Virus record (IMG/VR): IMGVR_UViG_3300045454_000013 | Location: 1-55,517 of that record | Source: a virus | Reading direction: 5' to 3' (one strand) | DNA length: 55,517 nucleotides | Shown: in pieces, positions 1 through 55,517 of the stretch | Numbering within the stretch: position 1 is the stretch's first letter | Layout: each line of letters begins with the position of its first letter | Position numbers and translations under genes: made by a program | The notes under the pieces: model-generated | Database searches by the model: none | Told to the model about the DNA's origin: nothing | The model's input: the letters and a program-made list of their open reading frames with translations, nothing else

Positions 1-127
1 CCCGCCTGACCTCGCGCGCAGCGCGCGAGCTGTTCCTCGACGAGACCGGCGCCGCCACGGCCGAGTACGCGATCGCCACCATGGCGGCCGTCGCATTCGC
101 GGGCCTGCTCGTGGTCATCATGCGCTC
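1..127 (+). pseudogene. Host DUF4244 gene, 5' portion, cut by the prophage
   Basis: The frame starting at base 3 reads without a stop through the window edge and contains TAEYAIATMAAVAFAGLLVV, the conserved hydrophobic core of DUF4244, a small membrane protein family encoded in actinobacterial Tad/Flp pilus clusters. The frame reaches the att core at VVIMRS and then runs into phage DNA instead of its own C-terminus, which is found at 55391-55464. The true start lies outside the window. In the lysogen the frame continues 59 codons into the phage and ends in a phage zinc ribbon, so a chimeric membrane protein could be made. Confidence 0.9.
112..127 (+). repeat. attL: attL core, 16-bp direct repeat
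   Basis: TGGTCATCATGCGCTC occurs here and again at 55391-55406. Bases on both sides differ between the copies (G/A before, A/G after), so the shared core is exactly 16 bp. It lies inside the DUF4244 coding sequence (codons for VVIMRS). Predicted attB is the left flank plus core plus the sequence that follows 55406. Predicted attP is the integrase 3' end plus core plus the sequence that follows 127. Confidence 0.93.
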
Positions 128-155
128 ACAACCGACGAACCTGTGGACAGATGAG

Positions 156-305
156 ATGAGGCGAGACCGTGTCCATGGCACAGTGAACGCCGTGAACGAT
201 CTGGACTATGGTGCACAGCCACCCTGCGGCACCTGTGGGACGGTGCTGCACGATCACCCGCGAGGGTTCATGTGCTGGACGTGCGGCACCGTCACCACAA
301 GCTGA
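156..305 (+). CDS. Small zinc-ribbon protein next to attL
   Basis: The 49-residue frame has CGTC and CWTC pairs 14 residues apart, a four-cysteine zinc ribbon. ATG at 156 is preceded by a weak purine-rich stretch. The same frame is open from the host DUF4244 gene through attL, so in the lysogen it may be translated only as a fusion. In the excised phage it would lie directly downstream of the serine integrase on the same strand. It converges with the tyrosine recombinase, whose stop is 5 bp away. No specific function is recognised. Confidence 0.55.
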   Translation: MRRDRVHGTVNAVNDLDYGAQPPCGTCGTVLHDHPRGFMCWTCGTVTTS

Positions 306-310
306 CCGGG

Positions 311-1219
311 CTAGGCGACGGTAGTGAACGCCGCCGCAGTCAGGTAGGTGGCTGGGATTCCGCGGACACCGCGGGTCGGATGGTACTGCTCCGTGGTGCG
401 GATATCGGCGTGCCCAGCGAACTCGCGCGCATCCTGAATGGTCCCGCCGCCGTCGAACACCATCGTGATCGCGGCGCGGCGCAGCGCGTGCGGGTTCACC
501 CGGCCGATGCCAGCTTTCACGCCGAGCGCACGGACCCACGCATACGCCCCGTTGCGGTCCTGCGGTGTGCCGTCCCGTCGCGTGACGATCGGCCCCTCGG
601 CGCGGCCGGCGCGGGCGGTCTCGATGATCTCAGACAGCACCGGTGGCACGTCTACGGTGTGCACCCGTGACCCCTTCTCCCTGACCCGCAGCGTCGGTGC
701 GCCGTGATGGGTAGTCGTTATCCCTTCCAGGCGAGCGATGCACGCCGCGGTGACCCGAAGGCCGCCGATCGCCATCAGCGCGACGAGCGCATGATGGGCG
801 GGGCTGGCCGCTTCGGCTGCGCGGAGCAGCGCACCGACCTGGAACCGGTCGAGCCACACCAGCCGGTCAGGGTCGCGCTCGAGCTTCGGGAGCCGCAGCA
901 TCCGCGTAGGGTCGCGCTCGATCGCCTCGTCATCGACGGCGAGCGCGTAGAACCCGCGCAGGGTGTGCATCCGCCGGCGGGCCGATGAGGTCCGGTTCTG
1001 GCGGGTGACGGTGAGATGCTCGAGGAACGCTTCGAGATCTCGCCTGCGGGCGGACAGTGGCGACATGCCGCGTTCGGCGCACCACTGGAAGTAGATACGC
1101 AGATCCCCGGCGTACAGGTCCCGGGTGTAGCCGGCGTACCGGTTCAGGAACGCCGCTCTGGCTTCCTTGTCGGCGGGGGTAATAGTGCTGTTGCCCTCAC
1201 GGGCGGTATCGTCGCTCAC
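311..1219 (-). CDS. Tyrosine recombinase (XerC/D-like integrase)
   Basis: About 302 residues. An N-terminal SAM-like core-binding domain (residues ~20-105) precedes a catalytic domain. The catalytic set is complete: Arg in GGLRV, Lys in VREKGSR, H-x-x-R in NPHALRRAA, His in FAGHADIRT and the nucleophile Tyr in RTTEQYHP. GTG at 1219 is preferred over GTG at 1231 because GGAGGT lies just upstream of it. The gene is separated from the lysin by a strong terminator and is probably transcribed on its own. It is unusual because a full-length serine integrase sits at the other prophage end. It could be a second integrase, a genome-dimer resolvase or a relic of an earlier integration system. Confidence 0.88.
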   Translation of the reverse strand: MSDDTAREGNSTITPADKEARAAFLNRYAGYTRDLYAGDLRIYFQWCAERGMSPLSARRRDLEAFLEHLTVTRQNRTSSARRRMHTLRGFYALAVDDEAIERDPTRMLRLPKLERDPDRLVWLDRFQVGALLRAAEAASPAHHALVALMAIGGLRVTAACIARLEGITTTHHGAPTLRVREKGSRVHTVDVPPVLSEIIETARAGRAEGPIVTRRDGTPQDRNGAYAWVRALGVKAGIGRVNPHALRRAAITMVFDGGGTIQDAREFAGHADIRTTEQYHPTRGVRGIPATYLTAAAFTTVA

Positions 1220-1348
1220 AGCGACCTCCACTCATCCTGGATGTCGTCAGCCCCGGTCTGCTGTTGGCGCAGCGGCCGGGGCGCTCGTCTTCTGCGACGA
1301 GACTCTGAGCATAACCCCACCCGGCGACGTCGCGGGCGGATTCCCAGG

Positions 1349-1408
1349 AACGACGAAGAGAGCCCCCGACCCGACCGCCCTGCGTGAGGGGGCCGAGCCG
1401 GGGGCTCT
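1349..1408 (-). terminator. Terminator of the late operon, after endolysin
   Basis: AGAGCCCCCG at 1359-1368 pairs perfectly with CGGGGGCTCT at 1399-1408. Read leftward, the stem is followed by CTTCGTCGTTCC. The same tail follows the hairpin at 3591-3619, which suggests a shared terminator type. It lies 12 bp beyond the endolysin stop codon and ends the leftward virion and lysis operon. Confidence 0.75.
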
Positions 1409-1420
1409 GGGGTTGGGCTG

Positions 1421-3199
1421 TTACGCCTTCGTCTTCGCGTACCGGGACAGGCCGAGGAAGGCCGCGACCGAGCCTGCCCAGCCGACGACGATCGACGCGG
1501 CCTGATCGGCGACGGTGACGTCGAGCACACCGGTCAGCGCGAGCACCGATGCGATCGGGCCGGCGGACGCGACGGTGAGCCCGAACGCGATCCACAACGG
1601 CTTCGCGACGTTGTCGGGCACCATGGGCTCGGCGGGCTTCTCGATCCCAGAGCCGTTCGCCTTGCTCAGGAAGGCGTCGAGCTGCTCCGGGGTGAGCGGG
1701 ACGAGAACGACCGGCTCGGGCGTGGGTTCTTGTTCGGTGGGCATGGGCTCCTCCTCCGGGGTATCCGGTTCAGGGTCGGTCGGTGTGGGCTGCTCCGGCT
1801 CAGGCTCGGGGACGTGCCCGTTGATCCGGTTCGCTTCGGTCACGATCCGGTCAAGATCGAGAGTGCCGGGGCATTCGGTCGCAACCCAGTGGTTGTGGGG
1901 GAACACGTTCACACCGACCTTGAGCTCGCCGAGCTGGTGGCGGGCCGCGATGTCAGCGACCAGGCGCGCGGACAGGTCGTAGACGGCATCCGTGATGGGC
2001 CGGTCTGGGCCGCCTTCGTGCTCGATCGAGATCCCGTTCGCGTTGGAGTAGGCGTCACCGTCGCCGTGCGCGTACTCGCCCTCGGGGACGTACTGGTGGA
2101 TCTCGGTCTGCCCGATGCCGTACTGGGTTGACGTTCCAGTGCCGCGGCCGTCCTTGATCGTGCCGGGGTTCTGGAAGTGCGCGTCCGTGCCGGCAAGGGT
2201 GCCATCCATCCAATGCAGCGTGATGTGCGTCTTCACTGGTGCGGGTTCCCGGTAGCCGTAGTTCGGGGAACCGACCCACGTCGCCAGCGGCGAGTCCGGT
2301 GTGCGGTGCTTCCACGGCTGAGCCGGGTCGAGCTGCGGCGTTGCCGGCGGGGCGGTCGGCGTGGACGGCACCGTGGGGAACGCGCGGCCGTCCGATATCG
2401 GCCCCCACTTCGCATCCGTGGTGAGGCCCTCGGCGCGCTGGAACCGGTACGTCCCGCACGAGCACTGGTTCCCCCAGTCGTCGTCGGCGGCCCAGTTGTG
2501 GAACAGTCCCCGACGCTGGAGGTACTGCTGGATCTCCCGCGTCGACCGGGAGACCTGCTTCTCGCCAGCGATGATGACCCGCGCTACCCCTGACGTGTCC
2601 GGCCCGAAGATGGAATCGGCGAGCAGCCCCACCCATTCCTGGAACGTCTTCGTGCCCGCCTTCGTCTTCGGGCCCGGGTCGCCGTCGATCGCCCCGTCGT
2701 ACAGGCCGAGCGACTTGAGGAACTCCTGCGCCTCGCTTGTCGACATGGCCCCGTCAGCGGACACACCGTCGGCGAACTGTTCGAAGTCGAGCGTGCCTGT
2801 GAACGACCTTGACCGGGAGTTGTTGAACACGTAACCGTGCGACGGCCACAGCGTGACGTGCACGTGCGGGCCGACCCCCCAGTCGTTGCCGTTCGCCGAC
2901 GCGCCCGAGACCGCGATCCGCTGGCCGCGGGAGACACGATCCCCGATCTTCACTTCGACGGATGCCAGGTGCAGGTAGCGCACCCGCCGGCCGTCGTCGA
3001 GGTCGATAGTGACGAACCGTCCTGTCGCGTTGCCGTTGTGGGTTTGCCGGTCCACGACCGTGCCCGACGCGGCGGCGAGGATCGGGGTCCCGTACCCGCA
3101 CGCATAGTCGGTTCCGGGCTCAGCCGACGGCGTTGACCGCGCGAGGTGTTCGGATCGGTCGTCGCTGATCGGAGCGTTGACGGGGCGCAGATAGCCCAT
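1421..3199 (-). CDS. Multidomain endolysin: M23-like, PG-binding, amidase, C-terminal TM
   Basis: 592 residues, much longer than a usual lysin. The order is an M23/LytM-like domain (~10-125), two peptidoglycan-binding-like segments (~150-270), a Pro-rich linker, an N-acetylmuramoyl-L-alanine amidase domain (~320-470) with zinc ligands in THITLHWM and PHNHWVATECPG, a Pro/Glu-rich linker, and two hydrophobic C-terminal segments (~540-585). The M23 domain keeps the GPHVHV pair but has Glu where the first zinc-binding His normally stands (AEPGTDYA), so that domain may be inactive or structural. The C-terminal membrane segments suggest membrane-anchored delivery, possibly holin-like. No separate classical holin was found nearby, apart from the DUF2746 protein at 6202-6702. 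Confidence 0.9.
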   Translation of the reverse strand: MGYLRPVNAPISDDRSEHLARSTPSAEPGTDYACGYGTPILAAASGTVVDRQTHNGNATGRFVTIDLDDGRRVRYLHLASVEVKIGDRVSRGQRIAVSGASANGNDWGVGPHVHVTLWPSHGYVFNNSRSRSFTGTLDFEQFADGVSADGAMSTSEAQEFLKSLGLYDGAIDGDPGPKTKAGTKTFQEWVGLLADSIFGPDTSGVARVIIAGEKQVSRSTREIQQYLQRRGLFHNWAADDDWGNQCSCGTYRFQRAEGLTTDAKWGPISDGRAFPTVPSTPTAPPATPQLDPAQPWKHRTPDSPLATWVGSPNYGYREPAPVKTHITLHWMDGTLAGTDAHFQNPGTIKDGRGTGTSTQYGIGQTEIHQYVPEGEYAHGDGDAYSNANGISIEHEGGPDRPITDAVYDLSARLVADIAARHQLGELKVGVNVFPHNHWVATECPGTLDLDRIVTEANRINGHVPEPEPEQPTPTDPEPDTPEEEPMPTEQEPTPEPVVLVPLTPEQLDAFLSKANGSGIEKPAEPMVPDNVAKPLWIAFGLTVASAGPIASVLALTGVLDVTVADQAASIVVGWAGSVAAFLGLSRYAKTKA

Positions 3200-3223
3200 G
3201 ATGATTGCCCTTTCGGTGGGGGT

Positions 3224-3568
3224 TCAGTCGAGATTGACTGGGCGCGCGTAGGTGACGCGGCCGTTGTTCATGACCCAGATGCCGTCGCCGCCGATCTCGA
3301 GCAGCTGTGACCACCAGGCGGCGTCGTGGTTGCCGGTCCCGACGAGCGCGTGGGCGATCTCGTGCAGGATGCACTCGCGGACGTTCCGCGCGGCCGTGTC
3401 GAGCAGGTGCTCCCGGGAAAGCACGATCACCCGCGGTTCGATCCAGCACCATCCCGACAAGCCACCGTCGAGCCGGTCACACCACTCGACCCGCCACTCT
3501 TGGAGGCCGTGCTGGTCCATGAGCGTGCGGGCAAGGATCGTGATCACACCCTCAAGCTGTGACGTCAC
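3224..3568 (-). CDS. SprT-like zinc metalloprotease domain protein
   Basis: 114 residues with ILHEIAHALVGTGNHDAAW, an HExxH active site followed by a third His in the SprT-like arrangement. GTG start with upstream GGGAAGG. It is coded just ahead of the endolysin and 23 bp after a hairpin. Eukaryotic SprT/Spartan proteins cut DNA-bound proteins. Small phage homologues are uncharacterised. The substrate is unknown. Confidence 0.7.
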   Translation of the reverse strand: MTSQLEGVITILARTLMDQHGLQEWRVEWCDRLDGGLSGWCWIEPRVIVLSREHLLDTAARNVRECILHEIAHALVGTGNHDAAWWSQLLEIGGDGIWVMNNGRVTYARPVNLD

Positions 3569-3590
3569 GGTGAACCTTCCCGGGAACGAC

Positions 3591-3619
3591 GAAGGCCCCC
3601 ACTGGGGATGGGGGCCTTC
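3591..3619 (-). terminator. Hairpin terminator upstream of the SprT-like gene
   Basis: GAAGGCCCCCA (3591-3601) pairs with TGGGGGCCTTC (3609-3619) around a 7-nt loop. Read leftward it is followed by GTCGTTCC, like the terminator at 1349-1408. It would stop leftward transcripts coming through the antisense strand of the O-acetyltransferase gene. The lysin/SprT pair would then need either readthrough or its own promoter. Confidence 0.6.
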
Positions 3620-3816
3620 GAGAAGTGGTCACGCTCAGCTCGAGCCGTGGGCTCTGTGAGTTTCAAGCGGATCGGGATCGGCTTGAATCTGCACGCTCAG
3701 GATTCAACGAAACCTGAGCTATCGGTGCGTTATGCGACCCGCTTGCTTCTTGCTTCCCGATTAGGTGGGTTTCAGGACTGCAACAATCTGCGTTCGATAG
3801 GTGGAGCGGTCGAAAG
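3620..3816 (+). promoter_or_regulatory. Noncoding upstream region of the O-acetyltransferase gene
   Basis: 197 bp without a convincing gene, visibly richer in A+T than its surroundings. It contains two overlapping inverted repeats: TTGAATC (3683-3689) with GATTCAA (3701-3707), and GCTCAGG (3695-3701) with CCTGAGC (3713-3719). These can form alternative hairpins. A rightward promoter for the acyltransferase must lie here, but I cannot pick -35 and -10 elements with confidence. Confidence 0.4.
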
Positions 3817-4362
3817 GTGGCTACGCTCGGGCGGGTGGACATGCCCCGTCTGAACCGTCTCATCCGTGGTCGAACATGGCGCACCCGCAACCCCGTCTCG
3901 GGGGGTGATCGCGTGGAGCTGTTTGGCCCGGTCCATGTAAGCGCGCCGCATAGCGGCGTCCGCGTGCGCCTCGGTCGGTGGGTCAGGCTCTATCAGGGCG
4001 TCGGCTTCTACCTGGATGCCCCCGGCGCAACGGTGAGCATCGGCGAGGGGACCTACATCAACCGACGCACCGAGATTACCTGTAAGGCATCCGTGACGAT
4101 CGGGGAGCGCTGCGCCGTCTCGTGGGACGTGCTCATCACCGACACCGACTATCACGCCCTCGACGGAACGAGCCCCGTCGCGCCCGTTCGCATCGGTGAC
4201 GATGTGTGGATCGGGGCAAAGGCGATCATCCTCAAGGGCGTGACCATCGGTGACGGCGCGGTGATCGCGGCCGGGGCGGTGGTGTCCCGTGATGTTCCTG
4301 CCGGCGCGCTCGTCGGCGGCAACCCCGCTCGGGAGTTGCGCGCCGACGTGCGTTGGACGTGA
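3817..4362 (+). CDS. Hexapeptide-repeat O-acetyltransferase (lysogenic conversion candidate)
   Basis: About 181 residues with left-handed beta-helix repeats ([55 protein letters not shown]) and the C-terminal GNPARELR typical of the maltose/galactoside O-acetyltransferase family. GTG at 3817 follows GAAAG; ATG at 3841 is an alternative. It runs against the late operon, converges with the tailspike gene (4 bp apart) and has its own upstream region, all features of a lysogen-expressed moron. It probably acetylates a host surface sugar; the substrate is inference. Confidence 0.85.
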
Positions 4363-4366
4363 TCGC

Positions 4367-6202
4367 TCAGGCCAGAAGCTGGCGCTTCACGCTGAGGTCG
4401 TCGAAGTACGCGGCTCCAGTCGGTGACGCGTTGCCCTGCAACCACAGATAGACCTTGAGGTAGGCGCACCCGGCGTCTGCCACAAAGTTGATTGTGTACT
4501 CGGTCCATGCGCCGTTGTTGCCGGTGACCACCACAGCATCGGAAGTCGTGATGATCGTCGACCCGTCAGCGCGGATTGTCTGAAGCTGGATCTTCGTCTG
4601 TGTACCGGCGGGGAGTCCCGCGGTCTTGATCTTCACCTTGCCCGAGAATGCCGCGTAGGGGCCTACGGGGATGATCCGGGTGATGCTGGATGAGACAGTC
4701 GATGCCTGTTGCAGAATCTGCGCGGCGCGCGTTCCAGTCGCGTGCTCGCTCGTCACGACAGACCCCCCGGCCCCGAATGACCATCCCTTGCCGCCCGCCT
4801 CGAATCCGTAGTCGGGGACGAGCTCCTCGTCCTCGACTACCTTGCGCCCACAGTTGACCTGGAAGAGCGGCCCGAAGTCGGCTCCCGCGGACGGGAAGGC
4901 CATGCGGTTCATCTGAGTCGTCGCGATGGCGTAGGTGCCGAGGCCTGGGCCGGCGTCGTGGCCGTCCGATCCGATCTTCACCACGCGGGCCGTTTCGCAT
5001 CCCGCGCCAGAGAGGGCGGCCATTACGTCGTCGTCCCAAGACCCGTAGGGGTAGGCGAGATGGCGGACGGTTTGCCCGGAGACCTGTGCCTCGATGCGCG
5101 CCTTGCTGCCCGTGAACTCGGCGGCGACCTGCGTGGGTGTGAGCGATTCGAGGTCCAGGTGGTTGACGGTGTGGGACTGGATGTCGTGGCCCCACGCCTT
5201 CCACTGCTGAATCTGCGTCCAGGTTGCTACCGTGTCAGTCGCCCCGAACGACGGCCCGGTGATCGTGCCGTCGATCCATCCTGTCGCGATGTAGAACGTG
5301 CCCACCATGCCGCGCGTGTTGAGGGCCTGAGCGGCTGCATGCTGGGAGTTGTACCCGTCGTCGAAGGTGATGAGCAAGGGCTTCGCCGGGAGCGTGCCCG
5401 TCCCGTTCAGGTGGGCGAGCACCTGATCGGGCGTGACGGTGGTGTAGTTCCACTCCTGGTAGTAGTCCAGGTCAGTGTTGAACGCCGTGAGATTCACGGC
5501 GTGGTAGACGACGAACGTGATTCGCCGGAACCGGTCGCCGCCGAGCTGCACGGGCAGTTGCCTCGCTCCAGCAAAAGCGGCGTTAGCCGCAACTCGGGTC
5601 GCGCTTCCGCCGTCCTCGAGCAGGGCCGCGACGATCGCGTCATTCGACGTCGGGACCGCCTCCGCAGCGGCCTGCGCCGCCTCGGCCGCCGCCTGCGCTG
5701 TCTCTGCAGCGGCCTGCGCCGCCTCGGCGTCGTCCTTCGCCGCGATTGCCGCGTCACGGGCAGACACCCACGCGACGACCTCCGCGCCCGGGTCTGCCGG
5801 CGAGACTGACGCGAACTCGGACAGGTCGACGGTGCCGCCCGCGGACCCGGCGATCGAGAACTCATCCTCGGGAACCACGCTCGTCGCTTCGATACTGACC
5901 AGCCACGTCCACCCTGTCGGGGTGATGTCCGGGTCACCGCCGTACGCGAGGACCACGGCTTCGCCGTTCAGCGTCTTCACATACCCGTCAGCGTCGGTGA
6001 CCGCAGCGACCGGCTCAATGTCGACGAGCCCGAACCCGGGGACGCGGATTCGCTTCGGGTTCAACTGGGGGGTGAACGTGACCGACACGCCCTCCTGCGG
6101 GTTCACGTCCGGGTCAGCGTCACCGTCCGCACCGTCGCCTTCATCGACCCAGAGCCGACCGACGACAGTGAATGTGGAAACGGATGCGGGGTATGCGCCC
6201 AT
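4367..6202 (-). CDS. Tailspike/tail fibre with polysaccharide deacetylase domain
   Basis: 611 residues. The N-terminal ~130 residues form a beta-rich virion-attachment region. An Ala-rich helical stretch (~145-185, repeated AAQAAAE units) acts as a probable trimerising stalk. A NodB-type deacetylase domain (~225-420) follows with LITFDDGYNS (metal-binding Asp pair), QSHTVNH (H-x3-H) and LAYPYGSWDDD. The C-terminus (~455-610) resembles a CBM4/9-like beta-sandwich ending in AAYFDDLSVK. It likely binds and removes acetyl groups from a cell-surface glycan during adsorption. Its start overlaps the DUF2746 stop (TGATG). Confidence 0.88.
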   Translation of the reverse strand: MGAYPASVSTFTVVGRLWVDEGDGADGDADPDVNPQEGVSVTFTPQLNPKRIRVPGFGLVDIEPVAAVTDADGYVKTLNGEAVVLAYGGDPDITPTGWTWLVSIEATSVVPEDEFSIAGSAGGTVDLSEFASVSPADPGAEVVAWVSARDAAIAAKDDAEAAQAAAETAQAAAEAAQAAAEAVPTSNDAIVAALLEDGGSATRVAANAAFAGARQLPVQLGGDRFRRITFVVYHAVNLTAFNTDLDYYQEWNYTTVTPDQVLAHLNGTGTLPAKPLLITFDDGYNSQHAAAQALNTRGMVGTFYIATGWIDGTITGPSFGATDTVATWTQIQQWKAWGHDIQSHTVNHLDLESLTPTQVAAEFTGSKARIEAQVSGQTVRHLAYPYGSWDDDVMAALSGAGCETARVVKIGSDGHDAGPGLGTYAIATTQMNRMAFPSAGADFGPLFQVNCGRKVVEDEELVPDYGFEAGGKGWSFGAGGSVVTSEHATGTRAAQILQQASTVSSSITRIIPVGPYAAFSGKVKIKTAGLPAGTQTKIQLQTIRADGSTIITTSDAVVVTGNNGAWTEYTINFVADAGCAYLKVYLWLQGNASPTGAAYFDDLSVKRQLLA

Positions 6203-6702
6203 CAGTGGTTCCTTCCCGGTGGGGTTGTCTGTTCAAGATCAGCGCGGAGTTCCGCGTCAGCACGGTGCAGCGCTTTCACGTCGCTCTCGACGGTGTCCAT
6301 GCGGCCGTGGAGCCCTTCGACGCTCCGCGCGATCCTCTCCACGGCCTGCTCGGTGCGGCGGATGCCGTCCTTCGCGGACGTGCCGTCGTTGAAATGCACC
6401 TCGTGGTGAATGTCGGAGACCTTCTTGTCCAACGCGGCATGACGCTGGTCGGCATCGTGGTGCCGCTGATCGGATCGCTCGATGAACTCAGGGAGCCCCT
6501 GAACGGCGGTCAGGATCGCGGCGGCGTTCACGACACCCTTCGCGATCGCGACCGTGCCGGGAAGCACCTTCTTGCCGAGCTTGTAGACGCCCCACCCGGC
6601 CACCACGAACCCGGCGACCCACGCGAGGAACTCCAGGCCGCTTATCGAGCCGAGCCATGACCGGATGGGCTCGGGCAGCCATTCGACCGGACTCGATGTC
6701 AT
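6202..6702 (-). CDS. DUF2746-like membrane protein, possible holin
   Basis: 166 residues: one N-terminal hydrophobic segment (FLAWVAGFVVAGWGVYKLG, ~25-43), a second weaker one, then a long charged helix likely to form a coiled coil with regularly spaced His and Asp (DQRHHDADQRHAALD). ATG at 6702 overlaps the preceding stop. DUF2746 proteins occur in the tail/lysis region of actinophages. A holin or spanin-like role is plausible but unproven. Confidence 0.65.
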   Translation of the reverse strand: MTSSPVEWLPEPIRSWLGSISGLEFLAWVAGFVVAGWGVYKLGKKVLPGTVAIAKGVVNAAAILTAVQGLPEFIERSDQRHHDADQRHAALDKKVSDIHHEVHFNDGTSAKDGIRRTEQAVERIARSVEGLHGRMDTVESDVKALHRADAELRADLEQTTPPGRNH

Positions 6703-7493
6703 CGTGCAGCTCCCCACGCCCCGGCGGTCTTCTTCATGACTACCGACGGCGCCCACGCCCCGCCGCCCTTGTCGTTCGCGCGTGCCGCCGCCCACGCCCC
6801 AGCACGTTTCACGCTGCCGCCCGATATCGTGGATGCCGACCCGACGCTCGACCACGGCCCCCATCCGACCCCATTACGGGCTGACGCCTGCACGTACCGA
6901 GCCGCTCCCGGCGGGAGTGAACCGATCGTCGCGAACCGGTTACCCCCGGTGCTGACCGTCGTCGCACCGGTCATGTCGCTGTTGTCAGCGTGCCGGATCC
7001 GGTACTCCAGAATCCCGGTCCCGCCGTCATCGGCGGGTGCCGCGAAATCGACCCGCATGCTCGTCGGACCGATCTGCGAGAACGAAGGCGTGCCGCACGC
7101 TGACGGGGCTTTCGGGATCCTCGGCGGTGTCCCTTCGGACACCGACACCGACCCGTCACCGATCGACGAATGATCCGTGTCGATCGACGCGGTGGAAGTG
7201 AATCCCGAGCCGTATCCGTTCGCATCATGTTCTCGGTAGAACGTGGTGTTGAGCAGGGTGATGTCGTCGTAGCGGTTCGCGTACGGGATATTCCATGTGC
7301 CCGAGAACGCCGCACCGCCCGCGTTCGCCGACCAATACTGGGTGTTGTTGGTCCACGACCCGTATCCGCCTGAGAGGTAGCGGACGATGATCCGGTAGTA
7401 GTAGCCGTTCCCGACCGGCCCGCCCTCGCGGTAGACGTTGATGTAGATCTGCTGCGGCGCGGGTCCGTTGAGCGCACCCCACCCCTCAGTCAC
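6699..7493 (-). CDS. Minor tail protein with fibronectin type III domain
   Basis: 264 residues. The N-terminal ~110 residues are rich in Gly, Tyr and Asn. Residues ~130-225 form an FN3 domain (PSFSQIGPTSMRVDFAAP, ILEYRIRHADN, ARYVQASARNGVGWGPWS). A short Ala/Trp/Gly-rich tail repeats RAGAWAAAR and TAGAWGAAR. It lies between tail-tip genes and the tailspike, as expected for an adsorption-apparatus protein. Confidence 0.75.
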   Translation of the reverse strand: MTEGWGALNGPAPQQIYINVYREGGPVGNGYYYRIIVRYLSGGYGSWTNNTQYWSANAGGAAFSGTWNIPYANRYDDITLLNTTFYREHDANGYGSGFTSTASIDTDHSSIGDGSVSVSEGTPPRIPKAPSACGTPSFSQIGPTSMRVDFAAPADDGGTGILEYRIRHADNSDMTGATTVSTGGNRFATIGSLPPGAARYVQASARNGVGWGPWSSVGSASTISGGSVKRAGAWAAARANDKGGGAWAPSVVMKKTAGAWGAAR

Positions 7494-7740
7494 GGGGCAC
7501 CCAGTAATCGGGAAGCTTCAGCTTGTTCACCCTGAACTCGGTGTTGAGCTGCTCCAGAGTGATCACGCGGGGTGGCGACTCGGCGATCACGACCATGCCG
7601 TCCATCTCGTCGTTGATCGTTACGTCGAAAACGCCCAGCCCCAGGGAGTGCAGCCACTCTGAGACCTGGACATGGTTGCCCGGTGTGATCTTCCGGGCGA
7701 GCACGGTCCCTGAGCGGTCAGCGCGCTGAAACACGGCCAT
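7486..7740 (-). CDS. Small tail-region protein, unknown function
   Basis: 84 residues beginning MAVFQRADRSGTV and ending DYWVPRD. No known domain or membrane segment is seen. It overlaps the FN3 gene by 8 bp and follows the preceding tail gene by 18 bp, so it belongs to the tail operon and may be a virion component. Confidence 0.65.
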   Translation of the reverse strand: MAVFQRADRSGTVLARKITPGNHVQVSEWLHSLGLGVFDVTINDEMDGMVVIAESPPRVITLEQLNTEFRVNKLKLPDYWVPRD

Positions 7741-7758
7741 GACAGCCCCCTCTCCGGG

Positions 7759-8340
7759 TCAGTAGAAGTACAGGTCGCCGTCTTCACCGACACCGCTCGA
7801 CGGCGCGGTCGACTCGACGAAGATGCCCAGCGCCTGGCGGAACGCTTGCTTCCAGAACACGCGCCTGTCTGTGACGTTCGCCGGGGCGATGGTCACTGCG
7901 CCGGCCGCAACAGCGACATCCGCGAGCGGGAACTCGTAGACCGCAGTGGCGGTCTGCTCCAGATCCGGAGGTGCCGGGTCGGACGCTGGAGTGCCCTGCA
8001 CGATCGCGAGCTGCACCGCGTTCACCGTTCCGTACTCTTTGCGGAGCACGACAGTGTCGATACGCGGCTGCCCTGACGAGTTCGCCGCGATCACGCGGAC
8101 ATCCGGCCCGTCGGTGAGCTTGTACCGGTGCCCTTCCACGAACCCGAATCCCTCCGGGACCTTGACCTGCATACCGGATGAGTCCGCGAACACGGCCAGC
8201 CCAGAAACCACCGACGAGGGGAAGATCAGCCGGAACATCTCGGAGAACTCGACATCCGTCGTGAAGCCGAGCTCGGGGTCGAGGTCTTCGGGGTCGGCTC
8301 CCGGCGCGAGCCGGAACGGGTATGAACGCTCGGTGGCCAT
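7759..8340 (-). CDS. Tail tip/baseplate-like minor tail protein
   Basis: 193 residues. A conserved-looking N-terminus (ERSYPFRLAPG) is followed by a beta-rich body with GFVEGHRYKLTDGP and RIDTVVLRKEY, resembling small actinophage structural proteins downstream of the Gp37-like protein. Assignment rests on gene order and this weak resemblance. Confidence 0.7.
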   Translation of the reverse strand: MATERSYPFRLAPGADPEDLDPELGFTTDVEFSEMFRLIFPSSVVSGLAVFADSSGMQVKVPEGFGFVEGHRYKLTDGPDVRVIAANSSGQPRIDTVVLRKEYGTVNAVQLAIVQGTPASDPAPPDLEQTATAVYEFPLADVAVAAGAVTIAPANVTDRRVFWKQAFRQALGIFVESTAPSSGVGEDGDLYFY

Positions 8341-8351
8341 GCTGTGTCCTT

Positions 8352-9968
8352 TCAGCCGATGCGGCGTGCCTTGATGAACCCGGTGTATGTCGGCGAGGCG
8401 TACACGAGGTTCGTGCTCGACGGCCCGCCCAGGGTGATCAGGTCACCGGCCGAGAGAGGGCCGATGTACGACGACGTCGAATAGTTGCTGATTCCGGCGC
8501 AGTGATCGTGCGTGAACAGCCCGCCTGCGTGGGTTTCCAGCTCGGTGCGCGACCCGTCGAGCGCGAGCGTCACGTACACGTCAGCGACATTGCCGCGCTG
8601 GGCGCCCTCGACCTCGTAGATGCCGTCCGCGCCGACCACAATCCCGTGCGCGTTGCTCTCCGCGTCGAGCACACCGCCGCCATCGACCCCGACAGCCCAC
8701 ACGTTCTTGTACGCAGACGCCAGCGACGTCGGCCCGCCCTTCGCCGCCCAATCCGCGGAGAACCCGACCGGGTTCCGTTCCAGGTTCGAGACCCGTGATC
8801 CAAGAGACGACAGGGACCGGTTGACTTGCCCTTCCCAGTCCGTACCGTCCTCATCACCGATCACTGCGGCTGTCGTGACACCATCTGCGGTGACGCCGAC
8901 GATGACCTGATTCAGGCGGGCAGGGATCGGTGTGTCGCCGATCACGATCGTGATCTTCGACCCGAGTGCGTCACGAGCGGCCAGAACGTCGATGGTTTCG
9001 GCCGGTTCGACGGTGAACGAGGACGGAACCCCACCGAGTGCAAGCTCCGCGTCACCTTTGCCCTGCAGTTCGGTCAGATCGTCCGTCTGCCGCTGGTCGA
9101 TGAATTTCGCCGGGCGCCGCTTCCACGCCGCAGCAGCAGCCAGCGAGGCGGTGGAAGTGCGAAGGATGACGGTCCGGTTCACGCCCTGCTCTTGCCCAGC
9201 GACAAGCGCGTGAGTGAGAGACGGAGCGCCGGTGCCGTGCTGAGTGGACTGCAGCTGCTCGTTGTCGATGTCGAATCGCCACTCGCCGGTGCGGTCGACT
9301 GCTTCGCTGATCTGCAGTTCGATGTCGTCGTCGTCGTTCTGCGCGAGGCGAAACAGCATGTCTGTGCCGACGCACATGCCCTGCATCAGCTCAAGGAGGT
9401 TGTCGAAGCGTGGTGATGCGGTGACGGTCGGGCCACGAGATAGCGACGGTTGCAGCACGATCGACTCGTAGAACGTGCCCGTCTTCCGATCAGCAGGCGC
9501 ATCGGGCCCGATGTTGGCTGACACGTAGTAGCGGAGCAGGTCTTCGACGGTGTCGGTCTGGGTGTCGTTCGCGCGAGTCTGAGTGACGTTTCCGTCCTCG
9601 TCGACGTCGTAGGTGCCGGGGTCCGGCCATGCGAGGTCATCGTGGGGGAGGATGTCGTCGGACCACCCGGTGATTGTCCACATTCCGTCCGGGTCTTCGG
9701 TTGTCTGCTCGAGCGCCTCGTAGTCCGTCGGGCCTGAGATCAGCACCCCGGCCGACGTGGTGACGATGATTCCGGCGCCCGGAGCGCGCAGCGCTGTGCA
9801 TGGTGGGAACTCGACGCCGTCGACCTTCGCGGGAAGGATGACCTTCCAGGTGCCGACACCGTTCGCTCGGGGAGCGAAGATCGACCCGACAAGGTGCGCG
9901 GGGTCGATCTGCCACTGCCTTTTGAGGTTCTCGTTCCGTACCTCGACGATGAGATCTTCGACGCGCAT
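8352..9968 (-). CDS. Tail-associated protein, Gp37-like, with receptor-binding-like C-terminus
   Basis: 538 residues. The first ~370 resemble the siphovirus Gp37-like/tail-hub family (opening MRVEDLIVEVRNENLKRQW, with LLRYYVSANIGPDAP). A coiled linker (WEGQVNRSLSSLGSRVSNLE) leads to a ~130-residue C-terminal domain with C1q-like strands (GVDGGGVLDAESNAHGIVV, ending GFIKARRIG). It follows the distal tail gene directly (1-bp overlap), the expected place for the tail hub. Confidence 0.8.
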   Translation of the reverse strand: MRVEDLIVEVRNENLKRQWQIDPAHLVGSIFAPRANGVGTWKVILPAKVDGVEFPPCTALRAPGAGIIVTTSAGVLISGPTDYEALEQTTEDPDGMWTITGWSDDILPHDDLAWPDPGTYDVDEDGNVTQTRANDTQTDTVEDLLRYYVSANIGPDAPADRKTGTFYESIVLQPSLSRGPTVTASPRFDNLLELMQGMCVGTDMLFRLAQNDDDDIELQISEAVDRTGEWRFDIDNEQLQSTQHGTGAPSLTHALVAGQEQGVNRTVILRTSTASLAAAAAWKRRPAKFIDQRQTDDLTELQGKGDAELALGGVPSSFTVEPAETIDVLAARDALGSKITIVIGDTPIPARLNQVIVGVTADGVTTAAVIGDEDGTDWEGQVNRSLSSLGSRVSNLERNPVGFSADWAAKGGPTSLASAYKNVWAVGVDGGGVLDAESNAHGIVVGADGIYEVEGAQRGNVADVYVTLALDGSRTELETHAGGLFTHDHCAGISNYSTSSYIGPLSAGDLITLGGPSSTNLVYASPTYTGFIKARRIG

Positions 9969-10846
9969 CAGCGAACCAGCTCTCGCTGCGGGACGAACCA
10001 GCCTGCGAGCTGAGTGTCGCTGTCAGCGTCGACGAGCACCGCAGTTCCGGCCGTGACACCGACAGGGGCGAGCGGGAACTTCGGCGCGCCGTCGAGGATC
10101 GAGTAGCGGTTCTCCCCGTCCTGGTCCGTGACAGTCCACCCCCGCCCAGCTGTGTACTCGATGGAGATGACCTCATCGGTTTCCACCGCGGTTGCGAGGC
10201 TGAACCCACGGCCGCCGACGACCACTTCGGACCCGATCCCGGCGGGACCGGTGAGACGCCACTGGATCGGGACGGGCTCGTCGCCGGGGTTCTCGACGGT
10301 GAACGCGCCCGTCGCCGTCGATCCGGTCAGGGGCATCACCGTCAGGTACGGGATCAGGCCGTGTCGTTCCCCGCTCGCGGCCACCTTGGGAAGCTCAACA
10401 GGCTTCTCTCGTACCCACAGCGGTTGCGGGCACCGCACGCTGATCATCCAGGTGAGTAGACGGTCTCCGCCGCTGTCGTAGCTGTCCTCTCCGCCGTCAT
10501 CGCGTACGAAGGGGAGTCGCCACGTCTCGCCGCCGGCGTACCGGGCGACAAGAGTCGGTGATGAGCTGGTCCGCAGCACGGCACCGAGGGCCCGTGCTTT
10601 CGTCTCGACGTCGGCGCGGTCGGTGCCGTGGACCCGGATCACGAGAGTCGCGTCCCGCATCGCCCGGCGCGACGACACGACCCGCCCGCCGCCGGCCGCT
10701 GATTCGCGGAACGTCACGACCTCAGGGGGAAGACCGAGACCGGACGTCCCTTTGCCGAAACTGTACGAGCCGGTCTCTGTTCCTTCGGATGCGAACTCGA
10801 GCGGTGCGCTCACCGTGGACTCGATGCTGAACGCAGGGTTACCCAC
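9968..10846 (-). CDS. Distal tail protein (Dit-like)
   Basis: 292 residues encoded immediately after the tape measure gene, with an 8-bp overlap. It has the split beta-sandwich composition of siphovirus Dit proteins (TLVIRVHGTDRADVETKARALGAVL; C-terminal PIQWRLTGPAG and GGRGFSLA). Position and fold-like features agree. It likely connects the tail tube to the Gp37-like hub. Confidence 0.8.
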   Translation of the reverse strand: MGNPAFSIESTVSAPLEFASEGTETGSYSFGKGTSGLGLPPEVVTFRESAAGGGRVVSSRRAMRDATLVIRVHGTDRADVETKARALGAVLRTSSSPTLVARYAGGETWRLPFVRDDGGEDSYDSGGDRLLTWMISVRCPQPLWVREKPVELPKVAASGERHGLIPYLTVMPLTGSTATGAFTVENPGDEPVPIQWRLTGPAGIGSEVVVGGRGFSLATAVETDEVISIEYTAGRGWTVTDQDGENRYSILDGAPKFPLAPVGVTAGTAVLVDADSDTQLAGWFVPQRELVR

Positions 10847-13800
10847 CGGCCACCCCCGTTCCCGTCTGCAACCGGATCTCGAGTTCCTTTACGCCGCGCT
10901 TGAGCTGCGAAGCGATCGACTCTCCCGGCCGAGGGGTGAGGCTCGCGTGCAGGTGCACGTCTCCGCCTCGCGGTGCCAGGGTTGCTGCAGCAGCCGATAC
11001 GAGGTGCGGTGATCGGGGACCGATCGGGGTGATCTCTCCACCGTTCGCGTACCGCAAAGCGCCGTCGAGGATCGCGCGGCGAAGACGGTAGATGCCCGCG
11101 TGCCCGCCGGCAGCGTTCACCTCGTTGGTGGGGATCATGTGCTCGCCGTTGGAGGCGAGGATCGGCACGGAATCCGATGTGCCCGTGCCGGGGCCCATGA
11201 TCGGGCCGCCGCCGGCGAAGCCTGTCCTCCCGACCGTGGACGTCGGTATCCCGGTCGTCGAGATGAATACAGTACGGGACCGCGCGAGCCGGGTCAGCTC
11301 CTCCTCGACAGAGCGGAATGATCCGTCATCCTTCGCAACCTTCACCGTACCTGCCGGCAGAGACGTGATGTCGACACCGAGCGCGGCAAGCGCCTCCTTC
11401 AGGAACGGGAAGTCATCGCTCGATACCTCAAACTCCTTGTCCGGGGTGTCGATGATCTGCTGCGCCAGGTCGACCAGGCGCAGCCGGTTCGCGTCGATTG
11501 TGCCGTCGTCGGTGAGTGCAAATGCCACAACAGACGGGGTCGCGAGCATCGTGTCAATGAGACCCTGCACCTGCTCGTCAGACAGCCCCGAGTCGTGCCC
11601 GATCTGCCACAGCTTGTCGATGTACGGCTGCGCGGCATCCGCGGCCTCCTGCATCGAAGCACCCTTACGACCATCGGCCTTCGCTGACTCATCAGCGAGG
11701 ATGATCGCATCCAGCATCTGGTCGTTCAGCCGGTCGACCTCGTCATACAGCGAGCGGCCAGCGGCGGTCGTCGTGTCGATCTCTCCCGACGCGGACACAA
11801 GCGAGGCGGCGAGCTTGTTGCCTGCCTCGTCCGTCTGGGAGAACACCTCACGGAGCCGATCCGCCTGCTCGTTGAGATCACGAGTCTGCTCGGCTTGGGA
11901 TTTCGTAGGACCGTTCAGCTCGTCGAGTGCCTGCTTCAGCGCCTTCAGCCGCTCGGTGGCGTCGTTCGACACGTCCCTTGCGATCGCGAGCGCTTCGTTC
12001 ATCCGCGTGTTGGACCGCTCAGTCTCAGTCATCGCGGCGGCCGCGGCGCGCTGCTCCTCGTTGTAGAGGCGCTGCGCTTCCTGCGCCGCGAGCACTGCCG
12101 CGCGTTCCTCCTCGAACCGCTCACGCAGATTCTTGATCGCGTCAGACCGCAGAGTAGCCACAGCTTGCCCAGTGCGGGAGCCTTGCTTCTCGGCGTCCTC
12201 CAGCTCCCGAAGACGCTCAATCAGCCGCTCGTAGGAGTCCCCACCCTGCGAAACTGCCGCCGCGAGGTCGACGGTCGACACGCCGAGCTTCTGGACGATC
12301 TCCAGGCCCTTCTCCTCCTCGAGACGCTTCCGCGCAAGAGCAGTGGTAGCGCGCAGCGTTGACGCGGTCGTCTCGTCGAGTGTCTCCCGATAGCCATCGA
12401 TCCGTTCGCGGGTTTCCGTGGCTTCCTGTCCTTGCGCCGACAGCGCGGCGGTCAGCACCGCGGCTGCGGTGGACACGCCGAGGATGATCAGTCCCACGGG
12501 GTTCGAGACGAAAGCGGCCTTGAGGCTGTTGCCGAACCCGGTGGCGGCGCGCCCTGCGACTCCGAACGCGCCCGCGAGCCGGGAGGTGTTCCCCTCCATG
12601 CCGGCGAGAGCGGCTTGCACTGCGGCTTGCTCGGCGAGCCGACGCCAGCCGTCAAGCCAGGACTGGATCGCGGGCGCACCGGCTCGAAGCGCGCTATTCA
12701 CCGCGAGGGCAGCGACGACAGTCGCGAGCATCGGCGCGGGGATCGCGTCGATGACGTCGACGAGCGGACCAGCGACCGCGGTGACAAGGCGGATGCCGCT
12801 TGCCACGACAGGTAGTGCCGCGTTCAGCGCTCCCGAGACGACCTCGGCGAGATCTCCAGCGACAGGGATCAGAGGCTTCATCTCGTCGAACAGGCCGGCG
12901 AGTTCCTTCCGGACCTCGGGAGAGGCCAGCGCGACGCCGCCGAGGATGCCGCCGAGGGGGCTGATCGCGGGGATGAGCATGCCAACGATAGGCAGCTGGC
13001 GCAGCAGGGCAGAGTTCAGGCCGATAACCGCGCCGGCTGTGGCGGCGATCGCGGGGCCGTTAGCGGCAACGTCTTCGAGGAAGCCCTCAAGGCGTGACGG
13101 ATTCCACGAGTTCACGGTGACCCTCGCGCGGTCGAGAATCGCGGTCATGTCCGCGAATGCCGGGTTCGCGCGGGTCGTGAGGATGGTGACCACGGGCGTG
13201 ACTTGCTTCTCGACTGCGCGGAGCACGTCGGCGACCTGGTTACCCCAGGTCACTGCGAGACCGCCGCCGTTCTTCGACACGAACGGTTCCGCGAGAGCGG
13301 CGCCGATGTCGCGGGAAGCGGCCCGGATCCGGTCGACGGTGCCGGTGAACGTGTTCTTCACGTTCGACGCGGCGCCCGCGTACCGCTGCTCCATACCGAC
13401 GACGAGGGCGTCGAGCGCTGCCCGAGCGTCGAGGGTGCCGCCGGTGATCTCCTCACGGATCTCGTCGGCGGTCTTGCCCATGCCGGCGCCGATCATCGAC
13501 GCCGCGTCAAGGCCCCGCTGGCCGAGCTGCAGCAGATCCTGCCCGGTGATCTTCCCCGCCGCCTGGATCTGGGCGAGGATGAACACGATGTCGCCGAGTT
13601 CCTGCGACGAGCCGCCGGTCGCGGCGACCGCGTTCTGCACAGCGTTGAGGGTCGGGATGACCTTCTGAGCTTCGAGACCGAACCCGATGAGCTGCTGCTG
13701 CGCGGTGATGAACACCGACTTCGAGAACGGCGACGTCCTCGCGAACGCGTCCAACCGGTCCATCTGCGCGTTGGCTTGCTGCGCGCCACCCAGGAGGGTC

Positions 13801-14066
13801 GCGAGCGCCGCGCGGGACGTCTGCTGCAGCGTGTTGTACGCGACACCGGTCGAGAGCAGCTTCGCGAGCAAGACGCCGGCGGCGACGCTCGTGACTCCGA
13901 TCGCAGCCGATGCGCCAGTGAACGCCGCTTTGGCCGCACGGCCCACCTTCGCGGCGGCCGTGTCGGTGCGCTCGAGGTTGCCGCGGACAGTATCGAGGTC
14001 GCGGCCGACCTTCTCAAGGCCGTCGAGTCGGATAGTGGCGACGAGCTCGGCGGCGTTGAACGACAC
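10839..14066 (-). CDS. Tape measure protein
   Basis: 1075 residues, the longest gene, directly after the tail chaperone pair. The N-terminal region has the conserved block DAFARTSPFSKSVFITAQQQ and ELGDIVFILAQIQAAGKITG. Several hydrophobic stretches lie at ~350-395, ~425-460 and ~520-550, and a long coiled-coil region at ~555-760 is rich in Ala, Glu and Arg. At about 0.15 nm per residue it predicts a tail near 160 nm. Start ATG at 14066 is 3 bp beyond the chaperone stop. Confidence 0.95.
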   Translation of the reverse strand: MSFNAAELVATIRLDGLEKVGRDLDTVRGNLERTDTAAAKVGRAAKAAFTGASAAIGVTSVAAGVLLAKLLSTGVAYNTLQQTSRAALATLLGGAQQANAQMDRLDAFARTSPFSKSVFITAQQQLIGFGLEAQKVIPTLNAVQNAVAATGGSSQELGDIVFILAQIQAAGKITGQDLLQLGQRGLDAASMIGAGMGKTADEIREEITGGTLDARAALDALVVGMEQRYAGAASNVKNTFTGTVDRIRAASRDIGAALAEPFVSKNGGGLAVTWGNQVADVLRAVEKQVTPVVTILTTRANPAFADMTAILDRARVTVNSWNPSRLEGFLEDVAANGPAIAATAGAVIGLNSALLRQLPIVGMLIPAISPLGGILGGVALASPEVRKELAGLFDEMKPLIPVAGDLAEVVSGALNAALPVVASGIRLVTAVAGPLVDVIDAIPAPMLATVVAALAVNSALRAGAPAIQSWLDGWRRLAEQAAVQAALAGMEGNTSRLAGAFGVAGRAATGFGNSLKAAFVSNPVGLIILGVSTAAAVLTAALSAQGQEATETRERIDGYRETLDETTASTLRATTALARKRLEEEKGLEIVQKLGVSTVDLAAAVSQGGDSYERLIERLRELEDAEKQGSRTGQAVATLRSDAIKNLRERFEEERAAVLAAQEAQRLYNEEQRAAAAAMTETERSNTRMNEALAIARDVSNDATERLKALKQALDELNGPTKSQAEQTRDLNEQADRLREVFSQTDEAGNKLAASLVSASGEIDTTTAAGRSLYDEVDRLNDQMLDAIILADESAKADGRKGASMQEAADAAQPYIDKLWQIGHDSGLSDEQVQGLIDTMLATPSVVAFALTDDGTIDANRLRLVDLAQQIIDTPDKEFEVSSDDFPFLKEALAALGVDITSLPAGTVKVAKDDGSFRSVEEELTRLARSRTVFISTTGIPTSTVGRTGFAGGGPIMGPGTGTSDSVPILASNGEHMIPTNEVNAAGGHAGIYRLRRAILDGALRYANGGEITPIGPRSPHLVSAAAATLAPRGGDVHLHASLTPRPGESIASQLKRGVKELEIRLQTGTGVAGG

Positions 14067-14069
14067 AGG

Positions 14070-14474
14070 TCACCTCGATTCGTCGATGTGGTAGCGAAGA
14101 CGTGAGTCGGGGATGTCGCAGAGCGCGAGGATCCTGCCGCGGAGCCACCGCCACGACTTCGCGGCCATAGCGGCGTCGTCGTCGGTGTCGATGTGGAAGT
14201 ACTGCGCGAGGTCTTGCGTGGTGACCGTGTCCCAGGTGGTGAACACGATCCGGAACAGGTGCTCGATCGCGACTGGCGCAGGCTTCTTGTCGTCGGTCGG
14301 TTCTGGCTGCTTCGCTGCTTGGATCAGGTCACGGAACCACTGGGGGTAGACGTACCGCTCGTATCGGCCGGTGACGGGGTCTCGGCGGCCTCGACCGAAC
14401 TGAGCAATGTCGTCAACTGTGCGAAAGCTGTCGAGTGCCCGTTGCGCTTGACGAGTTCCGCTTGGGCTTTTGGG
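14070..14474 (-). CDS. Tail assembly chaperone, frameshifted C-terminal part (gpGT)
   Basis: This frame has no good start of its own. It is entered by a -1 shift at CCCAAAA (14468-14474) from the upstream chaperone frame and continues as PKSPSGTRQAQRALDSF to DSRLRYHIDESR. The product is the usual long GT chaperone, used with the short form to coat the tape measure protein during tail assembly. Confidence 0.88.
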   Translation of the reverse strand, partial: PKSPSGTRQAQRALDSFRTVDDIAQFGRGRRDPVTGRYERYVYPQWFRDLIQAAKQPEPTDDKKPAPVAIEHLFRIVFTTWDTVTTQDLAQYFHIDTDDDAAMAAKSWRWLRGRILALCDIPDSRLRYHIDESR

Positions 14475-14821
14475 TAGCCACCGGTCGACCCGTTCTGCTC
14501 GAGGAGCGTGTTGACCATGTCCATGCCGCCGCCTTGCACGTTCCAGAAGAACGCGGCGTGGATCACCTTCTCGGTCTCTTCCCACCGAAGCTCGTCGCCT
14601 TCGATGGTGGGCCAGTTCTCTTCGCCGACGGCGAGCTTGCCCATGTTCTCGGCGGACAGCTCAAGGTCTTCGGCCTGACCGAACGCGATTCCGAGCCATA
14701 GTGCGTAGAGAGCTGCGCCGAGCTTTGCGGGGATCGGCTTGACGGTGACGCGGACGAAACCTTCTTCGTTCTCGTCGCCGATGTCGATGATGAGGTTGCG
14801 GCCCTTTTCGTATGCGCGCAT
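14324..14821 (-). CDS. Tail assembly chaperone, short form (gpG-like)
   Basis: 165 residues starting MRAYEKGRNLIIDIGDENEE, lying between the tail tube and tape measure genes. Residues near WNVQGGGMDMVNTLLEQN precede the slip codons CCA AAA. Without slippage translation ends in a Ser/Thr-rich tail. Position, length and slippery site together identify it although sequence is poorly conserved in this family. Confidence 0.88.
   Translation of the reverse strand: MRAYEKGRNLIIDIGDENEEGFVRVTVKPIPAKLGAALYALWLGIAFGQAEDLELSAENMGKLAVGEENWPTIEGDELRWEETEKVIHAAFFWNVQGGGMDMVNTLLEQNGSTGGYPKAQAELVKRNGHSTAFAQLTTLLSSVEAAETPSPADTSGTSTPSGSVT
14468..14474 (-). other. Programmed -1 frameshift site CCCAAAA
   Basis: On the coding strand the sequence reads taC CCA AAA Gcc in the zero frame, a canonical X XXY YYZ heptamer. 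A -1 slip gives CCC AAA AGC CCA and joins the two chaperone frames exactly. Confidence 0.88.
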
Positions 14822-14898
14822 GAACGGTGTCTCCTGTGATGTTGGTGTGGGGTTGGAGGGGGCGGGGACGCGCGCGCGAGCGGCGTCCCCGCCCTGGG

Positions 14899-15399
14899 TC
14901 AGGACGCGGCGCTGATCGGGTTGGTGATCGGCTCGACGTCGCCGGCGCCGGTGAGCGTGAATGCCTCCCAGCCAGGGCCGGTCGCGCCGTTCTCGGGGCG
15001 AGCGTCGCGCTGCACGAGGAAGGTGCCCTGGTAGGCGTCGGACGCGCCGAGCGCGTCGTACCAGCGCATCAGGATCTCGTTGTCGGATCCGATGGCATCG
15101 TGCGCGGCCTTCAGGATCAGGAACTCCGGCTGGAACTCGCCAGTGTTGTCCCGGATCTTCAGGATGTTGAAACCGACGGTCGCGCCGGCGCCGATCTTCG
15201 TCTGCCGTTCCTTGCCCTTGTGGGCGTACGTCGTGATCGCCTGCAGCTGCGCCGGCATCTGCGGGTTCACCGCGGTGATGTCGGGGACATTGATCCACGT
15301 GGGCTCGCCGGATTCGGGCTTCACGGCGATGTCCACGATCGTCTCGTAGGACTGAGCGACGTCGCCCTCGGTGGGCACCACGTCTTGGTATGCGGTCAT
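14899..15399 (-). CDS. Major tail (tube) protein
   Basis: 166 residues, single-domain, beta-rich: PTWINVPDITAVNPQMPAQL, TVGFNILKIRDNTGEF, GTFLVQRDARPENGATGPGW, ending GDVEPITNPISAAS. It is coded between the tail terminator and chaperone genes, the standard place for the tube protein. The 77-bp gap to the chaperone gene is GC-rich and shows nothing coding. Confidence 0.88.
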   Translation of the reverse strand: MTAYQDVVPTEGDVAQSYETIVDIAVKPESGEPTWINVPDITAVNPQMPAQLQAITTYAHKGKERQTKIGAGATVGFNILKIRDNTGEFQPEFLILKAAHDAIGSDNEILMRWYDALGASDAYQGTFLVQRDARPENGATGPGWEAFTLTGAGDVEPITNPISAAS

Positions 15400-15495
15400 G
15401 GTGGGGTCATCTCCCTGTATGGATGGAAGCCCCGCACCGGTCGGTGTGGGGCTGTGGTGCCGCGCCTGGCGGCGGTTTTCCCGAGGGGCGGGAAG

Positions 15496-15930
15496 CTATG
15501 TGGTTGCGGGGGCGGCTTCAACACCGGTGAATCGCCAGTTCGACGTGAATACCCACCGGTCGTTGCTGTCCTGGCCGAGCGGAGACCAGGACAGGTAGGC
15601 GCCGTTCGCGCGGATGTCGCCGAGTTGGAGTCGGCGTCGGTCGATGCGAGCCAACAGCTTGTCGAAGTACTCGATGCCGCGGAGGTTCCCGCCGGTGAGG
15701 CGGTACTTGACCTGCACACTCGATGCGACGAGTCGCCGCTGCGTTCCGAGCCCGACGTATTCGGGCAGGTAGAGGCTGACCGAGACGATCTCGTTGGGTG
15801 TCGCAGGGAACGACCCGAACACGACGCCGTGCTGGTCCGCCGTGTACACGCCGTCTGCGGTGTACACGGCGAGCCCTTCGCTGTCGAGGAAGCTCGCGAT
15901 GCCCTGCAGTAATGCGACGTGATGAGTCAC
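15496..15930 (-). CDS. Tail terminator-like protein
   Basis: 144 residues; opening HHVALLQGIASFLDSEGLAVY, and VQVKYRLTGG, resemble the minor capsid/tail completion (gp12/gp17-like) family that caps the tail tube. It lies between the gp10-like protein and the tube protein. The 96-bp gap to the tube gene contains nothing evident. Confidence 0.72.
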   Translation of the reverse strand: MTHHVALLQGIASFLDSEGLAVYTADGVYTADQHGVVFGSFPATPNEIVSVSLYLPEYVGLGTQRRLVASSVQVKYRLTGGNLRGIEYFDKLLARIDRRRLQLGDIRANGAYLSWSPLGQDSNDRWVFTSNWRFTGVEAAPATT

Positions 15931-15934
15931 CAGG

Positions 15935-16288
15935 TCACCCCACTTCGCGTCGGATCTCAGCGGCTACGATCGCGCCGAGTTGACGACGCATCTCGACCGC
16001 GGGCCGCTCAAGGTACTTCGCCTGGGCGCCCGGGTTGTGGTCTGTCGGGTGGTGGAAGTCGAGGCGTTCGTGCTGGATCACCGCGTACGGGGTGTCGTAC
16101 GTGACGGCGGCTTCGAGGCTCTGTTCGGTGGCGTCGTGGGTCGCGGCGGACTTGCGGAGGTCGGTGGAGTCGACGGGGACGCGGGCCTGCGCTTCCGCCT
16201 TGAGAGCGGTGGCGGCGCGATTCAGGCCGCGGGCGGCCCCGGATCGCATCCGCCCGACCGCTTCCACACCGAACCAGCGCACAACCAC
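15935..16288 (-). CDS. HK97 gp10-like head-tail joining protein
   Basis: 117 residues with the HK97-gp10 pattern: AATALKAEAQARVPVDSTDLRKS followed by TYDTPYAVIQHERLDFHHP and a C-terminal helix. It is the fourth protein after the capsid connector series, consistent with tail completion or neck assembly. Confidence 0.82.
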   Translation of the reverse strand: MVVRWFGVEAVGRMRSGAARGLNRAATALKAEAQARVPVDSTDLRKSAATHDATEQSLEAAVTYDTPYAVIQHERLDFHHPTDHNPGAQAKYLERPAVEMRRQLGAIVAAEIRREVG

Positions 16289-16297
16289 GGCGGTCTC

Positions 16298-16630
16298 CTA
16301 TTCGACGGTGATCTCGAGGAACTGCGGCAGTCCCGGCCACTCTGCGAGAGCGACGAGAACGGCCGTGGAGGTGCGCTCGTTGCTGCGTCCCCGCCACACG
16401 GTGACCTGCGACCCGGGCGGCACGTCATGGTCAGGGTGGTCGAGCGTCACACGGCCGCTCGCTACGAACTCTCGGCCGTCAGCGGTCCGCACGAACCGAC
16501 GCTTGTCGTCAATCGCGGCGCGCTCACAGACGACCTCGTCGCCGTACACCGCACCGTCGGCGCCTTCACCGAGGTATCGGCGGTACGACACGAGGCTCTT
16601 GTGCGGCATCATGCGCGCCGGAAGCCGCAT
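16298..16630 (-). CDS. Head closure-like protein
   Basis: 110 residues, beta-rich (RVTLDHPDHDVPPGSQVTVWRG), placed between the adaptor and the gp10-like protein. Its ATG touches the preceding stop. Called mostly from gene order. Confidence 0.65.
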   Translation of the reverse strand: MRLPARMMPHKSLVSYRRYLGEGADGAVYGDEVVCERAAIDDKRRFVRTADGREFVASGRVTLDHPDHDVPPGSQVTVWRGRSNERTSTAVLVALAEWPGLPQFLEITVE

Positions 16631-17034
16631 CAGTACCCCACCCCCCAGGTGATCGCGTCACACGTGTGGAGGATCTCGGCGACAGCAGGAGCGACGCGCG
16701 CTTCCTGCTTGTCTGCGGCGCTCTTCGTGCCGCCACCGCCGGGAAGGCTGACCGACAGGATCGATCCTCCGCCGGTCTGAGCTGTCGCGCCGGTGTCATC
16801 GCCGGTCCCGGCCCAGAACCGCAGCTGAGCGATCGTGGCGTCCTTGATCACGGCTGTGACCGCCTCATCAGCCGGGTGTCCCGCGTTCACACCGGAGTCG
16901 AGCACGTCGAACCGTGCCGAGCGGAGCTCGTCGAGCACCCGGTAAGAAGCGTCCTTGATCGCCTGCTCGACGTCGAGGAAAGCGCCGTCGAGACTCGCGG
17001 GGACATCCTCTTCGGTGATGAACGGGAACCACAT
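16630..17034 (-). CDS. Head-tail adaptor (gp6-like)
   Basis: 134 residues, helical; opens MWFPFITEEDVPASLDGAF and continues with a helix containing AIKDASYRVLDELRSARFDV. This matches small adaptor proteins coded just after the capsid module. A Gly-rich insert (TGGGSILSVSLPGGGG) is atypical. Confidence 0.65.
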   Translation of the reverse strand: MWFPFITEEDVPASLDGAFLDVEQAIKDASYRVLDELRSARFDVLDSGVNAGHPADEAVTAVIKDATIAQLRFWAGTGDDTGATAQTGGGSILSVSLPGGGGTKSAADKQEARVAPAVAEILHTCDAITWGVGY

Positions 17035-17038
17035 GCGG

Positions 17039-17395
17039 TCAGTCCCGGTCCATGAATGCGGTCAGGAAAGCGTGGAGGATCTCGGGCTTGTTCGCCCGTG
17101 ATGGGATCGCGATGCCCTCGATGCCGGCGAGGTCGCGGAGTTCGGCGACGGTGCAGTCCTTCAGTAGCTTGTCGCCAATCGTGAGGTCGATGCCTCGGGC
17201 TGCAGCGATATCGCTGATCTCCGAGACTGTGGGGATCGCTTCGGCGGAGTCGGTGATGGTCGCGCCGATCCGGTCGAAGTACGCGCGGCGGCTCGGACCC
17301 AGGTCGGGTACGGTGGCGGCGCCGTCGACGAAGGTGATGCCGGCGTGGACTCGGCTCTGCTGCTTGATCCGGCCGGGAAGCTTGATGGTGAGCAC
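17039..17395 (-). CDS. Small head protein with HeH/LEM-like C-terminal domain
   Basis: 118 residues from a GTG start preceded by GGGAGAACCCC. The C-terminal ~45 residues (DCTVAELRDLAGIEGIAI...NKPEILHAFL) match the helix-extended-helix motif seen in actinophage connector-region proteins. The neighbouring gene 17458-17790 has a second copy of this motif, suggesting paralogous or cooperating minor head proteins. Confidence 0.68.
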   Translation of the reverse strand: MLTIKLPGRIKQQSRVHAGITFVDGAATVPDLGPSRRAYFDRIGATITDSAEAIPTVSEISDIAAARGIDLTIGDKLLKDCTVAELRDLAGIEGIAIPSRANKPEILHAFLTAFMDRD

Positions 17396-17457
17396 GGGGT
17401 TCTCCCTCTCTGGTTGTGCGCCGGGTGCGGGGCAGGGCTCCCGCACCCGGCTCGGGT

Positions 17458-17790
17458 TCAGTCGTCCTGCTTCTGGTCGCCAGCGGAACCGGTCTTGTCG
17501 TCGGCGCCGGCCGCGGTCGAAGTGGGGGTGGGGACGAGCACCTCGAGGATGGGGTCCTTCTTGGTCGCGCCGCCGAGGTCGATGCCTTCGCGTTCGGCGT
17601 ACTTCACCAGCTGCGGGACGGTCCACGACTTCTCGGGTTTCCCCTCGGGGATGACGACCTCGGCGCTCTTCGTCTCGGCCGCGGGTGCGGGCGGCGCGGG
17701 AATCTTCCGCCAGCGAGCCTTGCCTTCGAGGCGGCCGGTGTTGTCCTCGACGATCTGATGCGACGTGACGTTCTCATAGAAAGGGGCCAT
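17458..17790 (-). CDS. Head protein with HeH-like motif, in frame with upstream glycosyltransferase
   Basis: 110 residues from ATG at 17790, preceded by the strong site AAGGAGGACGCA. It opens MAPFYENVTSHQIVEDNTGR; the C-terminal half has a Pro/Ala linker and an HeH-like motif (SWTVPQLVKYAEREGIDL). No stop separates it from the upstream glycosyltransferase frame, so the longer fusion starting at 18261 is also open. The ribosome-binding site argues that the short form is normally made. Confidence 0.7.
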   Translation of the reverse strand: MAPFYENVTSHQIVEDNTGRLEGKARWRKIPAPPAPAAETKSAEVVIPEGKPEKSWTVPQLVKYAEREGIDLGGATKKDPILEVLVPTPTSTAAGADDKTGSAGDQKQDD

Positions 17791-18493
17791 TGCGTCCTCC
17801 TTGGTTGCCCGCGGCGTGCGGGATTCGAATGGTGATGGGTGGGGGAACGCGCGTGTGAGCGCGCGGTGGGCGCCGAAGTAGAAACCGGCGTCGCTCGTGG
17901 ACATGAAAGGGCCGGGCGGGAGCGTCTTCGCTCTGTCGGCGAGCTTCAGGTCGGTGTGTGGAGTGGACGGCAGGCCGGCGAGGTTGCCGTAGAGCGTGCG
18001 CCACTGTGGCGGGTTATCTTCGGCGTATTCGCCGAGATCGTTCAGGATGCTCCGCATGGTGGCGGTGTGCACCGGGAACGGGATGTGCAGCTCGAACGAG
18101 AGCGGATCAGTGACATCGGCGCCGCGTAGCCACGCTGCGGTGCGATCGAGCGATGTCCGCCACCATGAGTGGTCGACCGCTGCGATGTGGTCGGCGAGCG
18201 GGCCGCGGTGATGCAGGCCGATCGTGGTGAGCGGGGAGAGGACAAAGAAGTCGTCGTTCATGATGACGATCTCGTCCGGTTTCCGGGTCGTTCACGGCGA
18301 GCCGGATGTTGTCGAGGACGTTCCGGGGTTTCGTGCTGTGCCGGTTCCCGGGGATGCGCCGTGCACCTGTCACCCATCCCGGCGCGTCCCCCACGATTGT
18401 GAGTGACGACACCGGAAGGTTCGCTGTCACCGACCGGAGCGAGAACCGCAGTTCTTCGTTCTGGCCGGGACGGACGATGTAGACGAGGTGCAC
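17791..18493 (-). pseudogene. Stealth-like glycosyltransferase split by a frameshift
   Basis: The first frame starts at GTG 18493 (VHLVYIVRPGQNEELRFSLR) and covers ~70 residues. The family's next block, DEIVIMNDDFFVLSP with its MNDD metal motif, continues in the +1 frame from about 18287. That frame holds the rest of the enzyme (RGPLADHIAAVDHSW, LHIPFPVHTATM, TLYGNLAGL, GPFMSTSDAGF) and reads into the head gene downstream with no stop. Such glycosyltransferases sit in the head operon of several actinophages and probably modify virion proteins. The shift lies near ccggaaaccgg (about 18280-18290). It could be decay, programmed +1 shifting or a read error. Confidence 0.7.
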
Positions 18494-18515
18494 GGGCGCA
18501 TCCCCGGGGCTCGGG

Positions 18516-19433
18516 TCAGGAGCCGGCCGCGTCGGCGCCCTTGATGAGCACGGCGCGTGCCGCGTCGAGCGTCTTCACGCCGTACAGGACGTCGAGCGAA
18601 ACGACATCCTTCTTCTTGGTGATGTCGTAGTCGAAGACCACGCGGATGCCGAAGCCCTTGTAGCTCATGATCGCCGCGTTCTGGGCTCCCTGCGGGAGCT
18701 CGAGCTGGCGGGTCACGAGGGCGACGGCGGTGCGGTGGAACGCGACCGACACCTCGGTCGTCGGGTCGCCCGGGTCGGGGGAGACGGCGGGCTGGCCGAT
18801 GTTCTGCGACATGTACGCGTCGAAGCCCCACAGGTTCGCGCCGATGGAGCCCTGACGCAGACCGGCGGTCGTGCCCGACTGGTCAGCGCGCTTGAGAAGG
18901 TCGTTCTCAAGCCACTTGCCGCGGGTGCGGGGGCCGACGATGACGCGGCGGTCGACGGCGGGGACGTTGTTCACGTCCAGCTCGACGCCCGCGGCGATCA
19001 GCGACTCCGGGTCGGACCAGAGCGCACCGCTGACGGTGCCGACCTCGGTCGTGATGTCGTCGCGGAACGACAGGACGTCGCGGTCGATCTTCTGCGAGAT
19101 CGCCTCCATCGCCGGGTTCAGCAGCTGAGCGGCGAAGTCGCTGATCTTCAGCGCCAGATCCTTCGACGTGACCTGGAACGACACGTCCGCGTGGTGGTTC
19201 AGCACCACGGACACGCCCGTCTCGGTCGCGTTCTGGATGGTGATGCCGTCCGCCTCCACGAACTCCTCCGCTTCGAACACGGCGGGCTTGCGGATCGTGA
19301 CGGTATCGCCGACCGCGCCGACGAACTCGGTGTCGTAGTCGCGGTAGACGAGCTGCGCGGCGACCGTGTTCTCGTACAGGGTCGCGAGCGCGGCCTCTGC
19401 GATGATGCTCGGGGTGAGCAGGGTGTTGGCCAT
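18516..19433 (-). CDS. Major capsid protein (P22 coat-like)
   Basis: 305 residues beginning MANTLLTPSIIAEAALATLY. The pattern YRDYDTEFVGAVGDTVTIRKP, an N-terminal antiparallel region, a helix LKISDFAAQLLNPAMEAISQ and the C-terminal ITKKKDVVSLDVLYGVK fit the P22-type coat family. It follows the scaffold gene by 27 bp and has the best ribosome-binding site of the head module (AGGAGAAAGGGCCACC). Confidence 0.92.
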   Translation of the reverse strand: MANTLLTPSIIAEAALATLYENTVAAQLVYRDYDTEFVGAVGDTVTIRKPAVFEAEEFVEADGITIQNATETGVSVVLNHHADVSFQVTSKDLALKISDFAAQLLNPAMEAISQKIDRDVLSFRDDITTEVGTVSGALWSDPESLIAAGVELDVNNVPAVDRRVIVGPRTRGKWLENDLLKRADQSGTTAGLRQGSIGANLWGFDAYMSQNIGQPAVSPDPGDPTTEVSVAFHRTAVALVTRQLELPQGAQNAAIMSYKGFGIRVVFDYDITKKKDVVSLDVLYGVKTLDAARAVLIKGADAAGS

Positions 19434-19460
19434 GGTGGCCCTTTCTCCTCGGGTGAGGGG

Positions 19461-20201
19461 TTAGTCCGCGAGTCCGCGTTCCTTCCGGTAAGCGGCGCGG
19501 AATGCTGCGATGCCCTCCGGGGCAGGATCGCCGCCGGAGGGTGCGGGGTCGCCGTTGCTCGACTGGGGGGCCACCTGGACCTTCCGGTAACGGCTGTTCG
19601 ACTCGACCGTCGACTTCACGAGCGCCTCCACCTGGGTGGCGTAGTCGTCGGCGGCCGGATCGAGGGCCTTGAGCTTCTCGGTGAAGCTCGAGGAGTCGGC
19701 GAGAGCGTCGGCATCGGCGCCGTGCTTCTCGGAGTACTTGAGGACCGCGTTCTCGACCTGGAGTGCGAGGACGCGGGCGTCGGCTGCGGAGATCTTCGTG
19801 TCCCGCTCCTGAAGTGCGGCCTGGAGGCCTTCGACGGTGGGGGCTTCGTCGTCCTTCACGATGCCGAGCTGCTTCCCGAACTCGCGGTAGGCCTCTTCGC
19901 GGGCGCGCTGTGTCGCGGCGGCTTCGGCGTCCTTGACTGCCTGATCCTTCTTCGCGCGTTCGGCTTCGAGGTCTGCCTTCTGCGCCTGGATCTTCCTCCA
20001 CGCGCGTTCGGCGTCGAAGTCCTCTGCGGTCCACGGCGGCTTCGGGTCGCTCGGGTCGGCCGCGGGCGCCGGGGGTGCTGGCGTCGGGGTGGGCTCGGGC
20101 GCCGGGGGTGCGGGAGGCGCCGGAGGTGCGGGTTCGCCGCCGCCAGCAGGGGCCGGGTCGCTGTTCAGCATGAGGAACGGCGGGAGCGTGCGAGTGAACA
20201 T
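19461..20201 (-). CDS. Scaffolding protein
   Basis: 246 residues from ATG 20201 with GGAAGGAGACACCCCC upstream. A Pro/Ala-rich N-terminal segment is followed by a long charged coiled coil (~60-180: RKIQAQKADLEAERAKKD) and a short basic C-terminus (IAAFRAAYRKERGLAD) that would contact the coat protein. This is the usual scaffold architecture and position. Confidence 0.88.
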   Translation of the reverse strand: MFTRTLPPFLMLNSDPAPAGGGEPAPPAPPAPPAPEPTPTPAPPAPAADPSDPKPPWTAEDFDAERAWRKIQAQKADLEAERAKKDQAVKDAEAAATQRAREEAYREFGKQLGIVKDDEAPTVEGLQAALQERDTKISAADARVLALQVENAVLKYSEKHGADADALADSSSFTEKLKALDPAADDYATQVEALVKSTVESNSRYRKVQVAPQSSNGDPAPSGGDPAPEGIAAFRAAYRKERGLAD

Positions 20202-20301
20202 GGGGGTGTCTCCTTCCCGGCCGCCTGGGCCGGATCGGGGTTGAACCCGCACCACCTCGGCGCGGGAGTCGAATGTCGGAGACTCCGCCTAGAATGAGGA
20301 C

Positions 20302-20338
20302 GGCCCCGGGGAGCGCTGGAACGCTCAACCGCGGGGCC
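20302..20338. other. Nested hairpin between scaffold and HNH genes
   Basis: GGCCCCG (20302-20308) pairs with CGGGGCC (20332-20338), enclosing GAGCG (20311-20315) with CGCTC (20322-20326). It lies between the leftward scaffold gene and the rightward HNH gene. No U-tract follows on either strand. It could be an RNA structure in the scaffold leader or a remnant of the HNH insertion. Confidence 0.45.
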
Positions 20339-20374
20339 TGACCCTGAATCGACTGGAATCGATTGGAGGGCTCC

Positions 20375-20933
20375 GTGGAGTCTACCGAGCAATGGTTACC
20401 CGTTCCCGGCTGGGAAGGGGCTATACGAAGTAAGCGACCTCGGGCGCGTGCGGTCCCTGGATCGCGTTGTGATGCGGTCGAACGGTCGGCCTCACCCGTG
20501 GCGCGGTCGGATCATTCGACCGCATCCGCACCCGCTCGGGCACATGCTGGTGAGGCTGTCGCACCAGGGACGTGTTCGTACGCTGAAAGTGCATCGTCTG
20601 GTGCTGTCTGCGTTCGTTGGCCCTTGCCCTCCTGGAATGGAGGGATGCCACGGTGACGGTGATCCGGCGAACAACCGCCTGAGCAACCTCCGGTGGGACA
20701 CGCACAGCGGCAACGTCCAGGACTCGCTTGCGCACAGAACGCATTCGGAGATCATCAAGGCGCTGTGCCCGCGGGGCCACAGCTTGCAGGTGCCGAATTT
20801 GGTGGCCTCAGGCCTCCGGAAAGGGATTCGGGACTGTCTGGCCTGCGCTCGGGCGAGGGCGTGGACGCACAAACGAGGCCTACCATTCGACCCCGCTCTC
20901 GCGGACGAGAAGTACCGTCAGATCATGGCGTGA
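20375..20933 (+). pseudogene. NUMOD4/HNH homing endonuclease, frameshifted
   Basis: GTG at 20375, preceded by GGAGGG, starts VESTEQWLPVPGWEG. The frame then breaks at GGGG (20417-20420): one G fewer would give GWEGLYEVSDLGRVRSLDRV, the classic NUMOD4 motif, and restore the frame to 20933. The downstream frame carries the HNH core (VHRLVLSAFVGPCPPGMEGC, DPANNRLSNLRWDTHSGN) and a CxxC pair. It sits on the opposite strand inside the head operon and overlaps the MuF gene 3' end by 11 bp, typical of a free-standing homing gene. Confidence 0.82.
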
Positions 20934-22089
20934 CGCGCTCCCCGTCCGACCATCGAATTTGTGCGCGCTCGTATCGGCGGCGTTGGCCTGTCGCGGCGAC
21001 GTGCTCGCGGGTCTCGGCCTGAATCGTCAGGATCCGGGCTTGCTCGCGTTGCGCTTTCGGGCGGTCGCCGGCGGCCGCGGCGATCGCGAGCTTCCGTTTC
21101 GCGTCCCGTTCCCGGACCTCGAGTTCCCGGAGCCGGTCTCGGGCATGGTGCGCGGCTTTGTCGTACCCTGACGCGGCGACAGGGACACTCATCCCGGCGA
21201 GGTGCTCGACCGGTATACACGTGCAGTTCGGATGATTGGCGCCGGATGCCCGCCAGTCTTCGATCGTGCCAGCGACCGTGACCTCGATGAGGCGGTCTTC
21301 GAAAGCGTGCGGGACGAGGCGGGGCCCGGCGGTGCCGGTGGTGGAGAGGATCTTCCCGAACCACGGTGCGCAGTGGTCACACGCGTTGTTGCCGCCGAGG
21401 ATCGAGAACAGGTCGATGCCGAGCTGCCCGGCGCGCCACAGTTTCGCGTCGGTGTACGCGCGAGAGACCGCTGTGCGGGTTGCCATCTCCGTGTACGTGC
21501 CGATGCGCCAGTTGCGGCCCGCGATGTCGGTGAAGCCGGTGACGCCGCGCTCAAGGAACTGCTGCAGTGCGGCGCGGCGCGCGAGCGATGTCGGCGTGCC
21601 GAGCATGACCTGGGGGACGTTTCCGGCGATGACTTCCTGGTAGACGTCGCCGCCGATGAGGTACTGGCCCATTGCGTCACGCGGGTAGCGCAAGATTCGC
21701 GCCTTGACGTCTTCGAAAGCGTTCCCGAGGTCGAATGCGACCAGACTCGCTGCGAGGACGTGCTGATCGGCGAGCGGTGTGATCTGCGGGATTCGGGGCA
21801 GCTGGTCGACAGCCACCGCTGCGGTTCCTTCTCTGATCGCGCGGGCGACGATCCGCTCGGCCCACTCGCGAGTGATCCCCGCGGTGAGCTGCGTCGCCGT
21901 GCGCTCGAGCGCCCGGACGATGTCGACTTGCGCGGCGAGCTCGGGGCGCTCTGGAAGGTCAGCGAGTATCCGCTTCGCGATGTCGGCGAGCAGGCGTGTC
22001 TCCGCGTCCTGGAACGTGAGCGACACCTGTGAAGCGATCCGGTACACGAGGGCCTGGAAGTCGTCGTGCTCCGGGACGAAGCCGGCCAC
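20923..22089 (-). CDS. MuF-like minor capsid protein
   Basis: 388 residues from GTG 22089, 3 bp after the portal stop. The helical N-terminus leads to the phage minor capsid protein 2 core: MATRTAVSRAYTDAKLWRAG, ACDHCAPWFGKIL and HPNCTCIPV, with paired cysteines likely binding metal. The C-terminal ~90 residues are a charged helix. It is a minor head protein packaged with the portal. Confidence 0.88.
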   Translation of the reverse strand: MAGFVPEHDDFQALVYRIASQVSLTFQDAETRLLADIAKRILADLPERPELAAQVDIVRALERTATQLTAGITREWAERIVARAIREGTAAVAVDQLPRIPQITPLADQHVLAASLVAFDLGNAFEDVKARILRYPRDAMGQYLIGGDVYQEVIAGNVPQVMLGTPTSLARRAALQQFLERGVTGFTDIAGRNWRIGTYTEMATRTAVSRAYTDAKLWRAGQLGIDLFSILGGNNACDHCAPWFGKILSTTGTAGPRLVPHAFEDRLIEVTVAGTIEDWRASGANHPNCTCIPVEHLAGMSVPVAASGYDKAAHHARDRLRELEVRERDAKRKLAIAAAAGDRPKAQREQARILTIQAETREHVAATGQRRRYERAQIRWSDGERVTP

Positions 22090-22092
22090 GGA

Positions 22093-23745
22093 TCAGTCCT
22101 CCGGGGGTGTTTCGCCGGCGGCTTCCGCTTCGATCCGGGCACGCATCCGCGCGATGTCGTCCGGGGTCGGTTCCGTTCCTGGCAGTCCCGTGACCTTCGT
22201 CGGGTCGGCGGCGGTGCCGATGCCCTGCTCCTTGTAGATCCGCGCGACCTCATCGTTGACCGTGTCGCCGTCCCACTCGGGGTGGTGCATACGGACACCG
22301 GTCTCGACCGACAGCAGGTTCGCGGCGCGCATCGCCGCCGTGGTTCGTGCCATCTTCTCCTGGTCGACCTGCGACTCGGCGGGGAACCGGAACTCGGGTT
22401 CCTCCTCCAGACTCTTTCCGCCGTACACTGCGGCGTCGAGCTGCATCCACGTCAGCAGGAACGGGGTGATCGTCTTCCAGTAGTTGATCTTCTTGTCGCG
22501 GGTCCGCTCAGAAAGGCGCTCGTCTGCGTGTACCTCTGTCGCGGTTCGCAGACCTTCGCCCTCGCCGCCGGCGGACGCGGGAGTCCAGCCAGCGGAGCGC
22601 ATAGCCTGATCGCGGAGCTCCTGCACGGTCTGCGAGTGCTGCTCCGTGCGGATCTCGAACTGATGCGCGTGGAATCCGAACGGTTCACCATTGGGGCCAG
22701 TGAGGGTGTTCATGCCCTCGTACACTTCACGGTCGTAGTCGAACATGGCACCCTGCCCGAGCCCACCGGACTGGAGGTACTGCTTCGCGACGACGATGCG
22801 GGCCTTCGCGATGCGAATGTCACGCATCCACGACGACCACACCTCATCGATCGCGTCGAACAGCTGCACGATGTCGGCGAAGTCGGACTGGCCCAGACGA
22901 GCGAGCGCCGGCTTCTTCCGGAACTGCTTGTTCGGCCGCATGTTCGGGATGTATGTCGCCGTGAGCCCCTGCACGCCGGTGGGCATGGCGGAGTTCTCGT
23001 CGAGGATCCCGGGAGCGGCCAGCCAGGCCGTGTCGGGATGCTCGCTGACCGGCAGTCGGGTTCCGAGACGGTCCTCGGTTCCTTGGAACAGGCCGTGCTC
23101 AATGCGGCCTCGTTCGTGGAGTTCGAGGTGCCGCCATACGAAAGCGTCGTCGTTGACGTTCCGCAGCTGCGTCCAGAAGATAACCGACTCAAGGTCGCCG
23201 AATCGGAACGTCGGAATCGCGGCGTCCGCGTGAACGATCTCCGCGCGAGGTGCGCGCAGGTACTCCCGTGACCACACGAGGCGGAGGTAGACGCCGCCAA
23301 GCGCGGCCGCGACCTCTCCCGCTTCGAGCAGCGTGGAGTGGAACCGGGGAGTGTTGATGACCTTCTCGACACGGTCCTGCAGCCGGTTCCGTTCGGTGGT
23401 GGCTGAGTCTGATTCGGAGTCGGCGCCGCCCCGGTCGCCGGGGACCACGACGCGGGGTGCTTCACCGAACAGGTAGTCAGCCGACAGGGTCGCAATGTCC
23501 GCGGCGAGCGGGATGTGGAGGCGGGTGCGCGCCTCACCGGCTGCGGGCGGGCGCCCCAACCACGCGCGAGTGCCCCAGCCGACGAGCCCACCGTTGTACT
23601 GCGCACGGTGAGTGATCGGCTGGTTCATGTACCGGGCCTGCAACTCCTCGACATGGCCCTTGTACCAGGAGTCGTACTCCTCGACCTGCTCGAAGTAGGG
23701 GTCGAATTCCTTCGGGGGCCACGGGACGTTACCGGGAAGCGGCAT
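22093..23745 (-). CDS. Portal protein
   Basis: 550 residues. SPP1-type portal features: PLAADIATLSADYLFGEAP, a long central region with FDAIDEVWSSWMRDIRIAKARIVV, then a helical wing-clip/stem region including LRTATEVHADERLSERTRDK. The length and the position between a glycosyltransferase and the MuF gene are typical. It overlaps the upstream glycosyltransferase by 17 bp. Confidence 0.93.
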   Translation of the reverse strand: MPLPGNVPWPPKEFDPYFEQVEEYDSWYKGHVEELQARYMNQPITHRAQYNGGLVGWGTRAWLGRPPAAGEARTRLHIPLAADIATLSADYLFGEAPRVVVPGDRGGADSESDSATTERNRLQDRVEKVINTPRFHSTLLEAGEVAAALGGVYLRLVWSREYLRAPRAEIVHADAAIPTFRFGDLESVIFWTQLRNVNDDAFVWRHLELHERGRIEHGLFQGTEDRLGTRLPVSEHPDTAWLAAPGILDENSAMPTGVQGLTATYIPNMRPNKQFRKKPALARLGQSDFADIVQLFDAIDEVWSSWMRDIRIAKARIVVAKQYLQSGGLGQGAMFDYDREVYEGMNTLTGPNGEPFGFHAHQFEIRTEQHSQTVQELRDQAMRSAGWTPASAGGEGEGLRTATEVHADERLSERTRDKKINYWKTITPFLLTWMQLDAAVYGGKSLEEEPEFRFPAESQVDQEKMARTTAAMRAANLLSVETGVRMHHPEWDGDTVNDEVARIYKEQGIGTAADPTKVTGLPGTEPTPDDIARMRARIEAEAAGETPPED

Positions 23746-24421
23746 GGTGGCTCCCTTCTCGAGCTGCGAGGTAAGCGCGGATGCGTTTCGGTGTCCGGCG
23801 GGCCTGGTATTCGCGCAGCAGGGCGTGATTCGCCTGCTGCTGCGCGTAGTAGGGGTCGCCGGGTGTGGCGTGCGCGCGGCCAGGGTGGCGGAGCATGATC
23901 ATCCGGCCAGGGACGCGAGTCTCGGCAGCGCCGAGCACGGTCATGACGTGGACGAATGCGCGGTCCTCGTGGCCCCAACCGCGGAATCGTTCGTCGTAGC
24001 CACCGACCATGTCGAACAGGTCGCGGCGGATCGCGCGGGGCCCGCCGAAGGGTGCCGGGTCGTCACGGTCGGGGTGCCGGCGGCCGGCGAGGACCGCTTC
24101 CGTTTCCCATGTGCTGAGCCTTGTGACCTTGTCGAAGCACTTCACGTACGGGGCGCCGGCCGCGGCGGCTCGCACAGCGTTGTGCACGCTCGGCGCGTGT
24201 TCGATAAGGAAGTCGGCGCCCCACTGCAGCGCTACATCCCAGTTCCCGGCGGCAGCGGCGGCACGGTTCCATGCTTGCGCGATCGAGAACGTCGGTCCGG
24301 TCGAGTCGGCTTCGATGATCGGGTAGCCGAGGCGCTCGAGTCGTGGGCGGACGTGGGCGTAGAGGCTGGCCCGCGGGCCGTGGTCGGTGCGCCACGGGAC
24401 GAGGATCACGACGCGGGTCAA
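23729..24421 (-). CDS. GT-A glycosyltransferase (galactosyltransferase C-domain type)
   Basis: 230 residues. Opening TRVVILVPWRTDHGPRA; Rossmann-like strand WDVALQWGADFLIE; and the acceptor-binding block GGPRAIRRDLFDMVGGYDERF followed by GWGHEDRAF, characteristic of the Glyco_transf_7C/GT2 family. It is encoded directly ahead of portal, so a virion protein is the likely target. With the split enzyme at 17791-18493 it makes two glycosyltransferases in one head operon. Confidence 0.87.
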   Translation of the reverse strand: MTRVVILVPWRTDHGPRASLYAHVRPRLERLGYPIIEADSTGPTFSIAQAWNRAAAAAGNWDVALQWGADFLIEHAPSVHNAVRAAAAGAPYVKCFDKVTRLSTWETEAVLAGRRHPDRDDPAPFGGPRAIRRDLFDMVGGYDERFRGWGHEDRAFVHVMTVLGAAETRVPGRMIMLRHPGRAHATPGDPYYAQQQANHALLREYQARRTPKRIRAYLAAREGSHHAASR

Positions 24422-24534
24422 TGGTCCTGCCAGTCATCTACGGGGTACTGATGAATCCGGGCGCATGCGTCTGCTGCTGGCTGAGTCGCGTGTGTGCGGC
24501 CGCAGTGCTCGCACAGCTCGGAGTAGTCGCTCAC
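24418..24534 (-). CDS. Small zinc-ribbon-like protein
   Basis: 38 residues from GTG 24534 with GGAGGTGCC upstream. Contains CEHCGRTHATQPAADACARIH, so Cys and His could bind a metal. It overlaps the glycosyltransferase start by 4 bp. Function unknown. Confidence 0.6.
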   Translation of the reverse strand: MSDYSELCEHCGRTHATQPAADACARIHQYPVDDWQDH

Positions 24535-24561
24535 GGCACCTCCACGGGATCGCTGGGGTTG

Positions 24562-24599
24562 CTGTGAGGCGGGCCGCCGTAGCGGTGCCCGCCTCACAG
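24562..24599. terminator. Strong hairpin, possible terminator or processing site
   Basis: CTGTGAGGCGGGC (24562-24574) pairs perfectly with GCCCGCCTCACAG (24587-24599), and the 12-nt loop can pair further. It lies in the 133-bp gap 24535-24667 of the late operon. No U-rich tail follows on the leftward strand, so attenuation or RNA processing is as likely as full termination. Confidence 0.5.
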
Positions 24600-24667
24600 G
24601 CGCTCGTTTTCGTCTTCTCGGGTGAACGCGACCCTCACAACGGGGAGGAGGCTTCCCCTGGACGTTC

Positions 24668-24874
24668 TCAGTGCTCGATGGGCATGCTCGGGCCGACATA
24701 GTCGGGCTCCGAGAACTCGCGGCCATCGAGAGCATGGTGTGTCATGACCCAGCCGTACGAGCCGTCCTCACGCGGGACGGCTTCGAGCGATGGGCCGCAG
24801 AGGCATCCGTCGCCTTCGGTGTCGTGCTCGATCAGGTCACCGATCGGTGAGACGTGGACCGTGCCGTCGCTCAT
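24668..24874 (-). CDS. Small acidic protein, unknown
   Basis: 68 residues, MSDGTVHVSPIGDLIEHD to YVGPSMPIEH. Acidic, with a CLCGP motif and no recognised domain. Its start overlaps the preceding stop (ATGA). Confidence 0.6.
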   Translation of the reverse strand: MSDGTVHVSPIGDLIEHDTEGDGCLCGPSLEAVPREDGSYGWVMTHHALDGREFSEPDYVGPSMPIEH

Positions 24875-25110
24875 TCGTCGTCCTGTTCGAGCATGAGTCG
24901 GTGGCGGTGCACCAGCCCGAGACCGACATGGAACGGCTGACGGTCGGCGTACTCGGCGAGGTATCCAGTGCGCTCAGCGTCGAAGTCCTCTGTCGTCGCG
25001 TGTGAGGCGATCAGCGCGTACCCGGTGACGATCGTTCCCGGCTGTTCCGACTCGTCGGCAACGTGCGCGGCGATCGCAGCGTCAAGCGCCGCTTTCGTCT
25101 CGGCGCTCAC
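24871..25110 (-). CDS. Small protein, unknown
   Basis: 79 residues with an Ala-rich N-terminal helix and a C-terminal VHRHRLMLEQDDE. No domain recognised. Overlaps both neighbours by 4 bp, so it is translationally coupled within the operon. Confidence 0.6.
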   Translation of the reverse strand: MSAETKAALDAAIAAHVADESEQPGTIVTGYALIASHATTEDFDAERTGYLAEYADRQPFHVGLGLVHRHRLMLEQDDE

Positions 25111-25583
25111 GTCGCGGCCTTCTGCCGGCCGCCACGGCGGGGAACAGGAGGCTGCAGGCCGAGACTGCGCCGGTAGCGGGAGATAGTCGGCTGGGACGCG
25201 CCCAGGTCTCGGGCGATGCCGCTGTCAGACCATCCGGCAGCGTTGAGTTCCCGGATCCGGGACTCCACATACGCCGGTATGCCGCGGGAGTGTTTCCGGG
25301 GAGCTGGCTTGAGCGCCTTGTCCGCGAGCTGGGACAGCAGTACACCGATGGTGGTGCCGGCGTCGCGCGCGTGGGTTGCGAACGCGCGATATGTCGACGG
25401 GCGAAGGTCAACGCGGACCAGAACGCACGGGGAGTCCTGATCGTCAGCGGGCCGCGCGGATCCTTGCCGGTTGTAACAGGTGCCGCACAGAGTGTTCGTG
25501 GCGCGTGCGACCGTCCCCGGCGCGTCCTCTTTCCGCACGCCGAAGCCGCGCATGGCTCGCCCGCACTGTGTGCACGGCGTCAT
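25107..25583 (-). CDS. Zinc-ribbon and HTH protein
   Basis: 158 residues. A CTQC...CGTC zinc ribbon (~4-37) is followed by a segment reminiscent of ribbon-helix-helix proteins ([20 protein letters not shown]) and a C-terminal helix-turn-helix of resolvase/HTH_38 type ([20 protein letters not shown]). It probably binds DNA. It is coupled to the alpha-CTD fusion gene by a 4-bp overlap, so both may act on late transcription. Confidence 0.7.
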
Positions 25584-26245
25584 GGTGTGCCTTCGTCGAG
25601 CCGGTCACGCATCGACACGGGGAAGTAGCGGCGCTGCTCACTGGTGTACGTCTGCGCTTCGATCACCGGCTCGACGAGCTCGTAGGTCTGCTCGAAGATG
25701 TCCGGCTTGCAGGGGTAGAACTCGCCGGCGACACCTCGGATGATCACGTCGCCCGCGTCCGCTCGGTGCGGGCCTTCGAAGGTGTCGATGACAAGGAAAC
25801 CGGGGGCGTCGTGCTCGTCCTTCGTGCGAAGCCGGTGAGGCTCGTCGGCGCCGACGTACCAGGCGGCGTGCGGCCACGACGACAGGATCCAGTTGATGAT
25901 CGGTGTCGCGCCCTCGGCCGTTCCGTCCCACTGGTACGCGGAGATCTCGACGGGCTTCTTCCGGAACCGCTGCGGGCCGCTCATGCTCGTGTCGGATTCG
26001 AAGGCGACGAATCCGGGCACCGTCTCCTTGAGAGACAGGCCGAGCGAGGCAAGCTTGTCGCGAAGCTCATCCAGGCACTTCATTCCCAGATAGGGGATGT
26101 TCACGAGCTGTGTTTCGGAAAGTGCAATCAGCTCCGCGACGGTGTTGATTCCATCGCGCTTGAGACAGTTGTACGTGCGGAACGAGAGACCGAGCTCCTC
26201 TATGAGGCCGTTGGATTCAGGCAGGGCGGTTTTCTCTTCGGTCAT
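25580..26245 (-). CDS. RNA polymerase alpha-CTD-like domain fused to a phage domain
   Basis: 221 residues. Residues ~14-75 are an RNA polymerase alpha C-terminal domain: [20 protein letters not shown] then [19 protein letters not shown]. Counterparts of the E. coli DNA-binding residues R265, N268, C269 and K298 are present (R23, N26, C27, K56); S299 is replaced by Cys. Residues ~92-205 form a separate phage domain ([32 protein letters not shown]). ATG at 26245 follows AAGGGAGCACACA. It may bind AT-rich DNA or sigma/activator partners and so redirect host polymerase. No N-terminal assembly domain is present, so it is not a functional alpha subunit. Confidence 0.85.
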
Positions 26246-26285
26246 TGTGTGCTCCCTTGTTGAGGTGGAGGCTTTGACCCGCGGG

Positions 26286-26474
26286 CTACGTCGGTGTAGC
26301 GGCGGGAAGGATCGTGCCGTCAGCGATCGGCTGGGGGACGCCGACTTCGAGCAGGCCGGTCATGAACCGGGTAGCGCAGTGCCCGCAATACGTGAGGCGG
26401 CCGCCAGAGAACAGGACCACGGCGACAGCTGCGGTCACGGCCGGGCCGCACCGGTCACACGTCTCGACGGTCAC
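26286..26474 (-). CDS. Small Cys-rich protein
   Basis: 62 residues with CDRCG and CGHCATRF pairs, a likely zinc ribbon with a hydrophobic stretch between ([13 protein letters not shown]). GTG start within the preceding gene (20-bp overlap). Function unknown. The 40 bp before the next gene carry its ribosome-binding site. Confidence 0.55.
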
Positions 26475-26661
26475 CGAGGATCACCTCAAGCTCGCGGCGC
26501 ATCGCAACGCGGACCCGGTATTCGCTGGCCAGCCACAGCACCATCAGAGCGGCGGCAGGGACAGCGAACCACAGGCCAGGGGCGACGATCGCGACAGCGA
26601 CCGTGACGGGCAGAGCACCAGCCGCCGTGAGCACAGTCGCCACAGCGGTCCGGCGGTTCAT
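26455..26661 (-). CDS. Small two-helix membrane protein
   Basis: 68 residues with hydrophobic segments at ~6-28 and ~30-46, and a positively charged ending ([18 protein letters not shown]). Coded 2 bp after the metallophosphoesterase stop. Role unknown; a lysis or superinfection-related membrane function cannot be decided. Confidence 0.62.
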   Translation of the reverse strand: MNRRTAVATVLTAAGALPVTVAVAIVAPGLWFAVPAAALMVLWLASEYRVRVAMRRELEVILGDRRDV

Positions 26662-26663
26662 GA

Positions 26664-27704
26664 TCAGTCCACCCAGACCTTGTATTGGGCGGTCACACGG
26701 CCCTTGTCGGGGTCGATGAAGTGGAGACGTTGCGATGGTTGCGCGTTCGCGGCCATCCCGATGTTCGCGTACCGGTTGTCGGACTCTGTCGACCCGGTCT
26801 GGAACATGGAGCCCTCACCGTCAGCGAGGGCCCACTCGTTGTGGGTGTGGAAGTGGTGGATGTACACGTCCCGGAAGAGCCACGGTTCCCCGTTTACCCG
26901 GTACGCGCCGGACTTCCACCGTTCCATGTGCGCTCGGAGCGTCGTCGGTGACGCGAACCCGTTCCGGCCGATCTCGTCGCCGTGGAGGACCAGCGCACGG
27001 TAGTTGCCGATCTCGAGGCGTTGCACGTCCTCAGGGCACGGCTGCCAGGTGACACGGGGCTCGTCGACGAGAAGCTGCCGGGCGAGTTCGTAGCACATGC
27101 GGTCGATGTTGTCGGCGCGGGGCACGGCGTCGCGTTTCGAGCCGACACGGCCGTGGTTTCCCCACTCTGGGACGACGGTGACGTGGTCGAAAACGGTGAG
27201 GGTGTTGCGGATCACGTCGACGATCAGCCGGGATACGATCACGTACTGTTCGAACAGGGTCGCGTCGATCTCGAACGGCTGCGTGGGGAAGTTGAACAGG
27301 CCTTCGACCATGTCTCCGCCGAAGATCACCACGGCGTCGTTCACGGGCCGCGCGGCACGGTGCAGTGCGGTGAGCTCGAACGCTTTCGCGAAGAACTGCC
27401 GGACACGGGTCTCCATGACCTGCGTGTTGTAGCTCGGGGTGACCTTGGAGCCCTGCCAGTCGCCGGTATCCAGCAGCGCCACCTCAGCGCCCGGCTTCGA
27501 CGTGCGGGCCGCCGGCGGGGGAACCGCGGGCACGGCGCCGAGCGCGAGGATCGCGTCACGGCACGCTTGCACTGTTGCGGCGGCGAGCTCGTCGTTGCGG
27601 AGCTTCGTGCGGGCGAGCTGCCGTTGCGTGCGGATCAGCGCGCCGCGCAGCTCATCCGCTGTTGCCTGCTCACCGAGTTCGTTCAGGAATTCGGACACGA
27701 GCAC
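26664..27704 (-). CDS. Calcineurin-like metallophosphoesterase
   Basis: 346 residues. An N-terminal helical region (~1-70) is followed by the metallophosphoesterase motifs in order: DTGDWQGSK, FGGDMVEG, EWGNHGRVG, LHGDEIG and HHFHTH. All metal-binding Asp/His/Asn residues are present. It lies between terminase and portal. Phage members can be nucleases or phosphatases. The recombination directionality factor of phage Bxb1 (gp47) is also of this fold, so a role in excision is worth testing. Confidence 0.85.
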   Translation of the reverse strand: MLVSEFLNELGEQATADELRGALIRTQRQLARTKLRNDELAAATVQACRDAILALGAVPAVPPPAARTSKPGAEVALLDTGDWQGSKVTPSYNTQVMETRVRQFFAKAFELTALHRAARPVNDAVVIFGGDMVEGLFNFPTQPFEIDATLFEQYVIVSRLIVDVIRNTLTVFDHVTVVPEWGNHGRVGSKRDAVPRADNIDRMCYELARQLLVDEPRVTWQPCPEDVQRLEIGNYRALVLHGDEIGRNGFASPTTLRAHMERWKSGAYRVNGEPWLFRDVYIHHFHTHNEWALADGEGSMFQTGSTESDNRYANIGMAANAQPSQRLHFIDPDKGRVTAQYKVWVD

Positions 27705-27913
27705 AGCCCCTTGAGGTGACGAGTGACCGTGGACTGACCGGACCCGAAGCCCCGTTCACGCATGAGGCGCCACACCGCGGCCGCCGTGTACTTCGCCGCG
27801 CCCTCGCGGAGATCAGCGTCCGTCGTGTCCGGATTCGCTTCAAGCCAGACAGCGACAGTGCAGCGTGGCCCGTGACGTTCCACCTTCGAGCCGAGATCAT
27901 CAATGAAGCCCAT
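27683..27913 (-). CDS. Small HTH-like protein downstream of terminase
   Basis: 76 residues with AAAVWRLMRERGFGSGQSTVTRHLKGLCSC, a compact helix-turn-helix-like segment ending in a Cys pair. Similar small proteins accompany replication or packaging genes in actinophages. It could be an auxiliary packaging or DNA-binding factor. Confidence 0.62.
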   Translation of the reverse strand: MGFIDDLGSKVERHGPRCTVAVWLEANPDTTDADLREGAAKYTAAAVWRLMRERGFGSGQSTVTRHLKGLCSCPNS

Positions 27914-27931
27914 GGCCTGAATTCCTTCCGG

Positions 27932-29254
27932 TTAGGCTGCGAGGCTGAAGTCGCCGACAAGCATCGGACGCCACAGGTCCTCCGTGGTCGCGATCACGTA
28001 CCGTCCGCCGTCGAGCGAGTGGTCGTTGATCTTCACGGGCTCGTCGACGCCTTCCTTCGCCTTCTTCGGATCCCACGAGTACCCGGGCGCTTCAGCGATG
28101 AACCCGGGGCAACGATCAGACACCACGAGGCGGCGCTCGGCGAGCAGCGAAGCCATCGTCGAGATCCCGTAGCCGACCTTGTTCAGACCGCCAGCGGTGG
28201 GAATGCCGATCAGATTCAGTTCCTTCTGGAAGTGCAACGCCGCAGGGTCAACGATGAAGTACTCAGGCTGCAGCGCGGTCTCGTACGGCAGGTGCGGGGT
28301 CCGCAACCACTCCTTGAACAGCGCGGCCTGCTCCGACGGTGCGACCGTTCCGGTTCCCTCACGGCGGCCGTTGTACCGCCACTCGTCAACGAGGTACAGG
28401 CGAGACCGCGTGCGACGCCGCTCGTCCTTCTCGAGCGACACGCCCAGCATCAGACCGGTCGAAGGATTGTTCGTGCCGAAGTCCATCCCGACACCGATGA
28501 GACGCTGCATCTGCGGCAACGACTCCCACGGCACCACGTGCGAAGCCGGGTCCCACATGTCGAAGATCGCGCCTTCCGCAGCGACCCACAGACCCTCGAT
28601 CCACCGCTTGTACCAAAGCCCCGTGTACTGGCCGCGCAACCGCGCCTTCACCCGGTCCGTCAGCGACGGGTTGTCATCCATCGTGAAATGGAACCGCCGC
28701 CAGTCAGGGAGCTTCCGCAGCCGGTCAATGTAGTCGACCTTCAGCCAGTGCGCCGGCGAATCCGGGTTCGTCGTCGCGAACAGCTTCGACTCGTCCAGCG
28801 ACATGCGGTTCAGGATCTGCTTGAACGCCGACTCCTCCAACACGGTGACCTCGTCGACGTACACCGCGAGGATCGTCATCCCTCGGATCTTCCCCTCAGC
28901 GCGAGAGTCGTTGATCCCGATGACCTGCACCTGATGACCAAGAATGTGAGCCACCGGCGCGTTCTGCGTGTACCGAACCGCGCCCTTGAAAGCCCGCAAC
29001 CCCGGCGAATCGTTGATCGTCGCGAAGAAGTTCCGGTAGATCGACCCGAGATTCTTCCCCACGATCACCAACTGACCGCCAGCCGCCGTCTCATCATCGA
29101 GACCAGCCAAGAACAGCAAGAACGCGAGGACAGACACGTACGTCTTCCCGCCGCGGATCGACCCCTCCCACAGGTTGAACGTCGCCGCGGGCTGCAAGCA
29201 CGCGTGAAGCGAGCGCGCCTGATTACGCCCCAGAGTCGCCGTCGCCCGACTCAT
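27932..29254 (-). CDS. terL: Terminase large subunit (PBSX-like)
   Basis: 440 residues. N-terminal ATPase with an atypical Walker A (EGSIRGGKTY, ~30-39) and Walker B LAVYVDEVTVL; coupling motif ATTNPDSP. The C-terminal nuclease domain has GVGMDFGTNNPSTGLML and FIVDPAALHFQKEL, matching the Terminase_3/3C (PBSX) family. Its start overlaps the small subunit by 32 bp. It drives genome packaging. Confidence 0.95.
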   Translation of the reverse strand: MSRATATLGRNQARSLHACLQPAATFNLWEGSIRGGKTYVSVLAFLLFLAGLDDETAAGGQLVIVGKNLGSIYRNFFATINDSPGLRAFKGAVRYTQNAPVAHILGHQVQVIGINDSRAEGKIRGMTILAVYVDEVTVLEESAFKQILNRMSLDESKLFATTNPDSPAHWLKVDYIDRLRKLPDWRRFHFTMDDNPSLTDRVKARLRGQYTGLWYKRWIEGLWVAAEGAIFDMWDPASHVVPWESLPQMQRLIGVGMDFGTNNPSTGLMLGVSLEKDERRRTRSRLYLVDEWRYNGRREGTGTVAPSEQAALFKEWLRTPHLPYETALQPEYFIVDPAALHFQKELNLIGIPTAGGLNKVGYGISTMASLLAERRLVVSDRCPGFIAEAPGYSWDPKKAKEGVDEPVKINDHSLDGGRYVIATTEDLWRPMLVGDFSLAA

Positions 29255-29696
29255 CAGACTCGAAGCCGCCCTCAGGCTGCCCGTAACTGTCTCCCGCGCC
29301 GAACAGGTCCTTCAAGCCGCCAGCGAAGTCCAGCAGCGCCTTCCGAACCTCCGCGCCCGTGTCATCCGCCTTGTGGTCGTACAGGCCGAGCAGCCGAGCG
29401 CGCTGGTCCATGATCTTCAGCGCGCGGTCCACGGAGAAGTTGTCGCCGTTGCGGGCGGACTCGTAGAGACCGGCGAGCATGTCGTCGAGGCGGAGCAGCT
29501 CAAGCTCGAGAAGTTCGGTCGCGGATTCGCGGGTGATGTCTCGGAGTGCTTGCTGCACGGCCCTGTGTGCGCTGCCCTTGTTGGTGTATCCGACCTCGGC
29601 TGCGATGTCTTCGAATGCCCAGCCGGCGCGGCGCAGGTCGAGTGCCTGCTTCCGCTTCTCAGCGGCGGTCGCTTTCCGTTCGGTTGCGTTCACCAT
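29223..29696 (-). CDS. terS: Terminase small subunit
   Basis: 157 residues. An N-terminal helix-turn-helix (LDLRRAGWAFEDIAAEVGYT, ~20-40) for pac/cos recognition, a central helical oligomerisation region (ITRESATELLELELLRLDDM) and an acidic Gly/Asp-rich tail. It is directly upstream of the large subunit. Confidence 0.88.
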   Translation of the reverse strand: MVNATERKATAAEKRKQALDLRRAGWAFEDIAAEVGYTNKGSAHRAVQQALRDITRESATELLELELLRLDDMLAGLYESARNGDNFSVDRALKIMDQRARLLGLYDHKADDTGAEVRKALLDFAGGLKDLFGAGDSYGQPEGGFESDESGDGDSGA

Positions 29697-29717
29697 GGGG
29701 TTGCTCCTTTGACGCTG

Positions 29718-29762
29718 CCCGCGCCTGGCGGGTCAGTGGGATGCTTCCGGCGCCTGGCCGGG
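29718..29762. repeat. Paired inverted repeats before terS, candidate cos/pac site
   Basis: CCCGCGCCTGGCGGG (29718-29732) and CCGGCGCCTGGCCGG (29747-29761) share the core GCGCCTGGC, and each can fold on itself. They lie in the 112-bp gap between the last small late gene and terS, where packaging initiation sites often occur. Confidence 0.4.
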
Positions 29763-29808
29763 CATGTAGCTCGATGGGTGGTGCCATCGGGAGGCGTGTG
29801 CGCGGGGT

Positions 29809-30102
29809 TCAGGATCCCGAGGTGCGGGACGCTGAGGACGATGAGGCTCGGCGGCTGCGTAGCCCGTTGAGGTATGTGGTGGGGTTGGCCCAGAGGTTGC
29901 TGGCTGCGCTCATGGCGCGAGCTGAGCCGGCGCGTGCGATGGTTCTTGCGCCTCGGGGGCGTGGGGATGTGATGGTGCGGGAGAGTCCGCCGCTGGTGGT
30001 GCTGGTCGCGATGCGGCCTTGGCCGATGTCGATCCCGGTGCGGGTCGTGGTGCCGGCGAGGCCGATCCGTGTTGTGTACTCGACGAGGTCACCGATCGCC
30101 AT
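29809..30102 (-). CDS. Small Ser/Thr/Arg-rich protein ending SGS
   Basis: 97 residues, MAIGDLVEYTTRIGLAGTTTR, very rich in Thr, Ser, Arg, Ala and Gly, ending SASRTSGS. Its start follows AAGGAAGGAGATCCCGCC. It shares its C-terminal (R/S)(T/S)SGS signature with the next two upstream small genes. Possibly a basic virion or DNA-binding protein. Confidence 0.65.
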   Translation of the reverse strand: MAIGDLVEYTTRIGLAGTTTRTGIDIGQGRIATSTTSGGLSRTITSPRPRGARTIARAGSARAMSAASNLWANPTTYLNGLRSRRASSSSASRTSGS

Positions 30103-30122
30103 GGCGGGATCTCCTTCCTTGG

Positions 30123-30166
30123 GAGAGCCCCAGAGGAGATGTGGGGGTCGATCCTCTGGGGCTCTC
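30123..30166. terminator. 15-bp perfect stem-loop in the late leader genes
   Basis: GAGAGCCCCAGAGGA (30123-30137) pairs perfectly with TCCTCTGGGGCTCTC (30152-30166) around a 14-nt loop. It lies in the 74-bp gap before the 97-residue gene. The leftward strand has no U-tract after it, so it may be an attenuator or an RNase processing site. Confidence 0.5.
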
Positions 30167-30176
30167 GTTCGGTGGT

Positions 30177-30332
30177 TCAGGATCCGCTGCTGCGGGCGTT
30201 GGTCGCGTTCGCTGCTGTGCGGGTCCGGGTTGTGCGGCGTCCGGAGAATCCGGTGCCGCCCATGAGGTTCGCGAAGCCTTCTGCTGTGGCGATGCCGCCG
30301 CCGATGTACTGCGCGAGGGTGCGGTTACGCAT
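30177..30332 (-). CDS. 51-residue basic protein ending ARSSGS
   Basis: MRNRTLAQYIGGGIATAEGF continues through a Thr/Arg-rich segment to NARSSGS. ATG 30332 is preceded by GAAGGAGGGAG, a very good ribosome-binding site, which supports reality despite the small size. No database-type domain is recognised. Confidence 0.62.
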   Translation of the reverse strand: MRNRTLAQYIGGGIATAEGFANLMGGTGFSGRRTTRTRTAANATNARSSGS

Positions 30333-30356
30333 GGGGGTTCTCCCTCCTTCGGGGGG

Positions 30357-30464
30357 TCAGGAACCGGAGGTGCGGCCGCCGGCGGCGGAGGCTGCGCGTC
30401 GGGCCTGGGAGCGGCGGAACGCGGTGCGGATGCCGCGGGCGATGTTGCGGAAGCGCTCACGCAT
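30357..30464 (-). CDS. 35-residue Arg-rich protein ending RTSGS
   Basis: MRERFRNIARGIRTAFRRSQ continues through RRAASAAGG to RTSGS; nearly a third of residues are Arg. GGGAGGTGA lies upstream. It starts like the 51-residue gene (MR-x-R) and ends like both neighbours. Possibly DNA- or RNA-binding. Confidence 0.6.
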   Translation of the reverse strand: MRERFRNIARGIRTAFRRSQARRAASAAGGRTSGS

Positions 30465-30494
30465 GGGGGAGTCACCTCCCCTCGGTGGTCTTGG

Positions 30495-30671
30495 TCAGGC
30501 TGTGTACTCGGCTCGGGGCCGGTCGATGTGGGTGAGAGTGTCGGCTTCGCTTCTGGCCCAGGCGGTGCCGTTGAGCCACCAGCGTGAGCCGTCCGCGAGG
30601 GTGACGATGTCGCCGGTGCGAGAGACGAGCCCGCCGTGAGCGAGTTCCTCGGTTCGATCGCTACTTGCCAT
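30495..30671 (-). CDS. 58-residue protein, unknown
   Basis: MASSDRTEELAHGGLVSRTG continues as DIVTLADGSRWWLNGTAWAR and ends EYTA. A small beta-hairpin-rich sequence. Its ATG lies inside the end of the preceding gene (11-bp overlap). No function known. Confidence 0.58.
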   Translation of the reverse strand: MASSDRTEELAHGGLVSRTGDIVTLADGSRWWLNGTAWARSEADTLTHIDRPRAEYTA

Positions 30672-31041
30672 CGGTCATGTCGATGTTGAGGCGGTCGGTG
30701 ACTTCGCGGCCGTCGAGGTACTTGTCGCCGAGGTCGGCGAGGCCCGCGCGCTGCAGGAACAGTTCCTTCTCTTCGCGGGTGGTGAAGCACACCGCGAACC
30801 AGTACTCGGAGTCGGTGGCGCGCTTGAACCGGCCAGCTTCTTGCTTCGCGCGGTCACGGTAGCCGTGCTCGAGCGCGGTGAACTCTGCGGCGGCGTCGTT
30901 CTTGAGGTCGCCGGTGTACTCGACCTCGGCGAGCGGGTCGGGTTCGGGAGTGTACTTCGGGCGGCCGGTGAGTCCGGTGGTGCGGCGGGCGCCGGTGTTG
31001 GGCTTGCGGGGACCGGTGAGGCCCGATGAGTCGCGGGTCAT
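30661..31041 (-). CDS. 126-residue late protein, unknown
   Basis: A Pro/Thr-rich disordered N-terminus (~1-35) precedes a helical domain with GYRDRAKQEAGRFKRATDSE and YWFAVCFTTREEKELFLQRA. A conserved-looking ParB/phage accessory type fold is possible but not established. Overlaps its upstream neighbour by 4 bp. Confidence 0.65.
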   Translation of the reverse strand: MTRDSSGLTGPRKPNTGARRTTGLTGRPKYTPEPDPLAEVEYTGDLKNDAAAEFTALEHGYRDRAKQEAGRFKRATDSEYWFAVCFTTREEKELFLQRAGLADLGDKYLDGREVTDRLNIDMTDGK

Positions 31042-31286
31042 GATGCGCGCTCCATGGTCTCGTCGTCGATGTGCGCTGCCGGGATGCCTGCGAGGGCTGC
31101 GCGCGCTTCATCCGCGGTGTCGAACCTTGCCGCTCGGACTGATCCGGCGCTCTCTGAGGTGCGGGACGCGCCGCTGAGAGTCACGGCGTATCCGGTGACT
31201 GGCCATCCGCTCTGAGTCGGATCATGCAGCGGCACGATTCGGTAGGTGAGTATTCCCTGGCCGGAGGCGGGGAGTCTGACGCTCAC
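31038..31286 (-). CDS. 82-residue protein, unknown
   Basis: GTG 31286 overlaps the PP-loop gene stop (GTGA). Opens with SVRLPASGQGILTYRIVPLH; contains a beta strand pair (GYAVTLSG) and a short helical part (DTADEARAALAGI). No domain recognised. Confidence 0.6.
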   Translation of the reverse strand: MSVRLPASGQGILTYRIVPLHDPTQSGWPVTGYAVTLSGASRTSESAGSVRAARFDTADEARAALAGIPAAHIDDETMERAS

Positions 31287-32014
31287 GACGCGGCCGCCAC
31301 GTCGGCTCGGAACAGCTCGAGATCCGCGAGTGGGAACCAGTCGAGGATGCGGTGAAAGTCGTCGGGTGCGTGGTCGCGAATGGGGCCCAGGAATCGGTGG
31401 TCGATGCCATCGAACGAACGGCCGAACCACTGGTAGTCGACGGGGAGGTGGATACCGGCCGCGGCGATGCGGTCGAGTACTTCGCTCTTGAGCCAGTCCG
31501 CGATGGGGGACACCTTGTGGTCGCGGGGTTTGAGGATGCCGTGGCGGGTGAAGCTTGCGCGGCGGACGATGCTGTCAGCTGCGCGGACGCCGTCAGCGAC
31601 CCAGGTGTCTTCGGGGAGGCTGAGTTCGCGGCGGATCAGCGCCCACATGACCTTGTAGTCGGGGGTGGGGAGTCGGGCTGCTTCGATGACCTCGCACCGT
31701 TCAGGGGGCTGGAACACGAAGTTGTTCAGCCACCGGTAGAACGATGGGTGCGGGTAGCGGTGGATCGGCTTCCCCAGTGCGCGCTCAAGGTCGGTGAGGC
31801 CCTGCTCGACGAACTCGAGTGTGTGGCCAGGCCGGCGGCCCGGGATGTAGTACAGGTACACCAGCTCGGTGGTCACGCCCGCATCCTGCAGCGCGAGCTC
31901 AGTCGCGATCGCATCCTTGCCGCACGAGAACGCAACGAGCACAGTCCTACCCTCAGCGGCGAGCTGCGCACGGACCTCAGCGCTTGTCGGCTGACCCTTG
32001 ATCACAGTGGGCAT
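31283..32014 (-). CDS. PP-loop ATPase, PAPS-reductase/DndC-like
   Basis: 243 residues. The PP-loop is LVAFSCGKDAIATELAL (~26-42), a variant of SGGKDS with Ala at the last position. Downstream blocks YLYYIPGRRPGHTLEFVEQG and DGVRAADSIVRRASF match the PAPS reductase/N-type ATP pyrophosphatase fold. It activates a substrate through AMP transfer. Without DndB, D or E or cysteine-synthesis partners nearby, the substrate is unknown; nucleotide or DNA modification is plausible. It starts at a TGATG junction as second gene of the late operon. Confidence 0.8.
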   Translation of the reverse strand: MPTVIKGQPTSAEVRAQLAAEGRTVLVAFSCGKDAIATELALQDAGVTTELVYLYYIPGRRPGHTLEFVEQGLTDLERALGKPIHRYPHPSFYRWLNNFVFQPPERCEVIEAARLPTPDYKVMWALIRRELSLPEDTWVADGVRAADSIVRRASFTRHGILKPRDHKVSPIADWLKSEVLDRIAAAGIHLPVDYQWFGRSFDGIDHRFLGPIRDHAPDDFHRILDWFPLADLELFRADVAAAS

Positions 32015-32223
32015 CAGACGGTCTCCAACTCGACGGCATCGAACCGGTCGGCGATTCGGGCGGCGGTGCGCTCGGCGCGGGCACGGGTCGGGTATCGGTC
32101 CGCGGCGGCTATGTCGAGAGTGAGCGAGTATTTCGCGCGGAGGTCGAGACCGACCTCGGTGTGGAGGTATCCGGTCTCGCCGCGGGTGGTGACCAGGATC
32201 CGGGTGGGAGCCTCAGTGGACAT
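32014..32223 (-). CDS. 69-residue first gene of the late operon
   Basis: MSTEAPTRILVTTRGETGYL to FDAVELETV. The C-terminal half is helical and basic (TRARAERTAARIADRF). The ATG lies only 3 bp beyond the nested palindrome and has no ribosome-binding site, so translation may begin on a leaderless or nearly leaderless mRNA. Function unknown. Confidence 0.7.
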   Translation of the reverse strand: MSTEAPTRILVTTRGETGYLHTEVGLDLRAKYSLTLDIAAADRYPTRARAERTAARIADRFDAVELETV

Positions 32224-32226
32224 GCG

Positions 32227-32272
32227 GATAGTCTACATAGTAGACGCTAAAAGGTCTACTATGTAGACTATC
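32227..32272. promoter_or_regulatory. Nested-palindrome divergent promoter/operator
   Basis: A perfect inverted repeat with 19-bp arms (32227-32245 and 32254-32272) and an 8-bp spacer GCTAAAAG. Each arm contains its own palindrome, GTCTAC-N3-GTAGAC, giving two operator sites. TACTAT, a good -10, occurs on both strands (32257-32262 rightward; 32242-32237 leftward), each 13-14 bp from the start codon it would serve. No -35 of TTGACA type is visible, which suggests activator dependence. It controls the late operon leftward and the HTH block rightward. Confidence 0.85.
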
Positions 32273-32276
32273 GAGT

Positions 32277-32480
32277 GTGTACGATGTGGACGGTAGCCTA
32301 GATGGCATGGCATCCGCTCTGTCCCAGCTCGCGCGCATAGCTCGCGAAGCATCCAGGCGACCCGACCTCATCGCGCAAGCCCGAGAGGAAGGCGCGACAT
32401 GGGATCAGATAGCCGAGGCGCTGCAGATGAGCAGAGCGGGAGTGATCAAGCTGCACGGGAAGCGGCCGAACGCAAAGTAG
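32277..32480 (+). CDS. Small HTH protein, candidate regulator at the late promoter
   Basis: 67 residues from GTG 32277, 4 bp beyond the palindrome (ATG 32307 is an alternative). The C-terminal half is a clear helix-turn-helix: GATWDQIAEALQMSRAGVIK. With no Shine-Dalgarno it may be leaderless. Position suggests autoregulation through the palindromes and control of the divergent late operon. Confidence 0.75.
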   Translation: MYDVDGSLDGMASALSQLARIAREASRRPDLIAQAREEGATWDQIAEALQMSRAGVIKLHGKRPNAK

Positions 32481-32815
32481 ACGCGATCCTGGCCGAGATC
32501 GATCTCGATGCAGCCGATAAGAAGCGCGCGTACCTGGCGGAACAACATGATCCTTCGATGCCATATCTGGTCTATCGACTGTTCGACCACGACTGGAGCG
32601 TGGCGTACGTCGGCGCAACGCGGGACTTCATGGCCCGGATGCTCGCTCATATGGCCACCCGCTGGTGGGTAGACATTGACGTCGAGGTGATCGTCACCGA
32701 GAAATTCGGATCGGCCGAAGATGCGGCCGAACGGGAGCAGGAACTGATAGCGATACTCGCGCCCCGCCACAACGTCGAAGGCAATGGACGACGGAAGTAC
32801 CGCAGCTACAGGTGA
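32399..32815 (+). CDS. GIY-YIG-like nuclease domain protein
   Basis: 138 residues. A charged helical N-terminus (~15-50) precedes a GIY-YIG-like core: YLVYRLFDHDWSVAYVGAT (Y-x-V-Y...A-Y-V-G), an Arg-containing helix (RDFMARMLAHMATRWW) and a later Glu/Asn block (EREQELIAILAPRHNVEG). The first 82 bp overlap the HTH gene in the -1 frame, so either an internal start or a -1 shift linking HTH to nuclease is possible. It could act in DNA cleavage, phage exclusion or homing. Confidence 0.7.
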   Translation: MGSDSRGAADEQSGSDQAAREAAERKVDAILAEIDLDAADKKRAYLAEQHDPSMPYLVYRLFDHDWSVAYVGATRDFMARMLAHMATRWWVDIDVEVIVTEKFGSAEDAAEREQELIAILAPRHNVEGNGRRKYRSYR

Positions 32816-32848
32816 CGGGCGAGACGGATGGCGTTAGGATCCCTGGCC

Positions 32849-33163
32849 ATGGGACTGTTCAGTAGGAAGCCTCGCGGGTTGTCGCCAGCCGAGGAGGCAG
32901 CGCGACGTCGAGCCGCGCACATCCCTGATCCCAAGGTCGCGCCGGCGGCTACCGACCATCGACAGCCGGCGCCGACCGTAGCTGTGCCCCGGTTCGAGAC
33001 GAAGACCGTGACGCTGTCGAAGTACAGCTTCAGCAAGGGCCTGACTGACGTGCCGCGCGAGCTTGAGAAGTACGTCGCGGACGGCTGGGAGATCGTGTCG
33101 GAGGATCTGAAGAAGTACGGGCGGGGCGGGAAGCACTCGATCCTGCTGCGTCGCCCGGTGTAG
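32849..33163 (+). CDS. Small protein with DUF4177-like C-terminus
   Basis: About 104 residues from ATG 32849. A Pro/Arg-rich N-terminus (MGLFSRKPRGLSPAEEAARR) is followed by a short fold LEKYVADGWEIVSEDLKKYG and GGKHSILLRRPV, reminiscent of DUF4177. It is the last gene of the rightward block and converges with the early operon. Function unknown. Confidence 0.65.
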   Translation: MGLFSRKPRGLSPAEEAARRRAAHIPDPKVAPAATDHRQPAPTVAVPRFETKTVTLSKYSFSKGLTDVPRELEKYVADGWEIVSEDLKKYGRGGKHSILLRRPV

Positions 33164-33202
33164 CCAGTCTCCCGGTTGTCTTCTTCTACCGTCTCCGTTT
33201 TC

Positions 33203-33427
33203 TCACGTTTTATCAAGGATGTTCGGTGTCGGCGTGTCGCGATGCTCCAGATCACCCGGTTCGGGATCGAACTCGCGTGGTCGCTCCTCCTCGTATCGCT
33301 GCATCGCCAGCTCCAGATCGTTGTGCGCCGCGTAGAGTGCGGCCGTGGGCGAACTCCCGTGCGCGTCATTGAAGTCGATGCGGCGACCGTTGCGGTAGAT
33401 CGAGATGCGGGCCTCGTACTCAGCCAT
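33203..33427 (-). CDS. 74-residue protein closing the early operon
   Basis: MAEYEARISIYRNGRRIDFN and so on; a beta-hairpin then a helix (AALYAAHNDLELAMQRYEEE). ATG follows GGAGGTGGACC. It is the last leftward gene before the rightward block; the 39-bp convergent gap holds no obvious terminator. Confidence 0.62.
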   Translation of the reverse strand: MAEYEARISIYRNGRRIDFNDAHGSSPTAALYAAHNDLELAMQRYEEERPREFDPEPGDLEHRDTPTPNILDKT

Positions 33428-33563
33428 GGTCCACCTCCGACGACGGATCACCCGATTCCTGGACCTGAGCGCCGACGTACTCGCCGTGCGTCCAGTGGAG
33501 CCGGTCACCGACAAGTGTTTGGCCGATCGTCTCGCCACACTCGCACGTCCCGATGATGGTCAT
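33420..33563 (-). CDS. 47-residue protein
   Basis: MTIIGTCECGETIGQTLVGD continues to SSEVDHG. ATG overlaps the DUF3850 gene stop (ATGA) and the end overlaps the next start by 8 bp, a coupled arrangement that supports it. A CEC pair could bind metal. Unknown function. Confidence 0.58.
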   Translation of the reverse strand: MTIIGTCECGETIGQTLVGDRLHWTHGEYVGAQVQESGDPSSEVDHG

Positions 33564-33883
33564 GACTCCGAACCTTCCGAACCGTCAGGTGAGTGGAACT
33601 GGTCATCCGGGTGGCCGAGCCCGAGCACAACGTGACCCGGTACGATGCCACCAAGGTCGCGCAGGTTCGGATCGCCCGCGTAGACGAAAGTCACGTACCG
33701 GATGATCGGCGGACGGCGCTTGTCGCATCGGTCGCTGCCACACTCGCAGGACGACGTGTCAACGAGCACGAGTGTGTCGCCGCGCTGATATGCCCTGTCG
33801 TTGCGGCGCACCTCAAACGTCTTCTCGCCGCTGAGCACGGCCGAGAAGTATGGCTCGATCGTCTTGAGCGTGTGCGTGGTCAT
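33560..33883 (-). CDS. DUF3850/ASCH-like domain protein
   Basis: 107 residues. THTLKTIEPYFSAVLSGEKT then FEVRRNDRAYQRGDTLVLVD is the conserved signature of DUF3850, a PUA/ASCH-fold family thought to bind RNA. A Cys-rich insert (CECGSDRCDKRR) follows. The extra upstream GTG at 33886 is not needed; ATG 33883 touches the preceding stop. Confidence 0.8.
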   Translation of the reverse strand: MTTHTLKTIEPYFSAVLSGEKTFEVRRNDRAYQRGDTLVLVDTSSCECGSDRCDKRRPPIIRYVTFVYAGDPNLRDLGGIVPGHVVLGLGHPDDQFHSPDGSEGSES

Positions 33884-34329
33884 CACTTACCCCCATCCGT
33901 TTGGTTTCCGGTGCCGGTACCCCCGAACCGAGGACCCTTCGCTGCAGCCTGCCCCTCGTCATAGAGGCGCTGAGGATCGATACCACGCTGTTCAAGCCAC
34001 TCCCACAGCATCTCGGGGTAGTAATCCCCTGACTGCGACTCGGAGATGTACGTCTCGGCTATCCCGTCGTGGTCCTCGGCAGGCGTGACGGCTTGCAGCC
34101 GCATGAGCAGCGAAGCTACCTCGGCTTGCCACAGCCACGTGTGCAAGTGCAGGACGTAGGCGAGCATGTCGGCGTCGCTATGCCCATCTGCGAAAGCTCG
34201 GTTCATCAGTGCGTGCGCTCGACCGTAGCCCTCCTGAGCGTTGGCGAGGTAGGAACGCACGAGGGCCTCCATCGTGATGTTCTTGTCGCCCCACTGAGGC
34301 ATTGGGGCGATCTCTTCGGCGTAGCTCAT
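33883..34329 (-). CDS. 148-residue helical protein, unknown
   Basis: MSYAEEIAPMPQWGDKNITM and so on. Helical with WLWQAEVASLLMRLQAVTPA and a C-terminal EQRGIDPQRLYDEG. Its start lies in one of three 24-nt start-associated repeats, with AGGAGGAA three bases before the ATG. Confidence 0.68.
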   Translation of the reverse strand: MSYAEEIAPMPQWGDKNITMEALVRSYLANAQEGYGRAHALMNRAFADGHSDADMLAYVLHLHTWLWQAEVASLLMRLQAVTPAEDHDGIAETYISESQSGDYYPEMLWEWLEQRGIDPQRLYDEGQAAAKGPRFGGTGTGNQTDGGK

Positions 34330-34347
34330 TTCTCCTCCTGGGTACGG
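34324..34347 (-). repeat. Start-associated repeat, copy 1
   Basis: On the coding strand the 24-nt unit reads CCGTACCCAGGAGGAA followed by ATGAGC. It combines a perfect ribosome-binding site, the ATG of gene 33883-34329 and the last codons of gene 34326-34703 (RTQEEK). Copies 2 and 3 lie at 34698-34721 and 35102-35125. Confidence 0.82.
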
Positions 34348-34703
34348 ATCGGTTGGGCAGGGTGGAAGCCGATCAAGTGACACTCCGGGCACTCTTCCCA
34401 ATGATGAGCAGGCAACCACTCGCCCTCGAACTTTGGTTGGCGGCCGGGAACCTTCACCGAGCCCTGACCGCCACAGGTCGAGCATGGCCGCGCCTCGGGG
34501 TGATGCTGCGGACACAACACACGTTCACCGTCGTAGAACCAGATCAGCTCCACGCCGAACTTCTCGTGCGTTTCTCTAAGCTCCTTCTCGACCGACGCGA
34601 GAGGCAAATGGCTTGCCTCATAGTCGTATTCGTTCGGAATGGATTCCGCGCAGCTTTCGACGTCGCATTCGGCGCGGTAGAACGTCTCGCTCGTGATGCT
34701 CAT
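34326..34703 (-). CDS. 125-residue Cys-rich protein
   Basis: MSITSETFYRAECDVESCAE opens it; a DnaJ-like zinc motif CSTCGGQG and a later CPEC pair suggest metal binding. Ends PIRTQEEK because its 3' end lies within a start-associated repeat. Begins at the ATGAGC of another copy. Confidence 0.68.
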   Translation of the reverse strand: MSITSETFYRAECDVESCAESIPNEYDYEASHLPLASVEKELRETHEKFGVELIWFYDGERVLCPQHHPEARPCSTCGGQGSVKVPGRQPKFEGEWLPAHHWEECPECHLIGFHPAQPIRTQEEK

Positions 34704-34721
34704 TTCTCCTCCTGGGTACGG
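34698..34721 (-). repeat. Start-associated repeat, copy 2
   Basis: Identical to copy 1 over the 24-nt unit, and the next bases TTGGGCAGGG on the plus strand are also shared with copy 1. It encodes the RTQEEK end of gene 34700-35107 and the start of gene 34326-34703. Confidence 0.82.
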
Positions 34722-35107
34722 TTCTCTTGGGCAGGGAGTTGGCTTTCAATTCCGGTCAGGAGGTCGAGAAGCTGGTTGCGCCCGTCCTCGGCGAGCACGT
34801 CGACAATGAACTCGGCTTCCTCATCGACGGTGAACAGGTAGCGTCCGTTCACCACGCCGACAGTGGTCGGACTCTGACGGCCTGCGGGATGGAACATGCC
34901 GACCCGATACGGCGGATTGCCAACAGATCCGACGAGCGCCTCGGCGTCGTCGATGAAAGCCCACGCACGGTCGACGGGCGTTCCCCACTTGGCTGGGCCA
35001 CCTGGAAGGCCCACCGACAGGGCTTCGGCAAGAGCCCACATCTTCTCGTCGTGGAAGCAGTCGTCAGCCATGCCGTTGGCTTGGCATCCGGGGCAGACGT
35101 AGCTCAT
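34700..35107 (-). CDS. 135-residue zinc-ribbon protein
   Basis: MSYVCPGCQANGMADDCFHD opens with a CPGC knuckle; the middle is helical (TPVDRAWAFIDDAEALVG) and the C-terminal part is acidic. Ends ENRTQEEK. Function unknown; it begins and ends in start-associated repeats. Confidence 0.68.
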   Translation of the reverse strand: MSYVCPGCQANGMADDCFHDEKMWALAEALSVGLPGGPAKWGTPVDRAWAFIDDAEALVGSVGNPPYRVGMFHPAGRQSPTTVGVVNGRYLFTVDEEAEFIVDVLAEDGRNQLLDLLTGIESQLPAQENRTQEEK

Positions 35108-35125
35108 GATTCCTCCTGGGTACGG
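35102..35125 (-). repeat. Start-associated repeat, copy 3
   Basis: Same unit with a two-base difference just ahead of the ATG (AGGAGGAATC ATGAGC). It encodes the RTQEES end of gene 35104-35388 and the start of gene 34700-35107. Confidence 0.8.
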
Positions 35126-35388
35126 TCCGGTTGGTTGGTGTACTTGGTCATGTCGGCTCGGCGGTTGTGTGATGGCCGATGCCTGGGGCGTCCCGGGCGC
35201 CGGGCGCCGGCGGCGCGGAGGATGTCGTCGCCGCGCATGCGAATGACACCATCGGAGCCTCGACGCCGGCGCACCCCGCCGGGAGCGTCCGCGGTGCCAG
35301 CGAGGATCCGGTAGATGGTCGCTTTCGACTTCCGGGTGACCTCGACGGCTTCGGCGACGGTGATCCATGGGGGTTTCTGTTCGGTCAT
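35104..35388 (-). CDS. Small HTH DNA-binding protein, excisionase-like
   Basis: 94 residues: PWITVAEAVEVTRKSKATIY is a winged-helix/MerR-like recognition region, followed by GGVRRRRGSDGVIRMRGDDI and a basic tail (RRPGRPRHRPSHNRR). This architecture is shared by excisionases and phage regulators. Either role fits an early gene. Confidence 0.7.
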   Translation of the reverse strand: MTEQKPPWITVAEAVEVTRKSKATIYRILAGTADAPGGVRRRRGSDGVIRMRGDDILRAAGARRPGRPRHRPSHNRRADMTKYTNQPDRTQEES

Positions 35389-36068
35389 CGGCGGGCCCTT
35401 TTCCTGTAGACGGAGTTCTCGATGTAGGCGATGTCGTCGTGCGCGGCAGGGTTCACGGTGTGCCCGCATTTCGGGTTTCGGCACTTCACCACAACCTCGG
35501 CGCCCTCATGCGCCGGTGGATGCCACACGAGGGTCAGTTGCTCGCATTCAGGGCAGTAGGTGCGGTGCAGCTTCCGAGACGGTTCCCGCACCTCGTGGCG
35601 TTCCGGGACACCCCGCATGGCCGCGGCGAACCGGAGCGCATCTTGGGCGCCGTCTTCCCGCGCGACCCACATGTCGATGCCGCCGCGGTCCGGGTAGGAC
35701 CTGTGTGCGCGGGCGATCGCGTCCCAGTCCAGGTGGACGCTTGAGATGGGGACGTAGCCGAGGGCGCGGCCGCCGCCGGAACCATCCGGGGCCACGGCCC
35801 GGTCGGTGGGGCCGAACGCGCGGGCGAGGGGCCGCCACGCGGCGTATGCCGCCAACGCTGTCTGCACCTTCACGTAGCAGCGGGAGCACACGAATCCCAC
35901 GTCGGCGCGGCGCGGCGCGCACCCGGGGCACTCTTCGCCGGTCGCGACCTCCCAGCCCTGCTCGGGGTCGTACCGGTACTCCCGCCCGTCGCACACGGTC
36001 TCGTGCTCGCCTGGAAGCACGCACGACCGGATCTCTGGGATGAAGTTCGAGACGCACACGATCGTCAT
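35385..36068 (-). CDS. 227-residue protein with two zinc ribbons
   Basis: N-terminal CPGC...CSRC (~48-65) and C-terminal CPEC...CRNPKCG (~170-200) pairs flank a helical middle (LAAYAAWRPLARAFGP). Likely a nucleic-acid-binding protein; common in actinophage early operons. Exact role unknown. Confidence 0.7.
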   Translation of the reverse strand: MTIVCVSNFIPEIRSCVLPGEHETVCDGREYRYDPEQGWEVATGEECPGCAPRRADVGFVCSRCYVKVQTALAAYAAWRPLARAFGPTDRAVAPDGSGGGRALGYVPISSVHLDWDAIARAHRSYPDRGGIDMWVAREDGAQDALRFAAAMRGVPERHEVREPSRKLHRTYCPECEQLTLVWHPPAHEGAEVVVKCRNPKCGHTVNPAAHDDIAYIENSVYRKRARR

Positions 36069-36397
36069 GCGGTGTCACCGTCCTTCGGCTTGTAGGCGAT
36101 GCAAGCCGGCCACCGTTTCGTCATGTCGCGGCCGTCGCCTCGGCGGTTCTTCGACCGGGGGTCGGGGGTGCCGCACTTCCATCCGGAGAAACCGCCGGCG
36201 TGCTTCTCGCGGAGAAGTGCACAGTCCCCGCACGTCTTCCCGTTGTTCGCGAGCGGCATCTTCGTGGCCGGGTGGATGCCGGCATCGATCATCGCTGCGT
36301 CGATCAGACGGCGAGGTGTCGAATCCGGTCGCGGCTTCCTCGGACCCTCGACATGGGGTGGCGGCGGGTCGAAGCCAGGCAGGACGGCGTCAATCAT
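36065..36397 (-). CDS. 110-residue Cys-containing protein
   Basis: A Pro-rich start (MIDAVLPGFDPPPPHVEG) is followed by a Cys cluster (KTCGDCALL, WKCGTPDP, WPACIAYK) likely binding one metal. Overlaps both neighbours by 4-8 bp. Unknown. Confidence 0.65.
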   Translation of the reverse strand: MIDAVLPGFDPPPPHVEGPRKPRPDSTPRRLIDAAMIDAGIHPATKMPLANNGKTCGDCALLREKHAGGFSGWKCGTPDPRSKNRRGDGRDMTKRWPACIAYKPKDGDTA

Positions 36398-36842
36398 CCG
36401 AACCAGCCCCTCGATGCTCGAGAACCGAGCAGGCGCAGTCGACCGCGGTGATGTCGTCGCCGTTCTCGATCAGCGCCGCCCCGTTGCACGCCCCGTGCTT
36501 GCCTTCTCGACACTCACGGCAGTCATGCAGCGTCAGTTTGGTCCCAACGCCATACGGGTTCACGATCGCGATCGGCCGGGCCTCCTCGGGTGTAGACCAC
36601 CACGCAAACACGGCGGCGACAGCCTCGTCCCAGGTCTCGGCGCGCGCCGCGCGGAGGTTCTCTATTTCGTCGTCCCCGGCTCGTTTCCAGCCCAGACGCT
36701 TCATCGCTTCGATGACCAGTGCGGCGTCACTGCGGTAAGACTCGCGGCCGTCCTCGCCGAGATCTGACCACGCGACTGTGCCGGATTCGGCCTGGTCACG
36801 CGCATTCATGAACAGCGCAAGCTGCTCAACGTCGGTGCTCAT
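36390..36842 (-). CDS. 150-residue protein, unknown
   Basis: ATG 36842 follows GAGGAGATCACTG. Helical N-terminal half (SYRSDAALVIEAMKRLGW; ETWDEAVAAVFAWWSTP) and a C-terminal Cys-rich part (CRECREGKHGAC; DCACSVLEHRG). No recognised domain. Confidence 0.65.
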   Translation of the reverse strand: MSTDVEQLALFMNARDQAESGTVAWSDLGEDGRESYRSDAALVIEAMKRLGWKRAGDDEIENLRAARAETWDEAVAAVFAWWSTPEEARPIAIVNPYGVGTKLTLHDCRECREGKHGACNGAALIENGDDITAVDCACSVLEHRGAGSDD

Positions 36843-36853
36843 CAGTGATCTCC

Positions 36854-37339
36854 TCAGAAGGGTGTGTCGTCGCCGAATTGGTTGGGCGCCGACCATGCGT
36901 CCGGCGTGGTTTCGGCTTCGGGTGTCGCCCACGAATCGGTCGACGCCGACGCCTGTCTCTGGCCCCCGCCGCCGCTCGCGGCGCGAGTGACCTGTGCGGT
37001 CGCGTAGCGCAGCGACGGGCCGATCTCGTCGACCTCGAGCTCGATGGAGGTGCGGTTGTTGCCTTCGCGGTCCTGGTAGCTGCGCTGCTTGAGGCGGCCG
37101 GTCGCGATGACCCGGGCACCCTTCGTCAGCGAGCCGGCGACGTGCTCAGCGAAGTCGCGCCAGACGCTTGCGCGGAGGAACAGCGCTTCGCCGTCCTTCC
37201 ACTCGTTGGCTTGACGGTCGAAAGTGCGCGGCGTGGATGCGATCGTGAAGTTCGCGACCGGAAGCCCGTTCTGCGTGTACCGCAGTTCGGGGTCAGCCGT
37301 GAGGTTGCCCACAACGGTGATGACGGTTTCGCCGGCCAT
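36854..37339 (-). CDS. ssb: Single-stranded DNA-binding protein
   Basis: 161 residues. OB-fold [20 protein letters not shown], ...VRNF-equivalent [46 protein letters not shown] Gly/Gln/Ser-rich linker leads to the acidic tip DDTPF that recruits host partners. It serves phage replication and recombination. Confidence 0.96.
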
Positions 37340-37587
37340 CACGCGGCCGCCTCTTCACGCACGCGGGCCGCGAGATGGCCGATGAGGTCGGGGCGGAACC
37401 CTGACCACGCCTCACGGACGACCACGACCGGCGCGGACGTGAAACCGAGAGCTTTCGCTTCCGCGAGCACTGCGGGGTCGGTGAGGTCCGCGGTGTCGTA
37501 GGTGATGCCCTTCGCGTCGAGCATGGTCTTTGTCGCGTCGCACTGGACGCATCCGGGTTTCGTGAACACGGTCACGTGTGTCGTCAT
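37339..37587 (-). CDS. NrdH-like redoxin
   Basis: 82 residues: [20 protein letters not shown] with the CVQC active site typical of actinobacterial NrdH, then [11 protein letters not shown] with the cis-Pro. It supplies electrons to a ribonucleotide reductase; none is encoded by the phage, so it presumably boosts the host enzyme. Confidence 0.9.
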
Positions 37588-37901
37588 GCTGATTTCCTTC
37601 CGTACCAGTCGCGCTCGAGCGCGCGGCTGAGCTTTCCCACCAAGGAGTCCCGGTGGTGTTTTCTTGCGAGTCGCTGCAGGCGTTGCAGCGACGTCGACAG
37701 TTCGTTCGCGACGATCCACGCTGCGGTCCCGCCGTCGAGAAGCCATTCGGCTTCGTCCAGAAGCTCGGCCGTCGTCAGCCGGGCGGACTCGACAGGCTTC
37801 GGTGGTTCCGGCCACACGTGTCCGCCGAAGGTGTGGCGGGCCCGGTGCGCGCGGACCTCAGCGGATTGGAAGTACTCGGCGAACCCTTCTGCCCAGGTCA
37901 T
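37584..37901 (-). CDS. 105-residue protein, unknown
   Basis: MTWAEGFAEYFQSAEVRAHR and so on. Helical, with TAELLDEAEWLLDGGTAAW and a basic LQRLARKHHRDSL. Coupled to dnaB and nrdH by 4-bp overlaps, so it may serve replication. Confidence 0.63.
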   Translation of the reverse strand: MTWAEGFAEYFQSAEVRAHRARHTFGGHVWPEPPKPVESARLTTAELLDEAEWLLDGGTAAWIVANELSTSLQRLQRLARKHHRDSLVGKLSRALERDWYGRKSA

Positions 37902-39232
37902 GGCTGCTCCGTCCAGTCGACCGCCCGGGAGTACTCGCCTTCCCAGCGCAAGTGAGCTTCGGCGGTGCGGCCGTGCCGGTTCTTCGGCACATCTACGACC
38001 AGCTCGTCGATGTAGATCCGGGCTCCGTCGCGGCGGATCGTGTGCCCGAGATGGGTGGGGTGGTCGCAGTCCTCGCAGGAGCGACGGTGCAGCAGCAGGA
38101 CGACATCCGCGTCCTGCTCGATCGCGCCGGACTCCCGAAGATCCGACAGCGCGGGGCGTCTGCTCGCGCGTTTCTCGAGCTCACGGTTCAGCTGCGAAAG
38201 GACGATCACGGGAACGCGGAGATCCTTCGCGAGGATCTTCAGCTGCCGTGAGAATTCGGCGACCTGCAGGTGCCGATCCAGATTCGATCGGCCGCTCATC
38301 AGCTGGAGATAGTCCACGACGACACCGGCGAGGGTGCCCTTACGTGCGACCTCCGCCGCGTGCGCACGGACATCCATCGCTGTAACGTCGGTCCGGTCGT
38401 CGATCGCGACCTGCAGGGCGGTGATCTCAGCTCGGCGCGCGCTGATCTGCTCCCAGTCAGACGCGGTCAGCTTGTTGTCCTTCAGGTGGGTGACGTGGAC
38501 GCCGGCGATGTCGGAGACCATCCGGGCGACCAACTCGGTGCGGGACATCTCGAGCGACGACAGCGCTACCGTCCCGTTGGCCGCCAAGCATCGGGCGATC
38601 TGCGCGCCGAGCACAGACTTGCCTTCGCCGGGGCGCGCGCCGACGACGTAGACCGCGCCGGGACGGAATCCGCCGATGATCTCGTTCAGCGACCACCACG
38701 GCGAAGGGACGAACGTCTGCTTCGAGTCAAGCTGCGCGATCAGTTCGTTGAATGCGTCACCGGCGAATGTGATCTGCTGCTTGCGTTCCGCCGCGACGGC
38801 GTCGAGTTCCTCGCGGGCCTGCTCGACAAGCGCCATGACGCTCTCCGCGCCGCTGTACCCCGCGTTGTGGATGCGCCCGCCGGCTTCGACGAGCCGGCGG
38901 CGTACAGCCCGGTCGCGGACGATATCGGCGTAGTACGCGGCGTTCGTAGCGGTCGGCACCATGTCGGTCAGGGTGTGGAGATACTCCGCGCCGCCAGCGC
39001 GTTGCAGCTCACCGGTCTTGATGAGTTCGTCCGTGACGGTGAGAGCGTCCACCGGTTCACCGCGGCCGAGTAGTGCTCGCGCAGCGTCGAAAATGACCTC
39101 ATGCTTCGGGACGTAGAAGTCACTGCCGACAAGCGTCGAGACGCATTCGATCGCGGCTTGCGGTGAAAGCAGCATCGCGCCGAGAACCGCGGCTTCCGCG
39201 GCGGCGTCGTGAGGCATCACACGTTCGGTCAT
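37898..39232 (-). CDS. dnaB: Replicative DNA helicase, DnaB family
   Basis: 444 residues. N-terminal DnaB domain (MPHDAAAEAAVLGAMLL...), linker helix, then the RecA-like domain: Walker A GARPGEGKSVLG, ALSSLEMSRTEL, Walker B VVVDYLQLMSG, and LSQLNRELEKR with the DLRESGAIEQDAD signature. ATG 39232 overlaps the initiator stop. It loads at the phage origin. Confidence 0.96.
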   Translation of the reverse strand: MTERVMPHDAAAEAAVLGAMLLSPQAAIECVSTLVGSDFYVPKHEVIFDAARALLGRGEPVDALTVTDELIKTGELQRAGGAEYLHTLTDMVPTATNAAYYADIVRDRAVRRRLVEAGGRIHNAGYSGAESVMALVEQAREELDAVAAERKQQITFAGDAFNELIAQLDSKQTFVPSPWWSLNEIIGGFRPGAVYVVGARPGEGKSVLGAQIARCLAANGTVALSSLEMSRTELVARMVSDIAGVHVTHLKDNKLTASDWEQISARRAEITALQVAIDDRTDVTAMDVRAHAAEVARKGTLAGVVVDYLQLMSGRSNLDRHLQVAEFSRQLKILAKDLRVPVIVLSQLNRELEKRASRRPALSDLRESGAIEQDADVVLLLHRRSCEDCDHPTHLGHTIRRDGARIYIDELVVDVPKNRHGRTAEAHLRWEGEYSRAVDWTEQP

Positions 39233-39999
39233 CCGACGACCTCCTTCGGTGGGGTGTTCTGCCGGGCGGGCGCGCCGAACCGGGCGATGTCGCGGAGCGC
39301 GAACTCTTCCTGCTTCCGCATCCCGTTGCGCCAGGTCGCGACCCAGTCGGACTTGTAGCCGGCCTTGCCCGCGACACCGGTCCAGTAGTCGATCCACTCG
39401 CCGAGCTTCTTGTCGACGTCAACGTGCGGTGTCTCGCGCGCAGCCCAGTCACGGAGGTCGTCGGTGATCTTGAAATCACGGGGAACCCGAGTGCCGCGCG
39501 TTCGGCGCGGCTTGGATTCCGACTCTTTAGAGTCGGTATCGGTCGGGTCGGGTCGGGTCGGGTCGGGAGGATTCGCACCCGATTCGGGTATGCGATCGGT
39601 ATCCGATTCGGATGACTGATCGCACCAGGGGCAACCAGCGACTTTCAGGCGTCTTTTCGCGTGCCAGCGCAGGTGATTGCCGTGCTGGCCACCCTCTGAC
39701 TTCGCTCCTCGCGCTGCCTCGATCGACTCCGCGTCGGGGTTGTACTTCGTCCAGTTGTGGAACTGTGCTCCCTCGTCGACGCGCTCCCACAGGCCGACGG
39801 TCATGAGCGCATCGACGAGCTCTGGCGTGCCGCCGAAGTCCTCGATCATGTAGTCCGGGACCAGGCCGTTGAGCCCCTCGGCGGCTGACCAGGAACCGGC
39901 GAGGGTCCACAAGCCGATCGCGGCGAGCCGCTGATCCTTCGGGATGCGCTTGACCTTGCGGGACGAATGGAATCGGTCGTCAACCTTCAGCCAGGCCAT
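39229..39999 (-). CDS. DnaD-like replication initiation protein
   Basis: 256 residues. The N-terminal winged-helix-like domain (~1-85: MAWLKVDDRFHSSRKVKRIP, QRLAAIGLWTLAGSW) is that of phage replisome organisers. A low-complexity Asp/Pro/Thr/Ser linker (~125-165) is encoded by tandem and inverted repeats. The C-terminal part (DDLRDWAARETPHVDVDKKL, WIDYWTGVAGKAGYKSDW) is DnaD/DnaT-like. It is directly upstream of dnaB, fitting a helicase-loading initiator. Confidence 0.82.
   Translation of the reverse strand: MAWLKVDDRFHSSRKVKRIPKDQRLAAIGLWTLAGSWSAAEGLNGLVPDYMIEDFGGTPELVDALMTVGLWERVDEGAQFHNWTKYNPDAESIEAARGAKSEGGQHGNHLRWHAKRRLKVAGCPWCDQSSESDTDRIPESGANPPDPTRPDPTDTDSKESESKPRRTRGTRVPRDFKITDDLRDWAARETPHVDVDKKLGEWIDYWTGVAGKAGYKSDWVATWRNGMRKQEEFALRDIARFGAPARQNTPPKEVVG
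39519..39613. repeat. Iteron-like repeat cluster inside the initiator gene, candidate origin
   Basis: CCGACTCT-TT-AGAGTCGG (39519-39536) is a perfect palindrome. It is followed by five tandem copies of GGTCG (39541-39565). Two short palindromes sharing CCGATTCGG then occur 24 bp apart: ACCCGATTCGGGT (39577-39589) and ATCCGATTCGGAT (39601-39613). In lambda the origin iterons likewise lie inside the initiator gene. All fall in the linker-coding part, where protein sequence is free to vary. Confidence 0.55.
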
Positions 40000-40172
40000 C
40001 AGTCGTTCCCTTCGAGGTGCGCGGCAACAACATCGGCGGGGATGCCTGTGAGGTTCACGATCCGCCCAAACGGCACGCCGTTCTCGGCCGCCAGCCGCAC
40101 GTACATGCCCGCGTGCGGGTCCCCGGATGTCACCATCCGCAGGTAGTCCTCAGCGATCTGCTGCTTCGTCAT
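39999..40172 (-). CDS. 57-residue protein, possible HTH
   Basis: MTKQQIAEDYLRMVTSGDPH and GVPFGRIVNLTGIPADVVAA, the latter resembling a helix-turn-helix. ATG overlaps the upstream stop. Unknown role between an HNH nuclease and the initiator. Confidence 0.6.
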   Translation of the reverse strand: MTKQQIAEDYLRMVTSGDPHAGMYVRLAAENGVPFGRIVNLTGIPADVVAAHLEGND

Positions 40173-40750
40173 CGCCGACCCCTCGATCGCGCGGCCGCCA
40201 TGGTGTCGTCGGCGAGCTGCTTCCAGTGGAAGTACTGGTCGCCGTACACGGCATGCATCATGTCGAGCGCTTCGATGTTCGATACCTGCTCGCGTGTGTC
40301 GCCGGTCAGGCGGAACCATGCCCGCTCGGCCCGGTAGAACACGGGAACGCGGGCGACGTCATCGACCCAGATCGGCACCTTCACGCCGAGCACTTTCGCG
40401 ACGGTCTGCCAGTCGGCGTCAGCTTCGATGTGCCCGTTCATGAGCGAGTCGAGCCACAGGACGTTCACCGAGCGGTGCTTGTCGGCGCGGCCGCCCATGC
40501 CGCCCTGACGGTGCTGCGGCACGAGACGCTCCGTGTCGGTCGCGGTCATCACGCAGACGTGACCGTCGCGCTCGAGCATGATGGCCAGGGCTTTGCGGGG
40601 TACTCGGTCGGCCACAGTGTTCCTTCCGTCATGGCAGGTGCAGGCGTAGCGCCGGGCGCAGCCGTATGGGGTCTTGCAGCACGACGGCAGGCACGTCCCG
40701 GCATTGCGCCGGGGGATTGTCGGTGGTGCGTAGAAGTCGCCCTGCCTCAT
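40169..40750 (-). CDS. HNH endonuclease-like protein
   Basis: 193 residues from ATG 40750. The N-terminus has a Cys cluster (CLPSCCKTPYGCARRYACTC). The core HVCVMTATDTERLVPQHRQG then NVLWLDSLMNGHIEADAD has the His/Asn arrangement of an actinophage HNH family. Encoded in the early operon after the C5 methyltransferase. A role in replication or recombination, or as a nicking nuclease, is possible. Confidence 0.72.
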   Translation of the reverse strand: MRQGDFYAPPTIPRRNAGTCLPSCCKTPYGCARRYACTCHDGRNTVADRVPRKALAIMLERDGHVCVMTATDTERLVPQHRQGGMGGRADKHRSVNVLWLDSLMNGHIEADADWQTVAKVLGVKVPIWVDDVARVPVFYRAERAWFRLTGDTREQVSNIEALDMMHAVYGDQYFHWKQLADDTMAAARSRGRR

Positions 40751-42563
40751 GCCGCCAACCTCCAGTCGATCTCGTAGCCGAGGGACTCGACGCACGCGGC
40801 GATGATGTCGCGCGCGGCGTTCGGGGTGACCGCGTTGCCGGCCATCCGTACTCGCTCACGCTTGTTGCCGAGGAGGATGTACTCGCCGGGGAACGCCATG
40901 CCCCGTTTGATCTCGTCGGGCTCGAGCATCCTGAACTCCGCGTCGTACACGAGCTGCCAGATCTCGTCGTCGGTCAGGGTCTCCGCGGGTCCCGGGAGAG
41001 TGTCGGTGTCGACGAGAGACTGGTTGCCCTGCGCGGTGAGCGTGCGTAGCGGCTCAAGGGCGGGGGTGGCCATACTCGCCATCTGGCCTCGGCTGTTCTG
41101 CTGACGGATCACGAGGGCGTGGTGGTTGCCGTTCGCCGCGACCGTGTCGATCGGTTCGCCGACGTCCTTCGCGGTGCCGTGGTTGCGGAGCGGCACTACC
41201 AGCGCGTCTGTCTCGCGCGTGGTGCGTGTAGGCATGGGCCGATCCGTCGGGGCCGCATCCGCGCGCCACGTGCCACCTACTGGAACGAGCAGGCCGGTCT
41301 CGTTCCTCGTCGACTGTGTGCGCAGCGGGTCGGTAGCTCGACGCACGGTCTTTCCGTCACGGCCCTCGACGGGCACAAGCAGAGAATGCGGGCTCGACGC
41401 CGTGATCGCCCCGATCGGTTCAGTGACCGGCTTCGACATCTGCCCCTGATCACCGCGAGCGGTCATGTTCCGCATCACGAGAGGAGTAGCGAGGAACTGG
41501 CTGCCCGCCGCGGTGATTGCGCCGATCGGTGACTCGACCGGGCGCGCTGGGGTCGTGTAGTCCGCAGCGGCTCGTCGACGGGCCACACACGGTAGTACGC
41601 ATCGGGGTCGGTGTGCTGCGGATGCCGTGGTGACGTCGCGTCGTACGTGTTCCCCGCGGCCTCGATGATCGCGGGCACCCAGTGACGCTTCACACCATGG
41701 AAGGTGCGGAGCATCGTCTTCTCCGCGAGCTCGTCCATGCCGAGCTTCTTGCGGTCGCCGATGCGGATGCCGCGGTGGGACCAGTCGATGATCGTGTCCG
41801 CCCCTGCCACCGGCGGGAACACCTCCGTGTTGCAGGACGGGTGCGGGCACCGCAGCGTGTACTGGGCCCCATACGTCTTCATCGGCGAGCCCTTCGGCTT
41901 CATCACCTGGGCCGACTGGATGAGCCCATGCTCGGGGCATATCGCCTGCGGCCGCAGCCACTTCTCGAAGTCGGGGCGGCGGTTACCGGCACGCCAGAAC
42001 ACGACGTAGACCCGGTCACGGGACTGCGGAGCGCCGGGGCCGAGGGTCTGCGCGTGCATGCTGTTGAGCCAGAGGACCTCGTGCAGGTACCCGAGGTCGC
42101 GCATCGAGACCAACCACCGGTTCCAGTGGACGCCCTTCACCACGCGGGGAACGTTCTCGACGATCACGATGTCGTACAGGTGATGGGCCGCGAAGCGTGG
42201 GACATCCCACATGCCCATCCGGGACCGGTCCGCGGCCTCGTTCGGCAGGGAGTCGCCGAAGAAGTCCCACGCAAGCTGACCGTCGGGGAGCTTCTCGCCG
42301 CGCGCCTGGGACCAGTACGTGCACTCCGGGCTGAACCACCCGATCGTCGTCCGCGGGTACCGGCGAGGGTCGGCCTTGTTGATGTCGGCCTTGTCATGGT
42401 CGGTGTCGGGATGATTCGTGTTGTGCGTCTCGATCGCGAGATCCCAGTGGTTCACCGCCATGGCCACGCGCACACCGGCCGCGACAGCACCGGTCGAGGA
42501 TCCGCCAGCGCCGCAGTAGAAGTCGCTCATGGACACGTCCGACGTGCCGATCCGCGGGGTCAT
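40747..42563 (-). pseudogene. C5 cytosine DNA methyltransferase, split by a -1 frameshift
   Basis: The first part starts at ATG 42563 with motif I DFYCGAGGSSTGAV, motif IV SPECTYWSQARG (catalytic Cys) and motif VI IVENVPRVV, and ends out of frame at 41475. The second part continues in the -1 frame from about 41560 and ends with motif X GNAVTPNAARDIIAA. Between them the target-recognition region is a run of about seven degenerate repeats of the form PV-x-EPIGAITA...HALLVP. The junction is ...DEPLRT | TTPARPVESP. No classical slippery heptamer is seen, so a single-base deletion is the simplest reading. If both parts are made they might complement as a split enzyme. Confidence 0.85.
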
Positions 42564-42697
42564 CACACGACCTCTGCCGTGATCAGGAGCCGGCTGCCGT
42601 CGTAGAACGTGACGAGCAGATGCCGATCTCCCAGTTGCTCGGAGAAGTCGACATCGCTGAAGTGGATGAGCTCCCGCAGGCGATCGATGGGGTTCAC
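42563..42697 (-). CDS. 44-residue protein between the two methyltransferases
   Basis: GTG 42697 overlaps the helicase-methyltransferase stop (GTGA) and its own stop overlaps the next start. Reads NPIDRLRELIHFSDVDFSEQ, then HLLVTFYDGSRLLITAEVV. A compact alpha/beta sequence. Coupling on both sides supports it; function unknown. Confidence 0.62.
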   Translation of the reverse strand: MNPIDRLRELIHFSDVDFSEQLGDRHLLVTFYDGSRLLITAEVV

Positions 42698-45309
42698 GCG
42701 AGACTCCCTTCGAGGTCGAGAAGATCGAACAGTGTCGGGATGCTGGCTTCGGCGTCGTGCCGGCGCAGATAGGTCACGGAGTCCGCGACAGAGACCGGGT
42801 TCAGCTCGGACCCGTACCCGATCCGGCCCTGCCTGACCGCCTCAAGCGCTGTCGACCCGAGCCCTGAGAACGGGTCGTAGACGACATCGCCGGGGTTGGA
42901 GTACATGCGGATCAGGCGTCGAGGGATCTCGAGCGGGAACGGGCAGATGTGCTGCTCCACGTTCCGTCTGGCCTGCTCACTGTTGAGCGTCTCGATGCGG
43001 AGAATGTCGTGCCACACGTCCGGGCGCCACGAGCCAGGCACGAGCGCCGCGAACGTCCCAGGGAGCGCGCGCTGCTCCAACAGGCGCTCCCCGAGAGCTA
43101 CGTGCGCTTCGTGGTCGTACACCGACCGGAGCGACTGCTCCGTGAACAGATGCGACCGGGCGCCGGGTTCCAGCTGCGCGAGCTCGTCGACGGACAGGAG
43201 CCTGTCGCCGCCCGCGCGCCAGTCGCCGGCGGCGTCGTTCTGCCACCTGGCGACCGTGTAGTCCTCGGCGGACTTCACCACGCGCTCGTCAGCCCAGCCA
43301 ACAGACCTGTCCGTCTGCGGCTTGTGGAACAGCAGCACATACTCGGGCGAGCCGACACCCATCGGGGTGTGATCGCGGAGCATCTTCGAGAACGACAGCC
43401 GGTAGGACTGGTTGTTCTCCCGCACGACGTCGGTGGTGACGGTGATCATGCCGTAGTAGTCGAAGCCGTGCTGCGTGTAGTGCGCGATCGCTTCGGCGTG
43501 CAGGGGCGAGACGGTGTACACGCCCTTCCCGGTGACCGACCCGAACAGCAGCCGGTCCTTCACGTGCACCGCGAGAATCCGCCCAGGCTTGAGGACTTTC
43601 AGTAGCGATGGGGTGAGGTAGTCCATCTGCCACCAGAAGTGCGCGTTGTCGTCGGTGTGGCCGAGGTCGGCGTAGTTCGGGGAGTACTCGTAGTGGTTCC
43701 CGAACGGGATGGACGTGACGATCAGGCCGACGCTGTTCTCGGCGATGTGGTCGCGGGCTTCCACGATGGAGTCGTTCAGCGCGATCGTCCACGACTCACC
43801 CGTGAAAACCTCCCGCTCGATGCCCATGGCGCGGGTCAGCTCGGCACTGATCGACTTCGGCGACAGGCCATGCTCCCGGAGGATTTCGCTCATGGTGTCG
43901 GTGAGCGCTTCGTCCTCCTGCCACTTGCTGAGGAGGTTCTCGCGGACCTCGGATTCGGTCTCGGCGTAGATCAGGTGCACCCGGCACTCATGACGCTGGC
44001 CGAACCGGTGGATGCGGTGCACCGCCTGGATGGTCTGCTCGTACTTGTGCGTGATGCCAACGAACACGGCCGTCGAGCACTGCTGCAGGTTCAGGCCGCG
44101 GCCGAGCATCTGCGGCTTCCCGATCAGCGCGTACGTCTCACCGTCCAGCCACCGTTTCAGCTCGAACTCAACGTCCTCGTCGGACATCGACCCGCGAATG
44201 GACGAGAAGGTGATGTTCTGTTCCGCGAGGGTCTGCTCGAGCGCGTCCTGTTCGTCGTTCAGGTCGCACCAGAGGATGATCTGCCCGGTCTCGTCGACGT
44301 CGCCCCAGTGGTTTGCGATGATGTGCCACGCTCGCGCGACTCGCGCGTCGATGGTGCGGCGCTTCTCGCGGGCGGCATCCGGCAGCGACATCGCGCCGCC
44401 ACGCACGAGCACGCCCTGGCCGTCGCGCTCCACCTGATCCGACAGGATCCCGACGTCGACCGGCTCCCACTCCACCGACAGTGCCGGCAGCGCGTACCCC
44501 TCATCGGAGTAGCCGAGGTCTGATGGTCGCTGGATGAAGCACGCCCACGTGTTCAGCCACAGCCAGAACTCGCGCCGCTTGTGCGGGTACAGGCGCAGGT
44601 CGCCGGCCTTGTCGGGGTTGCGTTGGAAGAACCGTGTGAGGGCCTGGCCGGTGTCCATGATCCCGAGGAACCCGGCGTAGTGAATCAGTTCCTTGTGACG
44701 GTTCGGTGATGGCGTGGCCGTAGCGACGAACCGGTACGGCACCGCGGCGAACAGAGGCACGAACCGCTGGTAGGTTTCGGATCCGAACGAGCGGAGCACA
44801 GCGGCTTCGTCGAGCGACACAGCCATGAACAGGCCTGGGTCCAGCTTCCCGTCCCGCACCGACTCGTAGTTCGTCACGTAGATGCCATCCCATTCGGGGT
44901 CTACCTCGTCGGTGTGCCGCACGAATCGGACCTCGATGTCGAGGAGGTCACGGCCGTCGCGGATGATGTCGAAGCGGACGCCGAGAGGCGCGACGATCAG
45001 CCCGCGGCGTGGCCCCGGGGCGCGATTGGGCGCGTGCTTGACGATCAGCCGCAGGATCTCCAGCTGCATGACCGACTTGCCGAGCCCGTATCGGGCGAAG
45101 ATCGCGCGCCGCCCGCCGGTGACAGCCCACTTCACGATGTCGGCCTGGTGCGGCTTGTAGTCCGGGTGACCGGGCCGCATGATCGGCGACAGCCACTCGT
45201 CGTCTACCTCGAATCCGAACGACCGGTCGAACGCGACCTTCTCGCGCAGGAACGCGTCGTAGTCGAGCGAGCCGTTGTTGCCGTTGTGGAGAGCCAGCAG
45301 AGGAGTCAC
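42694..45309 (-). CDS. SNF2-like helicase fused to a DNA methyltransferase
   Basis: 871 residues from GTG 45309. The N-terminal ~540 residues are a superfamily 2 helicase: YGLGKS (~74-79), VSLDEAA (~165-170), TATPSPNRHKEL, and QAVHRIHRFGQRHECR. The C-terminal ~300 are an amino-methyltransferase with the catalytic-loop motif LIVTSIPFGNHYEYS (S-I-P-F where S/D/N-P-P-Y/F is usual) placed before the AdoMet site DPFSGLGSTALEA, a beta-class order. The upstream nuclease ends 4 bp inside its start. It may protect phage DNA while translocating, or form a restriction-like complex with that nuclease. Confidence 0.87.
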   Translation of the reverse strand: MTPLLALHNGNNGSLDYDAFLREKVAFDRSFGFEVDDEWLSPIMRPGHPDYKPHQADIVKWAVTGGRRAIFARYGLGKSVMQLEILRLIVKHAPNRAPGPRRGLIVAPLGVRFDIIRDGRDLLDIEVRFVRHTDEVDPEWDGIYVTNYESVRDGKLDPGLFMAVSLDEAAVLRSFGSETYQRFVPLFAAVPYRFVATATPSPNRHKELIHYAGFLGIMDTGQALTRFFQRNPDKAGDLRLYPHKRREFWLWLNTWACFIQRPSDLGYSDEGYALPALSVEWEPVDVGILSDQVERDGQGVLVRGGAMSLPDAAREKRRTIDARVARAWHIIANHWGDVDETGQIILWCDLNDEQDALEQTLAEQNITFSSIRGSMSDEDVEFELKRWLDGETYALIGKPQMLGRGLNLQQCSTAVFVGITHKYEQTIQAVHRIHRFGQRHECRVHLIYAETESEVRENLLSKWQEDEALTDTMSEILREHGLSPKSISAELTRAMGIEREVFTGESWTIALNDSIVEARDHIAENSVGLIVTSIPFGNHYEYSPNYADLGHTDDNAHFWWQMDYLTPSLLKVLKPGRILAVHVKDRLLFGSVTGKGVYTVSPLHAEAIAHYTQHGFDYYGMITVTTDVVRENNQSYRLSFSKMLRDHTPMGVGSPEYVLLFHKPQTDRSVGWADERVVKSAEDYTVARWQNDAAGDWRAGGDRLLSVDELAQLEPGARSHLFTEQSLRSVYDHEAHVALGERLLEQRALPGTFAALVPGSWRPDVWHDILRIETLNSEQARRNVEQHICPFPLEIPRRLIRMYSNPGDVVYDPFSGLGSTALEAVRQGRIGYGSELNPVSVADSVTYLRRHDAEASIPTLFDLLDLEGSLA

Positions 45310-45731
45310 AGGTCCACTCCGCCCTGGAGGAGGGTCACGAGAGCGTCGAGCGTCATGGTGACGTACTGTTCGGCCGGGTCCGTGGTGCCGCGCTTCTTGT
45401 GCACGACGACGCCGACTACCGCGTCGTCGTTGCCGCGCTCGGCTTCTGCTTCGCGGACCCATCCGGGAAGGTCCAGCTTCGTGGTGTCCTTGCATTCGAT
45501 GACGACACGGCCGCCGCGGATCGTGCGGACGCCGGCGATGTCGCCGCGGTCCTGGGACCCGCGCTTCACGCGCCGGTCGATCCGGTCGTCGTCGAGCTGG
45601 GTGGCGAGGTAGTCGGCGACGAGGCGTTCGAAGTTCCTGCCGGCCGCTTTCGCGCGCGCTCTGGACCGGCGCGGCTTGACGGCCGCGGCTGGATCGGTCT
45701 GCACCTGTTCGGGGAAGATGGGGATGCTCAT
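45306..45731 (-). CDS. PD-(D/E)XK nuclease, Holliday-junction-resolvase-like
   Basis: 141 residues. GRNFERLVADYLATQL, then RGDIAGVRTIRGGRVVIECK supply the Glu, Asp and E-x-K active site of the PD-(D/E)XK fold, with Arg/Lys-rich flanks. It resembles archaeal-type Hjr or phage RecU-like resolvases. Translationally coupled to the helicase-methyltransferase, so it may resolve recombination intermediates or supply cleavage to that protein. Confidence 0.78.
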   Translation of the reverse strand: MSIPIFPEQVQTDPAAAVKPRRSRARAKAAGRNFERLVADYLATQLDDDRIDRRVKRGSQDRGDIAGVRTIRGGRVVIECKDTTKLDLPGWVREAEAERGNDDAVVGVVVHKKRGTTDPAEQYVTMTLDALVTLLQGGVDL

Positions 45732-45762
45732 GATGCCTCCTGCTGGGGAGCGATTGGGTACA

Positions 45763-45827
45763 GGGGCCGGTCTCGCCGGAATCGAGACCGGCCCCGCTCA
45801 GACCGCCGAAGGGGAAGCCCCGGCGGA
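45763..45827. terminator. Two tandem strong hairpins in the early operon
   Basis: GGGGCCGGTCTCG (45763-45775) pairs with CGAGACCGGCCCC (45783-45795). CCGCCG (45803-45808) pairs with CGGCGG (45821-45826), with inner GGGG/CCCC. They occupy the 103-bp gap after the DUF2303 gene. There is no U-tract, so partial termination or a processing block separating recombination from replication genes is likely. Confidence 0.55.
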
Positions 45828-45834
45828 CGGTGTG

Positions 45835-46740
45835 TTACGGCTTGCCGCGGAACAACGGGACATCCCCGATGCCGTCGTGCACACGTGTCTCCACGAGCGC
45901 ACCGTCCGGCCCGGGCAGGTTCTCCGTCCGCCCCGTCTGGATCTCGGTCACGATGTCCGCGAACGCGGCATCCAGGACGTTCTCCGGGCGTTCGAGCTTG
46001 AAACCGAGGAGCACCTGCCCGCCGCGAAGCCGATACCGGAAGTTCGCCCAGATCGCGTAGATCGGACCCCCGATGTACGGCCGCAACGCGAGCCGGATCT
46101 TCTTCGGGATCTCGATGTCACCCCTCTGGCCGGCCTTCGCAGTCGTCGTCTCCTTGAACGTGAGCTTCACGTCGCCGGAGTCGAGGCGGACACCGGAGTC
46201 GAACTCGACACCGGTCTTCGCCTGGAACGTCGTCGCGATGTCGATCAGCAGCGCGGGCTCCGGTTCGACCACGTCGATGTACCGGTCGTCGAGGAACTCG
46301 GCGAAGGCCTGCTGGTCGAACAGGTGCCCGTCGGCGGCCTCCCACGCGAGCCACGGCTTCGACTTCTCCAGTTCCAGCTTCAGCTTGTGCTTCTGCCAGC
46401 CCGGTTCGCCGTCCGTGCCCTCATGGGAGTCGATGACCGCGACGACGGTCGACGTGTTCGTGTGCGCGTACACCTCCGTGCCTTCGAGCCGATGCCGGTT
46501 CACATAGGCGACGAACGACGCGGCGTCCGTCACCGTCCGGGATCCCGACACATGCCGCGGGGTCTTGGCGTACTCGTCGGTGCTGAGCACCTTGATGCCG
46601 CCGTTGCCGTCGAGCACGCCGTACAGTTCGCCGGCGTCCAGTACCGCGGGTTCCGCGGCCAGCGCGCCGAGCGCCGCAGCAGACTCGGTCTCGTTCTCCG
46701 CCCGCTGGTCGCCGAGCGTGTTCTGGTCGCTGATGCTCAT
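45835..46740 (-). CDS. DUF2303 (YfdQ-like) protein
   Basis: 301 residues. TRTVTDAASFVAYVNRH-like start of the domain (SGSRTVTDAASFVAYVNRHR), TSTVVAVIDSHEG, KLKLELEKSKPWLAWEAADG and DVKLTFKETTTAKAGQ follow the DUF2303 layout. Family members sit in phage recombination/replication modules; biochemical function unknown. Confidence 0.82.
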   Translation of the reverse strand: MSISDQNTLGDQRAENETESAAALGALAAEPAVLDAGELYGVLDGNGGIKVLSTDEYAKTPRHVSGSRTVTDAASFVAYVNRHRLEGTEVYAHTNTSTVVAVIDSHEGTDGEPGWQKHKLKLELEKSKPWLAWEAADGHLFDQQAFAEFLDDRYIDVVEPEPALLIDIATTFQAKTGVEFDSGVRLDSGDVKLTFKETTTAKAGQRGDIEIPKKIRLALRPYIGGPIYAIWANFRYRLRGGQVLLGFKLERPENVLDAAFADIVTEIQTGRTENLPGPDGALVETRVHDGIGDVPLFRGKP

Positions 46741-47150
46741 GCGTCCGGTGCCTCCTTGATCTCACCGGTGCCCAGGTCGACATCCACGCCGGCGTCGCGG
46801 ATGTCCTCTTCCCACAGCGGCATCGCCGACGGGTCCGTGCGCTGCAGCCGGTTCCCGTCGCCGACGAACGCCATCGAACCCTCACGGGTCCGCTCAGGCG
46901 TCTTGAGGCGGATGGTGTCGTTGACGATGACCGCATGACCGCCGCCGTCGACCGGCTTCACTTCGAAAGTCACCGAGAGGGTGCCTTTCTTGCCGGTCGC
47001 TTTGACCTCCTCGATGAGCTTCGCGAGGTTCTCCGCGAGCTCAACGTCAGTCTTCGGCCGGATGCTCGCGAGCATCGCGGCGAAGCTGTCAGGCCCGCTC
47101 GGGCCTTTGTTCTTCTCTGCCACCTGGTCTCCTTCCATAGGGGTGGTCAT
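46737..47150 (-). CDS. 137-residue protein, unknown
   Basis: ATG 47150 (or 47138). DSFAAMLASIRPKTDVELAE, then KKGTLSVTFEVKPVDGGGHA and an acidic C-terminus with DVDLGTGEIKEAPDA. Paired with the DUF2303 gene by a 4-bp overlap. This pair is common in actinophages; probably cooperating proteins. Confidence 0.68.
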   Translation of the reverse strand: MTTPMEGDQVAEKNKGPSGPDSFAAMLASIRPKTDVELAENLAKLIEEVKATGKKGTLSVTFEVKPVDGGGHAVIVNDTIRLKTPERTREGSMAFVGDGNRLQRTDPSAMPLWEEDIRDAGVDVDLGTGEIKEAPDA

Positions 47151-47374
47151 GGTGTCGTCTCGCTCTCGTAGTACGGGGCAGACGGGTCGAACCGCAGGGC
47201 GCCTTCGTCCCACAGCTCGCTCGCGGCGCGCTCGAGAAACTTCTCGCGGACGTACTCGAACGCGACCGGCCACGGGATGTCGTTGCCGTGCAGCGCGTAC
47301 AGCGTCATGGCGCGCGCTTCGATCCGCGCGAGGTCTTCGCGGACGTAGACGTCGTAGTCTCGGTGAGCGGTCAT
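47147..47374 (-). CDS. 75-residue protein, unknown
   Basis: MTAHRDYDVYVREDLARIEA and AFEYVREKFLERAASELWDE; fully helical and charged. Coupled by 4-bp overlaps on both sides. Unknown. Confidence 0.62.
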   Translation of the reverse strand: MTAHRDYDVYVREDLARIEARAMTLYALHGNDIPWPVAFEYVREKFLERAASELWDEGALRFDPSAPYYESETTP

Positions 47375-47817
47375 CGGGTGCTGCCCATCCCGACCATGCC
47401 GCCGTACTTCTTGTTGATGTTCATGAGCGCGAACGACCGGTTCTGCAGCGACTTCAGCATCTCTTCCGCGTAGCGGAGCTTCTCCTTCGCGAGGTTCAGT
47501 TCGTGGCGTTCCTGGCGGGTCTTCGATGTCGCGTACTGGCGGGCGAGCTGCGCGCCGGACTTCTCGTGCATGACCATGTAGTCCGAGAACGCGGCCTCGT
47601 ACTTCTCCTCGGCGCGGTGCCGGTCTTCGTACAGGAGGGTCACAACGACGCGGCAGTGCGCGAGGAGGTCGTCGAGTTCGAGGATCTTCTGATCCATCTC
47701 GTGCGACCCGACCGGGGTGCCGTACAGGCCCGCGGGAACCGCGAGCATTTCGAGCACTGCGGTCTCAGACTCTGGGCGGCGAAGCTCGCCGGTGGCGCCG
47801 TCGATGATGTCGCTCAT
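47371..47817 (-). CDS. 148-residue coiled-coil protein, unknown
   Basis: MSDIIDGATGELRRPESETA begins it; a helical body (EEKYEAAFSDYMVMHEKSGA; HELNLAKEKLRYAEEMLKSL) suggests a coiled coil. Located between RecT and DUF2303 genes, so a recombination accessory role is possible. Confidence 0.65.
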   Translation of the reverse strand: MSDIIDGATGELRRPESETAVLEMLAVPAGLYGTPVGSHEMDQKILELDDLLAHCRVVVTLLYEDRHRAEEKYEAAFSDYMVMHEKSGAQLARQYATSKTRQERHELNLAKEKLRYAEEMLKSLQNRSFALMNINKKYGGMVGMGSTR

Positions 47818-48071
47818 GAGGTTTCACCGCCCCGACGTTCCTCGATCTCGTCGATCGCGAACGCGAACCTCCACCTGATCGAATCGCGTGCGTGCTCGCG
47901 GAGCGCCTCAGCGAGCGGCAAGCTCTGGTCAATCGTCAGCAAGAAGCTTCTTTCGGTGGCCAGCGCCAGACTGTTCGCCATGACCTGAGCGATCAGGTCC
48001 ACAAACGGCTCGTAGTGAGCAAGTGGCTTCCCCGTGACTGCTGTCACGGAAGCCGATCTGGCGGCGCTCAC
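47814..48071 (-). CDS. 85-residue helical protein, unknown
   Basis: GTG 48071 overlaps the RecT stop. HYEPFVDLIAQVMANSLALA and IRWRFAFAIDEIEERRGGET; helical. Unknown. Confidence 0.6.
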   Translation of the reverse strand: MSAARSASVTAVTGKPLAHYEPFVDLIAQVMANSLALATERSFLLTIDQSLPLAEALREHARDSIRWRFAFAIDEIEERRGGETS

Positions 48072-49012
48072 GGCTGCACCTCCCCGCGTTCGACTGCGGC
48101 GTCGAACTCAGCCGCGGCCACCGCGTCGTAGTCCTCCTCAGTGGGTTCCCCGGGCGCCGGATCGGGGGAGGAAGACGGCTCAGCGCCCGGGGAAGACTCT
48201 TCGACGACATCCGCGTCGACCGTGTTCGCTTCGTCCCGCGCACGAGCAGCGAGCACCGCCGCGCGCGCCCGGTAAAGCGCCCGGATCTTATCGGTGCCCT
48301 CGCCTTTCGCGGCCAGCCGAGCACCGATCTCCTCAAGCTCAGCACTCGACCCGGCAGTGGCGATCAGATCGACCCAGTCCTCAGACGGCTCAGGATCAGG
48401 ATCAGAGAGAGGGATTCCGCCGTCGGTGAGCTCCTCAGTTGCGTACATCCCGAGCGTGACGTCCGAGAATCCCTCCCGGCCAACCTCCGCGATCGCACGC
48501 CACACTGGCATGACCTCGGCATACGCCTCCCACGGCTTCACCGCGCCCTTATCTGATCGGGCGCGGACCTCCCACACCCCATCCGCGTTGGGTTGGTACG
48601 AATCGACCAGGCGCGCACGGATCGCTCGCGGGATATCCCACGTGGCAGTGAAGGTCTCGCCGGTGTCGGTGATCGTCCCGATCACGGTTACTGAGTAGTC
48701 ACCGGTGGGGATACTCCCCGACTTCACGACCTCGAGCTTGTTCCCCGCCTTGCGGATCAGCGCGGCAATCAGACGCGCCGACAACGTCGCGCGCCCTTCA
48801 ACGACGTCAATCGACTGCAGTGCGGCCATAGGGTGCAGACCCAGCATCGAGCCGGTCTCCATCACCAGCAGGACCTTCGCGGGCGAAGGCTTCCCGGTGG
48901 ACGGATCGAATAGGCCCTTCGGGATCATCTGCCCCGCGGCGGCGATCGTGTTCGCATACTTCATGCGGTCGTTGAGTGACGCGGATTCATATGGTGCGAC
49001 AGCGGTAGACAT
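48068..49012 (-). CDS. recT: RecT-family single-strand annealing protein
   Basis: 314 residues from ATG 49012 at a TGATG junction. KVLLVMETGSMLGLHPMAAL, then IDVVEGRATLSARLIAALIR and SVTVIGTITDTGETFTATWD match the RecT core; the C-terminal ~100 residues are acidic and disordered (EESSPGAEPSSSPDPAPGEP). It anneals 3' tails made by the adjacent exonuclease. Confidence 0.9.
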   Translation of the reverse strand: MSTAVAPYESASLNDRMKYANTIAAAGQMIPKGLFDPSTGKPSPAKVLLVMETGSMLGLHPMAALQSIDVVEGRATLSARLIAALIRKAGNKLEVVKSGSIPTGDYSVTVIGTITDTGETFTATWDIPRAIRARLVDSYQPNADGVWEVRARSDKGAVKPWEAYAEVMPVWRAIAEVGREGFSDVTLGMYATEELTDGGIPLSDPDPEPSEDWVDLIATAGSSAELEEIGARLAAKGEGTDKIRALYRARAAVLAARARDEANTVDADVVEESSPGAEPSSSPDPAPGEPTEEDYDAVAAAEFDAAVERGEVQP

Positions 49013-49632
49013 CAGAACGGGGTCCTTACGGTGAGAGCCGCGTCGAGGGCGGCGAGAACGGCGTGCGCGATGGGCACGATGAGTTCGGTGGCCGCGACGA
49101 TCCGGGGGTCGTCGCGGCGGAAAGTGATCGACTGCGGTGGGCGACGCAGCCGCCACCCGACAGGTGAGCGCGGGTCAGGGACGATCTCGCCCCACACCCA
49201 CTCCGCGTGCACGGCTTCGGGGACGCAGTACATCTGCCACGCGAGCTGCCTGACCTCATACGGGGTCGGGCCGGCCACCACACGGTTGTGCTTCGTCTTG
49301 GTCTCAACGATCGCGAAATCGTCACCCAGAGGCTTGACGCCGTCGATGGTCGCGCCGAAGCGACGGTTCTCCGGGTGGTGGATGAACAACGAGTTCGGGC
49401 GGGCATCAACGGCGCCGAGAAGCGCGGGCTCCCAGTCGTTCCCCGAACGAGTCGACTCGTTGCCGGAAAAGGTGCGCGGCTCGAGGATCTGCCGCACGTA
49501 GATCTCCACCGACCCGGGCTTCGCGAACTTCCCCGCCGTCGACGACCCGATCACCCGGTCATGCACAGCGAGCCACGAGTCGCGGTCAGCGGAATCCGCC
49601 AGGGTCCGACCCAGCTCGGCGAGGGCGCTCAC
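49012..49632 (-). CDS. YqaJ-like/RecE-type exonuclease
   Basis: 206 residues. NDWEPALLGAV (Glu), FGATIDGVKPL (Asp), FAIVETKTKH (E-x-K) form the PD-(D/E)XK active site, followed by QLAWQMYCVPEAVHAEWVWG, the conserved YqaJ Gln/Trp block. GTG start. Works with RecT as a two-component recombinase. Confidence 0.9.
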   Translation of the reverse strand: MSALAELGRTLADSADRDSWLAVHDRVIGSSTAGKFAKPGSVEIYVRQILEPRTFSGNESTRSGNDWEPALLGAVDARPNSLFIHHPENRRFGATIDGVKPLGDDFAIVETKTKHNRVVAGPTPYEVRQLAWQMYCVPEAVHAEWVWGEIVPDPRSPVGWRLRRPPQSITFRRDDPRIVAATELIVPIAHAVLAALDAALTVRTPF

Positions 49633-49904
49633 AGCAGCCCCCCGAGCGCACGCCGCAGCTCAGCGACCGCGATCGACCTCTTGAGAAGCCCTTCCCAGAC
49701 ATCCTCGGGAAGGGAGACCCAGATCAGCGACGCGCGGCCATCCGAGTCGACGCCGACCTTCCACAGGGACCGCTCATAGACGAGCGCGCCGGTGATCAAC
49801 GTGTCGACGTGCGCTTGGATCGCGTCCCGCATGTTCGATGTGTCGGTGTCCTGGCAGGATGCGCAGTGCTTCGCGGCGAACTCGACCACAGTCATATCGG
49901 TCAC
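49629..49904 (-). CDS. 91-residue protein, unknown
   Basis: TVVEFAAKHCASCQDTDTSN and SLWKVGVDSDGRASLIWVSL. GTG 49904 overlaps the preceding stop; ATG 49895 is an alternative. A C-x2-C pair is present. Unknown. Confidence 0.62.
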   Translation of the reverse strand: MTDMTVVEFAAKHCASCQDTDTSNMRDAIQAHVDTLITGALVYERSLWKVGVDSDGRASLIWVSLPEDVWEGLLKRSIAVAELRRALGGLL

Positions 49905-50146
49905 AGCTGGCCCCCATGCTCGAGCGCGAACCGGACGCCATCCCAGAACCCAGTGCGGTGGCCCTGCCGGTACGACACGGTCCCGTACCGGTTCCCGATC
50001 CGCTTCACAGCGACCAGTTCCGCAGCGGCCTGAGCGAGCCCGTGCTCTTCCCGTAGTCGGGTCATGTCGATCGGGTCAGCGGTGGGAGCCTCTTCGGCGA
50101 CCGGTGCCGATGCCACCGGCGCCCACGGGTCAGTTGTCTCAGCCAT
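49901..50146 (-). CDS. 81-residue protein, unknown
   Basis: ATG 50146. A Pro/Ala/Glu-rich start (MAETTDPWAPVASAPVAEEA) is followed by LREEHGLAQAAAELVAVKRI and a C-terminal HRTGFWDGVRFALEHGGQL. Unknown; lies between the ATPase and exonuclease genes. Confidence 0.62.
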   Translation of the reverse strand: MAETTDPWAPVASAPVAEEAPTADPIDMTRLREEHGLAQAAAELVAVKRIGNRYGTVSYRQGHRTGFWDGVRFALEHGGQL

Positions 50147-51350
50147 CAGCGAGGCTCCCGTCGACGATCGTGAACCCGATCTGCCGGGACTCATCCCGAT
50201 CCCGCTCGACCAGCACGGTGTACCCGCGCTGCTCGGCGAGTTCCCGAATCCCTTCGAGAGAGTCGGAATCGAGCAGGTCTCCGTCGCGGATGATCACGAG
50301 GCGGAGCTTCGGTTCCCCGGCAGTGGCGATCGCGAACGCGACCTTCCGGCGCGCCGCGGAGTTCACCTGAGAGAACGGGATGCCGCCGAACGTCACTCCG
50401 TCATCGGTGACCGACAGCCCATCAACGGGGAAGGATGCGGCGGCAAGGCCCGCAGTCTTCTTCGCCTCGACGGCGTCGATGTCCGCCTGCGCGGCCTCGT
50501 GCGCTGCTCGCGCCGCCGCGAGCTCAGAGGAGACGCGCGCGTGCTCCCTCGCCATGCGTACGCCCGCGTTCGTCTCTTCGATGCGGTCCAGGTCAGCCCG
50601 GAGCGTGATCACATCGACCTGATCTCGCCGTTCGATCTCCTCAAGGTCCGCGAGAGCCGCGCGGGCATCCTCGATCTGCCTCTCCAACTCGCTGATCCGG
50701 GCGCGCGTCTGCGCAGCCATGTCGCGTGCGCTCCGGATCTGATAGTTCTGCTCCTCCGCTGCGCGGAGCTTCGCTACAAGATCGGCGGCAGACACCTCCT
50801 CAACGGGCGTCCCGGGTGCAGGCTTCGGGAGCGACGCGAGCGCCCCCTCAAGCCGCTTCACTTCCCGGCCAGCCTCAAGTCGACGCTGCTCCGCGCCAGC
50901 CTTCTCACGGTCCAGCGCGTCGAGATCGAACGGCAGGTCGACCTTCGCGAGCAGCGCGTCACGCTGTTTCTTCTCGTCGAGGTTCAGGAACGCGACCGGG
51001 TCGAAGATCAGACCGCCGGTGAGTTCCGCGAGCATGTCAGCGGGCTTCGAGTACTTCGCGCCATCCAACGCGAACACCTCAAGCCTCCCGGCGTCGTTGC
51101 GTCGCCATGTGCGCACCACGCGGATGCCGAGATCCGTGTCGGTGAACTCGGCGCGGGCCTCATCCTCACCATCGTGAATCGGCTTCGGTGTCAGGCGGGT
51201 GCCCTTCGGGTCGAACAACTCGACGAAAGCGTCAATGAAGCTCGACTTCCCGGCGCCGTTCGCGCCTGCCACGACGACGAGCGAACCGGTGGGGGAGAGA
51301 GTGATCTCGCGGACACCCTTGAAGTTCTTCACGGTGAATGTCTGGCTCAT
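50139..51350 (-). CDS. SbcC/RecF-like SMC-type ATPase
   Basis: 403 residues. Walker A VVVAGANGAGKSSFIDAFVE (~27-46), then a coiled-coil arm (~135-285) short for an SMC protein, then the signature-like VNSAARRKVAFAIATAGEPK and a Walker B region LRLVIIRDGDLLDSDSLEGI. ABC-type ATPases of this kind tether or process DNA ends. It lies directly upstream of the YqaJ/RecT pair, suggesting a three-part recombination system. Confidence 0.85.
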   Translation of the reverse strand: MSQTFTVKNFKGVREITLSPTGSLVVVAGANGAGKSSFIDAFVELFDPKGTRLTPKPIHDGEDEARAEFTDTDLGIRVVRTWRRNDAGRLEVFALDGAKYSKPADMLAELTGGLIFDPVAFLNLDEKKQRDALLAKVDLPFDLDALDREKAGAEQRRLEAGREVKRLEGALASLPKPAPGTPVEEVSAADLVAKLRAAEEQNYQIRSARDMAAQTRARISELERQIEDARAALADLEEIERRDQVDVITLRADLDRIEETNAGVRMAREHARVSSELAAARAAHEAAQADIDAVEAKKTAGLAAASFPVDGLSVTDDGVTFGGIPFSQVNSAARRKVAFAIATAGEPKLRLVIIRDGDLLDSDSLEGIRELAEQRGYTVLVERDRDESRQIGFTIVDGSLADG

Positions 51351-51547
51351 CGCTCCGTCTCCTCACGGATCGCGGCTTCGATGACCTCCGGCGACGGTGC
51401 CATCCCCAGGCGGCGAAGCACCCGGGTCAGCAGACGGTCAGCGGCGCGCCGGGTAGCGGCGCGCTCCGCGACGGGGGTCGGCGTCTTCTGCGGTTTCGTG
51501 AACGGGATGCCGGCGCGCTTGCGGGCCATCCGGGCTGCGGTGCTCAT
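51347..51547 (-). CDS. 66-residue basic protein
   Basis: MSTAARMARKRAGIPFTKPQ and so on, Arg/Ala-rich (AATRRAADRLLTRVLRRLGM), ending EAAIREETER. Coupled by ATGA overlaps. Unknown, possibly nucleic-acid-binding. Confidence 0.6.
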   Translation of the reverse strand: MSTAARMARKRAGIPFTKPQKTPTPVAERAATRRAADRLLTRVLRRLGMAPSPEVIEAAIREETER

Positions 51548-51867
51548 CGGTTCACCGCCCACTGTGCGCCAGCGACGAATGCGTCATGCTCGGCGGCACG
51601 AACAGAGTGGGTGTCCGAACCGAAGTTGACGGGCTGCCGCAGGTACTCCGCGGCTGCCTCCTCGACATCAGCGGCACGCTCCTCAAGCGCTGCAGCGTCC
51701 TCCATGATGCTGACCTTTCTGTTGGTGAAATCCCATGCCGCGGCGGCGAAAGCCGCGGCCATCAGTACGACACCGAGCACGGTGATCCCGTTGACGGATC
51801 CCATCGCCGCCGTCCCGGCCGCCAGCCCGAGTCCGATGCCAGCGGTGAACACAATCGCGGCGGCCAT
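51544..51867 (-). CDS. 107-residue membrane protein
   Basis: ATG 51867. Two hydrophobic segments (MAAAIVFTAGIGLGLAAGTA and GITVLGVVLMAAAFAAAAWD), then an acidic helical tail (EERAADVEEAAAEYLRQPVN). Early membrane protein; superinfection exclusion is one possible role, without direct evidence. Confidence 0.65.
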   Translation of the reverse strand: MAAAIVFTAGIGLGLAAGTAAMGSVNGITVLGVVLMAAAFAAAAWDFTNRKVSIMEDAAALEERAADVEEAAAEYLRQPVNFGSDTHSVRAAEHDAFVAGAQWAVNR

Positions 51868-51992
51868 CAGTCGGTCCTTTCCCAGCAGGAAGCGCCGCAG
51901 CGCGGGCATTTCGCTTCCAGGTATCCGCCGTCACCACCGACGACGCGCATGTCCCCGACGAACTCGCATTCGGGGCACTGGGTGTCGATCAC
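51867..51992 (-). CDS. 41-residue zinc-ribbon protein
   Basis: GTG 51992 overlaps the upstream stop (GTGA). IDTQCPECEFVGDMRVVGGD, then AKCPRCGASCWERTD: two CxxC knuckles make a complete zinc ribbon. Probably binds nucleic acid or protein. Confidence 0.65.
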   Translation of the reverse strand: MIDTQCPECEFVGDMRVVGGDGGYLEAKCPRCGASCWERTD

Positions 51993-52399
51993 CGCACACC
52001 TCCGAGCACGACGCCGCCCCAGATCATCAGGACCGTGCAGACGACGATGAAGACAGCACCGAGAGCGGCGGCGGCCCGCTCCCACCACGCCATCCGGACC
52101 GGCACCTCAACCGTCGGGAACGGGAGAGTTGACGGCTGCGCTTCCGCGCGCTCACACCGACACACGCCGCCCCACAGGTCGCGGGCGGCTTTCTCCTGGT
52201 CAGGTGTCGCGGCGGTCCACTTGGCCCCGTCGATGACGAACTCACGCTGATGGCGGGCGTTGAGAAAACTGGTGACGAGCGGGTTATCCGCGCATCCGCG
52301 AGCGCCAGCCCACGTCTTGGCTCCCGGGTTCACGTGCACGAAGTTCGTGCCCTCCCCGAGATACAGACGGTCGGTCTGTACGATGTTGGTCTGGGACAC
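51989..52399 (-). CDS. 136-residue protein with C-terminal membrane helix
   Basis: GTG 52399 with AAAGGACAGGG upstream. A soluble N-terminal domain (FVHVNPGAKTWAGARGCADN; LWGGVCRCERAEAQ) is followed by one C-terminal hydrophobic helix (AAAALGAVFIVVCTVLMIWG). Tail-anchored early membrane protein; unknown. Confidence 0.65.
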   Translation of the reverse strand: MSQTNIVQTDRLYLGEGTNFVHVNPGAKTWAGARGCADNPLVTSFLNARHQREFVIDGAKWTAATPDQEKAARDLWGGVCRCERAEAQPSTLPFPTVEVPVRMAWWERAAAALGAVFIVVCTVLMIWGGVVLGGVR

Positions 52400-52418
52400 T
52401 TCCCTGTCCTTTCTGATT

Positions 52419-52448
52419 CGCCCCCGTTGCCCCGGGGGCGTTTCTCTT
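52419..52448 (+). terminator. Hairpin with T-rich tail reading rightward
   Basis: CGCCCCCG (52419-52426) pairs with CGGGGGCG (52433-52440), followed on the plus strand by TTTCTCTT. It would stop rightward transcription toward the immunity region, protecting the switch from antisense transcripts. Leftward early transcripts meet the stem without a U-tract. Confidence 0.55.
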
Positions 52449-52450
52449 GT

Positions 52451-52630
52451 TCAGGCCGCGAGAACGCGGCAACGGGTCGCGGCGAAACGCTGGGCGATCT
52501 CTTCCGGCGGTGGCCCGCCGGGCCGCCATGCGCGGGCCGCAGCTTCCGCGGGTGTGAGGGTGTCGAGGATTCGGCCCTGCTCGACGACGAGCGCGGAGAC
52601 TTCGCTGAGCGCTTGCTCGAGGGTCTTCAT
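52451..52630 (-). CDS. 59-residue early protein
   Basis: ATG 52630 sits in a TGATG overlap with the Cro-like stop. MKTLEQALSEVSALVVEQGR and AARAWRPGGPPPEEIAQRFA; helical. Unknown. Confidence 0.6.
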   Translation of the reverse strand: MKTLEQALSEVSALVVEQGRILDTLTPAEAAARAWRPGGPPPEEIAQRFAATRCRVLAA

Positions 52631-52878
52631 CACGCCACCGCCCGGACCTTCGCGGGCTTGTCGGTGACGATGTCGAACGCTTCGCCGAGGCCGAAGCCGA
52701 ACGCTTCGCAGAACCCGGCCATGAACGCGCCGGACGGCTGGGCGCCATCGAGCACGACCCGGCGGAGAGTCGACCGGTCCACACCGATCAGGCGGGCGAA
52801 CGCATCCTCGGACTGGATGCCCCGCGACTCTCGCAGCCGGTCGACAATGCCCGGCTTGATACGGATCGACGCCGCCAT
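52630..52878 (-). CDS. Cro-like HTH regulator, first early gene
   Basis: 82 residues from ATG 52878 with GGGGAGGTAAG upstream. IKPGIVDRLRESRGIQSEDA, then FARLIGVDRSTLRRVVLDGA form a lambda-repressor-like helix-turn-helix. It diverges from the repressor and starts the leftward early operon, the Cro position. Confidence 0.82.
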   Translation of the reverse strand: MAASIRIKPGIVDRLRESRGIQSEDAFARLIGVDRSTLRRVVLDGAQPSGAFMAGFCEAFGFGLGEAFDIVTDKPAKVRAVA

Positions 52879-52914
52879 TCTTACCTCCCCAGGTGAAGCA
52901 GCTTTGCTAAGTAA

Positions 52915-52932
52915 TGTGGCAAGTCTGCCACA
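52915..52932. promoter_or_regulatory. Operator O1 in the immunity switch
   Basis: TGTGGC-N6-GCCACA, a perfect 18-bp palindrome 37 bp upstream of the Cro-like start. It matches O2 at 53020-53037 in arm length, spacing and sequence (TGTRGC-N6-GCYACA). A single GCCACA half-site lies between at 52959-52964. Confidence 0.8.
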
Positions 52933-53019
52933 AAACCGAGACAGCTCAAGGTGGAAGTGCCACAATGTTGCAAAATTGCGTGGCTAAATCGCGCCAGTTA
53001 TGGCGAAACAGATTGACTC

Positions 53020-53037
53020 TGTAGCGAAAGTGCTACA
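53020..53037. promoter_or_regulatory. Operator O2 in the immunity switch
   Basis: TGTAGC-N6-GCTACA, perfect and the same design as O1. It ends 10 bp before ATG 53048. This favours 53048 rather than 53000 as the repressor start, because the operator would otherwise lie within its coding sequence. Confidence 0.78.
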
Positions 53038-53047
53038 AGCTGGGCGC

Positions 53048-53494
53048 ATGCCACCCACTCTGACTGAGTACTTCCTGCGCGCCTCGGGCGCCCGCAGCAT
53101 CCGCGCTGTCGCGCGAGCCATCGACATGGACCAATCCACGCTCCGCCGCCAACTCACCGGCACCAACGCGCTCCCCGTCGAAACCGTGGTCGCGATCTGC
53201 CGGGCCTTCCGGATCCCCCTCGCGGACGCCTTCGTCGCCGCCGGGTACATCACCGAAGAGGAAGCCAAGACCATCGGATCTGACCGGAGCCTTGCAGCCG
53301 CGACCGACCGGGAACTCACCGCCGAAATGGTCCGCCGCCTCAACAGAGGGGAAGCAGGCCCTGACATCACCGACCCGATCAGCGACGAGATCATCCGCGA
53401 CGCCATCCCTTACATCGGCCCCGCCGCCGTGCCAGATCAGATCGCCGCCGACACCCGGCCCCGCAAAGGCGACGAACCGCCCGTGGCGGAGTGA
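53048..53494 (+). CDS. Immunity repressor (HTH)
   Basis: 148 residues. SIRAVARAIDMDQSTLRRQL, then TGTNALPVETVVAICRAFRI form the XRE-type helix-turn-helix; the C-terminal part has DITDPISDEIIRDAIPYIGP and a basic/acidic tail. No LexA-like protease domain; together with the adjacent ImmA-like protein this suggests relief by a separate protease. The in-frame ATG at 53000 would add 16 residues. Confidence 0.85.
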   Translation: MPPTLTEYFLRASGARSIRAVARAIDMDQSTLRRQLTGTNALPVETVVAICRAFRIPLADAFVAAGYITEEEAKTIGSDRSLAAATDRELTAEMVRRLNRGEAGPDITDPISDEIIRDAIPYIGPAAVPDQIAADTRPRKGDEPPVAE

Positions 53495-53523
53495 GTGTCC
53501 GAGGTGCTCACGAAGGTATCGAC

Positions 53524-53976
53524 ATGACGAACCAGGGACGCCTCAAGCAGCTCGTCGCACGGGCAGCGGAAATGGGAGTCAGCGTGCACATCGCGCACCT
53601 GCCCCCGCCGTACCGCGGTTTCTACGAGCACGAAGCCCACCGGATCGTGCTGGACTTCACCCTCACCCCGAACGAGCAAGCCTCGGTGCTCGCCCACGAA
53701 CTCGGGCACGCCCACCACGGTCACGCCTGCGAGGGCAACGCTGATGCCGAGCGGCTCGCCGACACCTACGCGGCGATGCTCATGATCGACCCCGATGACT
53801 TCGCGGCCGCCGAACGCATCAGCAGCGACCGGCACTTCCTCGCCGACGAGCTCAACGTGACCACCGAACTGATCGACGCATACCGTGCGCACTGCCTGAC
53901 CCGCCTCCGCGGCGTCACCTACGCGCGACCCCGGATGGGTGTCCGGCAATGGGCATACCGGAGCTCAAATGCGTAG
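53524..53976 (+). CDS. ImmA/IrrE-like metallopeptidase
   Basis: 150 residues from ATG 53524 with GAAGG upstream (GTG 53491 overlapping the repressor stop is an alternative). QASVLAHELGHAHHGH holds the HExxH site and AERLADTYAAML the third ligand region. ImmA proteins cleave phage repressors during induction (known for ICEBs1). Encoded between repressor and integrase. Confidence 0.88.
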   Translation: MTNQGRLKQLVARAAEMGVSVHIAHLPPPYRGFYEHEAHRIVLDFTLTPNEQASVLAHELGHAHHGHACEGNADAERLADTYAAMLMIDPDDFAAAERISSDRHFLADELNVTTELIDAYRAHCLTRLRGVTYARPRMGVRQWAYRSSNA

Positions 53977-55390
53977 GCTCCGCGCCGCGACCGACTCGCC
54001 GCTCCGCGCGGTGATCTACCTGCGGCAATCGCACTACCGCGAAGAATCCATCAGCCTTGAACTGCAGGAACGCGCGTGCCGCGACTACTGCGATCGCCTC
54101 GGCTATGTCGTCGTAGCGGTCGAAGCCGACCCGGGGATCTCCGGGCGCACATGGAACCGTCCCGCCGTGCAACGGGTCATGACGGCGATCGAGAACCGGG
54201 AAGCCGACGTCGTCGTCCTCTGGAAATGGTCACGGCTATCCCGGTCCCGGAAGGACTGGGCGCTCGCTCTGGACCGGGCCGACCTCGCCGGCGGCCGCAT
54301 CGAATCAGCGACGGAACCGATCGACACCGCAACCGCGTCTGGCAGGTTCGCTCGAGGCGTCATGACCGAGTATGCCGCGTTCCAGTCCGAGCAGATCGGC
54401 GAACAATGGGAGGAAGTGCGGCAGCGGCGCCTCAGGCTCGGGCTCCCCGCATCGGGACGTCTCCCGTATGGATGGAACTGGACGGCGGACGGCATCGCGC
54501 CGGACCCCGAGCAAGCGCCGGTCGTCGTCGAGATGTACGCCCGCTACCTCCGCGGATCCGGGTCTGCCGAGATCGCACGCTGGCTGAACCAACGATCCAT
54601 CCCCGGACCGAACGGCACGCCGTGGACGCGAGCGCGGCCATTGACCGTCATGGACTCACCGATCCACGCAGGCCTGATCCCGTACCGGGGCGAGACCTAC
54701 CCCGGCGCGCACGACCCGATCATCGACGACGCCACGCGAGCCGCCTACCTCCGGGAACGCGCACGCCGGCGGCGGCAGTCAGAGAAGCCACGGCCGGGCA
54801 CATACCTGCTGTCTCTGCTCATGGTCTGCTCGTGCGGATCCCGCATGGCCGGGAAGGGGGCCGTGACCGGGGGTCGCTGGTACGGCGGATACCTGTGCGG
54901 CGCGAAATCCACCGCGATCGACCACCCCGGCGCCGCCTACATCTCAGCGCTCCGCATCGAACCAGCCATCGAAGCGTGGGCGCTCTCATTCGAGATCACC
55001 GGAACAGACTCCAGCGGCTCCCGAGCAGCCGACTCCGCCCGGCACGACAGGCTCCTCCGTCAGCTCTCACAGCTCGAAGACGAAGCCGCGCAGGTGCTCC
55101 GCGACCGCGGCCGCGGCGACGCGCCACCAGCTACCTACGACCGTGCACTCGCGATGATCGACCAAGACCGCACCAGACTCACCGCCGAGATAGCAGCGGC
55201 AGCGCAAGCCATCGCCGCCGCACCGGACCCCGCCGCCGTGTACGAGATGCGCGCGGACTGGGAATTCTGGCCCACTAGCGAGCGCAACAGGGCACTGCGC
55301 TCTCTCATCGAACGAATCAAGCTTGCCGCCGACGGCTCGGCCGCCACCATCCACACCGTCGGGGGAGCCTCGTCCATCGTGCACTGGTGA
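53969..55390 (+). CDS. int: Large serine integrase
   Basis: 473 residues from ATG 53969 (CCGGAG upstream; overlaps the ImmA gene by 8 bp). The resolvase domain has VIYLRQSHYREESISLELQE with catalytic Ser21, and VVLWKWSRLSRSRKD. The recombinase domain includes VVEMYARYLRGSGSAEIARW then LNQRSIPGPNGTPWT, followed by a zinc-ribbon region (VCSCGSRMAGKG, GYLCGAK) and a coiled coil (QLSQLEDEAAQVLRDRGRG). Its stop codon abuts attR. It catalyses attP x attB integration; excision needs a directionality factor not identified here. Confidence 0.95.
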   Translation: MRRLRAATDSPLRAVIYLRQSHYREESISLELQERACRDYCDRLGYVVVAVEADPGISGRTWNRPAVQRVMTAIENREADVVVLWKWSRLSRSRKDWALALDRADLAGGRIESATEPIDTATASGRFARGVMTEYAAFQSEQIGEQWEEVRQRRLRLGLPASGRLPYGWNWTADGIAPDPEQAPVVVEMYARYLRGSGSAEIARWLNQRSIPGPNGTPWTRARPLTVMDSPIHAGLIPYRGETYPGAHDPIIDDATRAAYLRERARRRRQSEKPRPGTYLLSLLMVCSCGSRMAGKGAVTGGRWYGGYLCGAKSTAIDHPGAAYISALRIEPAIEAWALSFEITGTDSSGSRAADSARHDRLLRQLSQLEDEAAQVLRDRGRGDAPPATYDRALAMIDQDRTRLTAEIAAAAQAIAAAPDPAAVYEMRADWEFWPTSERNRALRSLIERIKLAADGSAATIHTVGGASSIVHW

Positions 55391-55406
55391 TGGTCATCAT
55401 GCGCTC
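55391..55406 (+). repeat. attR: attR core, 16-bp direct repeat
   Basis: Second copy of TGGTCATCATGCGCTC, starting at the base after the integrase stop codon. The following bases continue the DUF4244 frame (MRS-DEVRG). Confidence 0.93.
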
Positions 55407-55464
55407 GGATGAGGTGCGCGGCATCCTCACCGACCTCGTGCGGCGCGCGCTCAGTGTCGAATGA
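55391..55464 (+). pseudogene. Host DUF4244 gene, 3' portion
   Basis: In the frame set by the core the sequence reads VIMRSDEVRGILTDLVRRAL, then SVE and TGA at 55462-55464. Joined to bases 1-127 it makes a normal DUF4244 C-terminus. In the lysogen this part lacks a start and ribosome-binding site. Confidence 0.9.
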
Positions 55465-55477
55465 TCCGCGACGTCGA

Positions 55478-55517
55478 ATGATCCGTGGCGGACTCGGCGG
55501 TGATCGCGGGTCGGTCG
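55478..55517 (+). CDS. Start of a TadE-like host gene (cut by window end)
   Basis: ATG 55478 opens IRGGLGGDRGSV, the typical N-terminal run (GDRGSVTAEFA in relatives) of actinobacterial TadE-like pilus proteins, which follow DUF4244 genes in Tad loci. Only 13 codons are visible. The 13-bp sequence GTCGAATGATCCG is duplicated just upstream (55456-55468 and 55474-55486). Confidence 0.55.
   Translation, partial: MIRGGLGGDRGSV

Follow-up and report, generated by a model that had tools for sequence, protein, structure and literature searches.

In the window analysed here (one whole IMG/VR virus record of 55,517 nucleotides), we found an array of 15-bp palindromic sites that most probably act as operators within a divergent promoter pair, with the adjoining small HTH protein as their cognate autorepressor. 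The carriers of this arrangement are a group of uncultured actinobacterial viruses, in which the HTH protein probably switches off its own gene together with the neighbouring genes. The sites lie at the spacing of a -35 and a -10 hexamer, making the locus a compact candidate for a switch with an explicit operator/promoter code. The features of the window are collected in Table 1.

Table 1. Features of the window that bear on the predicted switch
Feature	Position	Strand	Remarks
Tape measure	10839-14066	-	
Major head protein	18516-19433	-	
Portal	22093-23745	-	leftward of large terminase
Large terminase	27932-29254	-	
Probable small terminase	29223-29696	-	from position and the terminase small subunit annotation in several relatives
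PAPS-reductase-like protein	31283-32014	-	second leftward gene; phrog_2302, E=1e-30
First leftward gene	32014-32223	-	69 aa; no family assigned; other phages have another gene here
Perfect inverted repeat	32227-32272		19-bp arms, 8-nt spacer; holds two operator-like sites
Leftward -10, TAGACT	32230-32235	-	6 nt from ATG 32223; invariant in five loci
Site 1, GTCTACATAGTAGAC	32231-32245		overlaps leftward -10; conserved in L005, L008, L009, L025
Rightward promoter R1, TAGACG-17-TAGACT	32241-32269	+	mirror of leftward promoter; 7 nt before GTG 32277
Leftward -35, TAGACC	32253-32258	-	17 bp from -10
Site 2, GTCTACTATGTAGAC	32254-32268		overlaps leftward -35 and R1 -10; conserved in four other loci
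Rightward promoter R2, TCGAGT-17-TAGCCT	32271-32299	+	weak -35; 7 nt before ATG 32307
Degenerate site 3, GTGTACGATGTGGAC	32277-32291		2 mismatches; 2 nt before R2 -10
Small HTH protein, predicted autorepressor	32277-32480	+	phrog_686, E=3e-6; nine homologous loci
GIY-YIG endonuclease-like protein	32399-32815	+	overlaps HTH reading frame; L005 homologue in same place, 41% identity
Cro-like protein	52630-52878		
Repressor-like protein	53048-53494		
Integrase	53969-55390		

Site array and promoter hexamers

An earlier note on this DNA had described a 46-bp perfect inverted repeat. The two 19-bp arms (32227-32245 and 32254-32272) are indeed perfect, but the 8-nt spacer between them is non-palindromic, and the 46 bp as a whole do not form a perfect palindrome. 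The repeat is the longest in the 55.5-kb window, where the runner-up has arms of 15 bp, and is beyond chance, the longest arm in 15 Markov samples being 13 bp. As the note also stated, each arm contains its own GTCTAC-N3-GTAGAC palindrome, and these two copies are the only exact ones in the whole IMG/VR record. A third, degenerate site, absent from the earlier note, extends the array with an exact 23-bp period (site starts at 32231, 32254, and 32277) and sits where relatives keep a start-proximal site, the equivalent in locus L008 being GTGGATGAAGTAGAC.

Two sites 23–24 bp apart occur in five loci (the window, L005, L008, L009, and L025), and the invariant columns in their alignment are concentrated in the sites. 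This period equals a 17–18-bp spacer plus one hexamer, so that the sites contain the -35 and -10 hexamers of the leftward promoter. TWGAC and TAGACT, separated by 17 or 18 bp, are found leftward in all five loci, followed exactly 6 nt on by the start codon in four of them. The -35 reads TAGACC in the window, TAGACA in L005, TTGACG in L009, and TTGACA in both L008 and L025. In L008, L009, and L025, this arm deviates from symmetry, from GTAGAC to GTTGAC, towards the consensus TTGACA, which argues that the arm works as a -35. The impression that no -35 is visible in the window thus did not hold, though its TAGACC/TAGACT pair agrees with the consensus at only 8 of 12 bases (10 of 12 in L008) and a stock promoter scan of the window at a stricter threshold (9/12) called no promoter. 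TACTAT, previously taken as the -10 on both strands, does lie 13–14 nt from the start codons, but we rejected its -10 role because relatives have TACTTA, TACTAA, TACTCA, or TACAAA at this position, whereas TAGACT is invariant in the five loci.

On the rightward side, promoters like R1 are also present in L008 (with an 18-bp spacer) and L005. The start of the HTH gene is ambiguous between GTG 32277 and ATG 32307, each with a TANNNT 7 nt upstream, giving proteins of 67 and 57 aa, respectively; homologues share the start position corresponding to ATG 32307. TANNNT precedes the start codon by 6–7 nt in 10 of 10 HTH genes, with a shuffle probability of 0.01–0.05 per locus, the product of which is not a strict p-value because the loci are partly related (L012/L013 are 81% and L014/L015 88% identical) and do not represent ten independent lineages. 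The same layout is found in four of the five divergent genes, and a Shine-Dalgarno sequence is missing at both start codons of the window, as noted earlier. The position of TANNNT ahead of all ten HTH starts predicts leaderless mRNAs; both mRNAs of the window would begin at, or 1–2 nt from, the start codon. In Mycobacterium smegmatis, SigA prefers TANNNT as its -10, and leaderless transcripts make up about 24% of the total (PMC6448022). The loci resemble such leaderless SigA promoters of actinobacteria in having TANNNT 6–7 nt before ATG or GTG without a Shine-Dalgarno sequence (PMC6448022), but differ from them in that both members of a divergent pair are of the leaderless type and their hexamers are part of the operator-like sites.

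The HTH family and its neighbours

The HTH protein is predicted to consist of four helices (residues 4–16, 19–27, 32–39, and 43–51) with moderate confidence (mean pLDDT 76). A search against solved structures returned weak, generic HTH matches, none at E<=0.001, and there was no Pfam match at or above the cut-off and no NCBIfam match near it. Relatives are rare: they were found in one of 50,697 phage records (MT837769), in no plasmid, and in 1 of 399 and 0 of 396 genomes of two actinobacterial orders at E<=1e-10, a strict cut-off that would miss weaker relatives, with the second genome search run without a positive control. Further members came from viral and genome contigs, resulting in nine loci beyond the window (L005, L008, L009, L012, L013, L014, L015, L016, and L025), of which L025 belongs to Mycolicibacter acidiphilus.

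All nine carry related, sometimes degenerate, sites directly upstream of the HTH gene, with a single degenerate site in each of L012–L015. The sites adjoin homologues that were retrieved by protein sequence, the site sequence not being a criterion; L005 was retrieved by the palindrome alone and then found to encode an adjoining HTH gene. The palindrome pattern by itself was discarded as a search tool, as most of its matches lack an HTH gene and lie inside reading frames. The expectation that the same palindrome would stand beside HTH genes elsewhere was borne out in L005, which has both HTH and GIY-YIG genes, and in L008, L009, and L025, and this recurrence supports the proposal that the putative regulator is encoded beside its own divergent operator/promoter.

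Site and putative recognition helix appear to covary within this rare family. Members with an MSRAGV/A helix have GTCTAC-type sites. The helix reads MTRHGV or MTRQGV in L014/L015, where the site is GTAAACTCAGTTACC, and MTRVGA in L016, which has GTATAC/GTAAAC-type sites, GTATACCGACTATAC and GTAAACTGTGTATAC, 46 bp apart. Given the few lineages, we consider this covariation suggestive.

Leftward of the repeat, the genes for terminase, portal, major head protein, tape measure, and an endolysin-like protein are all on the minus strand, confirming the virion operon recognised earlier. Together with the repressor pair and integrase at 52.6–55.4 kb, this places the palindrome at the head of the virion genes rather than in an immunity switch, and we dismissed a CI/Cro-type switch because the repressor-like, Cro-like, and integrase genes lie about 20 kb away, which puts the immunity switch of this phage at 52.6–53.5 kb. 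Rightward, the reported overlap between the HTH and GIY-YIG genes stands, provided that ATG 32399 is the start; the "MG[ST]DSR" beginning is partly forced by the HTH frame and is therefore not independent evidence for this start. The GIY-YIG-like protein scores 21.9 bits against a Pfam cut-off of 22.6, with a motif reading LVY...YVG, while its L005 homologue is above the cut-off at 36.9 bits. Replication-type genes (helicase, DnaB, SSB, and RecT) follow further right on the minus strand.

The gene order recurs to varying extents. L034/L008 is syntenic with the window (PAPS reductase 82%, small terminase 68%, large terminase 73%, portal 65%, and head protein 80%), with a different first leftward gene and no GIY-YIG gene after the HTH gene. 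In L005, the HTH and GIY-YIG genes are ordered and overlap as in the window, and terminase and portal genes lie on the far side of the sites. In L016/L032, a locus in a Micrococcales MAG, a PAPS reductase gene (70%) adjoins the sites. A GIY-YIG gene as constant partner was rejected, since it is present only in the window and L005 and is missing after the HTH gene in L008. BigBern1, CA1NRNZ, and Cafasso, which encode a PAPS reductase and in which no HTH homologue was found, have no sites in the stretches read upstream of the gene or operon, and the cassette is therefore optional.

The earlier designation as head of a late operon accordingly fits the gene order of the window, L034/L008, L005, and probably L016/L032, that is, up to four phages whose virion genes follow, or probably follow, on the leftward side, but it is not general. 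The genes divergent from the HTH gene are early-type in L009, and in L012–L015 the gene after the HTH gene is small and lipoprotein-like, and both lie among structural (tail or lysis) genes. A late switch therefore describes some phages without defining the module, which is more probably a portable autoregulated promoter cassette, with a late-gene role probable only where it is placed at a late operon.

Several minor observations concern these neighbours. The label "Rnase E" that PHROGs gives to the small terminase of the window seems to be an annotation error that has been passed on. The linear genomes of GenBank relatives begin, at their left end, with the small terminase as gene 1. The packaging end may therefore be situated immediately to the right of 29696, in which case the leftward promoter would read across it after circularisation. 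A hairpin with 15-bp arms and a 14-nt loop lies upstream of the small terminase gene (30123-30166) and has a counterpart of other sequence in L034 (approximately 9620-9655); it is possibly a packaging-end element or a terminator. In L014, the end of the lipoprotein-like gene (3166-3440, minus strand) resembles the C-terminus of the neighbouring, probably tail, protein (3437-4081, minus strand), and the lipoprotein-like protein might be a superinfection-exclusion decoy.

Probable repression of both promoters and its alternatives

Because the sites overlap the -35 and -10 hexamers, they are most simply read as repressor operators, and the HTH protein most likely represses both promoters. Presumably as a dimer, it would bind the GTCTAC-N3-GTAGAC sites spaced 23–24 bp apart and block RNA polymerase at the leftward promoter, whose -35 and -10 lie within the sites. 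Its own rightward promoter would also be blocked, by a site that either fills the spacer between -35 and -10 or overlaps the -10. The PAPS reductase, terminase, and virion genes would then stay off until the HTH protein is absent, titrated, or inactivated.

A different division of labour is a real possibility, though we hold it to be short of probable: both strong leaderless promoters could fire on infection as a pulse, as in Aca systems, producing the first leftward genes and the GIY-YIG protein before the HTH protein silences them; transcription of the virion genes would then rely on a separate promoter or a different mechanism. The small HTH autorepressors known as Aca proteins have their inverted repeats in the core promoter, in some cases more than one (PMC9410906). 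A brief pulse would suit the first leftward gene, which is different in each phage, as well as the lipoprotein-like gene that follows the HTH gene amid structural genes in L012–L015, the early-type genes divergent from it in L009, and the conserved hairpin between PAPS reductase and terminase. Against it, neither the interval from 29.5 to 32.2 kb of the window nor the equivalent 3 kb of L034 yielded a further leftward promoter-like pair, and the order operator-PAPS-terminase-portal-head is kept in L034, as is operator-terminase-portal in L005. The approximately 2.5 kb and the hairpin before the terminase may nevertheless leave room for termination or another promoter. Aca genes usually lie behind the regulated gene (PMC9410906), whereas here the regulator comes first.

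An activating role of the HTH protein at the leftward promoter, exerted for example from site 2, is unlikely, as is a dual role in which low concentrations activate and high ones repress. Lambda CI behaves in the latter way, and the sub-optimal hexamers of the window and the sites at several positions would be in line with either role. However, site 1 overlaps the -10 itself, the L008 and L025 promoters with their consensus -35 and 18-bp spacer should need no activator, and spacers of 17–18 bp do not suggest a MerR-type mechanism. Least probable is that the palindrome serves a structural purpose in DNA or RNA (as a terminator or as a site of recombination or replication) or is bound by an unrelated host regulator: the perfect repeat, longest in the window, would suit such an element, but it has no T-run, the divergent flanking genes need no terminator, the integrase gene is 21 kb distant, DNA-only pattern matches without an HTH gene lie mostly within reading frames, and other phages also have the sites next to a member of this HTH family, with site sequences that vary along with the protein.

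Relation to known regulators

The repressor reading shares with Aca systems the small phage HTH protein (here 57–67 aa, a phrog_686 HTH with four predicted helices), inverted repeats within the core promoter (predicted here, and degenerate in L012–L015), predicted autorepression, and occurrence with small accessory genes in mobile elements (PMC9410906). It is a likeness by layout, with no homology to any named family detected for the HTH protein, and the differences are a divergent instead of a single promoter, a regulator gene that comes first, and no known anti-CRISPR gene nearby. As in the CI/Cro lysogeny switches, the predicted operators adjoin a regulator gene and are common to two back-to-back promoters; unlike there, the window has a separate repressor pair with an integrase, and terminase and virion genes follow on the side away from the regulator gene.

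To our knowledge, the activation of virion genes in actinophages is poorly understood, and in the literature searched we came across no account of such a regulator. We tentatively suggest that some temperate actinophages keep their late genes silent through a second, dedicated repressor that is separate from the immunity repressor and whose operators coincide with the promoter hexamers; late transcription would then possibly start when a leaderless housekeeping-type promoter is derepressed, without a late activator or antiterminator. The family offers a route to other cassettes with this kind of autoregulation and to their accessory genes, and could supply actinobacteria with a small pair of repressible leaderless promoters.

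Promoter-like matches of the same layout also occur in L039 and L041, where no convincing HTH homologue was found (best E=0.0035 in L039). The L039 match (6176-6204, minus strand) reads TTGACA-17-TAGACT-7-ATG, contains GTCTACCGAGTAGAC, and represents either independent use of the layout or chance.
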